Assembly: GCF_009707545.1 (NCBI RefSeq)
Contig: NZ_WLYK01000005.1
Span: 186,001 to 250,000 of the forward strand
DNA length: 64,000 nt
DNA from: Nakamurella alba
GTDB lineage: Bacteria > Actinomycetota > Actinomycetes > Mycobacteriales > Nakamurellaceae
Direction of reading: 5' to 3'
The notes under the pieces are model-generated. The model saw only the letters and a list, made by a program, of their open reading frames with translations, had not been told where the DNA came from and did not search any database. Positions 1-64,000 of this stretch are shown in pieces. The translations under genes and the position numbers were made by a program. Within the stretch, counting starts at the first letter, position 1. Each line of letters begins with the position of its first letter.

Positions 1-2
1 TG

Positions 3-1163
3 CTGGCCACGGAGAGCGGCGGACAGGCAGCACTTCTGCTGTGCGATGTGGTGATCAAGTCCCCGGGTGTACCCGCCTACGGCCCGGTGGTGCGGGAGCT
101 GGAGGCGGCGGGTGTGCTGGTGGCCGGCGGTCTCGGCCTCTGGCTGATGGAGGCGCCGCGGGAGAAGGTGCTGTGCATCACCGGGTCGAAGGGCAAGTCG
201 ACCACCACCTCGATCGCCGGACACCTGTTGTCCGGACTGGGATATCGCACGTTCGTCGGCGGTAACCTGGGCAGCCCGCCGCAGGACCCGCGGGCGGCCG
301 GCGAGTACGACCGGTACGTCATCGAGGTGTCCAGCTACCAGGCCACCGACCTGCCGGTGTCGCCGCCGGTGGTGGCGGTGACCTCGCTCAGCCCGGACCA
401 CCTGCCCTGGCACGGCGGGGATCCGGAGACCTACTTCGCCGACAAGCTCTCGCTGGCAACGAATCCTGGCGTCCGAACGGTGATCGCCAACGGCGAGGAC
501 GTGCTGCTGGCCACCCGCCCCGAACTGCAGACCGGGCACACGAGGTGGGTGCGCAGCACCGACGACCCGGACGCCACCTGGATGCAGCCGCTCGGTCTGC
601 TCGGCGCGCACAACCGCCTGAACGCGATGGTCGCGCGGGAGTGCCTGCGCGCGCTGGACGTCCCCGAGGCCGACGACGCCGCGGCGCTCGAGCGGGCAGC
701 GGCCGGGTTCGCCGGCCTGGAGAGCAGGCTGCACATCGTCGGTGACGTCGGTGGCGTGACGTTCGTCGACGACGGGCTGTCGACCAACGTGCTGCCGGTG
801 CTCGCCGCGGTGGACAGCTTCCCGGACCGGCGGGTCGCGCTGCTGGTCGGCGGTCAGAGCCGCGGGATCGACTACCGACCGCTCGCCACCGGCCTGCGCC
901 GCCGCACCCTGCCGCTCGCCGTGTTCACCATGCCCGACAACGGTCCCGACATCGCCGCCGCTCTGGGCACCGAAGGCGCAGGGGACACGGTCACGGTCGA
1001 GGCCACCGCATCCCTGGCCGAGGCGGTGGCGAGGGCCTACGAGTGGGCCGCCCCGGACGGCGTCGTCCTGCTCTCGCCGGCCGCGCCCAGTTTCGGCCGG
1101 TTCAAGGACTACCGGGACCGCGGCCGGGCCTTCGTCGCCGCCATGGAGTCCCTGCGGACCTGA
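3..1163 (+). CDS. MurD-family muramyl-peptide glutamate ligase (5' truncated by window)
   Basis: The frame is open from the left edge, so the N-terminus lies outside the window; 386 residues are visible. Family role: ATP-dependent cytoplasmic addition of glutamate to UDP-MurNAc-L-Ala in peptidoglycan synthesis. Visible marks in order are KSPGVP, a P-loop ITGSKGKSTTT, SPDHLPWHG, LLGAHNRLNA and a C-terminal SPAAPSFGRFKDYRDRG that matches the MurD C-terminal block. Two positions differ from classical MurD: the P-loop has SKGK where MurD has TNGK, and the block usually DSKATN reads DDGLSTN. That recalls the MurD2 type, which adds L-Glu before MurL epimerisation. Assignment to the MurD family is firm; the MurD2 subtype is an inference. 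Confidence 0.85.
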   Translation: MATESGGQAALLLCDVVIKSPGVPAYGPVVRELEAAGVLVAGGLGLWLMEAPREKVLCITGSKGKSTTTSIAGHLLSGLGYRTFVGGNLGSPPQDPRAAGEYDRYVIEVSSYQATDLPVSPPVVAVTSLSPDHLPWHGGDPETYFADKLSLATNPGVRTVIANGEDVLLATRPELQTGHTRWVRSTDDPDATWMQPLGLLGAHNRLNAMVARECLRALDVPEADDAAALERAAAGFAGLESRLHIVGDVGGVTFVDDGLSTNVLPVLAAVDSFPDRRVALLVGGQSRGIDYRPLATGLRRRTLPLAVFTMPDNGPDIAAALGTEGAGDTVTVEATASLAEAVARAYEWAAPDGVVLLSPAAPSFGRFKDYRDRGRAFVAAMESLRT

Positions 1164-1500
1164 CCGCGCACCGCCGCCACGCACAGTCACGTAACGACAC
1201 GCACGATTCCTTCGCTCCGGTGAATGACACCCGGGCGGCCGCGTCCTAGGCTCACCATCAGCAGCGCAGACCACCGGATGCCCGCTGATCGACGACGACG
1301 ACGACTGGCGATCCGCGCGGCGGACAGTTCCGAATTGTCGGTATCAGGGTGGGAAGCAGACCCTCCTGGGATCGTGTGGCCCCCGGCAACGGGAGCAGGC
1401 AGCGGAACGGCGTGACGAACGCCGGCCCCGCCCGTCGCACTACCAGCACCGCCCTGTTCCGCCTCCCGACTTTCCAGACCGATCCCCGAAGGCAACACCC
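1164..1500. other. 337-bp intergenic region without recognised gene
   Basis: No credible coding frame or RNA gene was found between the ligase and the small CxxC protein. A TAGGCT hexamer near 1247 resembles an actinobacterial -10 element, but no start codon follows it at leaderless distance. The GC-rich stretch around 1370-1420 could fold but matched no riboswitch class I could recognise by eye. Confidence 0.4.
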
Positions 1501-1833
1501 GTGTCCACCTCCCTGATGACCTGCGAACGCTGCGGCCGTGCCGACCTGCTCGGCGCGTCCGCCGGGCTCTACTCGACCGCCGACCCCGTCCAGTTCGCCG
1601 TGCTGGCGGCCGGCGAGGGACGCAGCCACCTCTGCGGACTGTGCGCGACCACCGCCGCCGGCGAGATCGTCCTCACCCCCGTGCGTGACGCGGTCGCCGC
1701 CGGCAGCAGCCTCTTCGCCGAACTGACCGTGCTGGCCGAACGACGCCCCCGCCGGAAGGCCGCACCGATCGCCCCGAAGCCCACCGCCCGTCGCGGCGGC
1801 CGGCACCGCGCGGCCCTCGCCGCCGCCGTCTGA
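1501..1833 (+). CDS. Small CxxC/CxxC hypothetical protein
   Basis: A 110-residue protein starting at GTG; an in-frame ATG five codons downstream is an alternative start. Two cysteine pairs, CERC near residue 8 and CGLC near residue 47, could hold a zinc ion in a split zinc ribbon. The last 35 residues are rich in Arg, Lys, Ala and Pro, a basic tail that could bind nucleic acid. I do not recognise the family. It ends 9 bp before the end of the convergent GH114-like lipoprotein gene and has its own long upstream region, so it is probably monocistronic. Coding status rests on the open frame, codon usage and the cysteine pattern. Confidence 0.6.
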   Translation: MSTSLMTCERCGRADLLGASAGLYSTADPVQFAVLAAGEGRSHLCGLCATTAAGEIVLTPVRDAVAAGSSLFAELTVLAERRPRRKAAPIAPKPTARRGGRHRAALAAAV

Positions 1834-1842
1834 CTCCGCGAC

Positions 1843-2670
1843 TCAGCAGCCGTCCCGGACGTAACCGTCCGATCCCGCGACCGCCAACAGCCGGTCGCGC
1901 AACACGATCGTGGCCGGCCGGGCCGGGTCCGCGCAGGCCGCCGCCCAGTCCGCGGCCGTCGCGCCGACCTCGGTGTCGGAGTACTCGATGTCGAGCACCG
2001 CGTCCCCGTAGACATCGGTGTAGGCGGCGCACTCGTCGTAGACCAGGCACTCCTCGGCGACCACGAAGTCGTAGCCGATCTCGTCCGGCCCGCGGGCGCC
2101 CAGCTGCGGGGTGTTCTTCTGGCCGGCCGCCAGCCCGAGCTGATGGATCCGCTGCACCAGCAGCGCTGCGAAGGCGATGTTGCCGTCCTCCGTCAGCCGT
2201 CCGCCGGAGCGGGTCCACGAGTCGAGGTTGTCCAGCTCGATCGCGTCGAAACCGTCCGCCGCGCAACCGGTCAGCGTCGGGTCCAGCACCGCCACCAGTC
2301 GCTCCCGCTTCGCCTCCGTCGTGGTGTCCAGCAGCAGCTCGTCCGGCCAGCCCTCGTCGATCACCGGGGTGCCGTCCGACTCCAGCAGGACCAGGTCCTG
2401 CCGCTCCGCCAGCCACTTCTCGCGGTCCTGCGGTTGGGACTGGAAACCGTTGACGTAGCAGATGTTCCACACCCCGGCGGCCGGCTCGTCGCTGCTGTCC
2501 CGGGCCACCACCCCGACCCCCGCCGCCGGCGGGTAGCCACCCCCGAGCTGGTAGTCCGCGCCCACCCCCGCCGGCCAGAGTTGCACCGGAGCAGCGGTCA
2601 CCGGCGCCTGCGCCGAAGAGCCGCAGCCCGCGACCGTCAACAGTAGGACCACCCAGACCGCCGGCCGCAT
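1843..2670 (-). CDS. Secreted lipoprotein with GH114-like (endo alpha-1,4-polygalactosaminidase) domain
   Basis: A 275-residue lipoprotein: residues 1-15 form a signal peptide ending in a lipobox with Cys16 (LTVAGC). The mature part follows the GH114/TM1410 TIM-barrel pattern: early WNICYVNGFQ, ERLVAVLDPTL, the acidic FDAIELDNLDSW block expected to carry catalytic acids, GLAAGQKNTPQ, DFVVAEECLVY and a terminal IVLRDRLLAV. GH114 enzymes cleave polygalactosamine; the true substrate here is unknown. The ATG at 2670 was chosen because it places the signal peptide correctly; a GTG two codons upstream is possible. It is divergent from the ArsR gene, with 57 bp between the two start codons. Confidence 0.75.
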   Translation of the reverse strand: MRPAVWVVLLLTVAGCGSSAQAPVTAAPVQLWPAGVGADYQLGGGYPPAAGVGVVARDSSDEPAAGVWNICYVNGFQSQPQDREKWLAERQDLVLLESDGTPVIDEGWPDELLLDTTTEAKRERLVAVLDPTLTGCAADGFDAIELDNLDSWTRSGGRLTEDGNIAFAALLVQRIHQLGLAAGQKNTPQLGARGPDEIGYDFVVAEECLVYDECAAYTDVYGDAVLDIEYSDTEVGATAADWAAACADPARPATIVLRDRLLAVAGSDGYVRDGC

Positions 2671-2718
2671 CCGCACCGGTCCATGGTGACGGATTCCCGC
2701 ACCCAGCCCATCCTCTAT

Positions 2719-2740
2719 TATCTGCGCATGCGCGCAGATA
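2719..2740. promoter_or_regulatory. Palindromic ArsR/SmtB-type operator overlapping the regulator start codon
   Basis: The arms TATCTGCGC and GCGCAGATA are perfect inverted repeats around ATGC. This is the form of SmtB/NmtR/CadC-class metalloregulator operators. The ATG of the regulator gene (2728-2730) lies in the centre, so transcription probably starts close to the palindrome and repressor would block its own promoter. Confidence 0.75.
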
Positions 2741-3081
2741 CGCGAGAAGAACTCCGCACCGACGACGTCGACCTGGCGGTCGAGGTGTTCCGGATGCTGG
2801 CCGACCCCACGCGGATCCGGATCCTGCACGCCCTGCTTGACGCCGAGCTGCCGGTCAACGACCTGGCCACAGCGGTCGGCGCGAACCCCTCCAGCGTGTC
2901 CCGCCACCTGGCGAAACTGCGAATGGCGCGGCTGGTCCGGACCCGGCGGGAGGGCACCCGGGTGCACTACCGACTGGAGAACGACCACGTCGCGCGGCTG
3001 GTGGTCGACGGCCTGCACCATGCCGAGCACGCCGGACCGGCGGTCCCCCGGCACCACCTCGAGCCGGTAACGGTCCGATGA
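2728..3081 (+). CDS. ArsR/SmtB-family metal-responsive repressor
   Basis: A 117-residue winged-helix regulator. The core runs from FRMLADPTRIRILHALL through the recognition region NPSSVSRHLAKLRMARLV to the wing RREGTRVHYRLENDHV. The C-terminus is rich in His (HHAEHAGPAVPRHHLE), suitable for metal ligands of the alpha-5 type. I chose the ATG inside the palindrome, which gives a normal ArsR length; the frame is open 45 bp further upstream, but that would place coding sequence over the operator. The last four bases overlap the start of the His-tailed exporter gene (ATGA), so the two are translationally coupled. Inference: the metal sensed is a divalent cation such as Zn, Ni or Co rather than arsenite, since no CxC-type ligand pair is visible. 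Confidence 0.85.
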   Translation: MRADTREELRTDDVDLAVEVFRMLADPTRIRILHALLDAELPVNDLATAVGANPSSVSRHLAKLRMARLVRTRREGTRVHYRLENDHVARLVVDGLHHAEHAGPAVPRHHLEPVTVR

Positions 3082-4127
3082 TCGCCACCCTGCGGAACTC
3101 CGGGGTCCGGGCGGCGCTGGTCTCGGCGCTGCTGTTCGGGGCGAGCGCCCCCGCCTCGAAACTGCTGCTCGACTCGATCGACCCGCTGCTGCTCGCCGGG
3201 CTGCTCTACCTCGGCTCCGGTCTCGGACTCGGCCTGTACCGGTTGATCCGGCGCAGCCCGCGGGTGGTGCCGGCCCGGTCCGATCTGGCCCCGTTGGGCG
3301 GTGCGATCCTGGCCGGCGGCATCGTCGGCCCGGTGCTGCTGCTTCTCGGGCTGTCCGCGATGCCGGCCTCCGGGGCGTCACTGCTGCTCAACGCCGAGGC
3401 GGTCGCGACGGCGGTCCTGGCCTGGACGGTCTTCCGGGAGAACGTGGACCGGCGGATCGCCCTCGGCCTGGTGTGCATCGTCGCCGGGGCGGTGGTGATC
3501 ACCGTCCCGGACGGCGTCGCCTGGGGCGAGATCTGGCCGTCCCTGGCCGTTCTCGGTGCCTGCCTGGCGTGGGGGCTGGACAACAACCTGACCCGCACGG
3601 TGGCGCTCACCGACGCGTCCTGGCTGGCCGCGGTCAAGGGACTGGTGGCCGGGCCGGTCAACCTGACCCTCGGCATCGTCGCGGGCGCCGCGCTGCCGAC
3701 GGTCGGCGCGATCGCCGGGGCACTGCTGGTCGGGCTGCTGTCGTACGGGATCAGCCTGGTGCTGTTCATCGTCGCGCTGCGCGAGGTCGGCACCGCGCGG
3801 GCCGGCGCGTACTACTCGGTGGCCCCGTTCCTCGGTGCGGTGCTCGTCCTGCTGCTCGGCGAGCCGTTGACCTGGCCGCTGCTGGTGGCCGCCGTGCTGA
3901 TGGGCATCGGTGTCTGGCTGCACCTGACCGAGCGGCACTCGCACGAGCACCACCACCCGGCCCAGCACCATGCCCACCACCACGTGCACACCGACGGCCA
4001 CCACGACCACGAGCACCCGCCCGGCACGGTCGTCGGCCGCCGCGGTCACTCCCACCCGCACGAGCACCGCGAGCTGGTGCACACGCATCCGCACTTCCCG
4101 GACAGCCACCACCGGCACCGGCACTGA
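3078..4127 (+). CDS. EamA/DMT-family transporter with histidine-rich C-terminal tail
   Basis: A 349-residue inner-membrane protein with about ten predicted helices in two EamA halves (residues about 10-280), typical of drug/metabolite transporters. The remarkable part is the last 65-70 residues: a soluble tail with roughly 27 His interspersed with Asp and Glu (HEHHHPAQHHAHHH, HDHEHPP, HSHPHEHRE). Such tails bind Zn, Ni or Co in metal transporters. The gene is coupled by ATGA overlap to an ArsR repressor with a canonical operator, so metal-induced efflux is the simplest role. The alternative is export of a metal-chelated metabolite. EamA membership is firm, metal efflux is inferred from context. 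Confidence 0.85.
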   Translation: MIATLRNSGVRAALVSALLFGASAPASKLLLDSIDPLLLAGLLYLGSGLGLGLYRLIRRSPRVVPARSDLAPLGGAILAGGIVGPVLLLLGLSAMPASGASLLLNAEAVATAVLAWTVFRENVDRRIALGLVCIVAGAVVITVPDGVAWGEIWPSLAVLGACLAWGLDNNLTRTVALTDASWLAAVKGLVAGPVNLTLGIVAGAALPTVGAIAGALLVGLLSYGISLVLFIVALREVGTARAGAYYSVAPFLGAVLVLLLGEPLTWPLLVAAVLMGIGVWLHLTERHSHEHHHPAQHHAHHHVHTDGHHDHEHPPGTVVGRRGHSHPHEHRELVHTHPHFPDSHHRHRH

Positions 4128-4172
4128 GCTGGGAAGATACTGACTGTCGGGGGTACCGGGCACCGTGCAGGT

Positions 4173-5051
4173 ATGCGTATCGCCGTCACCACCCCCACCG
4201 GCAACGTCGGATCCCGGCTCACCGAGCTGCTGCTGCAGGCGGGTGTCCGCCCCGTGCTGCTGCTGCGGGACGCCGGCAAGCTGCCCGACCACGTCCGTGA
4301 GCTGGCCGACGTCCACGAGGGCGACCTCGACGACGCAGGCTTCGTCCGGACCGCCACCGAGGGGGTCGACGCGCTGTACTGGGTGAGCCCCGAGGACCTG
4401 ATGGCCGAGGATCCGAACGCGCTCACCGAGGCCCGCGCCGGCCACGCTGCGGCCGCGATCCGGGCCAACGGCATCCGCCGGGTCGTGGTGCAGTCCAGCG
4501 TCGGCGCCGAGAAGAAGCACGGCGCCGGACTGATCGACGGCCTGGCCCGGGCCGAGGAGCAGCTCACCGGGACCGACGCCCAGGTACGGATCCTGCGCTG
4601 CGGCTACTTCTTCACCAACCTGCTGATGGACCCGGACGCGATCGGCCGCGGCGAGATCATCACGGTCGGCGCCACCGACGTCCCGATGCCCTGGGTCGCG
4701 CCCGACGACATCGCGGTGGTCGCCGCTGTCTCGCTGCTGTCGACGGAGTGGACGACCGACGTGCAGGCGGTGCACGGACCGGAGGACATCAGCTGGCAGC
4801 AGGCGGCGGACATCCTGGCCGACGTGCTCGGCCACCCGTTCCGGGTGCTGACCCCGACACCGGAGGAGCAGCAGGCACTGATGGAGAAGTCGGGCGTTCC
4901 CACCGGCGCCGCCCGTGGTCTGATCGAGATGACCACCGGCCTGGCCGATCTCGTGCCGGAGCAGCCCCGCACCCCGCTCACCACGACGCCGACCACGCTG
5001 GCGGAATGGGCGGTGGCGCACCTCAGGCCGGCGTCAGCTCCAGCACCGTGA
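4173..5051 (+). CDS. NmrA/HSCARG-like NAD(P)-binding protein
   Basis: A 292-residue atypical short-chain dehydrogenase-fold protein. The N-terminal glycine motif TTPTGNVGSRL binds NAD(P); later VVVQSSVGAEKKHG and LRCGYFFTNLL occupy the positions of the degenerate catalytic region, and the classical YxxxK is not evident. Such proteins act as redox-sensing regulators or as quinone/isoflavone-type reductases; the substrate cannot be told. The start is the ATG shortly after a weak GC-rich leader. The 3' end overlaps the convergent metallophosphatase gene by 29 bp. Confidence 0.8.
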   Translation: MRIAVTTPTGNVGSRLTELLLQAGVRPVLLLRDAGKLPDHVRELADVHEGDLDDAGFVRTATEGVDALYWVSPEDLMAEDPNALTEARAGHAAAAIRANGIRRVVVQSSVGAEKKHGAGLIDGLARAEEQLTGTDAQVRILRCGYFFTNLLMDPDAIGRGEIITVGATDVPMPWVAPDDIAVVAAVSLLSTEWTTDVQAVHGPEDISWQQAADILADVLGHPFRVLTPTPEEQQALMEKSGVPTGAARGLIEMTTGLADLVPEQPRTPLTTTPTTLAEWAVAHLRPASAPAP

Positions 5052-6174
5052 TGTCCATCGGTGCGCCGATCCGGGCCGGCGGTCCCCAGAACCGGCAGCC
5101 GTTGGTCACGAACACCTGGGTGTCGCCGAAGGCGTAGTAGCCGGACAGCGTCCGGGTGGTGGCGCCGACGATCCACACACCGGGGTAGAACTGGCCGCCG
5201 TGGGTGTGCCCGGCCAGCAGCAGGTCGACGTCCTGCGCGATCGCGTCGTCCAGCACCACCGGGTTGTGGCTCAGCAGGATCGCCGGCTGCCCGGCGGCCC
5301 GGCCGGCCAGTGCCGCGGGCACGTCCGGCCCGAGACCCTGCGACTCGCCCTGGATGTCGTGCGTGCCGGCGAGCAGTACCCCGCGCACCTGCACCGACTC
5401 GTTGGCCAGCACCCGCACACCGATCGTCGGGAACCACTGCATCCAGCTCGCCACGTCGAAGTAGAACTCGTGGTTGCCGGTGACGAAGAAGGTGCCCACG
5501 GTGGGCCGCAGGTCGGCCAGCGGCGCCAGGTCGGCGGCCAGGGTGGCCGCATCACCGTCACTGAAATCTCCGGCCAGGCAGACGATGTCGGGGTTCTGCG
5601 CGTTGACGATGTCGACGATGCGGCGGGTGTCGTCGTGCCGGGTGAGGCTGCCGACGTGCAGGTCGGAGATCAGCACGATCCGCATCCCGGCCGCCTCGGC
5701 CGGCAGGTTCCGGATGGCGATCGACCGGCGCAGCACCCGCGGTGTGCCCAACGCACCGGCCAGCGACACCCCGGTCAGCACGGCGCCGCCGGCGACGATC
5801 GCCCCGGCCAGCACCCGCTCGAACAGCACCCGCCGGGTCACCTTCTCGCCGCGGGCGGCAGCACGGCGCCGGTCGACCAGCCACCGCCCGAGCCGCACCA
5901 GCTCGGCGACCAGCGCCAGGCAGCCGGTGAAGATGATGAAGGAGTAGCCGAGCCAGGCCGGCCAGCCGACCACCCGCTGGAAGCCCATCGGCATGGCGAA
6001 CTGCCCGAACAGCGCCACCGGCGCCGACAGCACGACCAGCGCGGCGAGCACCGTGCCGATCCACCACGGGGTCGAGAAGCGGGTGGTGGTCCGGGCGATC
6101 AGCCGCCACCACAGGTACACCCCGGCACCGGCGAACATCGCCGAGCTCATGAACACCCAGAACGGCACGCTCAC
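5023..6174 (-). CDS. Membrane-anchored metallophosphoesterase
   Basis: A 383-residue protein with four predicted N-terminal membrane segments (residues about 5-150) and a C-terminal calcineurin-type phosphoesterase domain. All metal motifs are present in order: LISDLHVGS (DxH), LAGDFSDG (GD), VTGNHEFY (GNHE), LSHN and LLAGHTHGGQF (GHTH). The YkuE-like layout suggests a phosphodiesterase, possibly on lipid or nucleotide substrates, with the catalytic domain attached to the membrane. The GTG start overlaps the stop of the upstream FAD oxidase gene (GTGA), so the two are coupled. The 3' end overlaps the convergent NmrA-like gene. Confidence 0.88.
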   Translation of the reverse strand: MSVPFWVFMSSAMFAGAGVYLWWRLIARTTTRFSTPWWIGTVLAALVVLSAPVALFGQFAMPMGFQRVVGWPAWLGYSFIIFTGCLALVAELVRLGRWLVDRRRAAARGEKVTRRVLFERVLAGAIVAGGAVLTGVSLAGALGTPRVLRRSIAIRNLPAEAAGMRIVLISDLHVGSLTRHDDTRRIVDIVNAQNPDIVCLAGDFSDGDAATLAADLAPLADLRPTVGTFFVTGNHEFYFDVASWMQWFPTIGVRVLANESVQVRGVLLAGTHDIQGESQGLGPDVPAALAGRAAGQPAILLSHNPVVLDDAIAQDVDLLLAGHTHGGQFYPGVWIVGATTRTLSGYYAFGDTQVFVTNGCRFWGPPARIGAPMDITVLELTPA

Positions 6175-7520
6175 GGGCCGAGCACCGCGTGCGGGTGCAG
6201 GATCCCGGCCGGGTCCAGCGCCCACTTGATCCGCCTGAAGGCCTCGATCTCCGCCTCGGACCGGCCGAGCCCCAGCCACTCCCGTTTCGCCAGCCCGATG
6301 CCGTGCTCGGAGGCGATGGACCCGCCCAGGTCGGCGACCATCCGCAGCACGGTGTCCTCCAGGCGGTGGGTGTCCGCCGCCGGCACCCCGGTGATGTTGG
6401 TGTGCACGTTGCCGTCGGCCAGGTGGCCGAACAGCCAGACCCGGGCGTCCGGTACCAGCCCGGCGACGACCGACGGCAGCCGGTCCAGGTACTCGCCGGC
6501 GGTGGCCATCGGCAGCGTGACGTCGAGCTTGATGACAGAACCGCGGGTGGCGATCGACTCGGTGTGCCGCTCCCGGTAGGCCCACAGCGCGGCCCGGCCC
6601 GGCGCGTCGTCGGCGATGGCGGCGTCCTGCACCCCGGGCAGGTCCTCGCAGGCCTGCACCAGCGCCTCCGCCGAGCCGTCCACCTCGAGCAGCAGATAGG
6701 CGCCGTGCTCCTCCGGCAGCACCGCGCCCAGCCCGGTCACCTCCCGCACCAGGGCGAGCCCGGCCGGCAGGAAGAACTCGACCGCGGAGACACCGGCGAT
6801 CCGCCGGGCGAACCCGGCCGCGACGACCGCGTCCGCGGGGGAGGCCAGGCCGAGCACGGCAACCGCGGACGGGCCGGGGGCCGGCACCAGCCGCAGCCGG
6901 ACCCGGGTCAGCACCGCCAGCGTCCCCTCGCTGCCGGCCAGCAGCGACGGCAGGTGGTAGCCGGTGTTGTCCCTGGTCAGGCCGCCGAGGTGGGAGAGCA
7001 CGGAACCGTCGGACAGCACCGCCTCGACCCCGATGACCTGACGCCGGGTGTCGCCGTGGCGGAGCACGCGCAGCCCGCCGGCGTTGGTGGCGACGGTGCC
7101 ACCGACGGTGCAGGAGTCCCGGCTGGCCAGGTCCACCCCGTAGGCCAGGCCGGCTGACGCGGCGGCGGCATGCACCGCGCCGATGGTCTCGCCGGCGCCG
7201 GCCAGCAGCTGGCCGGCCACCTCGTCCACCTCCAGTCCGTGCAGCCGGCCGGTGTGCAGGACGATCTCGCCGTGCAGCGGCACCGAGGCGCCGACCAGAC
7301 CGGTGTTCCCGCCCTGCGGCAGCACCGCGGTGCCGGCGGCGGCGCAGGCGGCCAGCACCGCGGACACCTGGCCGGTGTCGGCCGGCCGGACCACCACCCC
7401 GGCCTCCGCGGCGAACCGCCCGGTCCAGTCCCGCAGGTGCCCGGCGACCAGGTCCGGCTCGGTCAGCACATGCTCCGGGCCGACGATCCCGCGCAGCTCG
7501 TCCAGCAGCGCGGCCGTCAC
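6171..7520 (-). CDS. FAD-linked D-2-hydroxyacid dehydrogenase (GlcD/D2HGDH family)
   Basis: A 449-residue flavoprotein of the vanillyl-alcohol-oxidase superfamily. FAD-binding marks are PQGGNTGLVGASVP (residues about 68-81), SRDSCTVGGTVATNAGG and SLLAGSEGTLAVLT. The C-terminal substrate domain has LFGHLADGNVHTNI (metal/substrate histidines) and SEHGIGLAKREWL. Family members oxidise D-lactate, D-2-hydroxyglutarate or glycolate and pass electrons to a quinone or ETF. Its length is normal. The GTG start overlaps the malQ stop (GTGA) and its own stop overlaps the metallophosphatase start, so three unlike functions share one transcript. Confidence 0.9.
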   Translation of the reverse strand: MTAALLDELRGIVGPEHVLTEPDLVAGHLRDWTGRFAAEAGVVVRPADTGQVSAVLAACAAAGTAVLPQGGNTGLVGASVPLHGEIVLHTGRLHGLEVDEVAGQLLAGAGETIGAVHAAAASAGLAYGVDLASRDSCTVGGTVATNAGGLRVLRHGDTRRQVIGVEAVLSDGSVLSHLGGLTRDNTGYHLPSLLAGSEGTLAVLTRVRLRLVPAPGPSAVAVLGLASPADAVVAAGFARRIAGVSAVEFFLPAGLALVREVTGLGAVLPEEHGAYLLLEVDGSAEALVQACEDLPGVQDAAIADDAPGRAALWAYRERHTESIATRGSVIKLDVTLPMATAGEYLDRLPSVVAGLVPDARVWLFGHLADGNVHTNITGVPAADTHRLEDTVLRMVADLGGSIASEHGIGLAKREWLGLGRSEAEIEAFRRIKWALDPAGILHPHAVLGP

Positions 7521-9631
7521 CGCACCACCGCCGCCAGCGCCGCGGCGCGGCCGCTGGTGAACACGTCCTCGAGGCCGAGCGGTGACCCGTCCGGCCCGGT
7601 CAGCGGCACCCGCCAGTTCGGGTACTCGTCGACGGTGCCCGGCTGGTTCTGCGTGCGCCGGTCGCCCACCAGGTCGGTCAGCGCGACGGCCAGCAGCTTC
7701 GACGGCGTCCAGGTCAGGTAGCGGTGCAGAGCCAGCACGGTCTGCTCGGTGTCCGGGTCGTTGCCGGTCAGCGCACCACGGCTGCGCAGCTCGTCCAGCC
7801 AGGCCCGCTGCTCGGCGGCGTCGGCGGCGAGCTCCTCCGCCAGTGTGCGGGTGAGCAGCCCGAGCTCCTGCCGCAGCCGGACGTGGTCACCGGCCAGGTA
7901 GCCGGCCGTCGGCGGCAGGTCGTGGGTGGTGACCGAGGCCAGGCACGACTCCCGCCACCACTCCGGCCGCAGCGGGCCGCCGCCGGCATCGAACTCGAAC
8001 TCGAACCACAGGATCGACGTGCCGAGAATGCCTCGGGCGGTGAGGAACTCGCGCACCCACGGCTCCACCGTGCCGAGGTCCTCGCCGACCACCAGCGCCC
8101 CCGCCCGGGCCGCCTCGAGCGCCAGGATGCCGATCAGCGCCTCGTGGTCGTACCGGACGTAGGTGCCCTCGGTGGGGCCGGCACCCTCCGGGATCCACCA
8201 CAGCCGGAAAAGCCCGATGATGTGGTCGACGCGCAGCCCGCCGGCGGAACGCAGTGCGGCGCGCACCATGTCGCGGAACGGCGCGAACTGGAGCTCGGCG
8301 AGCCGGTCCGGCCGCCACGGCGGTTGCGTCCAGTCCTGGCCGTTCTGGTTGTAGGCGTCCGGCGGTGCGCCGACGGTGACGCCGGCGGCGAAGACGTCGT
8401 GCAGGCGCCAGGTGTCGGCGCCGGCCGGGTTGACGCCGACCGCGAGGTCGGTCATCACGCCCAGCGACATCCCGGACCGCAGCGCCGCGGACTGCGCGGC
8501 GGCCAGCTGCTCGTCGACCACCCACTGCAGCCAGCTGTGGAAGTCCACCTCCGTCGGATGTGCTTCCCGGAACTGCTGCACCGCAGGCGATCCCGGAGTG
8601 CGCAGGTCGGCAGGCCAGACCCGCCAGTCATTCCCGTGCACCTCGGCGAGTGCGCACCAGGTGGCGAAGTCGACCAGGCCCTGCCCTTCCCGCGTGCGGT
8701 ACGCCGTGTAGGCGATCTCCCGGCCGGCGGTCCGCGGCACACCGTGCACCAACGCCAGCGCACGGGACTTGGCCGCCCACACCAGATCCCGGTCCAGCCG
8801 GTCCAGCCCGGCCAGATCCCGGCGCAGGGTGGCCAGCAGGTCGTCGACGACCGCGCGGGCGGCCGTGGGCAGCCCTGCGAACTCCGGGATCCGCTCCGGC
8901 CGCAGGTAGACCGGGTTGACGAAGCGGCGGCTGGTCGGCAGGTACGGGGACGGCTCCATCGGCGCCACCGGCTCGGCCGCGTGCAGCGGGTTGATCAGTA
9001 CGAACCCGGCGCCGTGCTCGGCGCCGGCCCAGCCGGCCAGGTCGGTCAGATCGGTGAGATCGCCCAAGCCCCAGGACTGCTCGGACCGGACGCTGTAGAT
9101 CTGGGTGGCCACCCCCCAGGCCCGCCCCTGCCCCAGACGCGGCGGCGGGGCGAGCTTCTCCGGGGTGACGATCAGCGCGCAGGTCGCCTCGGCGCCGTTG
9201 CTCCACGCCTTGAGCCGGTGGTAGCCCATCGGCAGTCCCGGCGGGATCGCGAAGGTCGCCTCGCCGATGTCCCGTCCGTCGAGATGGACGGGCGGGCTGA
9301 AGTTGTCGAGCTGCTGCAGGTCGTTGCGGTAGCCGCCGCCCTCCAGCTCCACCCAGACGGAGGCCGGGTCGCCGTGGGTGACGTGCACCGGGAACGACAC
9401 CGTGGTGTGCTCCCGGACCACCAGACACACCGGCAGCATCCGCCGCCGCTCGGCATCGGCCCGGGCGGACAGCGATGCCGCGGCGGACTCCGGCGAACTC
9501 GCATCCACGCCCAGGGCACCCAGCACCGCGGTGACCGTGGCGTCGGAGACGGTCCGGTGCTCGCCCTGCCAGTCCCAGAACTCGGTGGCGATGCCGAACT
9601 CGGCCGCCAGCCCGCTGAGCGTCTCGTCCAC
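7517..9631 (-). CDS. malQ: 4-alpha-glucanotransferase (amylomaltase)
   Basis: A 704-residue GH77 enzyme of the long actinobacterial type, with an N-terminal extension (about residues 1-170) before the barrel. It transfers alpha-1,4-glucan segments between maltodextrins in the cytoplasm. Catalytic blocks are visible: GGLRVDHIIGLFRLWW (nucleophile Asp), VVGEDLGTVEPWV (acid/base Glu) and VTTHDLPPTAGYL (third Asp), plus WGLGDLTDL near the domain start. The GTG start at 9631 has a good GGAGGAG ribosome site upstream. It is the first gene of a coupled three-gene operon and is divergent from the Gfo/Idh oxidoreductase. Confidence 0.95.
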   Translation of the reverse strand: MDETLSGLAAEFGIATEFWDWQGEHRTVSDATVTAVLGALGVDASSPESAAASLSARADAERRRMLPVCLVVREHTTVSFPVHVTHGDPASVWVELEGGGYRNDLQQLDNFSPPVHLDGRDIGEATFAIPPGLPMGYHRLKAWSNGAEATCALIVTPEKLAPPPRLGQGRAWGVATQIYSVRSEQSWGLGDLTDLTDLAGWAGAEHGAGFVLINPLHAAEPVAPMEPSPYLPTSRRFVNPVYLRPERIPEFAGLPTAARAVVDDLLATLRRDLAGLDRLDRDLVWAAKSRALALVHGVPRTAGREIAYTAYRTREGQGLVDFATWCALAEVHGNDWRVWPADLRTPGSPAVQQFREAHPTEVDFHSWLQWVVDEQLAAAQSAALRSGMSLGVMTDLAVGVNPAGADTWRLHDVFAAGVTVGAPPDAYNQNGQDWTQPPWRPDRLAELQFAPFRDMVRAALRSAGGLRVDHIIGLFRLWWIPEGAGPTEGTYVRYDHEALIGILALEAARAGALVVGEDLGTVEPWVREFLTARGILGTSILWFEFEFDAGGGPLRPEWWRESCLASVTTHDLPPTAGYLAGDHVRLRQELGLLTRTLAEELAADAAEQRAWLDELRSRGALTGNDPDTEQTVLALHRYLTWTPSKLLAVALTDLVGDRRTQNQPGTVDEYPNWRVPLTGPDGSPLGLEDVFTSGRAAALAAVVR

Positions 9632-9682
9632 GGGTTCTCCTCCAGGGTTCCTGCGGGCAGGGCGGCCCGCCGCGGCCGACGA

Positions 9683-9688
9683 TAGCGT
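9683..9688 (+). promoter_or_regulatory. Probable -10 element (TAGCGT) of a near-leaderless promoter
   Basis: TAGCGT fits the actinobacterial TAnnnT -10 pattern and ends six bases before the ATG of the oxidoreductase gene. Transcription would begin at or next to the start codon. No clear -35 was seen. Confidence 0.35.
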
Positions 9689-9694
9689 GAGCCC

Positions 9695-10723
9695 ATGAGC
9701 GCTGCGACGGAGAACGGACCGCTGCGCTGGGGTGTGGTCGGCCCCGGCCGGATCGGGCGGACGGTGATGTCCGAGCTGCTGCTGCTGCCGGACGCCGAGC
9801 TGACCGCCGTCTGCTCCCGGTCGCGCGACCGGGCCGCCGCATTCGCCGCCGATCTCGAGGTCCCGGAGGGGCGGCAGCGGCCGGAGCCGGTCACCGTGAC
9901 CTCGGTCGAGGAGCTGCTGCCGCTGGTCGACGTCGTGTACGTGGCCACCCCGCACCTGCAGCATCCGGAGGCGGTGCTGCCGGCCCTGCAGGCCGGTGTC
10001 CCGGTGCTCTGCGAGAAGGCGGTCGCCGCACGGATGTCGGATGCGCAGCGGATGGTCGACGCGGCCCGCGAGCACCGGACGCTGTTCATGGAGGCCATGT
10101 GGATGCGGTTCAACCCGCTGCACCGGCTGCTGGTGGACGAGCTGCTGGAGGGGATCGGGCCGATCCGGCGGATCACCGCGGACCTGTCGGTGCACCGCGA
10201 CCACGACCCGGACGACCGGCTGTGGGACCCGGCGCGGGGCGGCGGCACGCTGCTGGACCTGGGCGTCTACCCGGTGTCCTTCGTCCAGTGGCTGCTCGGC
10301 ACGCCCTTGTCGGTGGCGGTGCACGGCGAGCGGGCGCACGACGTCGACGCGAGCGCGACCCTGCTGCTCCGCTACCCGGAGGGCAACGCCGCCCAGGTGA
10401 GCTGCAGCTTCCGGGCGGTCGGCACCAACGGCGCCACCGTCGTCGGCGAGCGGGGCCGGGTGGTCATCGACCCGATGATGTACAAGCCGCACCGGATCGA
10501 AGTGGACCGGGCCGGCGAGCACTCGCAGGTGCATGTCGCCGTGCCCGGCGGCGAGCTGGGCGGCCGCGGCTACACGCCGATGCTGATGCATTTCCAGGAG
10601 CTGGTCCGGTCCGGCGCGACCGAGAGCCCGGTGATGCCACTGGACGACACCCTCGCCGTCATGCGGATCCTCACCGATGCGCTGGACGAGCTCGGAGTCA
10701 GCTACCCGTCCTCAGCCGGGTGA
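9695..10723 (+). CDS. Gfo/Idh/MocA-family NAD(P)-dependent oxidoreductase
   Basis: A 342-residue two-domain dehydrogenase. The N-terminal Rossmann fold shows GVVGPGRIGRTV (dinucleotide loop), VYVATPHLQHPEAVLPAL and VLCEKAVA, the EKP-like motif with Ala in place of Pro. The C-terminal domain carries the GGGTLLDLGVYPVSFVQWLLG block near residue 190. Substrates in this family are sugars, inositols or trans-dihydrodiols; EAMWMRFNP resembles the dihydrodiol-dehydrogenase branch. It is a single gene, divergent from malQ, and its 3' end overlaps the convergent GNAT gene by 26 bp. Confidence 0.9.
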   Translation: MSAATENGPLRWGVVGPGRIGRTVMSELLLLPDAELTAVCSRSRDRAAAFAADLEVPEGRQRPEPVTVTSVEELLPLVDVVYVATPHLQHPEAVLPALQAGVPVLCEKAVAARMSDAQRMVDAAREHRTLFMEAMWMRFNPLHRLLVDELLEGIGPIRRITADLSVHRDHDPDDRLWDPARGGGTLLDLGVYPVSFVQWLLGTPLSVAVHGERAHDVDASATLLLRYPEGNAAQVSCSFRAVGTNGATVVGERGRVVIDPMMYKPHRIEVDRAGEHSQVHVAVPGGELGGRGYTPMLMHFQELVRSGATESPVMPLDDTLAVMRILTDALDELGVSYPSSAG

Positions 10724-11156
10724 TCCACAGTCCCGGGACCACCTCGACGTCCTCGACATCACGGAACCCCAGCGACCGGTAGAGCGCGAGTGCCGGGGCG
10801 TTGTCCCGGCCGGTCGACACGGTCAGCCCGCGCCCTGCGGCCATGTCCAGCGCAACCTGCACCAGCCGTCGACCGATCCCCTGCCGGTGCGCCGCCGGGT
10901 CCACCACCAGCCGCTCGACATCGATCAGGTCACCGGCCACGGACCAGCCGATCGCGCCGACCAGCACACCGTCGTCGTCGAAGGCACCGGTCCAGGACAA
11001 CCGCGCCGCACGCAGCTCGTCGAGCGTCTCGGACAGGGTCGGGATCCGGTCGTCGCCGATCAGTTCGGCCTCGACCAGGTACGCCGCTCGCTGCACCCCG
11101 AGCAGCCGCTCGCCGACGCCGGGGAGCTGCGGATCCAGCCTCGCGATGGTGATCAT
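10698..11156 (-). CDS. GNAT-family N-acetyltransferase
   Basis: A 152-residue single-domain acetyltransferase. The acetyl-CoA motif A is LVVDPAAHRQGIGRRLVQ (Q/RxxGxG/A), followed by ALALYRSLGFRDV, the usual motif B region. The substrate is unknown. I chose the ATG at 11156 (MITIARLDP), because the 30 upstream in-frame residues are compositionally unlike the domain. It converges on the Gfo/Idh gene with overlapping 3' ends and is divergent from the GGDEF gene with 212 bp between starts. Confidence 0.85.
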   Translation of the reverse strand: MITIARLDPQLPGVGERLLGVQRAAYLVEAELIGDDRIPTLSETLDELRAARLSWTGAFDDDGVLVGAIGWSVAGDLIDVERLVVDPAAHRQGIGRRLVQVALDMAAGRGLTVSTGRDNAPALALYRSLGFRDVEDVEVVPGLWITRLRTGS

Positions 11157-11368
11157 CGACACCGATCCCACCAGACCCCGGCCGGCTCTGCACCCACAGC
11201 GGAAAGCACCACCGCCGAACGGATCTCGGCGCAACTGTGGAAACACCGGGAGCCTGCTCCGACCCCGTGACTATTCGCGTTCCACCCGATACCCTCTGTG
11301 CATCTGCAGGTGTGCTGCAGCACGAATGGCGGCGGTCGGGTCCGCACGTCCGAGTGGAGTTCAAGGCG

Positions 11369-12667
11369 ATGTTCGAGCTCGACGACGGTATGGACGCCCG
11401 GCCGACCGCGATGCTGCGATCGCTGGGCCAGCCCGCCGATCCCCCGACCACCCGTGGCCCCGACCGGTCGACGTTCTCGAGCGCGGCCCGGCCGGCGCAG
11501 ATCTGGCTGCTGCTGGTCGGCGCGGCCGCGCTGGTGCTGCCGTGGGTGCTCGCCGGTGTCCCGGTACGGATCACCGGCTCCGAGCTGCTGGTCGTGCTGT
11601 TCATCCTGCTGGCGAGCATCGCGAACCTGGAGTTCGGGCTGTTGCTGGACCGGCAGAACCGGGAGCAGCGACCGCACAAGGGCCTGTCCGCCTGGGGCAT
11701 GTGCACGGCGGTGCTGCTGCCGGCCTGGTACCTGATCCCGGTCGTCCTGCTGATCTACCTGCACGCCTGGCTGCGGGACCGGACGTTGCCGGCCTGGAAG
11801 TGGTTCGGCTCCGGCGCGGGCATGATCCTGGCCGCACTGACGGCGGACCGGGTGCTGCACCTGGCCCCGGGTGGCGAGGTCTTCGGCACCGGCCCGGACT
11901 GGCAGATCGCCGTGGTGGTGGCGCTCGCCTGCCTGGTCTTCATGGTGGTCGAGTCGACGCTGCTGATGGTGTTCGTGCTGATCCAGGGCACCCGCAACGA
12001 GCACTGGCTGAGCGGCACGCTGGCCGACCCGCTGTTCTACGCGACCGAGTTCGGCGTGCTGACCCTGGGCGCGGTGACCGGCCTGCTGGCCGTGAACGCC
12101 GGCTGGGTGTGCCTGCTGCTGGCACCGGCCTACCTGCTGATGCAGCAGGCGGTGCTGCACCGGCCGTTGCAGCAGCGGGCGGACGTCGACGAGAAGACCG
12201 GGGTGCTGCAGTTCCCGTCGTGGGAGCGGGCGGCCACCGCGGAGGTGCAGCGGGTGGAGGACGAGCACAGCCCGTGGGCGGTGCTGTTCGCCGACCTCGA
12301 CCACTTCCACCTGTACAACGAGCAGCACGGCCACCTGGGCGGCGACGTGGCCCTGGCCGAGGCCGCCCGGGTGCTGCGGGACGAGTGCGGCACCGGACTG
12401 GTCGGCCGGTTCGGCGGCGAGGAGTTCTGCGTGCTGCTGATCGGGGTATCCGCGGAGGCGGCGTTCGACCGGGCGGAACGGATCCGCGACCGGATCGGCG
12501 GGCTGCTGCCGCCGACCGTGCCGGCGGCGTTCACCATCAGCATGGGGGTCGCGCCGGTGCGTGGGCGCCGCTCGCTCACCCGCGCGCTGGCCGCGGCCGA
12601 CGGTGCGCTCTACCGGGCGAAACTGGACGGGCGGAACCTGACCCGCACCGCCGGCCCGATGCTCTGA
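11369..12667 (+). CDS. Membrane diguanylate cyclase (GGDEF domain)
   Basis: A 432-residue protein with about eight predicted membrane segments (residues about 35-275) and a C-terminal GGDEF domain. The active-site signature is RFGGEEF and the metal-binding stretch is LFADLDHFHLYNEQHG, so synthesis of cyclic di-GMP is expected. No RxxD inhibitory site precedes the signature at the usual spacing, suggesting lack of product inhibition. The ATG at 11369 follows a GTGGAG ribosome site; an upstream ATG would add 44 residues of non-domain sequence. The membrane sensor part is unclassified. It is a single gene. Confidence 0.88.
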   Translation: MFELDDGMDARPTAMLRSLGQPADPPTTRGPDRSTFSSAARPAQIWLLLVGAAALVLPWVLAGVPVRITGSELLVVLFILLASIANLEFGLLLDRQNREQRPHKGLSAWGMCTAVLLPAWYLIPVVLLIYLHAWLRDRTLPAWKWFGSGAGMILAALTADRVLHLAPGGEVFGTGPDWQIAVVVALACLVFMVVESTLLMVFVLIQGTRNEHWLSGTLADPLFYATEFGVLTLGAVTGLLAVNAGWVCLLLAPAYLLMQQAVLHRPLQQRADVDEKTGVLQFPSWERAATAEVQRVEDEHSPWAVLFADLDHFHLYNEQHGHLGGDVALAEAARVLRDECGTGLVGRFGGEEFCVLLIGVSAEAAFDRAERIRDRIGGLLPPTVPAAFTISMGVAPVRGRRSLTRALAAADGALYRAKLDGRNLTRTAGPML

Positions 12668-12691
12668 GCCGGCGGCGCGGACGGGTGGTCG

Positions 12692-13693
12692 CTACTTGCG
12701 GCCCGGGGACCAGTTCATGCCCCACCCGTAGGTGCGGTCCAGGACCGACTGACCGCCGTTGATGTACTGCACCTCGCGCTGGACGACGAGATCGCCGCCC
12801 TGGTCGACCAACTGGGCCACGGCGCAGATCCGCGCCTGGTCCGAGGTGGCGTCCATCCGGACCTCGATCTGCGGACCGTTGACCGGGATCAGCGTGACCA
12901 CGCCGTTGGCCGCGGCCCAGTTCGGCACGCCCTCGTAGATCAGCGCGAAGATCAGCACCCGGCGGAACCGGCCTGGCACCAGGTTGATCGACATGTTCTC
13001 GCCGCCGACGACGGCGCCGGACCGGTCGTCACCGTCGAGCTGGATGTACGGCGGGGAGTGCAGCGAGCCGAAGCTGTTGCCCAGCGCCTGGACCACACCC
13101 TTGCTGCCGTCCATCAGCTCGTACAGACAGCCCAGATCGAGATCGATGCCCCGGTTCCCGCCGGCCGCCGCGGCCAGCCGCTTGAAGAAGCCGCCCTGCT
13201 TCTGCCCGCTCTGCGGCTGCTGCGACGGGTCGGTCGCGGACCAGTTCAGGTTGACACGGACGATCCCGGTGGTGCCGCCCGACTTCGACAACGACACCGA
13301 CGGCGCCGACTTCGTCAGCGCGATCTTCGACAGCCGCACCCCGCCGCCGCCCTGCTGCTGCGGAGGCTGGGGCGGCGGGGCGTATCCCTGCGGCGGCTGC
13401 TGGGGCGGTCCCCACGGCTGACCACCCGGCGGCGGGTATCCACCGGGAGCGGCCGGCGGGGGCGGCGGCGCCTGCTGCTCGTCCTGCGCCGGATCCCGGT
13501 ACCACGACGGCCCGCTCGGCGCCGCCGGCGCTGCAGAAGGTGCCGGCGGGGCCGGAGGTGCGGCCTGCTGCTCGTCGTCCTCCGGCGGCCGGTACCAGGA
13601 CGGTCCACCGCCGGCCGCAGGTGGCGCCGGCGGGGCGGCCGGCGGCGGCGCGGCCGGCGGGTCGGGGCGGCGCTTGTTGTAGTCGATCGCCAT
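12692..13693 (-). CDS. TerA-like tellurium-resistance family protein with Pro-rich N-terminal repeats
   Basis: A 333-residue cytoplasmic protein. Residues 1-120 are a low-complexity Pro/Ala/Gln region containing two copies of GPSWYRxPxxDEQQA, a probable docking or phase-separating tail. Residues about 120-333 form a TerD-superfamily domain closest to TerA: VRLSKIALTKSAPSVSLSK, GIDLDLGCLYELMDG, the calcium-loop-like GGENMSINLVPGRF, and LIFALIYEGVPNW. Ter proteins bind Ca and support stress or metalloid resistance. It lies downstream of terD on the same strand, separated by a strong hairpin. Confidence 0.88.
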   Translation of the reverse strand: MAIDYNKRRPDPPAAPPPAAPPAPPAAGGGPSWYRPPEDDEQQAAPPAPPAPSAAPAAPSGPSWYRDPAQDEQQAPPPPPAAPGGYPPPGGQPWGPPQQPPQGYAPPPQPPQQQGGGGVRLSKIALTKSAPSVSLSKSGGTTGIVRVNLNWSATDPSQQPQSGQKQGGFFKRLAAAAGGNRGIDLDLGCLYELMDGSKGVVQALGNSFGSLHSPPYIQLDGDDRSGAVVGGENMSINLVPGRFRRVLIFALIYEGVPNWAAANGVVTLIPVNGPQIEVRMDATSDQARICAVAQLVDQGGDLVVQREVQYINGGQSVLDRTYGWGMNWSPGRK

Positions 13694-13722
13694 CTCGGTG
13701 CTTCTCCCTGTGCTGCAGACGC

Positions 13723-13759
13723 CACCGGGCGGGGCGCACGTGGTGCGACCCGCCCGGTG
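13723..13759 (-). terminator. GC-rich hairpin between terD and the TerA-like gene
   Basis: CCGGGCGGGGCGCAC and GTGCGACCCGCCCGG pair around a GTG loop with a single mismatch; flanking bases add about two more pairs. There is no T-run. It sits in the 102-bp gap between terD and the downstream ter gene, so it could be a leaky terminator or attenuator that lowers expression of the second gene, or an mRNA stabiliser. Confidence 0.5.
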
Positions 13760-13795
13760 TGGTGGTCCTACTGGAACGAACTCAGCCGTACCGAC

Positions 13796-14371
13796 TCAGA
13801 CGTTGACGCCGAAGTCGCGCGCGATGCCGGCGAGGCCGCTGGCGTAGCCCTGGCCGATGGCGCGGAACTTCCACTCCGGGCCGTTCCGGTACAGCTCGCC
13901 GAAGACCATGGCGGTCTCGGTCGAGGCGTCCTCGGTGAGGTCGTAGCGGGCCAGCTCGTTGCCGTCGGCCGAGTTCACGACGCGGATGTAGGCGTTGCGG
14001 ACCTGACCGAACGACTGGCTGCGGGCGTCCGCCTCGTAGATCGAGACCGGGAACACGATCGAGCCGACGTTCGGCGGCACGGCGGCCAGATTGACGCTGA
14101 TCTGCTCGTCGTCGCCGTCGCCCTCGCCGGTGAGGTTGTCGCCCTGGTGCTCGATGGAGCCGTCGGGGGACTTCAGGTTGTTGAAGAAGATGAAGTAGGA
14201 GTCGTTGACGATCTTGTGGTCCTCGCCCAGGCCCAGCGCCGAGGCGTCCAGGTCGAAGTCGACACCGGTGGTCGCCCGCGCGTCCCAGCCGAGACCCACG
14301 GTCACCGCCGTGAGGTTCGGTGCCGCCTTGGTCAGGGAGACGTTGCCGCCCTTGCTGAGGCTCACGCCCAT
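13796..14371 (-). CDS. terD: TerD-family calcium-binding stress protein
   Basis: A 191-residue protein of exact family length. It starts [20 protein letters not shown] and carries [39 protein letters not shown] (calcium-binding acidic loop), [24 protein letters not shown] and [18 protein letters not shown], all TerD marks. The ATG at 14371 is preceded by an AGGAGC ribosome site. Family role: cytoplasmic, Ca-dependent component of ter stress systems (tellurite, phage, oxidative stress). Only two ter genes are present here; no terC or terZ was seen in this window. Confidence 0.95.
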
Positions 14372-14536
14372 GGTTGGTGCTCCTGTCCTAGTCCTTGACT
14401 TGTTGCGTCCGGGCATCGTGCCCGTACGTAGCCGCACGGCCAACGAACACCGCGCGCGAAGCGTTCCCAGCTCCGCGCGCCGAACGTTACTGCGCCGGGA
14501 GTGATCGGGCGCGACTTTCACCCGGCCGGACCGGGC

Positions 14537-15400
14537 TCAGCCCGCGGGCGCCGCCGATGCCAGCGCGGCCTGCAGCTGCGCGCCGCCCGCCGCCCAGTCG
14601 GCGGCGCCGGCCGTGACCACCACGCGGTGCACGGCGCCCTTTCCGGTCGCGATCCAGCGGAAGCGCTGTTCGTACCCGCCGGTGCCGCTGCCGCACTGCA
14701 GCACCAGGTCCATCGAGAACCAGTCCGGCTGCGAGCTGAGCGTGCGACCACGCAACACCGACGGGGTGCAGTCGCTGCGACGGGCCACCTCGGCGGTGAG
14801 CGCCCGCTGCCAGCCGTCGGCGAGGGCCTTGCGCGCGGCGGCGTCGTAGTCGGCGATCGGGGTGGTGTCGGCGAGCGAGCTGCTGGAGATCAACATCCGC
14901 TGCGTCGAGTCCGCCCAGGTCGTGCCGTTGCCGTAGGCCGCGCGGTAGGACGAGGGCACACCCTCGGTCAGCAGGCGCCACCCCGCCGGCGGCGAGAACG
15001 CGAGACTGCCCAGCACCACCCGCTGCCCGAGCGGCGGCGAGGCGGAGGTGGCGGACGCCGACGACGGAGCGGTGGACTGCGCGGAGGCACCCGGTTCCCG
15101 CAGGAAGAACCACCAGCCGCCGAACGCGCCCGCCGCGAGGACCAGGACCAGCACCAGGATCCCCGCCGTCGTGCCGCGGCTCACCTGCGAGTTCCGCGGT
15201 GGTGGTGCAGCAGGCGGAGGCGGCATCGGCACGGGCACCGGGACGGGAGCCACCGGCGCAGGAGCAGGCGCGACCGGCACCGGAGCGACGGCCACCGGCC
15301 CGCCCGGGTACTCCGGGTGCGGGGTGATCCGGCGATGGCAGGAGCTGCACTCGTTCCCGGCCATCCGGCCCCCGCAATAGGTGCAGTACGCCGCGGTCAT
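14537..15400 (-). CDS. Zinc-ribbon, single-pass membrane protein of unknown function
   Basis: A 287-residue protein. Residues 6-21 form a small zinc ribbon (CTYC and CSSC pairs). A Pro/Val/Ala-rich linker follows (about 27-65), then one membrane helix (about 75-97) and an extracytoplasmic domain of about 190 residues rich in Ser and Trp with two Cys near residues 220 and 248 that may form a disulfide. The exported part (LAFSPPAGWRLLTEGVPSS) resembles actinobacterial lipoproteins of unknown role. It is divergent from the PRC-barrel operon. Confidence 0.7.
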   Translation of the reverse strand: MTAAYCTYCGGRMAGNECSSCHRRITPHPEYPGGPVAVAPVPVAPAPAPVAPVPVPVPMPPPPAAPPPRNSQVSRGTTAGILVLVLVLAAGAFGGWWFFLREPGASAQSTAPSSASATSASPPLGQRVVLGSLAFSPPAGWRLLTEGVPSSYRAAYGNGTTWADSTQRMLISSSSLADTTPIADYDAAARKALADGWQRALTAEVARRSDCTPSVLRGRTLSSQPDWFSMDLVLQCGSGTGGYEQRFRWIATGKGAVHRVVVTAGAADWAAGGAQLQAALASAAPAG

Positions 15401-15532
15401 GGCAGAACAGTAGGGGCAGGGAATCGTCTGTGACCCGGGTGTGACCGGTGGCTGTGCTCGTTTTGCCCGACCTGGCCCCGGGCACTCTCCGGCCAGGGTT
15501 GTCGGGCGGTGGCGCGGCGGAAGAAGGTCGTC

Positions 15533-15664
15533 ATGCAGTGGTGGGTGTGGTTGATCGTGGTCGTCGTGGTGATCGCGGTGATCCTGTCGGCGGTGCTGAC
15601 CATCCAGGCGCGCCGCCGGTCCGGCGGTGTCATCGTGAACAGACGGAGAGGTGGCCGGCAATGA
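15533..15664 (+). CDS. 43-residue single-pass membrane microprotein
   Basis: A 43-residue frame beginning MQWWVWLIVVVVVIAVILSA, that is one strongly hydrophobic helix followed by a basic tail (ARRRSGG, NRRRGGRQ). The ATG is preceded by a purine-rich GGAAGAAGG ribosome site. Its TGA overlaps the next gene's ATG in an ATGA junction, so it is translationally coupled to the PRC-barrel protein. The good ribosome site, exact overlap and membrane-helix composition all argue for a real gene. Function unknown; it might tether the two PRC-barrel proteins encoded next. Confidence 0.7.
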   Translation: MQWWVWLIVVVVVIAVILSAVLTIQARRRSGGVIVNRRRGGRQ

Positions 15665-16341
15665 GCACACTCCTGCGAGCCCAGGACATCACCAAGACCC
15701 CGGTGGTGACCTTCGCGGGCGAGGACGTCGCCCAGATCAAGGATGTCGTGTACGCGCCGGGCGGCGGCGAGATCGCCGGGTTCACCCTGGCCGGTCGCGG
15801 GATCTTCTCCGGTCCGACGAAGACGATCCTGCCCTGGCCGGCGGTCGTCGGGCTGGGTCCGGACGCGGTGATTATCCGCGGGGAGGAGGATCTGGTCCCT
15901 CGGGACGCGTTCTTCGACGGGCTCGGCGACACGGGGCCGGCCGGGAACGTGCTGGGGTCCCAGGTACTGACCGATGACGGCAGTGCCCTGGGCGTGGTGC
16001 ACGACGTCATCGTCGGTATCTCCGCGGTGCAGGGCGGCCAGGCCGATGTCGTCGGCTACGAGATCGATCCCGCGGAGAGTCTCGGGCGGGGCAAGCAACG
16101 ACTGCTCATCCCCCTTCCCGACACACTGGCCGCCTCGGGACAGCACCTCATGGTGCCGGCGGCTGCACGGAATTACCTGGCCGACGATCTCAACTCGTTC
16201 GGCCAGGCCGTCGACGCGTTCCGCAGCCAGATCGGGGACCCCGCGGCTGCTCCGCCGGCGCCCCCTGTCCCGACGGTCACCCCGGGATCGCCGGGTGGCG
16301 CACCTGATGCCCCGGGGGATCGCTGGGAGGAGAAGCGCTGA
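15661..16341 (+). CDS. Double PRC-barrel domain protein
   Basis: A 226-residue protein with two PRC-barrel-like halves: residues about 4-75 (LRAQDITKTPVVTFAGEDV, VVYAPGGGEIAGFTL) and 95-175 (GSQVLTDDGSALGVVHDVIV, GYEIDPAES). The C-terminus is a Pro/Gly-rich tail. PRC-barrels occur in photosynthetic reaction centre H subunits and RimM, and as protein- or RNA-binding modules in actinobacteria. It is coupled upstream to the 43-residue membrane protein and downstream, by a TGATG junction, to a second PRC-barrel gene. Cellular role unknown. Confidence 0.8.
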   Translation: MSTLLRAQDITKTPVVTFAGEDVAQIKDVVYAPGGGEIAGFTLAGRGIFSGPTKTILPWPAVVGLGPDAVIIRGEEDLVPRDAFFDGLGDTGPAGNVLGSQVLTDDGSALGVVHDVIVGISAVQGGQADVVGYEIDPAESLGRGKQRLLIPLPDTLAASGQHLMVPAAARNYLADDLNSFGQAVDAFRSQIGDPAAAPPAPPVPTVTPGSPGGAPDAPGDRWEEKR

Positions 16342-16790
16342 TGCTGTTCTCGGAAACCACCGGCCGCAAGGTCGTGAGCACCTCGACCGCCGACACCGTC
16401 GGCGTCGTGCACTCGCTCGTCGTCGATCCGGCCAGTCGGAGCGTCGTCGCGCTGTCACTGTCCAAGACGGCCGGTCCGGCGACGATGCTGCCGTGGTCGT
16501 CATTGACCGCCGTCGGCGCGGACGCCGTGACCGTTCCGGGGCTGAGCTCCGTGGTGGCGCCCGACGACCACCTGGCGCTGCTGTCCGACAAGCACCACAC
16601 GCTGCTGAAGAAGCGGGTGCTCACCACCCAGGGCCAGGAGATCGGCACTGTGCGGGACGTCGACTTCGACCAGGCCACCGGAGCCCTGCAGAGTCTGCTG
16701 CTGGAGCAGTTGGTCGTTCCGGGCGCGGCGTTGCTGGGTGTCGGGTCGTACGCAGTGGTGGTGCAGGCCCCGTCCGCTGCACCTGCCTGA
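16341..16790 (+). CDS. PRC-barrel domain protein
   Basis: A 149-residue protein. It starts MLFSETTGRKVVSTSTADTV and has the PRC-barrel beta pattern GVVHSLVVDPASRSVVALSLS; a second, shorter barrel-like half follows (VLTTQGQEIGTVRDVDFDQA). The ATG shares one base with the stop of the preceding double PRC-barrel gene. The two proteins probably act together. A 20-bp gap separates it from the MFS gene. Confidence 0.8.
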   Translation: MLFSETTGRKVVSTSTADTVGVVHSLVVDPASRSVVALSLSKTAGPATMLPWSSLTAVGADAVTVPGLSSVVAPDDHLALLSDKHHTLLKKRVLTTQGQEIGTVRDVDFDQATGALQSLLLEQLVVPGAALLGVGSYAVVVQAPSAAPA

Positions 16791-16810
16791 GGGCCCACTA
16801 ACCTGGCGCG

Positions 16811-18085
16811 GTGACAGCCTCTCGGGACACCGGAATCGCAGCTGTGGCCGCGCATGTGGCGGCCGATCCGGAGGCCCTGCGGGCGCTGCAGCGGCGCACG
16901 CTCACCGTCGTGGTGATCAGCCAGGTGCTGGGCGGTGCCGGTCTCGCGGCCGGCATCACCGTCGGTGCGCTGCTGGCGCAGGACATGCTCGGCAGTGACG
17001 ACCTGACGGGCGTGCCGACCACGCTCTTCACCCTCGGTTCGGCGCTGGCGGCGTTCACCGTCGGCCGGATCACCCAGCGGCTGGGCCGGCGGGGCGGCCT
17101 GGGGCTGGGGTTCGCGACGGGCGGTCTGGGCGCGATCGGTGTGGTGGTGGCTGCGGCGATCGACAGCGTGCCGCTGTTGCTGCCGGCGCTGTTCATCTAC
17201 GGCGCGGGAACGTCCACCAACCTCCAGGCCCGTTATGCCGGAACGGATCTCGCCGCGCCGGCACGCCGGGGTATGGCGGTCAGCGTGGCGATGGTGTCGA
17301 CGACGCTGGGCGCGGTGGCGGGGCCGAACCTGGTGGAGCCGCTCGGGAGTCTCGCGGAGGGTCTCGGGCTGCCGGCGCTGGCCGGCCCGTTCCTGCTGGC
17401 CGCGGTGGCGTTCCTCGCGGCGGGTGCTGTGTTGCTGGTGCTGCTGCGCCCGGATCCCTTCCTGGTCGCCCGGGAGATCGCCGCGTCGTCCGCGACCACC
17501 GGTGGGGCCGAGGTTCCGGCGCCGAAGCCGGGTCCGGGTGTGGTGGTCGGCGCGACGGTCCTGGTGCTGACCCAGATCGCGATGGTGGCGATCATGACGA
17601 TGACGCCGGTGCACATGCAGGAGCACGGTCACGGGCTGGGCGAGGTGGGGCTGGTGATCAGCCTGCACATCGCGGCGATGTTCCTGCCGTCGTTGATCAC
17701 CGGTGTGCTGGTGGACAAGGTGGGACGGGTGCCGATGGCGGTGGCGTCGGGGGTGACGCTGCTGCTGGCGGGGGTGACGGCGGCGCTGGCGCCCAACGAC
17801 TCGATGGTGCTGCTGATCGTGGCGCTGGTGCTGCTGGGGCTGGGCTGGAACTTCGGCCTGATCGCGGCGACGGCGCTGGTGGTCGACGCGACCGTGCCTG
17901 CTACCCGGGCGAAGGTGCAAGGCAGCATCGACGTCTTGGTGGCGCTGGCCGGAGCGGGTGGCGGTGCGCTGTCGGGAGTGGTGATGGCCGGGACCAGCTA
18001 CGCGACGCTCTCGCTGATCGGCGGCGTGTTGTCGATCCTGTTGATCCCGGCGCTGTTCCGGCTGCGGGGTGCTCGTACCGCCTGA
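16811..18085 (+). CDS. Major facilitator superfamily exporter
   Basis: A 424-residue membrane protein with twelve predicted helices and a central hydrophilic loop near residues 220-240. The loop between helices 2 and 3 reads GRITQRLGRRGGL, the MFS motif A equivalent, and GVLVDKVGRVPM repeats it in the second half. The layout (ITVGALLAQDMLG, LQARYAGTDLA) resembles actinobacterial multidrug-type MFS permeases; the substrate is unknown. The GTG start lies shortly after a TAACCT hexamer, so the message may be leaderless or co-transcribed with the PRC genes. Confidence 0.88.
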   Translation: MTASRDTGIAAVAAHVAADPEALRALQRRTLTVVVISQVLGGAGLAAGITVGALLAQDMLGSDDLTGVPTTLFTLGSALAAFTVGRITQRLGRRGGLGLGFATGGLGAIGVVVAAAIDSVPLLLPALFIYGAGTSTNLQARYAGTDLAAPARRGMAVSVAMVSTTLGAVAGPNLVEPLGSLAEGLGLPALAGPFLLAAVAFLAAGAVLLVLLRPDPFLVAREIAASSATTGGAEVPAPKPGPGVVVGATVLVLTQIAMVAIMTMTPVHMQEHGHGLGEVGLVISLHIAAMFLPSLITGVLVDKVGRVPMAVASGVTLLLAGVTAALAPNDSMVLLIVALVLLGLGWNFGLIAATALVVDATVPATRAKVQGSIDVLVALAGAGGGALSGVVMAGTSYATLSLIGGVLSILLIPALFRLRGARTA

Positions 18086-18103
18086 GCCGGGTACCGGAAG
18101 GGC

Positions 18104-18895
18104 GTGGACGGGAGCGAGGGGGATCCTGCGGCGCTCACCGCCAGGGCGGTCGACCTGGGTGTGCGGGCGTCGCGCCGTCGGTCCGACCTGGTGATGTGGT
18201 CGTGCGCCGGGTTGGCGGTGTTCATGGCGCTGCTCGTCGGTGTGGTGCTGATGGCCGCGCCGTTGGCCCGGGCGCGCGCCTTCGGGACTGCGGTGGAGCA
18301 GGACGCCAGGGTGTCGTCGGTGGTCATCAGCGAGGACCAGTCGGGGAAGAAGCGCGGGCGCGGGCCGCGCTGGGACGTGACGGTCGACCTGGGTACGCGC
18401 AGCGCCGTCGGACAGACCCGATCGGACGACCCGCCGTACGCCGAGGGCGATGTGATCAGGGTGTGGACCGCGGCGGGAACGGACGAGATCGCCCTGCCCG
18501 GGAGGTTCTCGCCATCCGGGACCTGGGCGGGACTGGCGTTCCTCGGGCTGGCGTCCGTGGTGTCCGCCGTGATCGCGGTGGTTGCCGGTCGCGGCCGCAA
18601 CCGGTTCCGGACGGTCCTGTCCGAGCGGGATCCGGTCCGGGTGACCGTGCTGTCGGTGGAGAGCCGACGCCGCAGCCGGGATCTGGTCGTGACCTACCGC
18701 GCAGTGTCCGGCAGCCAGGTGCCCGGGTCGGTGATCCTGCGGCCCGCACGTCAGGCATCTCCGGCGGCCGGTGTACTGCTCGACATCTGGACCGCCCAGG
18801 AGAACGGCCGCGGTCCGTTCCTGGTGCGTGACCCGCGGCGCGAGGTGTGGTGGACCGCCTCCGGCCTGGATCCGGTGCCGCCGATCTCTTCGTGA
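18104..18895 (+). CDS. DUF3592-like two-helix membrane protein
   Basis: A 263-residue protein starting at GTG. Two hydrophobic helices (residues about 28-52 and 140-163) bracket a soluble beta-rich domain with ISEDQSGKKRGRGPRWDVTV and DPPYAEGDVIRVWT; a similar domain follows the second helix (VTVLSVESRRRSRDLVVTY, GVLLDIWTAQ). The pattern of a repeated 'conversion factor' beta domain after a helix fits DUF3592-type proteins, function unknown. It starts 18 bp after the MFS gene and may be co-transcribed. Its 3' end faces the HNH gene with a 13-bp gap. Confidence 0.65.
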   Translation: MDGSEGDPAALTARAVDLGVRASRRRSDLVMWSCAGLAVFMALLVGVVLMAAPLARARAFGTAVEQDARVSSVVISEDQSGKKRGRGPRWDVTVDLGTRSAVGQTRSDDPPYAEGDVIRVWTAAGTDEIALPGRFSPSGTWAGLAFLGLASVVSAVIAVVAGRGRNRFRTVLSERDPVRVTVLSVESRRRSRDLVVTYRAVSGSQVPGSVILRPARQASPAAGVLLDIWTAQENGRGPFLVRDPRREVWWTASGLDPVPPISS

Positions 18896-18908
18896 CGAGA
18901 TCCGTTGG

Positions 18909-20987
18909 TCAGAAGGGTGGTTCGTCGTCGAGAAGCTCATCGTCGGCGGCCTGGTTGTCGGTGGCCTTGTTGTCGGCCCATTCGGTGGGGTCGGTGATGG
19001 CGGGTGCGGCGCGGTAGGTGTCGCGGCCCAGCGGGCTGGTGAAGGTGGCGGTGCGGTCGGGGTGGCGGGTGATGCGCCAGCCGGTGAGGGTCTTCAGGCG
19101 GTGGTGGGTGCGGCAGGCGGGTTCGGTGTTCCACAGGGCGGTGGGTCCGCCGGCGGTGGGATCGTCATGGTTGTAGGGGATGTGGTGGTCGATGTCGCAG
19201 CGTTCGGCGGGTTTGCTGCAGCCGATCCAGGAGCAGGTGGGTGAGAGCAGTCGGACCTTGCGGGCGAGTTCGATGCCGGGGGTGTAGGTGCGGTCGGACG
19301 CGCCCAGGGGTGCGCCGGTGGCGGGGTCGATGATGACGAGTTGGACGGAGGCGAGTTGCGCGGCGATGGTGCGGGCCAGGTCGGGGGAGATGGATCCGTA
19401 GTTCTTGAGGTGGCCGGGGTGCTGGGCGAGGTCGGTGTAGGTGTCCAGGTCCATGGTCAGGACGAGGTGGGTGGCCGGTCGGGTGTCGAGTCTCCGGGTT
19501 GCGATGGGGTCGTTGATCAGGGGTTCGCCGTCCCGGTCGTGCAGCTTGATCTCGCAGGGCTGGATCTTGCACTTGCAGACGAACGGTGTGATGGGCTTCC
19601 AGCCTTGGTGGGGTCGGCGTTCGGAGGGGACGGCTTGGGCGATGAACTCGTCCAGGGTCAGCGGACCGTAAGGCTGGTCGGGATGGTCGGGGTCGGTGAG
19701 GTCGTCCGACACGGTGGTGTCCGACTTGTCGGTGGCATTGTCTGCCGACGGTGAGGGTTCCGGCGGGTCGGGTTCGGCAGGACCGGTAGCGGGGTCGTTC
19801 AGGTCGTCCGGCACGGTGGTGTCGGACTGGTCGGTGGCGTCGTCTGCCGGTGGTGAGGGTTCCGGCGGGTCGGGTACGTCGGCTCTGGCGTCGGGGTCGT
19901 TCAGGTCGTCCGGCACGGTGGTGTCGGACTGGTCGGTGGCATTGTCTGCCGGAGGTAGGGGTTCCGGCGGGTCGGGTACGTCGGCTCTGGCGTCGGGGTC
20001 GTTCAGGTCGTCCGGCACGGTGGTGTCGGACTGATCAGTGGCACGAGCCGCCGGCGGCCCTTCCGGCGGTTCGGGTTCGGATACGGCGGTGTCGCTCGGC
20101 ACGGCAGTCTCGGTATCGATGTCAGGCGAAGCCGGATCCTCGGTGCCGTCGGCATTGTCGTCGGCTGCCCACTCGTTGGGATCGGTGGTGGACGGGTCGT
20201 TCTCGCCGGTGTGCGGTGTGCTGTTGGCGTCGCCGGTCTGGCCGGCGGGATCGCTGGTGTTTCGGGTGTTTCCGGTCGGCCCATGCTCGTTGGCGGCGGT
20301 GGGGGTGGCTCCGGCGCCGGCAGGTTTGTCGGCGGGATCCTGCGCAGGCTCTGCGGTGTCGTCATCGGTGGAGTCGTGGCCTACGTTGTCTGTCTCCGCG
20401 GTCGTCGTCTCGCGGTCGGTGTACGCATCCGCTTCTGCATCGACGACAGTTGTTTCGCCGTCAGCGACATCGTCCGTGTTGCCGGGGTGCGATCCCGCGT
20501 CCTTGGCCGACGTTCGAGCGTTGCTGTCGACCTCCGGGTCAGCGTTGTCCGTGTCGCCGTCGGTGTCCTGCTTTGTGCTGTCGGCCGACGGTTCGCGGTC
20601 ATTGCCGACGTTCGTGTCGGCGGCGTCCGTGTCGGCGTCTGCCGGGTCGTTGTCGGTCGGGGTGTTGTCTGCGGTGTCGGCGGCATCTGTGTCGGTGTCG
20701 GCCACGTCGTTCTCTGCCGAGCCGGTCTCGCCGTCGCTGTCGCCGTCGCAGGTGGTGTTGGCCTGATGGATCAGGTCGGGGTTGTTGGTGAGGTCGGCGG
20801 CGACGGTGAGGATGTCGGCGACGCTGATGGTTTCGCCGTGGGCGAGGCGGTCGAAGATGGCGACGAGGACGTCGGCGCGGCGTTGCGGGAGGGTGCGGTC
20901 ATCGCCCAGGGTGCGGGCGATCATGTCGATGAGGTTCTCGATCATGAGGGCGGCTTCGGTGGTGATGTCGGCGTAGAAGCGGGACAT
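18909..20987 (-). CDS. HNH endonuclease of the DUF222/13E12 type, C-terminal part (split by frameshift)
   Basis: The 692-residue distal part of a DUF222-HNH protein. Residues 1-70 continue the DUF222 domain (MSRFYADITTEAALMIENL, ADVLVAIFDRLAHGE). Residues about 80-390 are an Asp/Thr/Ala-rich, very acidic linker with four tandem 34-residue repeats. The C-terminus holds a predicted nuclease: CSWIGCSKPAERCDIDHH, then TEPACRTHHRLKT, the HNH core with zinc-type cysteines. The frame remains open upstream of the ATG and matches DUF222 sequence back to about 21060, where a one-base deletion separates it from the N-terminal part. Single-reading-frame length would be 917 residues. Confidence 0.8.
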   Translation of the reverse strand: MSRFYADITTEAALMIENLIDMIARTLGDDRTLPQRRADVLVAIFDRLAHGETISVADILTVAADLTNNPDLIHQANTTCDGDSDGETGSAENDVADTDTDAADTADNTPTDNDPADADTDAADTNVGNDREPSADSTKQDTDGDTDNADPEVDSNARTSAKDAGSHPGNTDDVADGETTVVDAEADAYTDRETTTAETDNVGHDSTDDDTAEPAQDPADKPAGAGATPTAANEHGPTGNTRNTSDPAGQTGDANSTPHTGENDPSTTDPNEWAADDNADGTEDPASPDIDTETAVPSDTAVSEPEPPEGPPAARATDQSDTTVPDDLNDPDARADVPDPPEPLPPADNATDQSDTTVPDDLNDPDARADVPDPPEPSPPADDATDQSDTTVPDDLNDPATGPAEPDPPEPSPSADNATDKSDTTVSDDLTDPDHPDQPYGPLTLDEFIAQAVPSERRPHQGWKPITPFVCKCKIQPCEIKLHDRDGEPLINDPIATRRLDTRPATHLVLTMDLDTYTDLAQHPGHLKNYGSISPDLARTIAAQLASVQLVIIDPATGAPLGASDRTYTPGIELARKVRLLSPTCSWIGCSKPAERCDIDHHIPYNHDDPTAGGPTALWNTEPACRTHHRLKTLTGWRITRHPDRTATFTSPLGRDTYRAAPAITDPTEWADNKATDNQAADDELLDDEPPF
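19701..20045. repeat. Four tandem 102-bp coding repeats
   Basis: The unit starts at 19701, 19803, 19905 and 20007, a constant 102 bp or 34 codons, with the last copy partial. The second to fourth copies are nearly identical, the first is diverged. Translated on the minus strand the core is DQSDTTVPDDLNDP followed by a Pro/Glu stretch. The repeats extend the acidic linker of the HNH protein. Confidence 0.9.
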
Positions 20988-21661
20988 GGCGTGTTCGAGG
21001 TCGGTGCGGCCGGTCTGCCGGGCGGTGTAGGCGCGGTCCTCGGCGTCGGATTCGGCCTTGGGTGCAGGTCGATGATGATGCGGTCGAGGAGTTTCTCGAG
21101 CTGTCCGGGGGACCGTCCGGGGACCAGGGCGAGGGCGCGCTGTTCGAATGCGGGGATCAGGTCGGGATTGTCCAGGCGGAGGGCGCGTTCGGCGATCATC
21201 TTGGCGCGGTACATGTCCAGGGCGCCGCGTTCGAGCATGGCCAGGGTGTTGGGGAGGTCCTGGACCAGGACGGTGGCGCGGCCCAGGTGGTTGCCGCCGG
21301 TGATGTGGGAGACGACCAGGCCGGCGGCGACCTCCGCGGCGGCCATGGTGCGGCGGGCGGCGGCGGCTCTGAGGGTTTCGGGGTGGTCGGCGTGGGCGGC
21401 GGCGCCGTGGCGGAGCAGTCCTTCGGCGGTGGGGATCAGTTCGGGGGAGAGCAGCTCGGCGAGCCAGGGCTGCATGCGGGCGTGCAGGTAGGAGATCGCG
21501 CGGTGCCCGGCGACGATGCCGTCGACCAGGGTGCTGCCGTGCAGCTTGGTGGGGTCCAGGGTGGTCAACGCCTTCAGGGCGGTGGTGGCGCAGGCGTCGG
21601 CGGGCGGCATCGGGCGGTCCTTGAACTTGCGGGCGTCCTTGCGGGAACGGCGCCGGTTCAT
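20942..21661 (-). CDS. DUF222 N-terminal part of the split HNH endonuclease
   Basis: A 239-residue frame starting MNRRRSRKDARKFKDRP after an AAGGGGG ribosome site. Residues about 20-200 match the DUF222 domain found ahead of HNH nucleases in actinobacteria (LRHGAAAHADHPETL, AEVAAGLVVSHITGG, ALDMYRAKMIAERAL, SPGQLEKLLDRIIIDLHP). After DLHP the frame turns into unrelated Pro/Thr-rich sequence; the natural continuation (KAESDAEDRAYTARQTGRTD) is present in the other frame. A single missing base in the GGG run at 21060-21062 explains the break. It is either a real inactivating mutation or a sequencing error. Confidence 0.75.
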   Translation of the reverse strand: MNRRRSRKDARKFKDRPMPPADACATTALKALTTLDPTKLHGSTLVDGIVAGHRAISYLHARMQPWLAELLSPELIPTAEGLLRHGAAAHADHPETLRAAAARRTMAAAEVAAGLVVSHITGGNHLGRATVLVQDLPNTLAMLERGALDMYRAKMIAERALRLDNPDLIPAFEQRALALVPGRSPGQLEKLLDRIIIDLHPRPNPTPRTAPTPPGRPAAPTSNTPCPASTPTSPPKPPS

Positions 21662-22135
21662 CGATGACCCCCTTCTGCTGCTACTGCCCCACCCCGAGGC
21701 ATGTCTTATCGTAGCACGCACAGGGCTTATTTCGAACATGCGTGTCCCAGTTCTTTTCGCTGCCAGCGAACACGCCGGCACGTCGTTGGCACGTGAACCT
21801 GGCCCGGCTGTCGACGATCCCGGTGCACCCACTCGCCCGGGCGTCAGAAGGACGACGGACTCGAGACAGAGCAGCATGGGCACGAAGCCGTCCGCATGCA
21901 CGGTCACCTTCTGGAGGGACCAGCCGACCCTTGCCGCTCGGATCCGCCGATGGAGGCCTCCGGATACCCCGTCGTCCGGTCGACAGTCACCGGCGACACC
22001 GACAGGAAGTGACAGCACACTCTCGATGGACGTCCTCGCACCCGGCATCTTCAGGCAGGCTCACCGCCCACCCCTCTGCACGCCGGCCACGGCTCAGCGA
22101 CAGTAGGGACCACGACCCGACCCCAGGAGCAACAG
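21662..22135. other. 474-bp intergenic region between divergent genes
   Basis: No credible gene was recognised. The first 90 bases are unusually AT-rich for the window. They contain TTCGAAC near 21731, one half of an actinobacterial SOS box whose other half is not recognisable. The last 25 bases hold an AGGAG ribosome site for the downstream gene. Long open frames here have atypical composition and are treated as chance. Confidence 0.4.
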
Positions 22136-22714
22136 ATGACCGACGGCCCCGCACAGGACAACCCGACGATCGTGGGCTGGCGGCGGACCGACGAACGGTC
22201 CGGGCACAGCGTCGGCCGACTGGCCCGACGGGACGAGCACTGGGTGGCGCAGGGCAGCGAGGTGCTGGCGGACGGGCCGGAACCGTTCTCCTGCCACTTC
22301 ACCGTCGAACTCGACGCCGGGTGGATCACCCGGGACGCCCGGATCACCTGCCTCGACCGCACCCGGGACTTCTCCACCACCCTGGTGGCGGACCGGAGCC
22401 GGCGCTGGACGGTGGCCGGCGAGGAGCGACCGGATCTGGACGGTTACATCGACATCGACATCGCGGCAACACCTCTGACGAACACCTTTCCCATCCGGCG
22501 ACTGCAGCACCTGCCGATCGGGGCCTCGTCCACCTCACCGGTGGCTTGGGTGGAGATCCCGTCGATGCGCGTGGTCCGGGTCGAACAGACCTACCGCCGC
22601 CTCGGCGAGAGGGACTGGGAGTACAGCGATCCGACGCACGGTGCCTTCGTGCTCGGCGTCGACCGCGAAGGCCTGGTGATCGACTACCAAGGTTTCGCGA
22701 CACGGATCCGGTGA
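22136..22714 (+). CDS. Putative glycolipid-binding family protein (PF06475-like)
   Basis: A 192-residue protein with the layout of the putative glycolipid-binding family: early VGWRRTDERSGHSVGRLARR, then CHFTVELDAGWITRDARITC, LDGYIDIDIAATPLTNTFPI and RRLGERDWEYSDPTHGAFVL. The beta-rich fold is thought to bind long-chain lipids; biological role poorly known. The ATG follows an AGGAG ribosome site at good spacing. It is transcribed in the same direction as the DoxX gene, 72 bp upstream. Confidence 0.75.
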   Translation: MTDGPAQDNPTIVGWRRTDERSGHSVGRLARRDEHWVAQGSEVLADGPEPFSCHFTVELDAGWITRDARITCLDRTRDFSTTLVADRSRRWTVAGEERPDLDGYIDIDIAATPLTNTFPIRRLQHLPIGASSTSPVAWVEIPSMRVVRVEQTYRRLGERDWEYSDPTHGAFVLGVDREGLVIDYQGFATRIR

Positions 22715-22786
22715 TCACGGCGAGCCCCTGGCGCTGCCCGCTCCAGAACGATCATGATGAACGTTCAACCACCTTCGGAGGTCACC

Positions 22787-23152
22787 ATGACTGTCGCCTA
22801 CTGGGTCGTCGCGATCCTGCTCGCCGTGTTCTACCTCTACGCCGGCGGGATGAAGGTGGTGCGCTCGAAGGAACAGCTGCTGCCGATGATGGCCTGGGTC
22901 GACACCACTCCCCTGGCCCTCGTCCGCGCCATCGGCATCATCGAGATCCTCGGTGCGATCGGGCTGATCCTGCCGCCGCTCACCGGCGTGGCACCCGGGC
23001 TCGCCCTCGCGGCCGCGGTCGGCCTGGTCCTCGTCCAGATCGGCGCCATCGCACTGCATCTGCGCCGCGGCGAGACCAAGGTGCTCGGGCTCAACATCGT
23101 GCTGATCGCGCTCGCCGCGGTGGCGACCTGGCTGGCCACCGTCTGGATCTGA
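22787..23152 (+). CDS. DoxX-family small membrane protein
   Basis: A 121-residue protein with four hydrophobic helices (AYWVVAILLAVFYLYAGGMKV, ALVRAIGIIEILGAIGLI, GLALAAAVGLVLVQIGAIAL and the C-terminal helix). YAGGMKVVR followed by IGIIEILGAIGLILP is the DoxX/DoxD-like signature. The family is linked to redox or thiol stress in some bacteria. The ATG at 22787 is preceded by a GGAG site six bases away; an earlier ATG would add 11 polar residues. Confidence 0.85.
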   Translation: MTVAYWVVAILLAVFYLYAGGMKVVRSKEQLLPMMAWVDTTPLALVRAIGIIEILGAIGLILPPLTGVAPGLALAAAVGLVLVQIGAIALHLRRGETKVLGLNIVLIALAAVATWLATVWI

Positions 23153-23153
23153 C

Positions 23154-23170
23154 GTCAACCAAGGGTTGAC
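23154..23170. promoter_or_regulatory. Palindromic operator copy 1 upstream of the Clp-N/HTH gene
   Basis: GTCAACC-AAG-GGTTGAC is a perfect inverted repeat directly after the DoxX stop codon. The second copy is centred 28 bp downstream. Confidence 0.65.
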
Positions 23171-23180
23171 GCCGCTCCTT

Positions 23181-23199
23181 CGTCAACCTACAGTTGACG
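23181..23199. promoter_or_regulatory. Palindromic operator copy 2 abutting the Clp-N/HTH start codon
   Basis: CGTCAAC-CTACA-GTTGACG is a perfect inverted repeat ending one base before the ATG. It shares the GTCAAC/GTTGAC core with copy 1. There is no ribosome site, so a leaderless message repressed by a dimeric protein bound to both copies is likely. Confidence 0.65.
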
Positions 23200-23200
23200 C

Positions 23201-23914
23201 ATGGACCCGACGCCGCGCGTGAACCTCGACGACATGATCCAGGCGATCAAGAGCGCGACCGCCGACCCGTTGGAGCAGTTGTCGGACGCCGTCCTCGCCG
23301 CCGACCACCTCGGCGAGGTGGCCGATCATCTGATCGGGCACTTCGTGGACCAGGCCCGTCGGTCCGGCGCCTCCTGGACCGACATCGGTGGCAGCATGGG
23401 AGTCTCGAAGCAGGCGGCGCAGAAGCGCTTCGTCCCGAAGGCCGCGGTGCAGCCGGAGACCCTCGATCCGGAGCAGGGTTTCGCGCGGTTCACCGCCCGG
23501 TCCCGCAAGGTGGTGGTCGCCGCGCAGGAGGCGGCGAGAACGGCCGGCAATCCCGAGATCCTGCCCGAGCACCTGCTTCTCGGCCTGCTCACCGAGCCGG
23601 AGGGGCTCGGCGCCGCAGCAGTGGCCGCCCAGGGCGTCGACCTGGAGACCGTCCGCACTGTCGCCCTCCGCACACTGCCGGCGGCAACACCCGATGTCCC
23701 CGAACTGATCCCCTACGGATCACAGGCCCGCAAGGCGCTGGAGCTCACCTTCCGGGAGGCACTGCGCCTGGGCCACAACTACATCGGCACCGAACACCTG
23801 CTGCTCGCACTGCTCGAGCTCGGCGACGGTACCGGCGTGCTGGCCGGCCTCGGCGTCGACAAGTCCTCCGCGGAAACGAACATCGCCGCAACCCTGGCCC
23901 GCGTCACCGGCTGA
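23201..23914 (+). CDS. HTH-like protein with Clp N-terminal (ClpC/ClpA adaptor-binding) domain
   Basis: A 237-residue protein. Residues about 40-80 contain a helix-turn-helix-like stretch, GASWTDIGGSMGVSKQAAQKRF, which reads as a DNA-binding element. Residues about 90-230 carry two Clp-N repeats with the hallmark EHLLLGLL and GTEHLLLALLE. There are no AAA+ motifs, so it is not an unfoldase. Such proteins are common in actinobacteria near protein-quality-control genes. The two GTCAAC palindromes before its ATG suggest autoregulation. Inference: a transcription factor whose activity is tied to substrate proteins or to the Clp machinery. Confidence 0.8.
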   Translation: MDPTPRVNLDDMIQAIKSATADPLEQLSDAVLAADHLGEVADHLIGHFVDQARRSGASWTDIGGSMGVSKQAAQKRFVPKAAVQPETLDPEQGFARFTARSRKVVVAAQEAARTAGNPEILPEHLLLGLLTEPEGLGAAAVAAQGVDLETVRTVALRTLPAATPDVPELIPYGSQARKALELTFREALRLGHNYIGTEHLLLALLELGDGTGVLAGLGVDKSSAETNIAATLARVTG

Positions 23915-23918
23915 ACGA

Positions 23919-24899
23919 TCAGTCGACGTACTCCAGGTAGGCCTCGATCCGGACCGGTGGGTCGCCGAGGTCCTCGAGCATCCGGTCGAAGGCCTCGGTG
24001 CGGTAGTCAACGGTGAAGGACAGCACCGGGGTGCCGCCGTCGACACCCTCGCCGACACTCTGCAGGGTCATGGCCGACATGTCGTATCCACCGGACTCGA
24101 GCTGCTTGCGCTGGGCACGCATCTCGGCCATCGACTGCTCGGCACGTTGCAGGCAGTACGGACCGTCGTAGACCTTCTCCACCGCCTGCCGGACGCCGTC
24201 CTCGTCGGCCCCCACGTACCCGATCTCCAGCACCTGGTACTGCATGCCGATGGCGACCGGGTCCCAGTTGCCCTCGATGTCCGGGTGACTCACCCGGACG
24301 CCACCGAACCGCTTGTCCTTGCGGACCAGCGTCTGCACCGCGCCGAACTGGTCGAGCATCTTCGAGGTGACCTTGGGCCAGCCTCCGGCCGGCGGTGCGC
24401 AGGTCGGCACCTCGTCCGGAGCGATGACCGACACGTCGGGCCGTTGCGGGGCCGGCGCCGACGACTGCCCGGTGACCACGAAGGTCGTGCCGTCGAAGGT
24501 GCCCTCGAGCGCAGCACTTCCGGAGATCCAGTCGTCCTGCGTGCTCGGCGAGGACAGCGCGCCGAAGTCGACGCCGACCACCTTGACGTACGCCCAGCAC
24601 GGCTGGAACGAGTCTTCCGCCGTCGCCATGTCGAACGTCATCCGCGGCAGACAGAGCCTCGCCGCCGTCGACGCCGGGGCGTCGGTGCGCCGCTGGATCC
24701 AGGCGCTCTGCACCCGCATCGGCACCGGGTTGCCGGCGGCCGGGTACGGCGATGCCGGGACGTCTGCGGACGAGCTCACCGAAGGAGACGAGCTCACTGA
24801 CACAGAGCCGGCAACCGTGTCCAACGGGCGGGGCGCACACCCGGCGACGAGCAGGACGACGACGACCGGCGCGACCGTCCACCAAGCTCGGAGGTTCAT
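23919..24899 (-). CDS. Secreted lipoprotein of unknown function
   Basis: A 326-residue lipoprotein: signal peptide with lipobox at Cys21 (LLVAGC), a Ser/Val/Pro linker to about residue 55, then a soluble domain with several Cys (CLPRMTF, SFQPCWAYV, PTCAPPAGGWP, GPYCLQRAEQ) that could form disulfides. No known family was recognised. I took the ATG at 24899 (MNLRAWWTV) because an upstream ATG would add 13 polar residues before the signal peptide. It is a single gene, converging on the Clp-N/HTH gene with a 4-bp gap. Confidence 0.7.
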   Translation of the reverse strand: MNLRAWWTVAPVVVVLLVAGCAPRPLDTVAGSVSVSSSPSVSSSADVPASPYPAAGNPVPMRVQSAWIQRRTDAPASTAARLCLPRMTFDMATAEDSFQPCWAYVKVVGVDFGALSSPSTQDDWISGSAALEGTFDGTTFVVTGQSSAPAPQRPDVSVIAPDEVPTCAPPAGGWPKVTSKMLDQFGAVQTLVRKDKRFGGVRVSHPDIEGNWDPVAIGMQYQVLEIGYVGADEDGVRQAVEKVYDGPYCLQRAEQSMAEMRAQRKQLESGGYDMSAMTLQSVGEGVDGGTPVLSFTVDYRTEAFDRMLEDLGDPPVRIEAYLEYVD

Positions 24900-24962
24900 A
24901 CCCCCAGGACGGTAGCCCGTTGCCGGACGGTTGCACATCGTCGCCGTCCTGCCTGCCGGGTG

Positions 24963-26084
24963 TCAGGCCTGCAGCAGCGGCACCAGGTTCTCGATGACGT
25001 ACGGCAGGCTGAGCGGGGTGGAGAAGTAGATCGCGCCGGACAGGATCGCCCCGGTGTAGATCGACTTGCCGGCCTTGACCGCCTTCAGGTCCGAGAAGCC
25101 GGGCAGCGCCTCGAGGGCCGCCTTGTCCTCGTTGGACTCGGTGGCCCAGACCAGGTAGTCCGCGGCGTCCAGCACGGCGATCCGCTCCGCCGGGACCAGC
25201 GCCTGACCGCCCTCGGCCGGCACGTACTCGTCGATCTCCGACGGGATGTCGAAGCCGAGATCGGTGAGGAACTCGGTGCCGAGGCCCTTCGGGTAGGCGT
25301 AGAAGTTGCCGTCGTAGACGGCGTTCTGCAGGAAGATGACCTTCTTGCCGGCGAACTCCGGGTTGTCGGCGGCGGCCTTCGCGAACTGCGCGTCCAGATC
25401 CGTTTTGATCTGCTCGCCCTCGGCGCTCTTGCCCAGCGCCTCGGAGATGACGCTCAGGTACAGCGGCCAGGAGTCGAAGTACTCGCTCTGCGAGTCGGCC
25501 GGGGTGGCCAGCGTCGGCGCGATCTTGGTCAGCTGGTCGTAGGCGGCCTGGTCCAGGCCGGCGTTCACGCCGACGACCAGATCCGGCTTCAGCTTCGCGA
25601 CGTCGAGGTAGGGCACCCCGTCGGCGGAGCTCAGCACCGGCGGCGGCGTGGCCGAGCCCAGCGCCTCCTTCGCCCACGGCCAGATCGCGTTCGGCTGGTC
25701 GCCGTACCAGTCGGTGACCGCCGCCGGCACGACGCCGAGGGCGAGCAGGAAGTCCTGCTCGGTCAGCCCGACCGAGACCACGGTGGTGGGCGCCGATTCG
25801 ATGACCGTGTCGCCGAACTTGTTGGGGATGGTCACCGGGAAGCTGTCGGCGGGTGCCGACGAGGACGTGGCCGAACCCGACGAGGCCTCACTCGCGGACG
25901 TGGCGGCCGCGCTGGAAGGGGTCGAGGCCGGAGCCTCCGAGGGGCTCGTCGTCGACGCGGCGGTCGTCCCGGTGTCCGAGCCACAGGCGGCCAGTGCGCC
26001 GAGGGCGGCGACCGAGATCACACCTCTGGCGAAGTCCCGCCGGGTCAACGGACGGGCGGGCAGGGACAGCGGGCGTCGGTTCAT
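24963..26084 (-). CDS. Iron-siderophore ABC transporter substrate-binding lipoprotein (Tat-exported)
   Basis: A 373-residue periplasmic-binding-type lipoprotein. The N-terminus has a twin-arginine motif TRRDFA (Arg15-Arg16) and a lipobox at Cys34 (ALAAC), so it is folded before export and lipidated. A Ser/Thr/Ala-rich linker runs to about residue 85. The binding domain follows the FecB/FepB pattern: ESAPTTVVSVGLTEQDFLLAL, VAKLKPDLVVG and LPGFSDLKAVKAGKSIY. It is divergent from the two permeases and ATPase, sharing a promoter region with an iron box. Role: captures a ferric siderophore at the outer face of the membrane. Confidence 0.92.
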   Translation of the reverse strand: MNRRPLSLPARPLTRRDFARGVISVAALGALAACGSDTGTTAASTTSPSEAPASTPSSAAATSASEASSGSATSSSAPADSFPVTIPNKFGDTVIESAPTTVVSVGLTEQDFLLALGVVPAAVTDWYGDQPNAIWPWAKEALGSATPPPVLSSADGVPYLDVAKLKPDLVVGVNAGLDQAAYDQLTKIAPTLATPADSQSEYFDSWPLYLSVISEALGKSAEGEQIKTDLDAQFAKAAADNPEFAGKKVIFLQNAVYDGNFYAYPKGLGTEFLTDLGFDIPSEIDEYVPAEGGQALVPAERIAVLDAADYLVWATESNEDKAALEALPGFSDLKAVKAGKSIYTGAILSGAIYFSTPLSLPYVIENLVPLLQA

Positions 26085-26143
26085 CGAGGTCCTCTGGGCG
26101 GTAAAGGTGCAGGTGGGCCGCCGATGGCAGCACCGGCGCGCAG

Positions 26144-26162
26144 GTAGGTTAGCCTGCCCAAT
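26144..26162. promoter_or_regulatory. DtxR/IdeR-type iron box in the divergent siderophore-importer promoter
   Basis: The 19 bases fit TWAGGTWAGSCTWACCTWA at 14 of 19 positions, with the core TAGGTTAGCCT intact. It lies between the binding-protein gene and the permease genes and would repress both when iron is sufficient. Confidence 0.65.
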
Positions 26163-26198
26163 GTTCGCCGCACGACCCCCGCCGCCCGGAAGACCTCG

Positions 26199-27221
26199 AT
26201 GACACCCGCCGCCGCAACGCCTGTGACACGCCGCCGTCGCGCCGCGTGGGCGGTGCCGCTGATGGTGATCGGCATCCTGTTGGCGGTGGTCGCCGGCCTG
26301 GCCATCGGCACCAACCCAATCTCGCCGGTGAGGGTGCTGGCCGGGTTGTTCGGTGACGACCCGGAGGCCCGCACGGTGGTGATCGGCAACCGGATGCCGC
26401 GGGTGGTGCTGGCGATCGTCATCGGTGCCGCGCTCGGGCTGGCCGGGCATCTCATGCAGTCGCTCACCCGGAACCCGCTGGCCGATCCCGGCCTGCTCGG
26501 CATCCAGGCCGGTGCCTCCGCCGCGGTGGTGAGCGCCATCGCCTTCTTCGGGATCACGAACCCCGGCGGGTACGCCTGGTTCGCACTGGTGGGCGCCGCG
26601 GCGGGCGCCCTGGTCGGCTACGGGCTGGCGGCGGTCGGACGCGGATCGGCGTCCCCGGTGCGGCTGATCCTGGCCGGGACGGCGATCTCCGGCGCGCTCT
26701 ACTCGTACGTGTCCGGCGTGCTGATCGTGCAGCCGTTCACCTTCTCGGCGTTCCGGTTCTGGGAGATCGGCTCGCTGACCACCCGCGACCTGTCCGTCAC
26801 GGGTGGCGTGCTGTGGTTCGTGGTGCCGGGGATCCTGCTCGCGCTCGCCCTTGCCGCACCGCTGAACGGTCTGGCGCTGGGACACGAAACGGCGATCGCG
26901 CTCGGCGTCCGCACCGTGCGCACCCAGGTGCTCGCCCTGGTCGCGGTCGTGCTGCTCACCGGTGGCGCGACCGCGGCGGTCGGCCCGGTGGCCTTCATCG
27001 GTCTGGCCGTGCCGCACCTGTCCCGCGCCCTGGTCGGCCCCGACCACCGCAAGGGACTGCCGATGTCGATCCTGGCCGGGATCTTGATGCTGCAGCTGGC
27101 CGACGTGGTGGGCCGGGTGATCGCCTGGCCGCAGGAGATCGGCGCCGGGATCGTGGCCGCGGTGGTCGGCGCGCCGGTGCTGGTCTACCTGGTGCGCACC
27201 GGGAAGGTCGGCCGGCTGTGA
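26199..27221 (+). CDS. FecCD-family siderophore ABC permease
   Basis: A 340-residue membrane protein with about nine to ten helices. Family marks are GAALGLAGHLMQSLTRNPLADP (residues about 75-96), PGLLGIQAGAS and the cytoplasmic ATPase-contact segment GPVAFIGLAVPHLSRALVGPD. The ATG follows GGAAG eight bases upstream. It overlaps the next permease by a GTGA junction. With the second permease it should form the heterodimeric translocation path. Confidence 0.93.
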   Translation: MTPAAATPVTRRRRAAWAVPLMVIGILLAVVAGLAIGTNPISPVRVLAGLFGDDPEARTVVIGNRMPRVVLAIVIGAALGLAGHLMQSLTRNPLADPGLLGIQAGASAAVVSAIAFFGITNPGGYAWFALVGAAAGALVGYGLAAVGRGSASPVRLILAGTAISGALYSYVSGVLIVQPFTFSAFRFWEIGSLTTRDLSVTGGVLWFVVPGILLALALAAPLNGLALGHETAIALGVRTVRTQVLALVAVVLLTGGATAAVGPVAFIGLAVPHLSRALVGPDHRKGLPMSILAGILMLQLADVVGRVIAWPQEIGAGIVAAVVGAPVLVYLVRTGKVGRL

Positions 27222-28225
27222 GCGCCCCGACGACCACCCGGCGCCGGGGGCTCGCGCCGGTCACCGTGGTGGTCGGCGGACTGATCGTCTGCGTGGTGAT
27301 CATCTTCCTCACCATCGGCACCGGGCCGCTGCCCGTCGCGCCGCTCGAGGTGCTCACGACCGTGTTCGGGTCCTCCACCGACAACGAGTTCGCCGTCATG
27401 GATGTCGGTCTGCCCCGATCGCTGCTGGCGCTGCTGTGCGGGATGGCGCTCGGGGTCGGCGGATCCCTGCTGCAGGCACACTCGCGCAACCCGCTGGGCA
27501 CCCCGGACATCATCGGGTTCTCGGCCGGCGCGGCCGCCGGGGCGGTCATCGCGATCGTCCCGCTGAAGCTGGATCAGCCGGAAGTGGGGATCGCCGCCGT
27601 GGCCGGCGGGCTGATCACGGCGGCGGTGGTGTTCTTCCTGGCCGGCGGTGCGCATCGGGCCGGGTACCGGCTGATCGTCGTCGGTATCGGGATCGGTGCC
27701 CTGCTCACCGGTGTCACCACCTACCTGTTGACTCGGGCCCGGATCAGCGATGCCCGCGAGGCACAGCGCTGGCTCACCGGGTCGCTGAACACCGCGACCT
27801 GGTCCGGCGTGCTGGTGATGCTCGTCGCGGTGGCGATCGTGGTGCCGGCCGGGATGGCGCTGCGCCGGTACCTGCTGATCACCGACCTCGGCGAGGAGGC
27901 CGCTGTCGGGCTCGGGGTCCGGCCGCGGCGGGTCGGCACCGCGGTGGTGATCGTGTCGGTGCTGTCCGCCGCCGCGGTGGTGAACGTGGTCGGCCCGATC
28001 GCCTTCGTCGACCTGGCCGCTCCGCAGATCGCCATCCGGCTGATCCGGCTGCCCGGCCCGTTGGTGCTGAGTTCCGCGGTGGTGGGCGGCGTCTGCCTGC
28101 TGGCCAGCGACCTGCTCGCCCAGCGGTTGCTCGGCGACATCGACGTGCCGGTGGGGGTGGCCACCGGCGTGGTTGGCGGCATCTACCTCGCCTGGCTGCT
28201 GCTACGCATGTGGAGATCCCGATGA
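27218..28225 (+). CDS. FecCD-family siderophore ABC permease (second subunit)
   Basis: A 335-residue membrane protein paralogous to the preceding one: LPRSLLALLCGMALGVGGSL, SRNPLGTPDIIGFSAGAAAG, and GPIAFVDLAAPQIAIRLIR at the ATPase contact. In this second subunit the conserved VxxAVPHxxR stretch is DLAAPQIAIR, as is usual for FecD/FepG-type partners. It begins with GTG in the GTGA overlap and ends in an ATGA overlap with the ATPase gene. Confidence 0.93.
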   Translation: MSAPTTTRRRGLAPVTVVVGGLIVCVVIIFLTIGTGPLPVAPLEVLTTVFGSSTDNEFAVMDVGLPRSLLALLCGMALGVGGSLLQAHSRNPLGTPDIIGFSAGAAAGAVIAIVPLKLDQPEVGIAAVAGGLITAAVVFFLAGGAHRAGYRLIVVGIGIGALLTGVTTYLLTRARISDAREAQRWLTGSLNTATWSGVLVMLVAVAIVVPAGMALRRYLLITDLGEEAAVGLGVRPRRVGTAVVIVSVLSAAAVVNVVGPIAFVDLAAPQIAIRLIRLPGPLVLSSAVVGGVCLLASDLLAQRLLGDIDVPVGVATGVVGGIYLAWLLLRMWRSR

Positions 28226-29013
28226 ACGCGCGCCTGAACGGCGAACACCTCCGGCTGGGTTACGACAAGCGGGTGGTGATCGAGGATCTCGACGTCTCGA
28301 TCCCGGACGGCGAGCTGACGGTGATCATCGGACCGAACGCCTGCGGCAAGTCGACGCTGCTCAAGGCGCTGGCCCGGGCGGTGCCGGCGACGGCCGGCTC
28401 GGTGACGCTGGACGGGCGCGACATCACCTCGTACCCGACCAAGGAGGTGGCCCGCCGGCTCGGGCTGCTGCCGCAGAGCGCGTCCATCCCGGAGGCGATC
28501 ACCGTTGCCGACCTGGTCGGCCGCGGCCGGTTCCCGCACCAACGGTTCCTGCGCCAGTGGACGACCGCCGATCAGGAGGCGGTCGACGCCGCGATGCGGG
28601 ACACCCAGGTCGACGAGCTGGCGCAGCGACCGGTGGACGAGCTGTCCGGCGGGCAGCGGCAGCGGGCCTGGCTGGCGATGGTGCTGGCCCAGCAGACCCC
28701 GCTGCTGCTGCTCGACGAGCCCACGACCTTCCTCGACATCGCCCACCAGCTCGAGGTTCTCGATCTGTGCGCGGATCTCCAGGAGCGCGGCCTGACCATC
28801 GTGGCGGTGCTGCACGACCTGAACCAGGCCTGCCGCTACGCCTCCCACCTGATCTGTATGGCGGCGGGCCGGATCGTTGCTGCCGGGCCGCCCGCGGACA
28901 TCGTCACCGCCGACCTGGTGCAGGACGTGTTCGGCGTCCGCTGCGAGATCATCCTGGACCCGCAGACCGGCACCCCACTGGTGGTCCCGCTGCCGCGGGC
29001 GTCGCGGCGGTGA
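28222..29013 (+). CDS. Siderophore ABC transporter ATP-binding protein (FecE/FepC type)
   Basis: A 263-residue ATPase. Walker A GPNACGKST (residues 37-45), LLPQSASIPEAITV with the Q-loop, signature LSGGQRQRAW, Walker B LLLLDEPTTFLDI and the switch histidine in VLHDLNQACRYA are all present. It is translationally coupled to the permease pair. It is the only iron-type ATPase seen in this window, so it may also serve the second permease pair further downstream. Confidence 0.95.
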   Translation: MNARLNGEHLRLGYDKRVVIEDLDVSIPDGELTVIIGPNACGKSTLLKALARAVPATAGSVTLDGRDITSYPTKEVARRLGLLPQSASIPEAITVADLVGRGRFPHQRFLRQWTTADQEAVDAAMRDTQVDELAQRPVDELSGGQRQRAWLAMVLAQQTPLLLLDEPTTFLDIAHQLEVLDLCADLQERGLTIVAVLHDLNQACRYASHLICMAAGRIVAAGPPADIVTADLVQDVFGVRCEIILDPQTGTPLVVPLPRASRR

Positions 29014-29027
29014 CGCAGGATGGGCCC

Positions 29028-29738
29028 ATGGACGGACAGGCGTGGTTGGACGGGGCACGGGTGGACCCGGCGGTGTTCGAGCTGCGAGGCGACTACTCGG
29101 TCGTGCTGATCACCGCGGAGGGCCTGACGCCGGGGCCGTCGGACGCGGCGAGCGGGGCGCTGCTGGACGCTGCTGCGGCGACCGTTGCCGGCCGGGTCGC
29201 GGACACGCCGGTGGAGGAGCTGCCGGAGATCGCCGCGTGGCGGGAGGCGTTCCGGTCGTTCGGCGCGAAGCCGCAACGGACCCGGCCGAGCGTCGAGGCG
29301 CTGGTGCGCCGGGCCGCCGACCTGCCGCGGATCGACCGGATCACCGACACCTACAACGCGATCTCCGTCGGGCACCTGCTGCCGCTCGGCGGTGAGGACC
29401 TGGACGCCTACGCCGGTCCGCCGGTGCTCACCCGGGCGGACGGCAGCGAGACCTTCGACATCGTCAAGGACGGCGGCCCGGCGGTCGAGCACCCGGACCC
29501 TGGCGAGGTGATCTGGCGGGACGACGCCGGGGTGACCTGCCGGCGCTGGAACTGGCGGCAGTGCGTCCGGACGCGGATCACCGAGCAGACCCGCAACGCC
29601 GGGTTCATCCTCGACGGCCTGGGCGGCGCCCTCGGCCCGGCCGGCCTGGAGGCGGCGGCCACCGCGCTCGAGAACACCTTGTCCGCAGCACATTCCGGCG
29701 TCGTGCTGCACCGCCGGACGATCGGCGCATCAGGCTGA
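29028..29738 (+). CDS. B3/B4 tRNA-binding-domain protein
   Basis: A 236-residue cytoplasmic protein with the B3/4 domain found in the PheRS beta chain and in stand-alone editing-like proteins: WREAFRSFGAKPQRTRPSVEAL, ITDTYNAISVGHLLPLGGED, and VIWRDDAGVTCRRWNWRQC toward the C-terminus. Stand-alone members may check or bind tRNA or bind small molecules; function here is unknown. The ATG at 29028 was chosen; a GTG at 29010 that overlaps the ATPase stop is an alternative and would couple the genes. The 3' end overlaps the convergent GNAT gene by 9 bp. Confidence 0.82.
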   Translation: MDGQAWLDGARVDPAVFELRGDYSVVLITAEGLTPGPSDAASGALLDAAAATVAGRVADTPVEELPEIAAWREAFRSFGAKPQRTRPSVEALVRRAADLPRIDRITDTYNAISVGHLLPLGGEDLDAYAGPPVLTRADGSETFDIVKDGGPAVEHPDPGEVIWRDDAGVTCRRWNWRQCVRTRITEQTRNAGFILDGLGGALGPAGLEAAATALENTLSAAHSGVVLHRRTIGASG

Positions 29739-30296
29739 CAGCACCTGCCGGTGGACGATCCAGGCGTGCTTGCCGACCTGACGGACCTTCTCGAACCCGA
29801 GGTCGGTGAACAGCTCGACCGTCGCGGTGAAGAGGAAGCGGCCGTGCGCCTGGCGGCCGGCGGTCACCTCGGAGATGGCCTCGACCAGGCCGCCGCCGCG
29901 GGCGGCGATCAGCTCCAGCGCACCTTCGACGGCCCGCCGCGCGACACCCTTGCCGCGGTGGCCCTTACCGACGAAGACGCAGGTGATCCGCCAGTCCGGC
30001 ACCGGCGGGGCGTCCTTGTCGTACTCGCGGCGGTGCTTGATCGACGGCAGCTCCTCCGGGCTGCCGAACTGGCACCACCCCAGCGCGGCACCGTTGTCGT
30101 CGAGCACCAGCGCGGCGTGCGCCCGATCGGTCATCACCCGGTCCCGCTTCGCCTCCCGGTGGTCCAGCCCCCGGACACCCCGCTCCGGGTGGAATCCGAT
30201 GCACCAGCAGCCGCCGAAGATCCCGCCGTTCGCATCCACCAGGTCCGCGAACTCGTCCCAGGTGTCCGGTCCGAGATCGACCACGCTGCCGGGCAT
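29730..30296 (-). CDS. GNAT-family acetyltransferase
   Basis: A 188-residue acetyltransferase. The acetyl-CoA motif A is CVFVGKGHRGKGVARRAVEGAL (RGKGVA); the N-terminus is unusual, with NGGIFGGCWCIGFHPER containing two Cys, and the C-terminus has TVELFTDLGFEKVRQVG, typical motif B. The family with the GGCWC stretch is widespread but substrate-unknown. It starts 5 bp after the stop of the alpha/beta hydrolase gene on the same strand and is probably co-transcribed with it. Confidence 0.85.
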   Translation of the reverse strand: MPGSVVDLGPDTWDEFADLVDANGGIFGGCWCIGFHPERGVRGLDHREAKRDRVMTDRAHAALVLDDNGAALGWCQFGSPEELPSIKHRREYDKDAPPVPDWRITCVFVGKGHRGKGVARRAVEGALELIAARGGGLVEAISEVTAGRQAHGRFLFTATVELFTDLGFEKVRQVGKHAWIVHRQVLSA

Positions 30297-30301
30297 CCCG
30301 G

Positions 30302-31000
30302 TCAGCCTCGCGCGACAGCCGCGATGACAGCGGCGAGTTCGACGGGGCGGGTGAACATCGGCCAGTGCCCGGAGTCGATGTCGACGTACGAGACCTGCTG
30401 TGCCGCAGCGATCTCCGGCACGTCACCGGCGGCCACCCACTCCTTCGCCTGGTCCGGGGTGAACTCCGGGCAGATCATCGTGGTGGGTACGGCGAACCGC
30501 CGCTCGTCCGTCAGCCGGACGACCCCGCGGCTCACCCCGACCGGCACCGGGATCGACTCCGCGACCATCGTGTCATTCAGTTCCGCGGAGATGTCGGCGG
30601 AGTCCGGGCCCTCGAACGGCCCCCAGCCCGGGAAAGCCATGCCGCCGTCGACCGGCTCGAAGAAGTCGGCGTAGGCGGACCCGTCGGTGGACGGGAAGCC
30701 GCCGATCAGCGCGGTGCCGGCGATGCTGTCCGGCCGGCGGTCGGCCGCCAGCCAGGCCAGCGTGCAGGCAGCGGAATGCCCGACCACCAGCGGGTTCTCG
30801 GCGGCATCCACCGCGGCGAGCACCGCGTCCAGCTGGTCCTGCAGGGTGGCGTCGGTGCGGCCGTCACCCTGGCCCGGCAGCGCCACGGCCGTCACCTGCA
30901 GACCCTGGTCCTGCAGGGCCGCAGCGGTCTCCGCCCAGGCGGCCGGGCCGTTCAGCCAGAGGCCGGCGATGAGCACGATGTCGTTCGTCGTCGTCGTCAT
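30302..31000 (-). CDS. Alpha/beta hydrolase
   Basis: A 232-residue alpha/beta-hydrolase-fold protein. The oxyanion region is VLIAGLWLNGPAAW, the nucleophile elbow is VVGHSAACTLAW (GHSAA, Ser nucleophile), and the catalytic His lies in YVDIDSGHWPMF. It resembles small esterases or non-haem haloperoxidase-like hydrolases; substrate unknown. The ATG at 31000 was chosen since the 34 upstream in-frame residues extend into the shared promoter. It is divergent from the WYL regulator, which probably controls it, and leads a two-gene operon with the GNAT. Confidence 0.88.
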   Translation of the reverse strand: MTTTTNDIVLIAGLWLNGPAAWAETAAALQDQGLQVTAVALPGQGDGRTDATLQDQLDAVLAAVDAAENPLVVGHSAACTLAWLAADRRPDSIAGTALIGGFPSTDGSAYADFFEPVDGGMAFPGWGPFEGPDSADISAELNDTMVAESIPVPVGVSRGVVRLTDERRFAVPTTMICPEFTPDQAKEWVAAGDVPEIAAAQQVSYVDIDSGHWPMFTRPVELAAVIAAVARG

Positions 31001-31027
31001 GCCGACCAACGTAGGACCGGTACCGGA

Positions 31028-31054
31028 CGATCGGCTTCCGCATCCTGCCGATCG
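31028..31054. promoter_or_regulatory. Inverted repeat operator candidate between hydrolase and WYL regulator genes
   Basis: CGATCGGC and GCCGATCG are perfect inverted repeats separated by 11 bp, centre-to-centre 19 bp. They lie in the 71-bp divergent promoter region, just before the regulator's -10 element. Likely the binding site of the WYL regulator. Confidence 0.55.
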
Positions 31055-31059
31055 ACTTC

Positions 31060-31065
31060 TAGGCT
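31060..31065 (+). promoter_or_regulatory. Probable -10 element (TAGGCT) of the WYL regulator
   Basis: TAGGCT ends six bases before the ATG, the spacing of a leaderless actinobacterial promoter. No ribosome site is present. Confidence 0.45.
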
Positions 31066-31071
31066 GGCCGC

Positions 31072-32049
31072 ATGGCCGCTTCCGGCGACAGCCCCACCGC
31101 ACGTGCGCTGCGCACGCTGGACGTGCTGCACACGCGCCCGGGCATCACCGCCGGGCAGCTCGGCGAGGCGCTCGGCGTCTCCGACCGGGCCGCACGCCGC
31201 TACATCGCGATCCTGCGCGAGGCGGGCATCCCGGTGCAGACCGAACACGGCCCGTACGGCGGGTACCGCATCGGCCGCGGCCTGCGCCTCCCGCCGTTGG
31301 TTTTCACCGCCTCCGAGGCGTTGGGCCTGGTCATGGCCGTGCTCGACGGCCAGCACGCCGCCGCCGACCCCACCGATCCGGTCGGCTCCGCGCTGACCAC
31401 GCTGATGCGCGCGCTGCCCGAGGCCGTCGGTCGGCCGGCCGCGATGATGCGGGCGCACGCCCTGGCCACCCCGCGTCCACCGGGCTCCCGACCGGATCCG
31501 GAGACCACCACGGCCCTGGTCGCGGCCATCGCCTCCGGTCACCGGGTCCGCATCACGTACCGCAGCGGCGCCGGTTCGGCGTTCGAGACCGACGTCGACC
31601 CGTGGGCCGTCGTGGTCCGGTTCGGCACCTGGTACCTGCTCTGCCACTCGCACCATGCCGATGCCGTCCGCACCTACCGGATCGACCGCATCCGCTCCCC
31701 GCGGCGACTGGAGTCGACGTTCCGCCCGCCGGACGCGCTGGACCCGGTGGCGCTGTTGGAACGACATCTGGGCATGGGCTGGGACCACGCCACCGAGGTG
31801 GTGTTCGACGCCCCGTACGAGCAGGTCCGACCGCATGTCGGCCCACGGATGGGGACACTGGAGCCACTCGAGGAGGACCGCTGTCGGCTGGTCGGCACCA
31901 CCACCAACACCGCCATGTACGCCGGCGAGTACCTGGCCGCGATCCCGATCCCCTTCCACGTGCTCGGCGGGCCCGAGCTGCGCGCGGCGGTCGCCGAGGT
32001 CGCGGCCCGGATGTCCGCAGCCGTCGCACCAGTCGGTCCGGTCCAGTAG
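31072..32049 (+). CDS. HTH/WYL-domain transcriptional regulator
   Basis: A 325-residue regulator of the DeoR-like WYL class. Residues about 8-65 are an HTH_11 domain (TARALRTLDVLHTRPGITA, LGVSDRAARRYIAIL), residues about 140-215 form the WYL ligand domain (HRVRITYRSG, WAVVVRFGTWYLLCHSH, VRTYRIDRI), and the C-terminus is a WCX extension. Such proteins bind nucleotides or single-stranded nucleic acids and often regulate neighbouring genes. It is divergent from the hydrolase gene, which is the probable target through the palindrome between them. Confidence 0.9.
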   Translation: MAASGDSPTARALRTLDVLHTRPGITAGQLGEALGVSDRAARRYIAILREAGIPVQTEHGPYGGYRIGRGLRLPPLVFTASEALGLVMAVLDGQHAAADPTDPVGSALTTLMRALPEAVGRPAAMMRAHALATPRPPGSRPDPETTTALVAAIASGHRVRITYRSGAGSAFETDVDPWAVVVRFGTWYLLCHSHHADAVRTYRIDRIRSPRRLESTFRPPDALDPVALLERHLGMGWDHATEVVFDAPYEQVRPHVGPRMGTLEPLEEDRCRLVGTTTNTAMYAGEYLAAIPIPFHVLGGPELRAAVAEVAARMSAAVAPVGPVQ

Positions 32050-32091
32050 TTTCTGGAGATCGCGGACCCGCCGGCGCTCTGACCTGCACCG

Positions 32092-32445
32092 TCAGACAGC
32101 ACCCAGGTCCTGGGCGAGCACCACGGTGTTGCCATCGGGGTCGGTCAGCTGCGCGATCCGGAACTGCCCGCTGGGCACCGTGACCGGGTCGGGAATCTCG
32201 ATGCCGCGGTCCCGTGCGCCGGTCACATCACCGTCGACGTCGTCGCTGCCCAGGGTCACGCTGCCGGCTCCGGCATGCTCGGCGTCGTCGACCACCTGCA
32301 TCCCTCCGCCACCGTCGAAGTGCCACTCGATGTCGCTCGGCATCGGGACCAGATCGGGTTCCCGGCCGAGCAGCGTCGTCCACCACCGGCGCGACGCGAC
32401 GAGATCGGAGCTGGGCACCACGGCGAGGGCGCGGGTCACGGTCAT
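32092..32445 (-). CDS. VOC-superfamily (glyoxalase/bleomycin-resistance-like) protein
   Basis: A 117-residue vicinal-oxygen-chelate domain protein: ALAVVPSSDLVASRRWWTTLLG, IEWHFDGGGGMQVVDD, and the terminal IAQLTDPDGNTVVLAQD (DPDGN motif). It is a single half-barrel module that would dimerise. Metal ligands are only partly conserved, so it could bind a small molecule rather than catalyse. The ATG at 32445 has a GGAGGA site. It converges with the WYL gene and diverges from the APC permease. Confidence 0.85.
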   Translation of the reverse strand: MTVTRALAVVPSSDLVASRRWWTTLLGREPDLVPMPSDIEWHFDGGGGMQVVDDAEHAGAGSVTLGSDDVDGDVTGARDRGIEIPDPVTVPSGQFRIAQLTDPDGNTVVLAQDLGAV

Positions 32446-32580
32446 GCAGTCCTCCGTCGGCAGGGCCGCCCGGCTCGGCGACCGTTCCATCCGCCGGTAC
32501 CCGTCCAGCCTGCGCCGGACACGGACGGGCATGCCGCACCCGCCGGTTGCCGTGCCCGGACCTCACGCCACGATGTCCGG

Positions 32581-33825
32581 GTGACCCCGGAGCCGCCTGC
32601 CGGACCCGACCGCCTGGCACGCCGGCTCGGACCGGTCGACGCCACCGTCGTCGGTCTCGGCGCCATGCTCGGCGCCGGCGTCTTCGTGGTCTTCGCCCCC
32701 GCCGCGGCGGCGGCCGGCGGCGCGCTGCTGATCGCGGTGCTGCTGGCCGGACTGGTCGGCGCGTGCAACGCACTGTCCTCCGCCCGGCTCGCCGCGCTGT
32801 ACCCGGAGTCCGGCGGTACTTACGTCTACGGGCGGGAACGGCTCGGTCCGTTCTGGGGCTACCTGGCCGGTGGTGCGTTCGTCGTCGGGAAGACCGCGAG
32901 CTGCGCCGCCATGGCGATGACCATCGGCAGCTACCTGCTCCCCGAAGGCGCACGGTGGACAGCGGCGGCAGCGGTCGTGCTGGTGACGGCGTTGAACTGC
33001 TGGGGGGTGCACCGCGGTGCCGCGGTCACCGCCGTCGTCGTGGTGCTGGTGATCGCCGTGCTCGTCGCGGTCGTGATCGCTGCGCTGTCGTCCGGGACGT
33101 CGGTCGGCGCACCGCTGGTGACCACGGGTGCGACACCGACCGGGGTACTCACCGCTGCCGGCTTCCTGTTCTTCGCCTTCGCCGGGTACGCGCGCATCGC
33201 CACCCTCGGCGAGGAGGTCAGGGATCCGGCCCGGACCATCCCGCGGGCGATCCGGGCGGCGCTGGCGGTCACCGTGCTGATGTACCTGGCGTTGGCCGCG
33301 GCGCTGCTGATCGTCCTCGGGCCCGCGGCCACCGCGGCCTCGACGTCACCGGTCGCCGATCTCGCCGCCGCCGGTGGCGGATGGTTGCGGTGGCCGGTGC
33401 GGATCGCCGCGGTCCTCGCCGCCGGGGGTGCGCTGCTGGCGCTGGTGCTCGGTGTCTCCCGCACGGTGCTCGCGCTCGCCCGGGACGGGCGGCTGCCCCG
33501 GGGTCTGGCCGCCGTGTCCAGCACGGACCGCACGCCGGTCCGCGCCGAGCTGGCGGTCGGGGCGGTGGTGCTGGGGCTCGTGCTGACCGTCGATCTGCGT
33601 GCTGCGATCGGCTTCTCCGCGGTGACCGTGCTGACCTACTACCTGATCGCCAACGCCGCGGCCTCCACCCTCCCGGGATCACCGACCTCGAAGACAATCC
33701 CGGTGCTGGGCGCCGCCGGGTGTGTGCTGCTGGCCGGGTCACTGCCGCTCGGCAGCCTGCTCCCGGGCCTGGCCGTGCTCGCGGTGATCGCGGGATCGTG
33801 GTGGCTCCCGGAAGCACGGACGTAG
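32581..33825 (+). CDS. APC-superfamily amino-acid permease
   Basis: A 414-residue membrane protein with about twelve helices. Helix 1 carries VVGLGAMLGAGVFVVFAP (the GxG unwound substrate segment of APC transporters) and later PESGGTYVYGRERLG. SRTVLALARDGRLPRGLA is the usual conserved cytoplasmic loop. It imports an amino acid or amine by cation symport; the substrate is unknown. It starts at GTG since the nearby ATG runs into a stop after three codons. It is a single gene, followed by a perfect hairpin. Confidence 0.88.
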   Translation: MTPEPPAGPDRLARRLGPVDATVVGLGAMLGAGVFVVFAPAAAAAGGALLIAVLLAGLVGACNALSSARLAALYPESGGTYVYGRERLGPFWGYLAGGAFVVGKTASCAAMAMTIGSYLLPEGARWTAAAAVVLVTALNCWGVHRGAAVTAVVVVLVIAVLVAVVIAALSSGTSVGAPLVTTGATPTGVLTAAGFLFFAFAGYARIATLGEEVRDPARTIPRAIRAALAVTVLMYLALAAALLIVLGPAATAASTSPVADLAAAGGGWLRWPVRIAAVLAAGGALLALVLGVSRTVLALARDGRLPRGLAAVSSTDRTPVRAELAVGAVVLGLVLTVDLRAAIGFSAVTVLTYYLIANAAASTLPGSPTSKTIPVLGAAGCVLLAGSLPLGSLLPGLAVLAVIAGSWWLPEART

Positions 33826-33850
33826 CAACGGGTCTCATGCCCGGAACGCA

Positions 33851-33884
33851 CGACGTCCTGCAGGGGTGACCCTGCAGGACGTCG
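33851..33884. terminator. Perfect 15-bp hairpin between convergent permease and katG genes
   Basis: CGACGTCCTGCAGGG pairs exactly with its complement 34 bases on, around a GTGA (GNRA-type) tetraloop. It is centred in the 71-bp gap between two gene ends, so it can serve as a terminator for both directions, although there is no clear T-run. Confidence 0.75.
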
Positions 33885-33896
33885 GCGAGGAGGAAC

Positions 33897-36122
33897 TCAG
33901 GCGAGGTCGAAGCGGTCCAGCTCCATGACCTTGACCCAGGCGTTGACGAAGTCGGCGACGAACTTGCCACGCGCGTCCGCGCTGGCGTAGACCTCGGCCA
34001 GCGCCCGCAGCTGTGAGTTGGAGCCGAAGACCAGGTCGACCGGGGTGGCGGTCCACTTGACCTCGTCGGTGACGACATCGCGGATCTCGTAGACGTTCTC
34101 GGCGGACTCCGAGGACTTCCAGCGGGTGCCCGGGGACAGCAGGTTGACGAAGAAGTCGTTCGTCAGGGTGCCCGGCTTGTCGGTGAGCACGCCGTGCGTG
34201 GTGCCGCCGGCCTGCAGTGCCCGGAGACCACCCACCAGCACGGTCATCTCGGGCGCGGTGAGGTTCAGCATGTAGGCGCGGTCCACCAGCAGCACCTCCG
34301 GCTGCAGCTTCTCGCCCTCGCGGATCCAGTTGCGAAAACCGTCGGCCCGCGGCTCCAGGAAGCCGAACGACTCGACGTCGGTGTCCTCCTGGGTGGCGTC
34401 GGTACGACCGGCCCGGAACGGCACGGTCACCTCGACACCGGCGTCCGCCGCTGCCTTCTCGACCCCGGCCGAACCGGCCAGCACGATCAGGTCGGCGAGC
34501 GAGACGGTGGCGCCGCCGGCCGCGTTGAACTCGTCGCGGATCCCGGCCAGCACCTCGAGCACCGGGCCGGTGCCGGCGTTGACCGCCCAGCTGCGCTGCG
34601 GCTCCAGCGCCAGCCGGCCGCCGTTGGCGCCACCGCGCTTGTCGGTGAAGCGGAAGCTCGCGGCCGCCGCCCACGCGGTGGAGACCAGCTGCTCGGTGGT
34701 CAGCCCGGACTCCAGCACCTTTGCCTTCAGCGCGGCGACGTCGGCGTCGGAGACCGGGGTGCCGGTCGCCGCCGGGACCGGGTCCTGCCACAGCTGCGGC
34801 TCGGCGACCCACGGGCCGAGGAAGCGGCTGACCGGGCCCATGTCACGGTGCAGCAGCTTGTACCAGGCCTTGGCGAAGGCCAGCGCGAACTCGTCCGGGT
34901 GCTCCAGGAAGCGGCGCGAGATCTTCTCGTACGTCGGGTCCATCCGCAGCGACAGGTCGGTGGTCAGCATGGTCGGCTTGTGCTTGCGGGTGGCGTCGTG
35001 GGCGTCCGGGATGATCTCCTCGGCGTCCTTGGCGACCCACTGCTTGGCACCACCGGGGCTGGTGGTCAGCTCCCACTCGTAGCCGAACAGGATCTCGAAG
35101 AACCGGTTGCTCCACCGGGTCGGCGCGTCGGTCCAGGTGACCTCGAGGCCGCTGGTGATGGTGTCCGCACCCTTGCCGCTGCCGTAGGTGCTGAGCCAGC
35201 CCAGGCCCTGCGACTCCAGGTCGGCGCCCTCCGGCTCCGGGCCGACGTGACCGTCGGACACTCCGGCACCGTGGGTCTTGCCGAAGGTGTGGCCGCCGGC
35301 GATCAGCGCCACGGTCTCCTCGTCGTTCATCGCCATCCGGCCGAAGGTCTCGCGGATGAAGTACGCCGCCGCCAGCGGGTCGCCGCTGCCGCGCGGGCCC
35401 TCGGGGTTGACGTAGATGAGGCCCATCTCGGTGGCGCCGACGACCGGGGTCATCTCGGCGTCACCGGTGTAGCGGGCGTCGCCCAGCCAGGCGTCCTCCT
35501 CGCCCCAGAAGATCTCCTCCGGCTCCCACACGTCGGGACGGCCGAAGCCGAAGCCGAAGGTCTGGAAGCCCATGGACTCCAGCGCGACGTTGCCGCCGAG
35601 CACCAGCAGGTCGGCCCAGGAGATCTTCTGGCCGTACTTCTGCTTGACCGGCCACAGCAGGCGGCGGGCCTTGTCCAGGTTGGCGTTGTCCGGCCAGCTG
35701 TTCAGCGGGGCGAACCGCTGGCCGCCGTCACCGGCGCCGCCGCGGCCGTCGTAGGTGCGGTAGGTGCCGGCCGCGTGCCAGCTCATCCGGATCATCAGGC
35801 CGCCGTAGTGACCGAAGTCGGCCGGCCACCAGTCCTGCGAGGTGGTGAGCACCTCGGTGATGTCCGCCTTCAGCGCCTCGACGTCAAGGCCGGCGAACTC
35901 GGTCGCGTAGTCGAAGTCGGGGCCCAGCGGGTTGACCTTGGACGAGTGCGCGTGCAGCACCGACAGGTCGAGCTGGTTGGGCCACCAGTCCTTGTTCGTG
36001 CGCGGGCGCCCGCCGGTCTTCGGCGTGGGCGCGTCGATCGCCGGGTTCTCGCTGTCACTGCCATGGGCGGTCGCCGAGTCGTGGACGACGGGGCATCCAC
36101 CTGCGGCGGGGGAGTCGGACAT
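33897..36122 (-). CDS. katG: Catalase-peroxidase KatG
   Basis: A 741-residue haem enzyme of normal length. Distal residues are [13 protein letters not shown] (Arg, Trp, His); the Tyr of the Met-Tyr-Trp adduct is in [16 protein letters not shown] and the Met in [20 protein letters not shown], whose His is the proximal haem ligand. The second, haem-free peroxidase-like half follows ([20 protein letters not shown]). It destroys H2O2 and peroxides in the cytoplasm. A GAAGAGGT ribosome site precedes the ATG. No furA-type repressor gene is next to it, unlike in mycobacteria. Confidence 0.97.
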
Positions 36123-36231
36123 GTGTGACCTCTTCGGGATCGACGGCGGGAAATCGGTGTGGCGACGGCGGCACCGACTCCAACTTAGACACAGTCCATG
36201 TTGGCCTTCAACCCGGGTCCCGGGCCCGGGA

Positions 36232-36846
36232 TCAGCCCACCAGCAGCCCCGTCACCACCACCAGCGCGAACGCGGCCAGCCCGAGCACGGCGCCGGTGAC
36301 GTACGGATGCCGCAGTCCCCAGGCCGCCGCCCACTGCCGCCCCTGCACCAGTTCGGCGACCGTGCACGGACCGTCGACGAGCTCGTGCCGGCTGCCCGGC
36401 CCGCCGCCGATCGCCAGGGCCAGCACACCCAGGTCGTCGGCGGTGAACACCCGGTTGTCCAGCCGCAGCAACGCCCGGCCGCGCCGGTCCGCGAAGGACA
36501 GCACCGAGCGGGCCGGACCCTGGGTGCAGCTCACGGACGGCGCCCGGACCGAGAGCGCCACGTCGTCGCGTCGGAACCGGATCGCCGGCCCCAGCAGTCG
36601 GCGCACCCGCACGATCTCCCCGTCGACGGTCACCGACACCGGCCTGATCACCAGGAGGAACGCGGCGACGACGAGGGTGACGACGGGGACCAGGGCGAGG
36701 GTGAACGGCGGCATGTCGTCCTGGGCGACGGCGTACCCGAGGTAACCGGCGAGCAGCGCCAGCGGCGCCAGGTCGACACCGAGCCGGGAGAGGTAACGGG
36801 CGGCGGTGACCCGGACACGCAGCTGCGGCCGAGGCAGGACGGACAT
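36232..36846 (-). CDS. Hypothetical membrane protein, possibly with a bacterial PH-like domain
   Basis: A 204-residue protein with two N-terminal helices (about residues 22-62), a soluble beta-rich domain of about 110 residues ([52 protein letters not shown]) and a C-terminal helix (about 180-203). The small beta domain after a helix pair resembles PH-like domains in actinobacterial membrane proteins, but the match is weak. The ATG at 36846 follows GGAAAGAAG. Its neighbour katG is transcribed in the same direction from 109 bp downstream. Confidence 0.6.
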
Positions 36847-37040
36847 GACGGTTCTTCTTTCCAGGTTGTAGGGGTGACCGGCGGAATCGAGGTCATGAGG
36901 CGCCCGGCTGATACATCCGTCGTGGTTGCGCTGCGTGACGGCCGGCGGTCGGACGACGACGCGGTCGATCGAACGGGGCCCGCCGACGAGCGCAGCGTGA
37001 GCAGCACAACACCCCGTTGGTGTCACCCGCCTCCTACCCA

Positions 37041-37059
37041 TAAGGTCAGGCTCACCTAC
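37041..37059. promoter_or_regulatory. DtxR/IdeR-type iron box upstream of the polysaccharide operon
   Basis: Fits TWAGGTWAGSCTWACCTWA at 16 of 19 positions, the best match on the plus strand of this window. It is centred about 46 bp before the first glycosyltransferase start codon. Confidence 0.65.
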
Positions 37060-37066
37060 ATCAGAC
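37058..37066 (+). repeat. ACATCAGAC promoter-associated motif, copy 1
   Basis: The 9-mer begins at the next-to-last base of the iron box, 30 bases before the glycosyltransferase start. Other plus-strand intergenic copies lie at 48601, 48671 and 54074. Confidence 0.55.
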
Positions 37067-37095
37067 ATTTACCGATCGAGCGAGAGGACAGCACC

Positions 37096-37923
37096 GTGGC
37101 CGCACGTCAGCGCCCTGCGGATCCCCGCATCTCCGTGGTGGTCCCGGCCCGCAACGAGGCCCGCAACCTCTGCGAGGTGATCCCGCTGATCCCGCGCGAG
37201 TATGAGGTCGTGGTGGTCGACGGCAGCTCGCGCGACGGCACCCGCCCGGTGGCCCGGCGACTGCGCACCAGTGCCACCGTCATCTCGCAGACCCGACGCG
37301 GCAAGGGCAACGCCCTGGTCTGCGGGTTCGAGGCGGCCACCGGTGACATCGTGGTGATGCTGGACGCCGACGGATCCGCCGATGTGCGCGAGATCCCGGC
37401 GTTCGTCGAGGCTCTCGTGGCCGGCGCCGACTTCGCCAAGGGCAGCCGGTTCCTGCCCACCGGCGGCAGCGAGGACCTGACGAAGCTGCGCGCGCTGGGC
37501 AACCACGCGCTGACCGGCACCGCCAACCTGCTGTTCGGCACGTCCTACACGGACCTCTGCTACGGCTACAACGCCTTCTGGCGGGACATCCTGCCGGCCC
37601 TCGACCTGCCCGACGCGCAGCCGGAGGGCGACGAGATGCTCTGGGGCGACGGATTCGAGATCGAGACCGTGCTGAACACCCGGGTCGCGGCCGCCGGCCT
37701 GAAGGTCGTCGAGGTCCCCAGCGTCGAGGCGCTGCGGCTGCACGGCGCCAGCAACCTGCATGCGGTCAAGGACGGGATCCGGGTCGCCCGCACGCTTCTC
37801 ACCGAGAAGCGCCGTGCCCGCGCGCTGCCGACGACCTCCCGGACCGCCGCGGGGACCGCCGTCATCCCGGCCCAGCGGCAGCCGGCCGCGTCGGAGTCCG
37901 GGATCCTCGATGTCGCAGGCTGA
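37096..37923 (+). CDS. GT2-family glycosyltransferase
   Basis: A 275-residue cytoplasmic glycosyltransferase of the GT-A fold: ISVVVPARNEARNLCEVIP (residues about 13-31), EVVVVDGSSRDGT, the metal-binding VMLDADGSADV and later SYTDLCYGYNAFWRDILP. The layout resembles polyprenyl-phosphate sugar transferases. It starts at GTG after a GAGAGGA site and is the first gene of the polysaccharide operon; the next gene overlaps it by 14 bp. Confidence 0.9.
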   Translation: MAARQRPADPRISVVVPARNEARNLCEVIPLIPREYEVVVVDGSSRDGTRPVARRLRTSATVISQTRRGKGNALVCGFEAATGDIVVMLDADGSADVREIPAFVEALVAGADFAKGSRFLPTGGSEDLTKLRALGNHALTGTANLLFGTSYTDLCYGYNAFWRDILPALDLPDAQPEGDEMLWGDGFEIETVLNTRVAAAGLKVVEVPSVEALRLHGASNLHAVKDGIRVARTLLTEKRRARALPTTSRTAAGTAVIPAQRQPAASESGILDVAG

Positions 37924-40144
37924 CCTGCTGCCGTTCCCGGCCGGCGTCCCGGCCACCGACGGACCGGCGCTCGCCGTGGTGGTGTGCGCGCACACCGTCG
38001 ACCGGCTGCCCACCCTGCGCCGGCTGCTCGGCGCCCTGCGCACGGAACTGCTCGCCGGCGACGAGCTGGTGCTGGTGGTCGACCACCACGACGAGCTGCT
38101 CGACCTGGCCCGGGCACTGTTCCCGGACACCCTGGTCATCGGGAACTCCGGTACCCGAGGGCTGTCCGATGCCCGGAACACCGGCGCGGCCGCCACCTCG
38201 GCACCGGTGGTGGTCTTCGTCGACGACGACGCCTTCCCGCGGCCCGGCTGGGCCGCGGCCTGGCGGACCGCCTTCACCGATCCGCGCACCGAGCTGGCCG
38301 GTGGCGCGGTGCACGCCGACTGGCAGGCGGGGCGCCCGGCCTGGTTCCCGGACGAGCTGGACTGGGTGGTGGGCTGCGACTACCGCGGCCTGCCGGGCGA
38401 CGGCGCGGTGATCCGCAATCCCATCGGCGCCAACATGGCGGTGCGCCGGGACGCGCTGGTGCAGGCCGGCGGTTTCCACACCGGGCTGGGCCGCACCGGT
38501 CGGGTGCCGGCCGGCTGCGAGGAGACCGCGCTGGGCATCCGGGTGGCGGCCGACCGCGGCCCGGAGTCGGTGCGCCGCAGCACCTCCCCGGCGGTGGACC
38601 ACCAGGTCCCGGCGCAGCGCGGCTCCCTGAAGTACCTGCTGCGCAGATGTTTCCACGAGGGTCGCAGCAAGGCGCGGCTGGCCGCGCTGGTCGGGACCGG
38701 GGCGGCACTGTCCCGGGAACGGCGCTTCCTGGTGGACACCGTGCTCGGCGGCGTCCGGCGCGGGCTGGCGGGGGCCGCCCGCGAACCGGCCGCCGCCGCG
38801 CGCGCCGGGGTGCTGCTCGCCGGTACCGCCGCCACCGCCCTCGGCTACCTGACCACGTCCCGGAGGCCGGCCCCGGCCGCCGTCGAGAAGTCCTGCAAGG
38901 TACCGGTGGTGGACCTGGAGATCACCGACATCCGTTCCACCCCTTCGGAGATCGACCTGTTGCCGGACGGCCCGGTGTCGGTGCTGCTGCGCCGCGACGA
39001 CCTGCCGCTGGCCTCCGTGCTGCTGGATCCGGCCACCGACCGGCGCGCCCAGATCGCCGAGATCCTGGGCGGTGCACTGGCTCCCGCCGTCCGCACGGCA
39101 CCGCTGCCGGCGGCCGGCGGGCACCTGATGGTCAGCGTGGTCATCTGCACGCTGGGCCGTGACCCGCGCCTGGTCGCCGCGGTGGACGCGGTGCTGCGAC
39201 AGAGCCACGGCCGGCTGGAACTGGTGGTGGTGGACAACGACCCGGACAGCGGCCGGGTCGACGCGCTGCTGGCCGGGATCGACGACCCGCGGTTGCGGAT
39301 CGTCCGGGCCCCGGTCCGCGGGCTTTCCCATGCCCGCAACCGCGGGCTGCAGGAGGTGGCCGGCGAGCTGATCGCCTACACCGACGACGACGCGCTGCCG
39401 GACCGGCACTGGATCCAGCAGCTGTGCGCGGTGTTCGCCGCCGACCGCGGCGGCCAGGTCGGCGCGGTCACCGGGCTGGTCACCCCGGCCGAGCTGCGCA
39501 CCCCGCAGCAGCTGCAGTTCGAGCAGTACGGCGCCTTCGACAAGGGTGCGCACCGGGTGCTCTGGTTCGCCGGTCGGCTGCCGCACGACCTCGGCATCGA
39601 CGGCACCATCGGTGCCCGCGGCGCGCTGTACCCCTACGCGGGTGGCGAGTTCGGGTCGGGCAACAACATGGCCTTCCGCACCGCGCTGCTGCGCGAGCTC
39701 GGCGGCTTCGACACCGCGCTCGGTGCCGGCAGCCCGGCCATGGGCGGCGAGGACCTGGAGATCTTCGGCCGCACGGTGCGATCCGGCGCGGTCCTCGTCT
39801 ACACCCCGGCCGCGCTGGTCCGGCATTTCCACCGGGACAACCCGGAGGACCTGCGCAAGCAGATGTTCGGGTACGGCGTCGGGATGAGTGCGGTGGTCAC
39901 CGGTGCGCTGGTCTCCGGACCGGGACCCGCACTGAAGGTGCTGCGGGCCATGCCGTCGGCGCTCCGGGTGCTGCTCTCCCCGACCTCGACCAAGAACGCC
40001 GAGCGCGGCGCCGACTACCCGCGGGAGCTGGTGCTCATAGAGCTCGCCGGCTACCTCGCCGGGCCGTGGCGGCTGCTCCGGTCCCGCCGGGCGGCGCGCC
40101 GCTCCGGCGGCCGGTTCCTGCCACCGGTGGGGACGACCGCTTGA
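37910..40144 (+). CDS. Tandem double-GT2 glycosyltransferase fusion
   Basis: A 744-residue protein with two GT2 domains. Domain 1, residues about 15-310, has LAVVVCAHTVDRLPTLRRLL, VVFVDDDAFPRPGW and IGANMAVRRDALVQAGGF. A linker of about 95 residues follows. Domain 2, residues about 405-690, has LMVSVVICTLGRDPRLVAAV, ELIAYTDDDALPDRHW, FGSGNNMAFRTALLRELGGF and MGGEDLEIFGRT. Both keep the metal-binding acidic triad, so two transfer steps by one polypeptide are plausible. It overlaps the first GT2 gene by 14 bp and the flippase by TTGA. Confidence 0.88.
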   Translation: MSQADLLPFPAGVPATDGPALAVVVCAHTVDRLPTLRRLLGALRTELLAGDELVLVVDHHDELLDLARALFPDTLVIGNSGTRGLSDARNTGAAATSAPVVVFVDDDAFPRPGWAAAWRTAFTDPRTELAGGAVHADWQAGRPAWFPDELDWVVGCDYRGLPGDGAVIRNPIGANMAVRRDALVQAGGFHTGLGRTGRVPAGCEETALGIRVAADRGPESVRRSTSPAVDHQVPAQRGSLKYLLRRCFHEGRSKARLAALVGTGAALSRERRFLVDTVLGGVRRGLAGAAREPAAAARAGVLLAGTAATALGYLTTSRRPAPAAVEKSCKVPVVDLEITDIRSTPSEIDLLPDGPVSVLLRRDDLPLASVLLDPATDRRAQIAEILGGALAPAVRTAPLPAAGGHLMVSVVICTLGRDPRLVAAVDAVLRQSHGRLELVVVDNDPDSGRVDALLAGIDDPRLRIVRAPVRGLSHARNRGLQEVAGELIAYTDDDALPDRHWIQQLCAVFAADRGGQVGAVTGLVTPAELRTPQQLQFEQYGAFDKGAHRVLWFAGRLPHDLGIDGTIGARGALYPYAGGEFGSGNNMAFRTALLRELGGFDTALGAGSPAMGGEDLEIFGRTVRSGAVLVYTPAALVRHFHRDNPEDLRKQMFGYGVGMSAVVTGALVSGPGPALKVLRAMPSALRVLLSPTSTKNAERGADYPRELVLIELAGYLAGPWRLLRSRRAARRSGGRFLPPVGTTA

Positions 40145-41439
40145 CCTCGTCACCCACGATCAGTCCCCCGGGCCCCCGGCGCAGCCTGCTGCGCCGGGGT
40201 TCCGGTGCGAGAGGGGCCGCGTCCGGCCTCGAGGGCAACGCCCTCGCGCTGATGATCTCGACGGCTTCGACCGGGCTGCTCGGGCTGGTCTTCTGGACCG
40301 TTGCCGCCCGCGGCTTCCCGGCCGCCGAGGTCGGCCGGGCCTCCGCGGTGATCTCCTCGGCGACCATGCTCGCCTCGCTGGCCACCCTCAGCCTGGGCGG
40401 GATGTTCGAGCGGTTCCTGCCGCTCACCGGCCATCGGACCCGGTCGCTGATCGTCGCCGGCTACACCGTCACCTCGATCGCCGCCGTCCTGTTCGGCGCC
40501 GGCTTCCTGGTGCTGGGATCGCAGAGCGTGCTGCACGGCACCGCCGAGCACGTCATGTTCCCGGCGTTCGTGGTCATCCTGACGATGTTCGGCCTGCAGG
40601 ACTTCGTCCTCACCGGACTGCGCGGCGCGCGCTGGGTCGCCGTCAAGAACGTCTCCTACGCCGTGGTGAAGCTGGCGGCCGTGGCACTGCTGGCCGCCAG
40701 CGGGTCGGCCACCGCGATCGTGCTGGGCTGGATGATCCCGGCGCTGGTCGGGCTGCTGGTGATCAACGCCGTGCTGTTCACCCGCGGACTGCGCGGGATC
40801 ACCGGCGAGCCGGACCTGCCCCCGGTCCGCGAGCTGCGGGTCTACTTCGGCGTCACCTACCTGACCAGCGCGGTGGCCACCGCCACCCCGCTGCTGCTGC
40901 CGCTGATCGTCATCGGGCTGCTCGGCGCCGAGGCGAACGCCGTGTTCAACCTGGTGTGGACGCTCACCTCCGGCTGTGTGCTGCTGGTCGGCGCCACCAC
41001 CGGCGCGTTCGTCGTCGAGGCGGTGCGGGACCGGGCCGCGCTGCGGTCGCTGATCCGCCGGTTCGTCCGGATCCTGGCCCTGGTGGCCGCGGCCGGGATG
41101 GCCGTGCTGATCCTGGCCGCCCCGGTCTACCTGGAGATCGTCGGGCCGGAGTACGCCGAGTTCGGACCGGCCCTGGCCCGGGTGCTCGCCCTCGCGCTGC
41201 CCGCCACCGCCGTGCTGATGCTCTACAACTCGCTGGCCCGGGTGCTGGGCCGGCTGAAGATGCTGGTGGTGGTCCAGCTGGTCACCGCGTCCCTGGTGAT
41301 CGGGCTGTCCTTCCCGGCCGTGCACGCCTGGGGCATGGTCGGTGTCGGCTGGTCCTTCCTGATCGGCGAGAGCGTCGCCGCCCTGGTCGCCTCGGTACCG
41401 CTGTACCGGATGCTGCGTTCCCTGCGGACGGACTCGTGA
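40141..41439 (+). CDS. MOP-superfamily polysaccharide flippase (Wzx/MATE-like)
   Basis: A 432-residue membrane protein with about twelve to fourteen helices and few charged residues in the membrane core. The N-terminal LEGNALALMISTASTGLLGL and the long hydrophobic repeats fit oligosaccharide-lipid flippases that move undecaprenyl-linked repeat units outward. The start is TTG, chosen because it forms a TTGA overlap with the preceding gene and no ATG or GTG lies between it and the conserved first helix. Coupled on both sides, it belongs to the exopolysaccharide operon. Confidence 0.82.
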   Translation: MTSSPTISPPGPRRSLLRRGSGARGAASGLEGNALALMISTASTGLLGLVFWTVAARGFPAAEVGRASAVISSATMLASLATLSLGGMFERFLPLTGHRTRSLIVAGYTVTSIAAVLFGAGFLVLGSQSVLHGTAEHVMFPAFVVILTMFGLQDFVLTGLRGARWVAVKNVSYAVVKLAAVALLAASGSATAIVLGWMIPALVGLLVINAVLFTRGLRGITGEPDLPPVRELRVYFGVTYLTSAVATATPLLLPLIVIGLLGAEANAVFNLVWTLTSGCVLLVGATTGAFVVEAVRDRAALRSLIRRFVRILALVAAAGMAVLILAAPVYLEIVGPEYAEFGPALARVLALALPATAVLMLYNSLARVLGRLKMLVVVQLVTASLVIGLSFPAVHAWGMVGVGWSFLIGESVAALVASVPLYRMLRSLRTDS

Positions 41440-43646
41440 AGGTCCTGCTGCCGCAGCAGTCCACCTCGACGGGCTGGGACGAGGCGGTCGTCGACCTCCC
41501 GGAACCCGACCGCGACCCGGACCCGACCCCGGCGACGCGGCCGGGCTGGTCCGGCCGGCCGGTGCTCGAGGCCATCGCCCTGGTGCCGGCCCTGGTGCTC
41601 TGCCTCGGGCTGCCGCTGCTGTCCTGGTCGGACGCGGCCGTGCCGGGACGGCCGGTGTTGGCCGTGCTGTTCGTGCTGCTGGTGCCCGGTGTGCCGGCGG
41701 TGATCGCGCTGCGGCCGCCGGACGGCCGGGTGGCGACGATCCTCGCCGTGACCACCGGTCCGGCGGTGCTGCTGGTCACCGGCACCCTCACCACCTCCCT
41801 GCACCGCTGGTCCCCGGCCGCCGCGGCGAGCATCCAGGCCGCGATCGGCGTGCTCTTCCTGCCGGCGGCGGTGCACCGGGTCCTGCAGTCGGCCCCGACC
41901 GCACCCTGGCGGGCGGCCCTGCGCGCGATCGGCCGGCGGGTGCGCGGGCTGTGCGTGCTGGCCGGATCCGTGCTGCTCTGGTGGGCGGCCACCCGGACCA
42001 CGGACCTCACCGCCGCCGGTGACCGCGGCATCCTCACCGTGCTGCCGTGGACCTACTGGCTGGCGCTGGTGCTGGTCTGCGCGGTGATCACCGCAGGCCT
42101 GGTCGCGCGTGCCGTCGACCACCTGCTGCTGGGCATCGCCGTGCCGGTGCTGCTGATCCAGGTCGCGACCTTCGTCGGGGTGGCCTCCGGTGCCGCTCCG
42201 GTGGGCGCGGGCTGGGTGCAGGTCGGCTTCGTCGAGTACATCGCCCGCACCGGCGAGGTGGCGCTGGGTACCGACGCCCGGTTCAGCTGGCCCGGGTTCC
42301 TGGCCGGCAGTGCGCAGCTGCAGCAGTGGGCCGGGATGTCGTCGGTGGGACCGCTGATGGTGCTGGCGCCGGGGCTGTTCGCCGTGCTGGCGATGCCGGC
42401 GCTGTGGCTGATCGGCCGGGCGGTGACCCGCTCCGCCCGCGGCGGCTGGATCGCGGTGCTGCTCTTCGGGGTCACCAACTGGCTGCAGCAGGACTACTTC
42501 TCCAGCCAGGCCGTCGCCTTCCTGTTCTTCGTCTCGATCCTCGCCGTGCTGCTCGGGTCGCTGTCCGCCGCCCGGCTGCCGCTCGGCCCGGGATGGCGCC
42601 GCTGCTGGCAGGTGCTGCGCCGGGTCCCCGGCCGGCCGGCCGGGCTGGGCGCCGGCAGGATGCTCGCGCTCGAGGGTGCGCTGCTGCTGCTGATCGCCGC
42701 GATGGTGATGTCGCACCAGCTCACCCCGGTGGTCACCGTGCTGGCGCTGCTGGTCTTCGCGATCACCGGCACGTCCCGGTTCCGCACCCTGCCGGTGGCC
42801 GCCGGCGTGCTCTTCCTCGGCTGGTTCGGCTACGGCGCCACCGACTACTGGACCGGCCACCTGGGCACCGTTCTCGGCGACGTGGGCCGGGTCGGCAGCA
42901 CGGTGTCCGCCGGGGTCGGCCAGCGGCTCACCGGTGACCCGGTCTACCTGCAGATGCAATACCTGCGGATGGGCTGGACCGCACTGCTCCTGCTGCTCGC
43001 GGTGGCCGGCTGGTGGCTGCTGCGGCGCCGGCCGGAGGCGGTGCTGCTCGCCGGGCTCGCGGCCTGCCCCATCGGCCTGGTCGCCCTGCAGTCCTACGGC
43101 GGCGAGGTGGTGATCCGGGTCGCGCTGTACGGCGGGCCGATCTGGGCGGCGCTCGGCGCGGTGGCGCTGCTCCGGCTGGGCCGGGCCTTCTCGGCACGGC
43201 GGCGGCGGGTCGCGGTGCTTGCCTCCGGGGTGGCCCTGGTGGTCGCGGCGGGCATCTTCACCACCACCCGCGGGCTCAACGTCGCCTTCGAGCGGGTCAG
43301 CGCCGTCCAGGTCGCCGCGGCGCAGGAGCTGCTCGACCTGGTGCCGCTGACCTCGAGCATCGGCGTCCTGGAGTCGGTCGGTCCGTTGCCGATGGCGCGG
43401 CTCGGCGAGGTGCGGGTGGTCCAGGTCGATCCCACCGCCTGCGGCGACTCGCCCGCCGACTGCGAGCCGGACGAACTGCCCGGCTACTGGTACCTCACCT
43501 CCGGCATGGACGCCCTCGGTGCGCTGCAGGAGGGCCGTCCGGTCGGCTGGACCCGCCAGATCGTCGCCGAGCTGCTGGCCACCGGCGACTGGGTCGCCCT
43601 GATCGACACCACGGAGGTCACCGTGCTGGCGAGAGCCGCCGCATGA
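41436..43646 (+). CDS. Large polytopic membrane protein (GT-C-like, polysaccharide operon)
   Basis: A 736-residue protein with about fifteen or more predicted helices (residues about 45-600) and a C-terminal extracytoplasmic domain of about 130 residues containing TACGDSPADCEPDELPGYWY with two Cys. Acidic residues in loops between early helices (for instance FVEYIARTGEVALGTDARFS) are arranged as in GT-C transferases or Wzy-like polymerases, but no diagnostic motif was recognised. It begins with GTG in a GTGA overlap with the flippase. Inference: polymerase or lipid-linked sugar transferase of the operon. Confidence 0.72.
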   Translation: MKVLLPQQSTSTGWDEAVVDLPEPDRDPDPTPATRPGWSGRPVLEAIALVPALVLCLGLPLLSWSDAAVPGRPVLAVLFVLLVPGVPAVIALRPPDGRVATILAVTTGPAVLLVTGTLTTSLHRWSPAAAASIQAAIGVLFLPAAVHRVLQSAPTAPWRAALRAIGRRVRGLCVLAGSVLLWWAATRTTDLTAAGDRGILTVLPWTYWLALVLVCAVITAGLVARAVDHLLLGIAVPVLLIQVATFVGVASGAAPVGAGWVQVGFVEYIARTGEVALGTDARFSWPGFLAGSAQLQQWAGMSSVGPLMVLAPGLFAVLAMPALWLIGRAVTRSARGGWIAVLLFGVTNWLQQDYFSSQAVAFLFFVSILAVLLGSLSAARLPLGPGWRRCWQVLRRVPGRPAGLGAGRMLALEGALLLLIAAMVMSHQLTPVVTVLALLVFAITGTSRFRTLPVAAGVLFLGWFGYGATDYWTGHLGTVLGDVGRVGSTVSAGVGQRLTGDPVYLQMQYLRMGWTALLLLLAVAGWWLLRRRPEAVLLAGLAACPIGLVALQSYGGEVVIRVALYGGPIWAALGAVALLRLGRAFSARRRRVAVLASGVALVVAAGIFTTTRGLNVAFERVSAVQVAAAQELLDLVPLTSSIGVLESVGPLPMARLGEVRVVQVDPTACGDSPADCEPDELPGYWYLTSGMDALGALQEGRPVGWTRQIVAELLATGDWVALIDTTEVTVLARAAA

Positions 43647-43867
43647 ACACCGATCTCATCACCGAGCCGGCCGGACTGGCGCTGATCGGCGGCACCCTGC
43701 TGCTGCTCGCGGTCACCGCCGTGCTGCGTGAGCGGCGGGTCGACGGCGCCGGCGAGGCGCTGCCGGCGCCACCCCGGTGGCCGCTGCGGATCGTCGTCTG
43801 TCTGCTGGTGCTGGCGGTCCTCGCCCTGGTGCTGATCACCGTGCTGCGGTTCTCGGTGCTGACATGA
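43643..43867 (+). CDS. 74-residue two-helix membrane protein
   Basis: Starts MNTDLITEPAGLALIGGTLL and holds two hydrophobic helices (residues about 9-28 and 47-70) joined by a polar, Arg/Pro-rich loop. The ATG overlaps the stop of the large membrane protein (ATGA), which supports it as a coupled small subunit of the polysaccharide machinery. Function unknown. Confidence 0.65.
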   Translation: MNTDLITEPAGLALIGGTLLLLAVTAVLRERRVDGAGEALPAPPRWPLRIVVCLLVLAVLALVLITVLRFSVLT

Positions 43868-43922
43868 GGGGTTGCTGACGTGACGGGTGCTGAACGGGTG
43901 CTGCCATGAGGGGAGATCTGCG

Positions 43923-44906
43923 GTGAAGGAGTTCCGGCACCTGTCGGACCGGGGGCCGCTGCTGCGCAGCCGCTGGTTCTTCGTGGCGATCGCGGCGCTG
44001 GTGGTGGTCGCCGGGGTGATCGTGGTCCGCTGGGACCGGCCGGCGACCGCCGCTGCGCCGGAACCGGCCCCGAGCACCTCTGCCGCGTCGTCCTCCGCTG
44101 CGCCGTCGTCTGCCCCGCCGTCGTCTACGGCGCCGTCCTCGGAGGCGCCGTCCTCGGAGGCGCCGTCCTCCTCCGCAACCACCCCGACACCCTCGACAGC
44201 GGAACCGTTGTCGGGGGTGGCGGCGCCGGTGGGGGACGAGCCGGGGTGGCGGCAGGTCTTCGTCGACGACTTCTCCCGGACCGAGCTGGGCGACGACTGG
44301 GACGTGTACTCCGGCCCGCCGGGCGGCGACCCGTACACGATCTGGGATCCCTCGCACGTCCAGCTGGACGGGGACTCGTTGCTGCTGGCCGGTTTCCAGG
44401 AGGACGGGCAGTGGGTGACCGGCGGGGTGTCGAACTGGCCCGTGGCGCAGACGTACGGCCGGTGGGAGGTGCGGTTCCGGGCGATGGCCTCGGACGAGAT
44501 CACCTACCACTTCCTGCTCTGGCCGCAGTCGGAGAACTGGCCGCCGGAAATCGACTTCCTGGAGGACTTCTCCGGGGACCGCAGTCAGGCCAGCGGTTTC
44601 GTCCACTACATCCAGGACGGCCGCCGGCAGAAGGTGCAGAAGGACGTCGAGGCCGACTTCAACCAGTGGCACACCGCCGGGGTGATCTGGGAACCGGAGC
44701 GGGTCACCTTCACCCTGGACGGCGAGCCGTGGGGCATCATCTCCGGCGACATGGTGCCCGACGAGCCGATGTGGCTGGCCCTGCAGCAGCAGGCGGGCGG
44801 CTGCCAGCGCAGCGCGGACTACGGCTACCCGTTCTGCCCGGTGGCCGGCGTCCCCGACGAGGCCTGGGTGCAGATCGACTGGGTCAGCGTCTACGCCCCG
44901 GCCTGA
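43923..44906 (+). CDS. GH16-family glycoside hydrolase, membrane-anchored
   Basis: A 327-residue protein with one N-terminal membrane helix (about 28-48), a Ser/Pro/Thr-rich stalk (about 55-110) and an extracytoplasmic GH16 domain (about 115-327). The catalytic motif ExDxxE is intact as EIDFLE, with Glu209, Asp211 and Glu214. Flanking marks YGRWEVRFRA and DFNQWHTAGVIWEPERVTF are typical. GH16 enzymes cut beta-1,3 or beta-1,4 glucans or galactans; here it could trim or release the operon's polymer. The GTG start follows a GGGGAG site. The 3' end overlaps the convergent GT2 gene by 16 bp. Confidence 0.9.
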   Translation: MKEFRHLSDRGPLLRSRWFFVAIAALVVVAGVIVVRWDRPATAAAPEPAPSTSAASSSAAPSSAPPSSTAPSSEAPSSEAPSSSATTPTPSTAEPLSGVAAPVGDEPGWRQVFVDDFSRTELGDDWDVYSGPPGGDPYTIWDPSHVQLDGDSLLLAGFQEDGQWVTGGVSNWPVAQTYGRWEVRFRAMASDEITYHFLLWPQSENWPPEIDFLEDFSGDRSQASGFVHYIQDGRRQKVQKDVEADFNQWHTAGVIWEPERVTFTLDGEPWGIISGDMVPDEPMWLALQQQAGGCQRSADYGYPFCPVAGVPDEAWVQIDWVSVYAPA

Positions 44907-45925
44907 AACCGCTGCGGCGCCGTCATTGTCGCCGACTCCGTCACGGTGGCGAGGTGGCCCTGGACCTGTTCCGGGTGATCGGCCAGCCGCTCCTGGTCGT
45001 ACCAGGCGCGCTCCAGCAGGTGCCGGGACAGCAGCGCGACCCGCTCCTGCATCCCGCGTCCGAGCATCCCGGCCGCCCGCACCAGACCGGCCAGCATCCG
45101 CTCCGCCCACCGCCGGCGCAGCACCGCACCTGTGAACGTCCGCAGCACCTCCTGGCCGGACGGCGCCGCCTGCAGTCCGTGCAGCATCGGCCAGCGCCGG
45201 GACAGCCGGGCGAGACTGGTCCCACGGGAACGTGCCTCGCGGAAGAAGCCGGCGAGGTCCTTGCGGTGCAGGTGATCCGCCCGGGCCGCCGGCGAGTAGT
45301 GCATCCGCACGCCGAGCAGGGACAGCCGGAGCCCCAGGTCGAGGTCCTCGAAGTAGTCCAGCCGCACCGTCGGCGCCACCGACTCGGCGGCCAGGATGTC
45401 CTGCCGCCGCGCCGAGAGATGGCCGGTCCACAGCGATTCCGCGAGCGTGGCCGGAGCGGCGATCCAGGTCTGCACCGTGCGTCGGTAGGACTCGGCGTAC
45501 ACCCGGACCGGCAGCGTGTCCGCGTCGCCGTGCGCCGGGGCCGCCACCGGCATCGCACCGACCAGCAGCACCGGTCCGCCGGCCGACCGCTGGTGGAAGT
45601 CCCGGTGCACCTGCACCGCGCCGGGGGTCAGCCGCACGTCGTCGTCGATCAGCAGGACGGTGCCGTGCTTCGCCGCACCCACGCCGGCTAACCGGGCCAG
45701 CGCGGCACCGCGGTTCTCCGGCAGCACCAGGACCCGCACCACGGGGTGGATGCCGGCGGCCAGCGCGGCCGCACCCGGTGCGCCGGGACCGTCGATGACC
45801 ACGAGGATCTCGTCCCGGTCGGTGTCGACACCGGCGTCCAGCGCGGCCGGCAGCACCGTCCGCAACAGCTGTTCGTCCCCGCGGGTCACCACGACCAGGG
45901 AGATCGGTGGTCCGGCAGGAGTCAC
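44891..45925 (-). CDS. GT2-family glycosyltransferase coupled to the A-T-TE synthetase
   Basis: A 344-residue glycosyltransferase: ISLVVVTRGDEQLLRTVLPA, ILVVIDGPGAPGA, the DxD-like VLLIDDDVRLTPGAV and the acceptor-side YFEDLDLGLRLSLLGV. The GTG start at 45925 overlaps the stop of the synthetase gene (GTGA). The pair is therefore one iron-box-controlled transcript, which suggests that the synthetase product, or a lipid-linked sugar, is glycosylated. Alternatively it belongs functionally to the neighbouring polysaccharide cluster. Confidence 0.85.
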   Translation of the reverse strand: MTPAGPPISLVVVTRGDEQLLRTVLPAALDAGVDTDRDEILVVIDGPGAPGAAALAAGIHPVVRVLVLPENRGAALARLAGVGAAKHGTVLLIDDDVRLTPGAVQVHRDFHQRSAGGPVLLVGAMPVAAPAHGDADTLPVRVYAESYRRTVQTWIAAPATLAESLWTGHLSARRQDILAAESVAPTVRLDYFEDLDLGLRLSLLGVRMHYSPAARADHLHRKDLAGFFREARSRGTSLARLSRRWPMLHGLQAAPSGQEVLRTFTGAVLRRRWAERMLAGLVRAAGMLGRGMQERVALLSRHLLERAWYDQERLADHPEQVQGHLATVTESATMTAPQRFQAGA

Positions 45926-48579
45926 CGCGCCGGCACCCCGGCCCCGTCCATCGCCGTGGTGATCCATTCGGCCAGGGTGGCCACGTGCGGTGCCCGGACC
46001 AGCGAGACGTGATCGGTCCGGATCGTGCGGAACTCGGTGTCACCGGCGAGAATGCCGCCCCACCAGGAGGGTTCGTCGGTGTTCTGGGTCGACCGCACCA
46101 CCAGCACCGGTCCGCGCCACGGCCGGGGGCGGTGCACCCGGGCGACCCGCAGACCCTGTTCGGTCATCGCCAGGTGGTGGTCCTCCGGCGGGAGCCGCAC
46201 GATGCCGGCCATCAGCACCAGCCGGCGGGCCCGCCACAGCGCCCGCTTCGTCGACTCCGCGGTGGTACCGGGGTCCGGTGCCGGCAGGCTGCCCAGCTCC
46301 CGGTACCGGCGGGCGATCGTCTCCGGGAGGTAGGTGTCCAGCAGCACCAGGCTCGCCACCTGCTGCCCGCGGGCGGCCAGCAGGTGGGCCGTCTCCAGCG
46401 CGATCAGTCCGCCCAGCGAGTGGCCGACCAGGTGGTACGGCCCCTCCGGCTGGATCCGGAGCAGCGCCGCGAGGTGCCGGCGGGCGGCCCGCCGGACGGT
46501 CCAGTCCGGCATGCCGCGTGTCTCCAGGCCGTGCGGCTGGAAGCAGTGCACGGGCTGGTCGGCACCGAGCTCGGTGGCCAGTGGCAGGAAGGTGATCGCC
46601 GAGGCGCCCGCGCCTGCGAAGCAGAACAGCGGTGGGCGGGTGCCGGTGCCGCGCAGGGTCACCGTCGATCCGCTCGGCACCCGCTCGCCGAGCTGTCCCA
46701 CCCTCGCGGCGAAATCGGCGAGCGTGGGTGCCCCGGCGAGATCGGAGGCGACCAGGGTGCAGGACAGCCGCTCGCCGACCCGGGTCAGCATCTCCTCGAC
46801 GTGGAGCGAGTCGCCGCCGAGCTCCATGAAGTCGTCCTCGCGGTGGACCGCCTCGACATCCAGGATCTCGCACCAGATGTCGGCGATCACCGTCTCCCAC
46901 GACCCGCGCGGGGAGGTGCCGTCTGCCCGGTGCGCCGGCACCGTCAGGCCTTTCCGGTCGACCTTGCCGCGCTCGTTGCGCGGCAACTCCGGCAGCAGCA
47001 CGACGGTCTGGGGGACCATCCACTCCGGCAGCTTCTCCCGCAGCCGCCGGCGCAGCGCGGTGGCGGACAGGGTGCGGGTGCGGGCGGCCGGGCTCACCCA
47101 GGCGACCAGCCGGGTACGGCCGGCGTCACCGGTCTCGGCGCGCACGACGGCCTCGCCGATCTCCGGCAGTCCGGCGATTACCGCCTCCACCTCGGCCGGC
47201 TCCACCAGATACCCGCGGATCTTCACCGCGGCGTCGCCGCGGCCGAGCAGGTGCAACACCCCGTGCTCGTCGAACCGGGCGAGATCCCCCATCCGGTACC
47301 GGCGCACACCGTCCGCCCAGGCGCCGAACGGCGAGGACTCCGGCTCCTCGCAGTAGCCCTCGGCCAGGTACCCGCTGTCCAGGTGCACGACGCCGGTCGC
47401 CCCGTCCGGCACCGGCCGCCCCTCCGCATCCAGCAGCCGCACCGTCTTGTTCGGCGCCGGCGTGCCCACCGGGACGATCCCGGACGGGATCGGGTCGGCC
47501 GGGCCGATCCGGTGGAAGGCGAGGTGACCGGTCTCCGACGAACCGGACCAGGAGATGTAGTCGGCGTCGGCGTCCAGGTGCAGGCGCAATGCCTCGACGT
47601 CCCGACCGTGCACCGCCTCGCCGCAGGTGGTGACCAGCCGGACCCCGGGCAGGCCGGCCGACTCCGGGAGCACGGACAGCAGCGACCGCAGCAGCGACGG
47701 CGTCACGTGCAGTGTGCTGATCCCGCGGGCCCCGAGCAGGTGGGCCACCTCGGGGGCACCGACCAGCCGCGGGTCGCCGATCACCAGGCCGGCGCCGTTG
47801 AGCAGCGCCATCCACCACACCGCGAGCCCGGCCGCGAAGGCGGCCGGAAGCACCAGGGCCACCGTGTCGTCCGGGCAGAGCCCGAGCGCGATCCGCCCGC
47901 CGACCGCCTCGTTCAGCAGGATGCGGTCTCCGTACCGCACGCCCTTCGGGGTCCCGGAGGAGCCGGAGGTGAACACCAGGAAGCGGTCACCCGGCGGGAG
48001 CTGCACGTCGTCGAGCAACTCCGCACCCAGGCCCAGGGTCTCCGCGTGCCGCGCCGCGCCGAGCAGTTCGTCCAGGTCCGCGACCGCGACCGTGCCGTCG
48101 GCGGTACCGAGACCGGCCCGCCGGTCCGGCTCGGCCAGCACCAGCCGGGCGCCGGCCCGGTGCACGATGTCCGACCAGCGGTCGGCGGGCAGCATCGGGT
48201 CCAGCAGCACCACCGGGTGGCCGGAGAGCAGCACGCCCAGCGCCACCGTCAGCGCGGACGTGCCCTGCTCGGCAAGCACGGCGACCGGCGCCGTCACCGG
48301 ACCGGCCGCACCGATCGCGCGCCGCAGGGCCGAACCCTCGGCGAGCTCGTCCGGCCGGGTCAGCATCGCGGCGATCGCCCGTGCGGTCCGGTCGGTCTCG
48401 GCGAACGTGCGGCGGTCCCGGCAGCAGGACAGCGCGACCGCGTCCGGCCGGGCGCGGACCACCTCGGCCCAGCGGGAGGCCACCGTGGGCTCCCCGTTCG
48501 ACGGATGGGGCCCGCCGACCCGCGCCGGAAGGGTCAGCGGAGCCAAGGAGATGGTCTGGGATGAGGGCTGCACGAGCAC
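45922..48579 (-). CDS. Stand-alone A-T-TE nonribosomal peptide synthetase-like enzyme
   Basis: An 885-residue three-domain enzyme with no condensation domain. Adenylation domain: LVFTSGSSGTPKGV (203-214 core), RYRMGDLARF, AAVKIRGYLVEPAEVE, and RNERGKVDRKG with the catalytic Lys539. Carrier domain: DDFMELGGDSL with phosphopantetheine Ser591. Thioesterase: VGHSLGGL with nucleophile Ser721. In the A4 stretch FAAGLAVWWMALL (248-260) the position that holds Asp in alpha-amino-acid A domains is Ala249. That points to a substrate without an alpha-amino group, such as an aryl or keto acid. An iron box overlaps the GTG start; a second GTG two codons downstream is an alternative. Confidence 0.88.
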   Translation of the reverse strand: MLVQPSSQTISLAPLTLPARVGGPHPSNGEPTVASRWAEVVRARPDAVALSCCRDRRTFAETDRTARAIAAMLTRPDELAEGSALRRAIGAAGPVTAPVAVLAEQGTSALTVALGVLLSGHPVVLLDPMLPADRWSDIVHRAGARLVLAEPDRRAGLGTADGTVAVADLDELLGAARHAETLGLGAELLDDVQLPPGDRFLVFTSGSSGTPKGVRYGDRILLNEAVGGRIALGLCPDDTVALVLPAAFAAGLAVWWMALLNGAGLVIGDPRLVGAPEVAHLLGARGISTLHVTPSLLRSLLSVLPESAGLPGVRLVTTCGEAVHGRDVEALRLHLDADADYISWSGSSETGHLAFHRIGPADPIPSGIVPVGTPAPNKTVRLLDAEGRPVPDGATGVVHLDSGYLAEGYCEEPESSPFGAWADGVRRYRMGDLARFDEHGVLHLLGRGDAAVKIRGYLVEPAEVEAVIAGLPEIGEAVVRAETGDAGRTRLVAWVSPAARTRTLSATALRRRLREKLPEWMVPQTVVLLPELPRNERGKVDRKGLTVPAHRADGTSPRGSWETVIADIWCEILDVEAVHREDDFMELGGDSLHVEEMLTRVGERLSCTLVASDLAGAPTLADFAARVGQLGERVPSGSTVTLRGTGTRPPLFCFAGAGASAITFLPLATELGADQPVHCFQPHGLETRGMPDWTVRRAARRHLAALLRIQPEGPYHLVGHSLGGLIALETAHLLAARGQQVASLVLLDTYLPETIARRYRELGSLPAPDPGTTAESTKRALWRARRLVLMAGIVRLPPEDHHLAMTEQGLRVARVHRPRPWRGPVLVVRSTQNTDEPSWWGGILAGDTEFRTIRTDHVSLVRAPHVATLAEWITTAMDGAGVPAR

Positions 48580-48597
48580 TCGCTGAGGCTAACCTAA
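48579..48597 (-). promoter_or_regulatory. DtxR/IdeR-type iron box at the A-T-TE synthetase start
   Basis: Read on the minus strand the left half TTAGGTTAGCCT is perfect; overall 15 of 19 positions fit the consensus. Its last base is the first base of the GTG start codon at 48579, so bound repressor would cover the transcription start or ribosome site. Confidence 0.7.
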
Positions 48598-48600
48598 GAA

Positions 48601-48609
48601 ACATCAGAC
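48601..48609 (+). repeat. ACATCAGAC promoter-associated motif, copy 2
   Basis: Lies four bases beyond the synthetase iron box in the 219-bp divergent region. Confidence 0.5.
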
Positions 48610-48670
48610 CTTACGTGACCTTCACTACAGGAAGTCACCACTCACAGAGGTTGCCAACCCGATCGGGTAA

Positions 48671-48679
48671 ACATCAGAC
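48671..48679 (+). repeat. ACATCAGAC promoter-associated motif, copy 3
   Basis: Directly followed, with no gap, by the iron box of the surface-protein gene, the same arrangement as at 54074. Confidence 0.6.
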
Positions 48680-48698
48680 TTAGGTTCGCCTTGGTTCA
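48680..48698 (+). promoter_or_regulatory. DtxR/IdeR-type iron box upstream of the WxL-like surface protein
   Basis: The left half TTAGGTTCGCCT is nearly perfect, the right half is degenerate; 14 of 19 positions fit. It begins 119 bp before the start codon. Confidence 0.55.
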
Positions 48699-48798
48699 GC
48701 AGTGCGTCACGCACTGGCACCTCCGGGGCGTGACCGATGCATGTCGTCAGAGGTCGTCCGGCGCGCCACCGAGGGTGCACGGACGCAGGAAGGGATCG

Positions 48799-51582
48799 AT
48801 GAAGCCAATCAGAACAGGGCGCAGCCGTACCCGGCTGGTCGCGCTGGGGGTGAGCGGCCTGGTGGCCGCCGGCCTCGCGCTCACGCCCATCGCATTCGCC
48901 GCACCTCCGGGTGGTGGCAGCGACACGAACACCCCGAACACGCAGGTGACCCTCTCCGCGGAGGGCGTCACCATCGGCAGCACCCTGTCGTTCACCGGCA
49001 GCGGCACCGGCCTGAAGCTCTTCGCCGAGGCCGGCCGCAAGACCGTCTTCGTGAAGATGGACGACGGCGCGGTCGTCCCGACCACCGGCGCCGGCGGCGT
49101 CGCGGACGCCTGGGCGGAGGTCCCGGTCACCCTGTCCGCGGACGGCACCCAGGGTCAGTTCGCCGGGTCGATCACCATCCCGGAGAAGATCAGCGGCGGT
49201 GCGGACTTCCCGCTCGGCGTGCACACGCTGCGGTTCCTCGGCCAGGCCCCGTACACCGACCCGACGCTCGGCGAGGTGACCCTCGGGTTCACCTACAAGA
49301 GCGCCGAGTTCGCGGTCGGTCCGACACGCAACCCGCAGGCCACCGTCACCCCGTCGACCGGTGTGCTGCCGGGCACGGATGTGACGGTCTCCGGCACCGG
49401 CTTCACCCCGCGCCAGCAGCTCGCGGTGAAGATGGACCAGAACACCTACGGCATGCTGCGGGAGAACGACACCCCCGGCATCCCCGCCCGGATCGTCGTC
49501 GGCGACGACGGCACCTTCTCCGACGAGATCGTCACGATCCCGACGGCGAAGCCGGACGGTTCGGCGGTCCCGGAGGGCTCGCACACCCTGCACCTGCTGG
49601 ACTCCACCCCGATCACCTCGGTCCCGCTGAGCTTCACCACGGTATCGGCCACCACCACGGAGCCGACCTCGCCGAGCACCAGCGAGCCGACTGTGCCCAC
49701 CACGGAACCTTCGGTCCCCACCACGGAGCCGAGCGAGCCGACTGTGCCCACCACGGAGCCCAGCGAGCCGACCACGGATCCCACGGTCCCGACCACGGAT
49801 CCCACCACTCCGACCACGGAGCCGACCGTCCCGACCACGGAGCCCACGGACCCGACCACGGACCCGACGACCCCGACGACGGAGCCCACGGTCCCCACCA
49901 CGGATCCCACCGAGCCCACGGTCCCCACGACGGATCCCACCGAGCCCAGCACCCCGGGCACCGGTGAGCTGAACCTGGCGCAGGTCTCGGCCTCGCTCGG
50001 CGTCGGGCAGTACCAGATCGCCTACTCCGCACGGAACGACGTGCTGTGGGTGACCACTGCTGTCGGCCGCCCGCCGGTGACCCAGAGCAAGCTGCTCAAG
50101 GTCGATCCGGAGACGCTGGCGATCCTGGCCACCTACGACACCCCGGTGCTGGACTCCGCCACCGGCCGGGTCGAGGCGGTCTACGGCATCGACGTCGACG
50201 ACACCCGGAACACGGTGTGGGTCTCCACCACCCGCGACAACGGCGTGGCCGTGTACTCGCAGGAGACCGGCGCCCACCTGGCGTCGCTCACCGACGTGAA
50301 CCACTCCCGTGAGGTGCACGTTGTCGAGGAGGCGAACGCGGTCTACGTGTCCGCCGTCTACGGCAACTACATCGCCAAGTTCGACGCGACCACCTACCAG
50401 CGGATCGACACGATCGCGCTGACCGGTCAGCCGATGGGCCTGGACCACGACGGTGCGAACCTGTACACGACCACGCTGGACACCAACAAGCTGGTGATCA
50501 TCAACGCCACCACGGGTCCGCGCTACTTCGACCTGCCGGCCGGCGCCGCCAGCTCCTCCAACGTCGCGGTGGACGCCGAGGCGAACGAGGTCTGGGTCGC
50601 CAGCCAGGGTTCGTCGAACGAGTCCGGTGGCCTGGTCACCGTGCTCGACGACCAGACCGGTGAGATCAAGGGCTCGGTGAAGACCGGCTACGGCTCGCTC
50701 GCGCTGGCCGTGGTGCCGGAGTCGGACGTCGTGTTCTCGGCCGACTTCTACGTCGGCACCGTGTCGGTCATCGACACCGAGACCGTCGAACTGCTGGACA
50801 CGCTGGCCATCTCGGCCCAGCCGAACCACATGGTCACCGTGGGCACGAACGTGTACCTGGTGGACAAGTCCGGGGCCGGCACCGCCGGTGCCGACCAGAT
50901 CACCAAGCTCACCGCCACCCGCGAGGGCGCCCCGGTCGACCCGACGGATCCCACCGACCCGACGGACCCGACCGATCCGACGGATCCCACGGACCCCACG
51001 GACCCGACCGAGCCGACCGAGCCCGGTGACAGCGGCATCGACGTCACCGCGGTGGTGCCGGGTGCCCCCACGGATCCGACCGATCCCACCGACCCGACCG
51101 ACCCGACGGATCCCGAGCCCGAGCCCGGCTTCCTGTCGCTGACCGTGCCGGACACCGGCGCCTCGGTGACCCTGGAGGACCGGGGTGTGCAGGGTGACCG
51201 ACGGTCGTACTCCGGTCTGCTGCCCATCGTGAAGGTCACCGACTCCCGGAACGACGGCCAGGCCGCCGGCGGCGGCTGGTCGGTCTCCGTCCAGGCCGGT
51301 GCGTTCGTCGCCGGCGCCGATCAGCAGATCGACGCCAAGTACCTGGGCTGGACCCCGGAGGTGCTCACCGAGCGCTCCGGCCTGACCCCGGGTGACGCGG
51401 TCTCGGGTGCGCTGGACGGCGGCGCCGGCATCGGCGTCCCGGCCCGGCTCGCCGCGGCCGACGGCGAAGGTCGTTGGGGCGACGCGGAACTGGGTGCCCA
51501 GTTGCACCTCGGCATCCCCGTCGACACCTCGGCCGGCACCTACGCCTCGAACCTGACGGTCTCGCTCTTCCCGACCGACTGA
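48799..51582 (+). CDS. Secreted surface protein: Ig-like domains, YncE-like propeller, WxL-like C-terminus
   Basis: A 927-residue exported protein. Signal peptide 1-34 (cleavage after AFA). An Ig-like domain at about 48-174 contains VFVKMDDGAVVPTT and GVHTLRFLGQAPY; a second at about 175-284 contains LAVKMDQNTYG. A Thr/Pro/Glu repeat spans about 287-389. About 390-711 is a YncE-type beta-propeller (NDVLWVTTAVG, NTVWVSTTRDNGVAVYSQET, NAVYVSAVYGNYIAKFD). A Asp-Pro-Thr repeat spans about 713-774. About 775-927 resembles a WxL domain (GGWSVSVQAGAFV, YASNLTVSLFP). An AGGAAGGG site precedes the ATG. A DUF916 protein gene follows, as in Firmicutes WxL loci. Inference: iron-regulated wall-bound receptor or adhesin. 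Confidence 0.82.
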   Translation: MKPIRTGRSRTRLVALGVSGLVAAGLALTPIAFAAPPGGGSDTNTPNTQVTLSAEGVTIGSTLSFTGSGTGLKLFAEAGRKTVFVKMDDGAVVPTTGAGGVADAWAEVPVTLSADGTQGQFAGSITIPEKISGGADFPLGVHTLRFLGQAPYTDPTLGEVTLGFTYKSAEFAVGPTRNPQATVTPSTGVLPGTDVTVSGTGFTPRQQLAVKMDQNTYGMLRENDTPGIPARIVVGDDGTFSDEIVTIPTAKPDGSAVPEGSHTLHLLDSTPITSVPLSFTTVSATTTEPTSPSTSEPTVPTTEPSVPTTEPSEPTVPTTEPSEPTTDPTVPTTDPTTPTTEPTVPTTEPTDPTTDPTTPTTEPTVPTTDPTEPTVPTTDPTEPSTPGTGELNLAQVSASLGVGQYQIAYSARNDVLWVTTAVGRPPVTQSKLLKVDPETLAILATYDTPVLDSATGRVEAVYGIDVDDTRNTVWVSTTRDNGVAVYSQETGAHLASLTDVNHSREVHVVEEANAVYVSAVYGNYIAKFDATTYQRIDTIALTGQPMGLDHDGANLYTTTLDTNKLVIINATTGPRYFDLPAGAASSSNVAVDAEANEVWVASQGSSNESGGLVTVLDDQTGEIKGSVKTGYGSLALAVVPESDVVFSADFYVGTVSVIDTETVELLDTLAISAQPNHMVTVGTNVYLVDKSGAGTAGADQITKLTATREGAPVDPTDPTDPTDPTDPTDPTDPTDPTEPTEPGDSGIDVTAVVPGAPTDPTDPTDPTDPTDPEPEPGFLSLTVPDTGASVTLEDRGVQGDRRSYSGLLPIVKVTDSRNDGQAAGGGWSVSVQAGAFVAGADQQIDAKYLGWTPEVLTERSGLTPGDAVSGALDGGAGIGVPARLAAADGEGRWGDAELGAQLHLGIPVDTSAGTYASNLTVSLFPTD
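49660..49965 (+). repeat. Thr/Pro/Glu/Asp tandem coding repeat
   Basis: Short units coding for TTEPTVP-like and TTDPTTP-like steps repeat for about 100 codons in the surface-protein gene. They form an extended wall-spanning linker and are likely to vary in length between strains. Confidence 0.85.
50938..51115 (+). repeat. Asp-Pro-Thr tandem coding repeat
   Basis: Two blocks of GA(C/T)-CC(C/G)-AC(G/C) units encoding (DPT)n, interrupted by a short GDSGIDVTAVVPGAP segment, join the propeller to the WxL-like domain. The third codon positions alternate, which breaks perfect DNA identity. Confidence 0.85.
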
Positions 51583-51630
51583 ACCATCAGCTCCACCAGC
51601 ACCAAGAAGCACCAAGAAGCAGCACCCCTC

Positions 51631-51664
51631 GGGCGGTCCGGGTCCTTCGGGACCCGGGCCGCCC
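51631..51664 (+). terminator. Strong hairpin with TTCG loop after the surface-protein gene
   Basis: GGGCGGTCCGGGTCC and GGACCCGGGCCGCCC pair over 15 bp with one G-T wobble around a TTCG tetraloop, a very stable RNA loop. It lies in the 118-bp gap before the DUF916 gene, so it may terminate or dampen readthrough. Confidence 0.7.
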
Positions 51665-51700
51665 CAGGGCGTTCCGGCCCGCATCTGCTGAGAAGGTCCC

Positions 51701-52957
51701 ATGCGCATCGTGTCCCGTCCGTCCCGCACCCGGCGCCGCCGCACCAGGGGGCTGCTGCTCCCGGCCCTCGCCCTGGCCACGGTCGCCGGGCTGCTCGTGC
51801 CGCCGGCGGCGTTCGCCGTCGAGGAACCCTCCGGCAGCGCCTCCGCGAGCGCACCCGCTTCCGCGAGCGCTCCTGCTCCCGCGAGCGCCGCGACGACCGA
51901 CACCGAGGCCGACCGGGTCACCTGGTCCCTCTCCCCCGCCACCGACGGCGTCGCCGACGACCGGGTCTCCTTCCGCTACGAACTCGACGCCGGCGGCAAC
52001 GCGGCCGACAGCGTCGTCGTCCGCAACTTCGCCGACCGCGAGGTCACCTTCGCGCTCTACGCCGGCGACGGCATCACCACCGAGGCCGGTCAGTTCGACC
52101 TGGCCCAGGCCGGCGTCGAGCCGGTGGACTCCGGCCGCTGGATCAAGCTCGAGCAGACCTCCGTGACCGTGCCGGCCCAGGGCACCGCCGTGGTGCCGTT
52201 CCGGGTCCAGGTGCCCGCGGACGCCACCCCCGGCGACCACCCGGCGGGCATCGTCGCCGTGGTCCGCACCCCCGGCCAGGACGCTGCCGGCGCCGCGGTG
52301 TCCGTCGAGCGCCGGGTCGGCGTGCGGATGCATCTGCGGGTGAGCGGCGCCATCGCGCCGGCCCTGGAGGTGCAGGGTCTGACCACCGACTTCTCCGGGT
52401 CCTGGACGCTGCTCGGCGGCGGCAGCCTCGGGGTCACCTTCGACGCGGTGAACACCGGCAACGTCCGGTTGGGCGGGATCGGGCAGGTCGAGCTGTCCGG
52501 GCCGCTCGGCATCTGGAACCGCACCGTGCCGCTGACCGCGATCACCGAGATCCTTCCGGGCGGGCGGGTGCCGGTGGACATCACCGTCGACGGGGTGCCG
52601 CCGCTGTTCATGATCTCCGCGAAGGTGGTCCTCACCCCGACCGCGGTCGCGGCCGATGCCGTCGTGCCCGCCGCCGTCGCGGAGAGCACCGCCCGCTCCG
52701 CCGCGCTGCCCTGGCTTTGGGTGCTGGTCGTCGCCGTGCTCGCCCTGCTGGTGGTCAACCTGTTCCTCCGTCGCGGGCGGTGGCAGCGCAAGCTGACCGC
52801 GGCGGTCGAGGAAGCCGTCGAGGAGGCGACCGGGAAGGCCACTGGGAAGGCAGCCGGGACGGCGAAGACCGACGGGACCTCCGCGGACGCCGGCCGGGCC
52901 GCAACCGAGCCGACGACCACCGCCCCCAGGGTGGCCGCCGCGCCGCGGCACCGCTGA
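51701..52957 (+). CDS. DUF916 (WxL-protein peptidoglycan-domain) membrane protein
   Basis: A 418-residue protein with signal peptide (about 1-39), an Ala/Ser/Pro linker, and a DUF916-type domain at about 68-210: VTWSLSPATDGVADDRVSFR, DSVVVRNFADREVTFALYAG, PADATPGDHPAGIVAVV. A second beta domain with LGVTFDAVNTGNVRLGGIG follows. One membrane helix (about 331-354) and a Lys/Glu/Ala cytoplasmic tail end the protein. In Firmicutes, DUF916 proteins accompany WxL-domain proteins and attach them to peptidoglycan; the upstream gene encodes such a WxL-like protein. The ATG start follows a GAGAAGG site. Confidence 0.85.
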   Translation: MRIVSRPSRTRRRRTRGLLLPALALATVAGLLVPPAAFAVEEPSGSASASAPASASAPAPASAATTDTEADRVTWSLSPATDGVADDRVSFRYELDAGGNAADSVVVRNFADREVTFALYAGDGITTEAGQFDLAQAGVEPVDSGRWIKLEQTSVTVPAQGTAVVPFRVQVPADATPGDHPAGIVAVVRTPGQDAAGAAVSVERRVGVRMHLRVSGAIAPALEVQGLTTDFSGSWTLLGGGSLGVTFDAVNTGNVRLGGIGQVELSGPLGIWNRTVPLTAITEILPGGRVPVDITVDGVPPLFMISAKVVLTPTAVAADAVVPAAVAESTARSAALPWLWVLVVAVLALLVVNLFLRRGRWQRKLTAAVEEAVEEATGKATGKAAGTAKTDGTSADAGRAATEPTTTAPRVAAAPRHR

Positions 52958-53168
52958 CCGCACGGCGTACGTCCCTCTTTCCGACCCCCGACCGCTCGCG
53001 TGCGGGTGGCTTCACCCCGCTGTGCCGCTCCACCCGCTACCTTGTCGCAACCAGCGCAGGTCACCACCATCGGAGGACGTCATCGTCGTCAGTGCAGAGC
53101 GCTCCGCGAACTCCCCCGCGACCAGCCCGGCGGCGACCCCCGAGGGCGAGCGGGTCCGGGGCCGCCGG

Positions 53169-53855
53169 ATGCGCACCGAACAGGCCGCGGACTGGTTGAT
53201 GGGCCGGATCACCGGGGGCAGCTGGCCGCTGCACTCGCAGATCCCCACCGAGAGCGAGTTGGCCGATCAGCTCGGGGTCGGGCGGTCCACGGTGCGCGAG
53301 GCCGTCCGCTCGCTGGTGCAGATGGGCATGCTCGAGACCGCCCGTGGTCGTGGCACTTTCGTCCGCGCCACCAGCCCGGTGAACACCGTGCTGTCCGAGT
53401 ACCTGCAGGCGCACAGCGCCGAGGCGATCCTGGAACTGCGCCGGGCGGTCGAGGTGGAGGCGGCCGGGCTGGCCGCCGTCCGGCGCACCGCACAGCAGCT
53501 GACCGACCTGGAGTCCGACCTCGCCCGGGCCGAGTCATTGGTCGGCACCCCGGTCGGCGACCGCCCCGATCGGGTACCCGGCAAATTCCACCGCGATCTC
53601 GTCGCCGCCGCGCACAACCCGCTGCTGCTGGACGTGTACGCCGGGCTGCTCGGCGCCCTGCAGCATGCGGTGAACGACGGTCGGGTCCGGTTGGCACCGG
53701 GTCGCACGGTGACGGCGCTGGGCGAACACCGGCAGCTGCTCGACGCCATCCGGGACCAGGACACCGACCGGGCCCGGACCATCGCGGCCGCGCACACCGA
53801 CGCCGAGTTCGAGACGGTGCACAGCCCGGTGCCGGCGCCCCGCACCGACGCCTGA
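53169..53855 (+). CDS. GntR/FadR-family transcriptional regulator
   Basis: A 228-residue regulator. The winged helix starts at once: RTEQAADWLMGRITGGSWPL, IPTESELADQLGVGRSTVRE, LVQMGMLETARGRGTFVR; the C-terminal FCD-type domain has ILELRRAVEVEAAGLAAVRR and KFHRDLVAAAHNPLLLDVY with likely metal/ligand histidines. The ATG at 53169 gives the usual length, but the frame is open upstream to a GTG at 53022. A strong GGAGGA site at 53072-53077 precedes an in-frame ATC at 53082, so the true start may be non-canonical. It is a single gene between two surface-protein operons; targets unknown. Confidence 0.85.
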   Translation: MRTEQAADWLMGRITGGSWPLHSQIPTESELADQLGVGRSTVREAVRSLVQMGMLETARGRGTFVRATSPVNTVLSEYLQAHSAEAILELRRAVEVEAAGLAAVRRTAQQLTDLESDLARAESLVGTPVGDRPDRVPGKFHRDLVAAAHNPLLLDVYAGLLGALQHAVNDGRVRLAPGRTVTALGEHRQLLDAIRDQDTDRARTIAAAHTDAEFETVHSPVPAPRTDA

Positions 53856-53889
53856 GAGTGCAGCACCTGCGATCCCCTACAGGACGGGC

Positions 53890-53927
53890 GACCGGCGAGC
53901 GCCAGCTCGCCATGTTGGTTGCCGGTC
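53890..53927. repeat. Palindromic intergenic element, copy A
   Basis: Outer arms GACCGGC/GCCGGTC enclose an inner hairpin GCGAGC-GCCA-GCTCGC. A diverged relative (copy B) lies about 120 bp downstream. Confidence 0.5.
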
Positions 53928-54008
53928 CCGGGATCGTGCGGTCGAGCATCGCAACCGCAGCGAGGTACGAGCGCAGGTGAGAAGCGCAGGACGCGGGATC
54001 CCTCCGGG

Positions 54009-54059
54009 GACCGGCGACCCGCGGCCGCCAGGCCGCCATATCGCTGTGGCCGGTGCCAC
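54009..54059. repeat. Palindromic intergenic element, copy B
   Basis: Begins GACCGGCGA like copy A, shares the CGCCAT core and ends in GCCGGT; it also contains GTGGC-CGGT-GCCAC. It ends 14 bp before the ACATCAGAC motif that precedes the LAxTG protein gene. Confidence 0.45.
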
Positions 54060-54073
54060 CACCTCGGAGGGTT

Positions 54074-54082
54074 ACATCAGAC
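54074..54082 (+). repeat. ACATCAGAC promoter-associated motif, copy 4
   Basis: Directly followed by the weak iron box at 54083, the same junction as at 48671/48680. Confidence 0.6.
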
Positions 54083-54101
54083 AATAGTAAGGCTATCCTC
54101 A
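54083..54101 (+). promoter_or_regulatory. Degenerate DtxR/IdeR-type iron box upstream of the LAxTG protein operon
   Basis: Fits TWAGGTWAGSCTWACCTWA at 14 of 19 positions, mainly the centre and right half. It ends seven bases before the ATG, which lacks a ribosome site. Confidence 0.45.
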
Positions 54102-54108
54102 GATCACT

Positions 54109-55695
54109 ATGAGTGAGCCGACGCAGAACCCGCCGCCCTCCCGCGTGACACAGACCTCGACGGTGAACCGGCTGGTCCGCCGGGGCCGTCGGCCGGTCGG
54201 CGTGGCGGTGGGTCTGCTCGGCGCAGGGATCCTGATGCTGGCCGCGACCGGCGGGGTGTCGGCCGCCGAGGGCGAGGCTTCCGGGTCCGCCTCCGCCACC
54301 CGGATCGCGGTCACTGCGGGCCAGCCGCTCGCGCCGGCCGCTGATCTCGCGATCGCCGGCAGCGACATCCAGCTGGTAGGAGCGGATCTGGCGCCGGGTG
54401 ATGATCTCGATGTTCTGCTTGACGGCGAGCTGCTGGGCACCGTGGTCGTCGGTGACGACGGGGTGCTGGACACCGTGGTCACCATCCCCGCATCGACCCT
54501 GGCTGGCAAGCACTGGATCGAGATCGAGGGTTCCGCCGTCTCCCACCGCATCGAGATCCTCGCCGCCGCAGTCGATGTCGCGAGCAGCACCGGGACAGCG
54601 TCGACCGCCGGGCCCGCCGCTTCGTCGAGCAGTGCATCGTCGAGCAGTGCATCGTCGAGCGCACCTGCCACCGCGGAGTCCGCCGCTGCCGGCGACACCC
54701 CGACCTCGGCGTCCTCGACCCCTTACACCACTGAGCCCATCGCCACTGAGCCCGTCGCCACGGAGCCCGTCGCCACGACGGCAGCTCCGACCACCACCAG
54801 CGCTACGGAGAACACGGAGAGCACCGAGAGCACCGAGAGCACCCAAACTCTCGAGTCCGCGGGGAACCAGGCGCGGATCGCCGTCGCGGCCGCACCCCAG
54901 GGAGCGGCGCTCGCGCTGCCGCCGGGCGGCGCGGCGTCGGACACCCCGGGCACGTCGTCGACCGTAGACGGGTCGGCGGCGATCGGCGAGCAGCTGTCGT
55001 TCACCCTCAGCGGCTACCCCGCCGGCGAGACGGTCTACGTGAAGATCGATGACGGCCAGTACACCGGCTCCGGTGTGGTCGCCGGCGCCGACATCGTCGC
55101 CACCTTCCCGATCCCGGATTCCGGATCGGTGTCCGGGACCATCACCGTCCCGGCCGATCTGGCCGAGGGCGACCACTGGCTGCGCTTCCTCGCCTCCAAG
55201 GTCGTGGACGCGGGCACCCTGGGCTACACGCACAAGAGCGACACCTTCACGGTGACTGCCGCCGCTGCTCCCACCACCAGCGCCGGCACCACCACGACGG
55301 CGCCCACGACGAGCGCCGGCACCACCACCGCCGCACCCACGACCACCTCGGGCGCGACCACCACCGGCTCCACCACCAGCGGTGGCAGCACCGCGGGCAC
55401 CACCACCGGCACCTCCGGGTCCGTGGCCGGCACCGGCGCCACCACCTCGTCCGGTTCCGACACCGGCTCCGGTACCGCGTCGACCACCACCACCGACTCC
55501 GACGGCACCGGGACGGCTGCCGGCGGCGACAGCGCAGGCAGCGGTGGCGGCGGTGCCGGATCCGGGACCTCGAGCGGCGGCGGTGCTCTGGCCTCGACCG
55601 GTGTCGATTCCGGGACCGCGCTCGCCATCGGCGCCGGGCTGCTGCTGGCCGGGGCCGGCATCGCCGGACCGTCCCGGCGCCGGGCCACGTCGTGA
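54109..55695 (+). CDS. LAxTG sortase-anchored surface protein with Ig-like domains
   Basis: A 528-residue exported protein. A signal helix covers about residues 30-52. Ig-like part 1 at about 64-152 (VLLDGELLGTVVVGDDGVLD); Ser/Thr-rich linker to about 250; Ig-like part 2 at about 275-383 with ETVYVKIDDGQYTGSG, GTITVPADLAEGDHWLRFL and LGYTHKSDTFTV. That second part is homologous to the first Ig-like domain of the 927-residue surface protein. A Thr/Ser/Gly stalk follows, then a sorting signal: LASTG at 494-498, a hydrophobic helix and a basic end (RRRATS), suitable for a class E sortase. No sortase gene is in the window. It heads the second iron-box operon. Confidence 0.8.
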   Translation: MSEPTQNPPPSRVTQTSTVNRLVRRGRRPVGVAVGLLGAGILMLAATGGVSAAEGEASGSASATRIAVTAGQPLAPAADLAIAGSDIQLVGADLAPGDDLDVLLDGELLGTVVVGDDGVLDTVVTIPASTLAGKHWIEIEGSAVSHRIEILAAAVDVASSTGTASTAGPAASSSSASSSSASSSAPATAESAAAGDTPTSASSTPYTTEPIATEPVATEPVATTAAPTTTSATENTESTESTESTQTLESAGNQARIAVAAAPQGAALALPPGGAASDTPGTSSTVDGSAAIGEQLSFTLSGYPAGETVYVKIDDGQYTGSGVVAGADIVATFPIPDSGSVSGTITVPADLAEGDHWLRFLASKVVDAGTLGYTHKSDTFTVTAAAAPTTSAGTTTTAPTTSAGTTTAAPTTTSGATTTGSTTSGGSTAGTTTGTSGSVAGTGATTSSGSDTGSGTASTTTTDSDGTGTAAGGDSAGSGGGGAGSGTSSGGGALASTGVDSGTALAIGAGLLLAGAGIAGPSRRRATS

Positions 55696-56969
55696 CGGCG
55701 GCGGCGCTCCGCCCGCCGAAGGTCCCTCGGCCGACCCCGGCGCCGCGCACCTCGGACCCGGCCCTGCGCCGGCTGGCCGGCCGGCTGCTGGCCGCCGCGC
55801 CCGCCGAGCAGGCGCGGATCGTCGCCGAGTTCTGGTCCGGCGTGGGCCGGTCCGGAGCGCCGATGATCACCCCGACAGCCACTCCCGGCCGGTACCTGGT
55901 CACGTTCCTCTGGCGCGACCCGATGACGTGTGGCGTCCCCTTGCCGGACGTGCTCCTCTTCGTCAACCGGCTCACCGACGAGCGGGATCTGGCCCGCAGT
56001 CTGATGTCCCGGATCGCCGGCACCGACATCTGGCACCTCACCTACGAGGTGTCGTCCCGGTGGCGGGCGGGTTATGCGTTCCTCCCGCTCGACGCCGAGC
56101 GGAGTCTGCTGGCCGAGGGCGATCAGGTCCGGCTGCGGTCGGCCCTGGACGCCGGACGCACGGACCCGTTCGGCAGCGACACGGTGTGGGCCCGCGGCGG
56201 TGGCCTGCGCTCCGTGGTCTCCCTGCCGGAGGCCCCGCCCGAGCCGTGGCGCCACCTCCGACCGGCGGTACCGGCCGGACGGTTGGACCTGCGCACCTCC
56301 CCCGATCTGCCGGGCTATCCCGGTCGCCGCGTGTGGGTGCACCGGCCCGCCGGGATCCCGGACGGCGCACCGCTTCCGGTGCTGGTGCTGCTGGACGGCG
56401 ACGTCTGGGCACAGCACGTGCCGTTCCTGCCGTCGCTGGCGAACCTGATGGCCGACGGGATGATCCCGCCCATGGTCACCGTGCTGCCGGACAGCGGGTC
56501 CCGCGACCGCCGCTGGACGGAGCTGACCGATCAGCGGCCGGTGGTCGACGCGATCGTGGACCACCTCGTCCCCTGGGCCACCGGCGGCGACGGGCACCTC
56601 GGGATCACCGTGGCCGGAGCCTCTCTCGGCGGACTGACCGCGGTCGCGGCTGCCTTGTTGCGGCCGGACCGGGTGACCGGTGCGGCCGGCCTGTCCTCCT
56701 CGCTCTGGTGGAACCCGGCGGGTGATCCGGTCCCGCCGGCCCACCGCTGGGCGCTGGACTGCGCACCCGGGCCGCGGCTGGATCTCCAGGTGGGACTGCA
56801 GGAGTGGGTGCTGCTGCCCCCGCACCACGAGTTCACCGACGTGCTGCGGTCGGCCGGGCACGACGTCACACTCACCGAGTTCGACGGCGGGCACGACCAC
56901 GCCTGCTGGCGCGGCGGTCTCGCCGACGCCCTGGTCCGCCTGCATGACGCCGAGCGAGCCGCGGCATGA
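55692..56969 (+). CDS. Enterochelin-esterase-like hydrolase (Fes/IroD type)
   Basis: A 425-residue hydrolase. Residues about 45-160 match the N-terminal domain of enterochelin esterases (YLVTFLWRDP, LLFVNRLTDERDLARSLMSR, GTDIWHLTYEVSSRWRAGYA). Residues about 190-415 are the esterase-D-like alpha/beta domain with nucleophile Ser311 in VAGASLGGLT and catalytic His401 in FDGGHDHACW. Family members cut ester bonds in ferric catecholate siderophores to free iron in the cytoplasm; no signal peptide is visible here. GTGA overlap with the LAxTG gene and ATGA overlap with the binding protein show one operon. Catechol-ester siderophore use is a fair inference. Confidence 0.9.
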   Translation: MTAAALRPPKVPRPTPAPRTSDPALRRLAGRLLAAAPAEQARIVAEFWSGVGRSGAPMITPTATPGRYLVTFLWRDPMTCGVPLPDVLLFVNRLTDERDLARSLMSRIAGTDIWHLTYEVSSRWRAGYAFLPLDAERSLLAEGDQVRLRSALDAGRTDPFGSDTVWARGGGLRSVVSLPEAPPEPWRHLRPAVPAGRLDLRTSPDLPGYPGRRVWVHRPAGIPDGAPLPVLVLLDGDVWAQHVPFLPSLANLMADGMIPPMVTVLPDSGSRDRRWTELTDQRPVVDAIVDHLVPWATGGDGHLGITVAGASLGGLTAVAAALLRPDRVTGAAGLSSSLWWNPAGDPVPPAHRWALDCAPGPRLDLQVGLQEWVLLPPHHEFTDVLRSAGHDVTLTEFDGGHDHACWRGGLADALVRLHDAERAAA

Positions 56970-58027
56970 CCGCCCGGTGGCGCCTCTGGTGCGCGGCCGT
57001 GCTCGGCGCGGCGGTGCTGACCGGCTGCGGCAGCAGCCCCACGGGCGAGTCCTCGGTGCTCAACACCTCCGCCCTGAACGCGACCGCCCAGGCGACGGGC
57101 TCCGGGACAGCGGAAGCCCCGGCGGCGGACGGCACCCGGACGGTCACCGACGCCCTCGGCGAGCAGATCACCGTGCCGGCCGATCCGCAGCGGGTGGTCA
57201 CGCTGTCCGAGCCGACGCTGGACGGCGTGCTGGCCCTGGGCATCACCCCGGCCGGCACCACCGCCGGACGCGGCCGGTCCACCGTCGCCGACTACCTGCC
57301 GGCGTCCGCGCAGCAGATCCCGCTGCTCGGCACCGTGGCGCAGCCGAACGTGGAGGCGATTGCGGCGGCCACGCCGGATCTGATCCTGGTCGACGGCACG
57401 TCGATCAACAACAACCCGCCGCTGATCGAGACGCTGCAGGAGATCGCACCGACCGTGCAGACCGGTCTGGCGGGTGGCGACTGGGAGGCGAACTTCTCCC
57501 TGGTCGCGCAGGCACTGGGCAAGGAGTCCGACGGCGACCGGGTGCTGGCGGACTACCACTCCCGGGCGGACGAGCTCGCCGGCGGACTGAGCAGCCATGC
57601 GGAGCAGACGTTCTCGATCGTCCGGTGGCAGGGCAACTCCGCGTCGCTCATCCTCAAGGAGCTGCCGGCCGGGCGGGCGCTCACCGACCTCGGGCTGCAG
57701 CGCCCGGGGAACCAGGACCGCAACGGCCGTGGGCACTCCGAGCCGGTCGCCCTGGAGAACCTGGCCGAGATCGACGCCGATTGGATCTTCTTCGGCACCC
57801 TGGGCGGCTCCTCCGTCGGCAACCCGCAGGCCGGCGGCGGCGCCGACAGCGCGGCGGCCCAGGCCGTGCTCGAGGAGGCCGCCCGGACACCGGGTTTCAC
57901 CACCCTGCAGGCCTACCGGGCCGGGCAGGTGGTGCCGGTCGACGGATCGGTCTGGACCTCCACCGGCGGCCCATTGCTGATGTCCCGGATCCTGGACGAC
58001 GTCTCCGCCGCCCTGCTCGGCACGTGA
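56966..58027 (+). CDS. Siderophore ABC transporter substrate-binding lipoprotein (second system)
   Basis: A 353-residue lipoprotein with lipobox Cys21 (AAVLTGC). The binding domain follows the FecB pattern: RTVTDALGEQITVPADPQRVV, TLDGVLALGITPAGT, AIAAATPDLILVDGTS and VVPVDGSVWTSTGGPL. Start ATG is in an ATGA overlap with the esterase gene, and its end is in a GTGA overlap with the permease. It captures the ferric siderophore on the outer membrane face. Confidence 0.93.
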   Translation: MTARWRLWCAAVLGAAVLTGCGSSPTGESSVLNTSALNATAQATGSGTAEAPAADGTRTVTDALGEQITVPADPQRVVTLSEPTLDGVLALGITPAGTTAGRGRSTVADYLPASAQQIPLLGTVAQPNVEAIAAATPDLILVDGTSINNNPPLIETLQEIAPTVQTGLAGGDWEANFSLVAQALGKESDGDRVLADYHSRADELAGGLSSHAEQTFSIVRWQGNSASLILKELPAGRALTDLGLQRPGNQDRNGRGHSEPVALENLAEIDADWIFFGTLGGSSVGNPQAGGGADSAAAQAVLEEAARTPGFTTLQAYRAGQVVPVDGSVWTSTGGPLLMSRILDDVSAALLGT

Positions 58028-59049
58028 CCGGCCCACTGACCATCACCACCCGGCCGGTGCTGCCGGCCTGGGCGGCGGCAACGGCCGTGCTGCTGTTGTC
58101 GCTGCTGGCCGGTCTCACCATCGGCTCGAATCCGCTGTCGCCGGCCGAGGTGTGGTCGCTGCTGCTGCACCCCGACGGCTCCTTCGACTCCGAGATCTTC
58201 TGGCAGGGACGGGTACCGCGCACCCTGCTGCTGCTCGTCGTCGGCGCTGCACTGGCAGTCGCCGGCGCGATGATGCAGTCCCTGACCCGTAACCCGCTCG
58301 CCGACCCGGGCATCTTCGGCATCAACCAGGGGGCGGCGCTGGCCGTCGTGCTCGCCGTGGTGGTGACCGGGCGGACCGACCTGATGACCTACCTCTGGTT
58401 CGCGTTCGCCGGCGCTGCTGCTGCGGCGGTCGCGGTCACCGTGCTGGGCGGCGCCGGTCGACCGTCCGACATCGGCGGGCCGGTCCGGCTGGCGCTGGCC
58501 GGCGTCGCCGTCAGCGCCGCACTCGGCTCACTGGTGCAGACGCTGGTACTGGCCGACGCCGACGCCTTCAACGAGTTCCGCTTCTGGGCAGCGGGTTCCG
58601 CGGAGGGCCGCGGCTTCCCGGTGCTCTGGACGGTGCTCGGCTTCCTGGTGATCGGGATGGCCATGGCCTTCGGCAGCGCCCGCTCGATGAACGCACTGGC
58701 CCTCGGCGACGACACCGGGCGCGCACTCGGCGTCCGGCTCGGCCGCACCCGGATCACCGTGATGGTGGCGGTGGCCCTGTGCTGCGGCGCCGCCACCGCA
58801 GCGGTCGGCCCGATCGCCTTCCTGGGCCTTGCGGTCCCGCACCTCGCCCGCGCGCTCACCGGACCGGACCTGCGCCGGATGCTGCCGGTCGCGGTGGTGC
58901 TGGGCGGCGCGCTGCTGCTGCTCGCCGACGTGATCGGCCGGGTGGTGGCCGGCGGCGAGGGCGAGGTGCAGGTCGGCATCGTCACCGCGCTGCTCGGCGG
59001 GCCGGTGTTCGTGCTGGTCGCCCGTAGCCGACGGGTCACCGACCGATGA
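58024..59049 (+). CDS. FecCD-family siderophore ABC permease (second system, subunit 1)
   Basis: A 341-residue permease with LLLLVVGAALAVAGAMMQSL, TRNPLADPGIFGINQGAALA and the ATPase-contact GPIAFLGLAVPHLARALTGPD, very close to subunit 1 of the first system (TRNPLADPGLLGI there). Starts at GTG in a GTGA overlap and ends in an ATGA overlap with the partner subunit. Confidence 0.93.
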   Translation: MTGPLTITTRPVLPAWAAATAVLLLSLLAGLTIGSNPLSPAEVWSLLLHPDGSFDSEIFWQGRVPRTLLLLVVGAALAVAGAMMQSLTRNPLADPGIFGINQGAALAVVLAVVVTGRTDLMTYLWFAFAGAAAAAVAVTVLGGAGRPSDIGGPVRLALAGVAVSAALGSLVQTLVLADADAFNEFRFWAAGSAEGRGFPVLWTVLGFLVIGMAMAFGSARSMNALALGDDTGRALGVRLGRTRITVMVAVALCCGAATAAVGPIAFLGLAVPHLARALTGPDLRRMLPVAVVLGGALLLLADVIGRVVAGGEGEVQVGIVTALLGGPVFVLVARSRRVTDR

Positions 59050-60101
59050 GCCTGAGCCGACCGATGAGCCTGACGGCCTCCCGCACGGATTCGCCCCTCC
59101 GGCGTCGGGCCGACCCGCGTCCGCGCCGGGTGATCGCCGCGGTGCTGATGGTCACCGCGGTCGCCGGCATCCTGACCCTGACCCTCGGCGACTACCCGGT
59201 GGACGTGCCCGGGGTCTGGCAGGCGCTCATCGGCGCCCACGAGGACCGGCTCGCCCGCTACTTCGTCCGGGAGATCCGGCTGCCCCGGGTGATCGGTGCC
59301 GTACTGGTCGGGGCAGCGCTCGGCGCCAGTGGCGCGATCTTCCAGTCGCTGTCCCGCAACCCCCTGGGCAGCCCGGACCTGATCGGCTTCACCACCGGTG
59401 CGGCGACCGGTGCACTGGTCGAGATCCTCTTGGGCACCGGCAGTCCCACCGCCGTGGCCGGGGCGGCCGTGCTCGGCGGCGTCGCCTCGGCGGTGTTGAT
59501 CTACCTGCTCGCTGCCCGGCGCGGTGTCTCCGGGTTCCGGCTGGTGCTGGTCGGTGTGGGTATCGCGGCGGTGCTGCAGTCGGTCAACGCGCTGCTGGTG
59601 GTCCGCGCCGACCTGGCGCAGGCGCAGTCCGCGGCGCAATGGCTGGCCGGCTCGTTCAACGACATCCGCTGGCCGGGCCTGGTGGTGCTGATCCCGGTGC
59701 TGGCCGTGCTGCTGCCCTGGGCGATCGCCTCCCGGCGGTCGCTCGACGTGCTGGCGCTGGGCGACGAACTGGCCGGCGCGCTGGGGGTGGCCGTCGGCCG
59801 TTCCCGGTTGCTGCTGATCGTGGTCGGGGTGCTGCTGGTGGCGGTGGCCACCGCGGCGGTCGGCCCGATCGCCTTCGTCGCGCTCGGCGCACCGCAGGTC
59901 GCCCGCCGGCTGACCGGTGCGTCCGGGCCCGGCGTGGGCGCCGCGGCCGCGGTCGGCGGGTTGCTGGTGCTGGTCTGCGATGTGCTGGCGCAGCGCCTCT
60001 TCGCCCCCACCCAGCTCGCGGTCGGTTCGGTGACCGGCGCGCTGGGTGGCGCCTTCCTGGTCTGGCTGCTGGTCGTCACCTGGCGCGGGCGGCGGCCGTG
60101 A
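59046..60101 (+). CDS. FecCD-family siderophore ABC permease (second system, subunit 2)
   Basis: A 351-residue permease: LPRVIGAVLVGAALGASGAI, SRNPLGSPDLIGFTTGAATG and GPIAFVALGAPQVARRLTG. The first ATG overlaps the previous stop; a second in-frame ATG six codons on (MSLTASRTD) is also possible. No ATPase gene follows, unlike in the first importer. The dehydratase/HPPD-like gene starts 28 bp later. Confidence 0.92.
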   Translation: MSLSRPMSLTASRTDSPLRRRADPRPRRVIAAVLMVTAVAGILTLTLGDYPVDVPGVWQALIGAHEDRLARYFVREIRLPRVIGAVLVGAALGASGAIFQSLSRNPLGSPDLIGFTTGAATGALVEILLGTGSPTAVAGAAVLGGVASAVLIYLLAARRGVSGFRLVLVGVGIAAVLQSVNALLVVRADLAQAQSAAQWLAGSFNDIRWPGLVVLIPVLAVLLPWAIASRRSLDVLALGDELAGALGVAVGRSRLLLIVVGVLLVAVATAAVGPIAFVALGAPQVARRLTGASGPGVGAAAAVGGLLVLVCDVLAQRLFAPTQLAVGSVTGALGGAFLVWLLVVTWRGRRP

Positions 60102-60129
60102 ACCCATCCCGTACACCCGGAGGTCGTCC

Positions 60130-61788
60130 GTGATCGGCAACAGCATCGCCACCGTCTGCCTGTCGGGTGATCTCGGCGAGCGGCTCGACGCCGCCGCGGC
60201 CGCCGGGTTCGAGGCCATCGAACTCTTCGAGCACGACCTGACCACCTCGGACCTGACACCGGAGGAGGTCCGGCGCCGGTGTGCGGCGCTCGGACTGCGG
60301 ATCGAGATGCTCCAGCCCTTCCGGGATCTCGACTCGACCTCGCCGGAGCGGTTCGCCCGCAACCTGCGCCGGGCGGACGGGAAGTTCGCCCTGATGGAGC
60401 GGCTGGGCATCGACATGCTGCTGGTGGTCAGCTCTGTCGCCGAGGACGCGGTCGCCGACACCGGCCTGCTGGCCGAGCAGCTGGCGGTGCTGGGCAGCCG
60501 GGCCGCGGGCTGCGGTCTGCGGATCGCCTACGAGGCGCTGGCCTGGGGACGCCACGTGAACACCTGGGAGGCGTCCTGGGAGGCCGTCCGCCGGTCCGAC
60601 CACCCGGCGGTCGGGCTGTGCGTGGACAGCTACCACGTGCTCGCCGTCGACGGGAATCCGGACGGCATCGCCGGAGTGCCGGCGGCGAAGCTGTTCTCGG
60701 TGCAGCTCGCGGATGCACCGAGGTTGCCGATGCACGTGCTGCAGTTGTCCCGGCATCACCGGGTGTTCCCCGGTCAGGGTGCGCTGGACGTACCTCGGTT
60801 CGTCGATGCGGTGCGCCGCAGCGGCTTCCGCGGACCGTTGTCACTGGAGGTCTTCAACGACGACTTCCGGGCCGGCGATCCGCGGGCCACCGCATCGGCC
60901 GGCCGGCGATCGCTCGACCTGCTGCGGGCCGGCGGGCTCCAGGGGCGCGGCGAGACCCGGTGGAGCCGCGTCCAGCTCACCGGTGCCCCGGGCGCACTGG
61001 CCGATGTCGACCACACCCTGGCCGGGCTCGGGTTCGTCGACGCCGGCGGTCGTTCCCGCCGGCACGGTGATGCCGTGGTCGTCCTGGAACCTGGCGAGGG
61101 CCCGGCCCGGATCGCGCGGACCGTGCTGCACGACAGCGCGGGGATCCGCAGCCGGACGCCCGGGCCGGACGGCACCGAACTGGTCGTCGAACCGCTGACC
61201 GCACCCGCCGCACCGTCCGGACGGTGGTCGATCGACCACGTCGCCCTGCAGGTACCCACCGGTCGCCTCGCCGAGTGCGAGTTGGCCCACCGGACAGCGG
61301 GTTTCGTGCCACAGCGGGCGGAGGAGATCGGTACCCCGGCCGGCCTGCTGCGCCGGCAACCGCTGGCCACCCACGACCGCGGCGCCCGGGTGCTGCTGAG
61401 CTCGCTGCTGGTCACCGGTCCGGCCGCGGTCGCCACACCGCAGCAGACCGTCGCCTTCGGCTGCACCGACGTGCTCGGGGCCGCCCGCGCGGCCCGGGCC
61501 GCGGGCGTACCTGTGCTGCCGGTGCCCGCGAACTACTACGAGGACCTGGCCTGCCGGACGGAACTGCCGCCGGCGCTGATCTCGGTGCTGCGCGAGTTCG
61601 ACGTGCTCTACGACCTGTCCGACGGCGGCGCCCTGCTCCGGTTCGGGACCATCGCCTTCGGTGCGGTGGGCTTCGAGCTGGTCCAGCGGGTCGGCGCGGA
61701 GGACGGTTACGGCGAGCTGTCCGCGCCGGTGCGGATCGCCGCGCTGCACCGCAGGCAGCGGGCCGACCTCCGCCGCGCGACGGCCTGA
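60130..61788 (+). CDS. 3-Dehydroshikimate dehydratase fused to an HPPD-like VOC domain (QuiC/QsuB type)
   Basis: A 552-residue two-domain enzyme starting at GTG. Residues about 1-275 form an AP-endonuclease/xylose-isomerase TIM barrel: LRIEMLQPFRDLD, RIAYEALAWGRHVNTWEASW, VGLCVDSYHVLAVDGNPDGI, PLSLEVFNDDF, with Glu, Asp, His and Glu metal ligands. Residues about 280-550 form a 4-hydroxyphenylpyruvate-dioxygenase-like VOC part (SIDHVALQVPT, FGAVGFELVQRV). Reaction: 3-dehydroshikimate to protocatechuate plus water, the step AsbF performs for 3,4-catechol siderophores and QuiC/QsuB for quinate catabolism. Its place right after a siderophore importer favours the siderophore role; that is inference. 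Confidence 0.88.
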   Translation: MIGNSIATVCLSGDLGERLDAAAAAGFEAIELFEHDLTTSDLTPEEVRRRCAALGLRIEMLQPFRDLDSTSPERFARNLRRADGKFALMERLGIDMLLVVSSVAEDAVADTGLLAEQLAVLGSRAAGCGLRIAYEALAWGRHVNTWEASWEAVRRSDHPAVGLCVDSYHVLAVDGNPDGIAGVPAAKLFSVQLADAPRLPMHVLQLSRHHRVFPGQGALDVPRFVDAVRRSGFRGPLSLEVFNDDFRAGDPRATASAGRRSLDLLRAGGLQGRGETRWSRVQLTGAPGALADVDHTLAGLGFVDAGGRSRRHGDAVVVLEPGEGPARIARTVLHDSAGIRSRTPGPDGTELVVEPLTAPAAPSGRWSIDHVALQVPTGRLAECELAHRTAGFVPQRAEEIGTPAGLLRRQPLATHDRGARVLLSSLLVTGPAAVATPQQTVAFGCTDVLGAARAARAAGVPVLPVPANYYEDLACRTELPPALISVLREFDVLYDLSDGGALLRFGTIAFGAVGFELVQRVGAEDGYGELSAPVRIAALHRRQRADLRRATA

Positions 61789-61881
61789 GGACATCCGCGT
61801 CGGTTTCGCCGGGTGCCCGGGTGGGGTACGGGGGCGGCAGGTCGAGCAGCCGGCCGCTTCGATCCTCCCCGAGAGCGACAC

Positions 61882-62985
61882 ATGCCCGGCACCGCACCTG
61901 TCCTGCTGTCCCATCCCACCCCGGTCGACACGCCAGGCGCGGCTGCCGACCGGGCTCGGCTGCAGGATGCGCTGGGCATGGCCGACGAGGTCTCCGGGCG
62001 CTCGGACCTCGCGCTGGAGCTGGCCCGTGAGCTCGGCGCCGGCGGCCACCCTGTCCCGACCCCCGGTGGGGGCGCCACCCGGATGAGGTGGGAGATCCTG
62101 GCCTCGGTGTCCGCGGCGGACCTGACAGCGGGCCGGGTGGTGGAGGCGCACCTCGATGCGCTGGCGATCCTCGACGAGGCCAAGGTCTGTGCTGACGGTG
62201 CCGACAGCAGTCCGCTGTCCCGTGTCGGCGCCGGCCCGGGCAGCACCTGGGGCGTGTTCGCCGCCGAGGGCGGCACCGACCCGCTCCGGGTGAGCGGGAC
62301 GGCCGACGGGGACGTGCTGACAGGGACGAAGCCGTGGTGCTCGCTCGCCGACCGGCTCAGCCATGCACTGGTCACCGCGCACGGTCCGGACGGTCGGGGG
62401 CTGTACGCGGTGCGGTTGCGGTCGTCACGGATCCGGGCCGGCGAGGGGGACTGGGTGTCCCGGGGGCTGGCCGACGTCCCGTCCGGACCGATCGTGCTCG
62501 ACCACGCCCCCGCCGTGCCGGTCGGCGGTCCCGGCTGGTACCTGCAACGGCCCGGTTTCGCCTGGGGCGGGATCGGTGTCGCGGCGTGCTGGTTCGGCGG
62601 CGCGGTCGCCCTCGGCCGCACGCTGTTCGCCCAGGTCGCCGCGCGTGGCGGCGATCCGATCGCGGACATGCACCTGGGTGCCGTCGACCTGGCGCTGACC
62701 CGGAGCCGGCTGACCCTGCTCGACGCCGCGGCGCGGGTGGACAGTGGCGTGCTCACCACAGCGGAGCGCGGGGTGCTGACCGCCCGCGTCCGGGCCGTCG
62801 TCGCCGACGCCGCCGAGGAGGTGGTGCACCGGATCGGGCACGCGCTCGGCCCGGCACCGCTCGCCCGCGACGAGGACCACGCCCGCCGGGTCGCGGACCT
62901 GACGTTGTACGTCCGCCAGCACCACGCGGAGAAGGACCTCGCCGCGCTCGGCGGCGACCTGCGGGACGGCGGTCTGCCGTGGTGA
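61882..62985 (+). CDS. Acyl-CoA dehydrogenase-like flavoprotein, short form
   Basis: A 367-residue protein of acyl-CoA-dehydrogenase fold, slightly short. DPLRVSGTADGDVLTGTKPWCSLADRL corresponds to the middle beta domain that contacts FAD; the C-terminal helical domain runs from about residue 230 to the end. The usual catalytic Glu could not be located. Members next to PIG-L/methyltransferase genes form a recurrent actinobacterial cassette. The ATG at 61882 was chosen (MPGTAPVLL); in-frame sequence upstream is Gly/Arg-rich and atypical. It overlaps the next gene by GTGA. Confidence 0.78.
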   Translation: MPGTAPVLLSHPTPVDTPGAAADRARLQDALGMADEVSGRSDLALELARELGAGGHPVPTPGGGATRMRWEILASVSAADLTAGRVVEAHLDALAILDEAKVCADGADSSPLSRVGAGPGSTWGVFAAEGGTDPLRVSGTADGDVLTGTKPWCSLADRLSHALVTAHGPDGRGLYAVRLRSSRIRAGEGDWVSRGLADVPSGPIVLDHAPAVPVGGPGWYLQRPGFAWGGIGVAACWFGGAVALGRTLFAQVAARGGDPIADMHLGAVDLALTRSRLTLLDAAARVDSGVLTTAERGVLTARVRAVVADAAEEVVHRIGHALGPAPLARDEDHARRVADLTLYVRQHHAEKDLAALGGDLRDGGLPW

Positions 62986-64000
62986 CGCCCGTCCGTCCGG
63001 CCCCGGTGTTCGACCACCACGACCCCGGGACGTCCGAGAGCACCTGGTCGACGGTGCTACCGGCCGCCGCCACCCCCCTCGATCCCTCCGGGTTCCGTCG
63101 GGTGGTCGTGCTGGCCGCGCATCCCGACGACGAGTCGCTGGGCGCCGCGGGCCTGATGGCGCGGGCCACCGACGCCGGGCTGCCAGTGGTGGTCGTCGTC
63201 GCCACGGCCGGCGAGCGGTCGCACCCGGACTCGCCGACCCACACCCCGGAGGACCTGACCCTGCTCCGCCGTCGGGAGGTGTTCGAGGCGGTCGGCCGGG
63301 TGGCCCCGACCGCGGCCGTGCAGCTGCTGTGTCTCCCGGACGGCGGGCTGTCCCGGGAGGCGGATCGCCTCCGGGATGCGGTGGCCGACGTCGTGCGATC
63401 CGGGGACCTGGTCGTCGCCCCGTGGCGGTCGGACGGTCATCCGGACCACGCCGCCGTCGGCGCCGCCGCCGCCGAGGTCGCTGCGCGGTGCGGGGCGGTG
63501 CTGTGGGAGTACCCGATCTGGATGTGGCACTGGTCCGGACCGGACGATCCGGCGTTCCGCGGTACCCGCTGGGGCCGGGTCGATCTCGAACCGGATCAGC
63601 TGCGCCGCAAGCGCAGCGCACTGGCCTGTCACGGATCCCAGGTGCGGCCGTTGTCCACCGCCGAGGGCGACGAGGTGATGCTCCGACCGGGGTTCCTCGC
63701 GCACTTCCGCCGCGACCACGAGGTCTTCGCCGTCCCTGACGAAGGTGCTCCCGACGACGAGACCTCGCTCGACGCACCGTGGTTCGACGACTTCTACCGT
63801 GCGGGCGAGGATCCGTGGGGCTTCCGCACCCGCTGGTACGAGGAGCGCAAGCGTGCCGTCACGATGGCGTCGCTGCCCCGCCGGCGGTTCCGCTCGGCCT
63901 TCGAGCCGGGCTGCGCACTGGGCGTGCTCACCGCCGACCTCGCGGAGCGGTGCGACGCGGTGCTCGCCACCGACATCTCGGAGACCCCGCTGGTCGCCGC
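62982..64000 (+). CDS. PIG-L family deacetylase fused to SAM methyltransferase (3' truncated by window)
   Basis: The frame starts at GTG in a GTGA overlap and is open to the right edge; about 339 residues are visible. The N-terminal part is a PIG-L/LmbE zinc deacetylase: VVVLAAHPDDESLGAAG (HPDDE metal motif, residues about 46-51) and WRSDGHPDHAAVG (second His motif). It acts on N-acetyl-sugars in related systems. From about residue 275 a NodS-like methyltransferase begins: WFDDFYRAGEDPWGFRTRWY, FEPGCALGVLTADLA (SAM loop) and VLATDIS. The remainder lies outside. Together with the upstream dehydrogenase it suggests modification of an amino sugar or glycan. Confidence 0.85.
   Translation, partial: MTPVRPAPVFDHHDPGTSESTWSTVLPAAATPLDPSGFRRVVVLAAHPDDESLGAAGLMARATDAGLPVVVVVATAGERSHPDSPTHTPEDLTLLRRREVFEAVGRVAPTAAVQLLCLPDGGLSREADRLRDAVADVVRSGDLVVAPWRSDGHPDHAAVGAAAAEVAARCGAVLWEYPIWMWHWSGPDDPAFRGTRWGRVDLEPDQLRRKRSALACHGSQVRPLSTAEGDEVMLRPGFLAHFRRDHEVFAVPDEGAPDDETSLDAPWFDDFYRAGEDPWGFRTRWYEERKRAVTMASLPRRRFRSAFEPGCALGVLTADLAERCDAVLATDISETPLVA

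Follow-up and report, generated by a model that had tools for sequence, protein, structure and literature searches.

A YncE-Type β-Propeller and an Ig-like Domain in Siderophore Loci of Two Bacterial Phyla: A Predicted Module for Ferric-Catecholate Capture

An Ig-like domain shared by two surface proteins of Nakamurella alba has, in our estimate, an even chance of belonging to an iron-regulated module for ferric-catecholate capture, in which a YncE-type β-propeller is the most constant part and for which ligand binding is predicted. Both proteins are encoded in the window, the whole stretch of 64,000 nucleotides analysed here, which comes from a genome of 6.05 Mb. The propeller, overlooked in a preliminary description of this DNA, sits between the Ig and WxL parts of one of the two proteins. 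To our knowledge, little is known about the route by which Gram-positive producers take their own ferric siderophores back through a thick wall, and we know of no function for most YncE-like propellers. The ties of this propeller family to siderophore loci in two phyla, its iron boxes and the structural precedent of XusB make a direct binding test possible; if the prediction is true, some YncE-like propellers would gain a suggested role.

Organization of the Nakamurella Locus

From left to right, the locus holds an NRPS gene on the minus strand, the genes for a WxL-like protein, a WxLIP protein, a GntR/FCD regulator and an LAxTG protein, and then a Fes-type esterase gene; downstream of the esterase follow, in order, a FecB lipoprotein, two FecCD-type permeases and a QuiC-like dehydratase. 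The features are as follows.

45922..48579, minus strand: NRPS whose match range covers adenylation, carrier and thioesterase, divergent from the WxL-like protein gene; best NCBIfam match EntF-type, 240 bits, under the cut-off
48579..48597, plus strand: iron box of DtxR/IdeR/DmdR type in the divergent region between the NRPS and WxL-like protein genes, 4/19 mismatches
48799..51582, plus strand: WxL-like surface protein (open reading frame from 48691, ATG at 48799), with the order signal-peptide-like start, Ig1, Ig2, TEPT linker, YncE-like propeller, TDP linker, WxL-like C-terminus
48931..49323, plus strand: Ig-like domain 1 of the WxL-like protein, with VKMDDG and HTLRFL
49357..49659, plus strand: Ig-like domain 2 of the WxL-like protein, profile E 7.7e-7; neocarzinostatin-type chromoprotein models match nearby, under the cut-off
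49969..50928, plus strand: YncE-type seven-bladed β-propeller of the WxL-like protein
51004..51579, plus strand: WxL-like cell-wall-binding C-terminus, sharing 62% identity in 149 columns with the C-terminus of the relative at L010
51701..52957, plus strand: WxLIP_PGBD (DUF916-type) protein, the membrane-anchored partner of WxL proteins; PF06030, 1.2e-7
53022..53855, plus strand: GntR/FCD regulator
54083..54101, plus strand: weak iron-box-like site 5' of the LAxTG gene, 7/19 mismatches, at chance level by itself
54109..55695, plus strand: LAxTG surface protein
54352..54555, plus strand: degenerate N-terminal Ig copy of the LAxTG protein, profile E 1e-6
54952..55263, plus strand: Ig-like domain of the LAxTG protein, with VKIDDG and HWLRFL
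55588..55602, plus strand: LASTG sortase-type motif, just under the TIGR01167 cut-off
55692..56969, plus strand: Fes-type ferric-enterobactin esterase; PF11806, 2.6e-30, and PF00756, 6.5e-16
56966..58027, plus strand: FecB-type siderophore-binding lipoprotein; PF01497, 5.2e-22
58024..59049, plus strand: FecCD-type permease 1, start approximate, named from its sequence and matches in relatives
59046..60101, plus strand: FecCD-type permease 2, named through its match to L103:11885-13108, which passes PF01032
60046..61788, plus strand: QuiC-like 3-dehydroshikimate dehydratase; PF01261, 1.5e-38; the start codon probably lies after 60046

The preliminary description had placed the two surface proteins in a locus for ferric siderophores that includes a FecB lipoprotein, and this is what is found: Fes-type esterase, FecB and FecCD-type genes lie beside them, and the esterase and lipoprotein matches to PF11806, PF00756 and PF01497 are all above the Pfam cut-offs. 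Homologues of the NRPS lie on the opposite strand upstream of the propeller gene in two other loci (L034 and L056) and near the propeller gene in a third (L033). At L171, a GntR/FCD regulator gene adjoins the esterase. The Nakamurella genome contains no close EntE homologue, its 22 matches all being 29–36% identical, so a 2,3-dihydroxybenzoate catecholate is without support as the siderophore of this organism. The QuiC-like gene, which scores 402.8 bits against the NCBIfam QuiC cut-off of 1200, suggests that the siderophore may instead use 3,4-dihydroxybenzoate.

The two surface proteins share one Ig-like domain, as had been claimed, and all of the peptides quoted in support of that claim are present in the two open reading frames. 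The copies are identical at 45 of 112 columns (40%), and the comparison of this one pair has an E value of 7e-11. When the whole genome is searched in six frames with the LAxTG copy, the query finds itself and the copy in the WxL-like protein (45% identity, E 2e-4), with no further match below E 0.05. A profile search affords four copies across both proteins, two of them weaker, rather than the three originally counted. The same profile detects two weak copies elsewhere in the genome, C6:399451 (41.7 bits) and C1:1235445 (40.2 bits), which reside in wall-anchor-like proteins; queries for NRPS, EntE, EntB, Fes, FecB, FecCD, WxLIP, WxL, QuiC and the propeller have no match within about 10 kb of either. 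The window proteins pass no Pfam Ig family, and a Streptomyces Ig-repeat protein passes GEVED (55.4 bits, cut-off 24.4). The AlphaFold2 model of the LAxTG copy is all-β, with a pLDDT of 86.5. At E 0.001, this domain is present in 2 of 17 genomes of one genus, that of the window and G008.

Separate wall anchors for the two proteins, also proposed previously, are suggested by an LAxTG tail on one and, for the other, by a WxL-like C-terminus and a neighbouring WxLIP gene. The tail of the LAxTG protein (55588-55692) consists of LASTG, a hydrophobic stretch and RRR, and scores 14.8 bits against the LPXTG model TIGR01167, whose cut-off is 15.9; the genome encodes four sortases. The Pfam WxL model does not match the window protein at E values up to 0.1. 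The Nakamurella relative at L010 passes it (PF13731, 38.7 bits against a cut-off of 25), and the WxLIP_PGBD gene of the window, which passes its own Pfam model (32.2 bits against 27.3), is 50% identical to the gene at L010.

The model of the propeller (49969-50928) has a pLDDT of 94.6 and shows the seven blades of the YncE fold. Its nearest fold in Foldseek is that of E. coli YncE (3vgz and 7seu, TM 0.83-0.85), and the sequences match at 7.6e-10. Foldseek also lists Vgb, with TM 0.78-0.84. The NCBIfam YncE equivalog has a cut-off of 400 bits, which is missed by the window propeller at 69.8 bits and by three relatives at 75-104 bits. By these comparisons, the window propeller is a member of the YncE superfamily and is not YncE itself. 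A ligand pocket was sought through conservation of one face, and this candidate was rejected: the top loops have a mean of 2.12 and the bottom loops 2.18 (permutation p 0.60). Six polar residues (Tyr15, Gln16, Arg89, His112, Arg114 and Asn286) are invariant; they were looked at post hoc and are not used as evidence.

According to the preliminary description, a junction of ACATCAGAC and an iron box precedes both surface-protein genes. The first element stands: ACATCAGAC occurs at 48671 and 54074 (and further at 48601 and 37058). The second holds for one good box, at 48579 near the WxL gene, which has four mismatches and is equalled by no site in 20 shuffles; the sites that directly adjoin ACATCAGAC, at 48680 and 54083, have 7/19 mismatches, and 4.25 such sites occur per shuffle. 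Throughout this analysis, a 19-position DtxR/IdeR-type consensus was used, and a box was counted at no more than 4/19 mismatches.

Occurrence of the Propeller and the Ig-like Domain in Other Genomes

The propeller alignment was scanned against one genome per GTDB species, yielding 129 relatives; the best 80 of these serve here as the named loci. These were picked on propeller sequence alone; iron genes played no part in the selection. A catechol locus was defined, with thresholds that we set ourselves, as one having at least one of EntE, EntB, NRPS and Fes within about 10 kb. Such genes accompany 61 of the 80 propellers: 23 of 25 in Pseudomonadota and 38 of 55 in Actinomycetota, where the counts are not independent because most loci are from Streptomyces. 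One locus (L049) is included for its NRPS match, the sole one of these genes there. The other 19 comprise 17 actinobacterial and two proteobacterial loci (L107 and L112), and some of them lack siderophore genes because the contig ends (L064, L068 and L069; the propellers of the last two are identical and belong to a single genome).

In Actinomycetota, an Ig gene is found in 15 of the 38 catechol loci versus none of the 17 others (Fisher p 0.002), as detected with an Ig profile built partly from the sequences of two of these very species; with the same profile, no Ig gene is found in the remaining 23 of the 38. In 11 Streptomyces loci, a separate four-domain Ig protein is encoded between Fes and the propeller (L043, L048, L054, L057, L061, L070, L072, L075, L076, L077 and L090), and in another (L038) only its tail remains. 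In Pseudomonadota, the Ig domain is within the propeller protein itself in 21 of 25 loci. Five of these N-terminal domains have the same fold as the actinobacterial Ig domain by profile comparison (hhalign, 97.7%).

Many relatives have few-mismatch iron boxes at these genes. The 550 bp that precede the propeller domain were examined, with gene starts from the same loci as controls, and the counts cover boxes of DtxR/IdeR type in Actinomycetota. Among the 38 actinobacterial catechol loci, 26 have a box ahead of the propeller, as do 14 of the 17 others; among control gene starts, the figure is 27 of 453. In another six catechol loci, the box comes before the upstream Ig gene (L048, L054, L070, L075, L076 and L077), and 10 of 15 Ig domains are preceded by a box.

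Gene order in the Gram-negative loci favours a role in uptake over one in synthesis, because the neighbours include TonB receptors, binding proteins and FecCD permeases. One locus (L103) runs TonB receptor, esterase, Ig-propeller and, further on, FecCD permease. Two others (L094 and L108) have the order esterase (identified by Pfam in the former and by eye in the latter), propeller protein, Peripla_BP_2 protein and FecCD; the Ig profile does not match the N-terminal domain of these two propeller proteins. At L112, a TonB receptor gene is directly upstream of the Ig-propeller gene, and no biosynthesis gene was found there.

In a tree of 81 propellers, the 25 sequences from Pseudomonadota separate from the 56 from Actinomycetota, and siderophore context occurs in both deep clades; the siderophore label requires 10 changes, as compared to 17.3 in shuffles. 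One group, composed of the window, Phytohabitans maris, N. leprariae and Streptomyces sp. NBRC 109706, has its propellers in WxL-type proteins, with siderophore context present. The association of propeller and siderophore genes may be older than the split between the phyla or may have moved between them; both fit the tree.

Co-occurrence was also assessed across 150 Streptomyces genomes, with a propeller threshold of E 1e-40 or better and Enterochelin_N standing for the Fes-type esterase. The propeller is present in 11 genomes and Enterochelin_N in 29, and every genome with the propeller also has Enterochelin_N (p 2.3e-9, uncorrected for kinship). The two matches are 0.9-3.4 kb apart in seven of the 11 and on different contigs in the other four (G769, G787, G824 and G883). 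The propeller is not essential for catechol siderophores, since 18 of the 29 Fes-bearing genomes have none at this threshold.

The reverse search started from the Ig profile, which at E 1e-5 matches 45 of 394 genomes of the class and 16 of 150 Streptomyces genomes, or 60 genomes overall; at most 12 candidates per genome were scored in the class scan and at most 33 in the Streptomyces scan. Twenty-two of the 60 genomes, G000 and G262 included, were inspected, the other 38 having weak matches. The preliminary description had held that wide occurrence of the domain in loci with no iron genes, along with a lack of ligand binding, would refute its proposal, and for close relatives of the domain the occurrence observed favours that proposal. 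Matches of at least 57 bits lie in siderophore-type loci in nine of nine genomes (G000, G262, G465, G478, G602, G718, G732, G818 and G819), and weaker matches are partly generic. For two of the nine (G602 and G732), the call is based on the propeller together with Fes, FecB and FecCD, no NRPS being found in 20 kb. For another two (G465 and G478), it rests on NRPS, FecCD and a propeller whose membership is looser because it scores just 110-120 bits against the propeller profile; there is no Fes above threshold, and G478 additionally has a chorismate-binding gene of isochorismate-synthase type.

Nine genomes have Ig matches of 46-55 bits. In five (G754, G464, G477, G620 and G576), FecCD-type genes are near the Ig gene, and these loci look like haem-uptake loci: Pfam finds HtaA in L176 and L178, a haem oxygenase in L175 and HtaA under the cut-off in L174, the Pfam scans covering these four of the five loci (the fifth is L181). 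None of the queried iron genes was found in eight fetched regions with Ig matches below 50 bits, four from the 46-55-bit group (G663, G562, G613 and G888) and four that score lower (G900, G862, G545 and G695). The idea that the Ig domain forms a narrow, wholly iron-specific family is rejected in view of these generic weaker matches and the two in the Nakamurella genome.

Roles of the Propeller and the Ig-like Domains

We assign ligand capture to the propeller for two reasons. The propeller persists when Ig proteins, anchors and neighbouring siderophore genes are absent, and its iron box persists as well, in the 14 of 17 loci noted above. Moreover, XusB, a surface propeller, binds ferric enterobactin (PMC13142918). 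In Nakamurella, the WxL/WxLIP pair would hold the propeller and two Ig domains in the wall, and a sortase would link the second Ig protein to it. The propeller would most likely capture the iron-loaded siderophore outside the membrane, raising its local concentration for FecB and FecCD, after which the Fes-type esterase would open the siderophore. For the Ig domains, the likeliest role would be that of a stalk or docking site, positioning the propeller and its partners across the wall and perhaps touching the ligand weakly. The Ig-propeller fusion of Pseudomonadota would act in the periplasm, between a TonB receptor and a FecB-type protein. Several observations count against a capture module: conservation of the propeller is not concentrated on one face, 19 of the 80 loci are without siderophore genes within about 10 kb, 18 of 29 Fes-bearing Streptomyces genomes lack the propeller, the window genome has no close EntE, the propellers of G465 and G478 are looser members, and the Alcaligenes propeller described below has an exporter-type neighbour. 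This explanation is also weakened because two weak Ig copies lie away from iron genes and because propeller and esterase matches are on different contigs in four Streptomyces genomes.

The Ig domains could also be plain wall-spanning stalks, the same spacer being used in two proteins of one locus with no Ig-to-Ig relay, a reading that could equally well prove right or wrong. Consistent with it, the Ig copy number ranges from 1 to 10 (1, 2, 4 and 10), and the structural matches of the LAxTG copy in the PDB are generic Ig types, with no NEAT domain among the 50 of 1505 Foldseek matches listed. The Lys-Asp-Asp and Trp-Leu-Arg residues are not conserved in the five aligned Pseudomonadota copies, despite the common fold, and relatives below 50 bits occur in surface proteins with no iron genes nearby (the eight regions and the two copies in the Nakamurella genome itself). 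Against it, Lys31, Asp33, Asp34, His75 and Arg78 never vary across 20 actinobacterial copies taken from eight proteins, and the matches of at least 57 bits all lie in siderophore-type loci.

Those invariant charged residues are also an argument for the relay originally proposed, in which the Ig domains bind an iron compound and pass it from the LAxTG protein to the WxL protein and on to FecB, as in Isd; the proximity of weaker Ig relatives to HtaA and haem oxygenase genes points the same way. We nevertheless consider the relay unlikely. No Ig gene is found in 23 of the 38 actinobacterial catechol loci that bear the propeller, and the 17 actinobacterial loci that lack siderophore genes give no Ig match at all. 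The absence of the charged motif from the five aligned Pseudomonadota copies, the variable copy number and the weak relatives apart from iron genes likewise disfavour the Ig domain as a ligand carrier.

Virginiamycin B lyase acts on cyclic depsipeptides, and the propeller might by analogy be an enzyme, for instance a lyase or lactonase, and open the ring of the siderophore extracellularly. A Streptomyces propeller does match Vgb_lyase (5.4e-8, 32.4 bits), under the cut-off of 50, and Vgb is among the structural matches. YncE is nearer than Vgb to the propeller in both fold and sequence, however, and many catechol loci already have a Fes-type esterase match, which makes an enzymatic role improbable. 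That the module serves siderophore export or storage is more doubtful still: it is suggested by the propeller gene of Alcaligenes L085, which follows an MFS exporter-type gene (8215-9465, PF05977 and PF07690) amid biosynthesis genes, but it is at odds with the receptor, binding-protein or FecCD neighbours in L094, L103, L108 and L112 and with L171 and L172, where Fes, FecB and FecCD are present and no NRPS was found in 20 kb.

Comparison with Known Systems

The individual parts of the predicted capture module are of known kinds; what appears to be new, for the present, is the combination of Ig domain and propeller in siderophore loci. Among the openly licensed papers listed by literature searches, none on this association was seen; within PMC7190385, the word "surface" is absent from the main text. 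It is possible, and we advance it tentatively, that Actinomycetota and Pseudomonadota have in common an undescribed siderophore-capture system, in which YncE-type propellers and Ig modules bind ferric catecholates outside the inner membrane, in the periplasm of Gram-negatives and displayed on the wall by WxL or sortase anchors in Gram-positives, the Ig proteins being the siderophore counterpart of the Isd haem relay.

In the Isd system of Gram-positives, sortase-linked surface proteins hand an iron compound inward. The likeness to the window locus lies in this idea of a relay by sortase-linked proteins; no NEAT domain is found by Pfam in the window proteins scanned, at E values up to 0.1. Haem uptake of the Corynebacterium HtaA type is similar in that surface proteins are encoded beside a binding protein and a FecCD permease, and weak Ig relatives occur there. 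It differs in that the window locus has a siderophore esterase in place of a haem oxygenase, and HtaA (PF04213) is found in none of the eight window proteins scanned, one copy being present elsewhere in the genome. WxL/WxLIP complexes resemble the window pair of a WxL-like C-terminus and an adjoining WxLIP_PGBD protein; in the window, a propeller and a siderophore locus are linked to this pair, and the Pfam WxL model does not hit the surface protein. E. coli YncE is the best match to the window propeller in fold and sequence, but the window propeller and three relatives reach 70-104 bits against the equivalog cut-off of 400, and we know of no Ig domain or siderophore cluster associated with E. 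coli YncE.

The closest functional parallel is XusB (DUF4374) of the Bacteroides XusABC system, which PMC13142918 describes as a surface seven-bladed propeller that binds ferric enterobactin with a Kd of about 55 nM and passes the ligand on. DUF4374 is not among the four Pfam matches of the window protein at E values up to 0.1. Both cases have a seven-bladed propeller, outside the membrane, from an iron-siderophore uptake locus, a location that for the Nakamurella protein is predicted from its anchor. XusB is a lipoprotein on a Gram-negative TonB receptor (PMC13142918), whereas the propellers described here are of YncE type, are carried on a WxL protein, stand alone or are fused to an Ig domain, and lie mostly in siderophore biosynthesis loci.

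Repeat copies beside iron-box-like sites

The window holds four plus-strand copies of ACATCAGAC, at 37058, 48601, 48671 and 54074, and every one of them has a 19-mer resembling an iron box at a distance of 9-22 bp.

37041, iron-box-like 19-mer
48579, iron-box-like 19-mer
48680, iron-box-like 19-mer
54083, iron-box-like 19-mer

The reverse complement of ACATCAGAC occurs once in the window, at 55999, where it is intragenic. A whole-genome search with a stricter form of the pattern returned the 54074 site as its sole match. ACATCAGAC may be a companion element to iron boxes.

Siderophore chemistry of the window

Two genes bear on the product of the locus; both matches fall below NCBIfam cut-offs.

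45922-48579, single-module NRPS gene
60046-61788, QuiC-like dehydroshikimate dehydratase gene

No close EntE was found in the window's genome. This combination suggests that the siderophore is unusual and perhaps built on 3,4-dihydroxybenzoate.

Propeller and Ig-like domains in loci of relatives

Six Streptomyces loci (L059, L063, L074, L080, L081 and L110) form a clade of propeller paralogues in the tree. Siderophore genes do not neighbour the propeller in this clade; three of its genomes carry a second, siderophore-linked propeller (L061, L054 and L077). An iron box with at most four mismatches is present in four of the six paralogue loci. The Ig repeat protein of Streptomyces fumigatiscleroticus, between the esterase Fes and the propeller, is reduced to a C-terminal tail (L038:9485-9790) and is a copy that has decayed or been deleted.

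With NRPS genes not found within 20 kb in L171 (G732) or L172 (G602), and with Fes, FecCD, FecB, an LPXTG-like Ig protein and an Ig-propeller fusion present at about 2.8-14.4 kb in both, these two loci possibly serve the use of foreign siderophores. L171 also contains a GntR/FCD regulator. Weak relatives of the Ig domain occur in five haem-type loci (L174, L175, L176, L178 and L181), each time within a separate protein near FecCD; HtaA was confirmed in L176 and L178, and haem oxygenase in L175.
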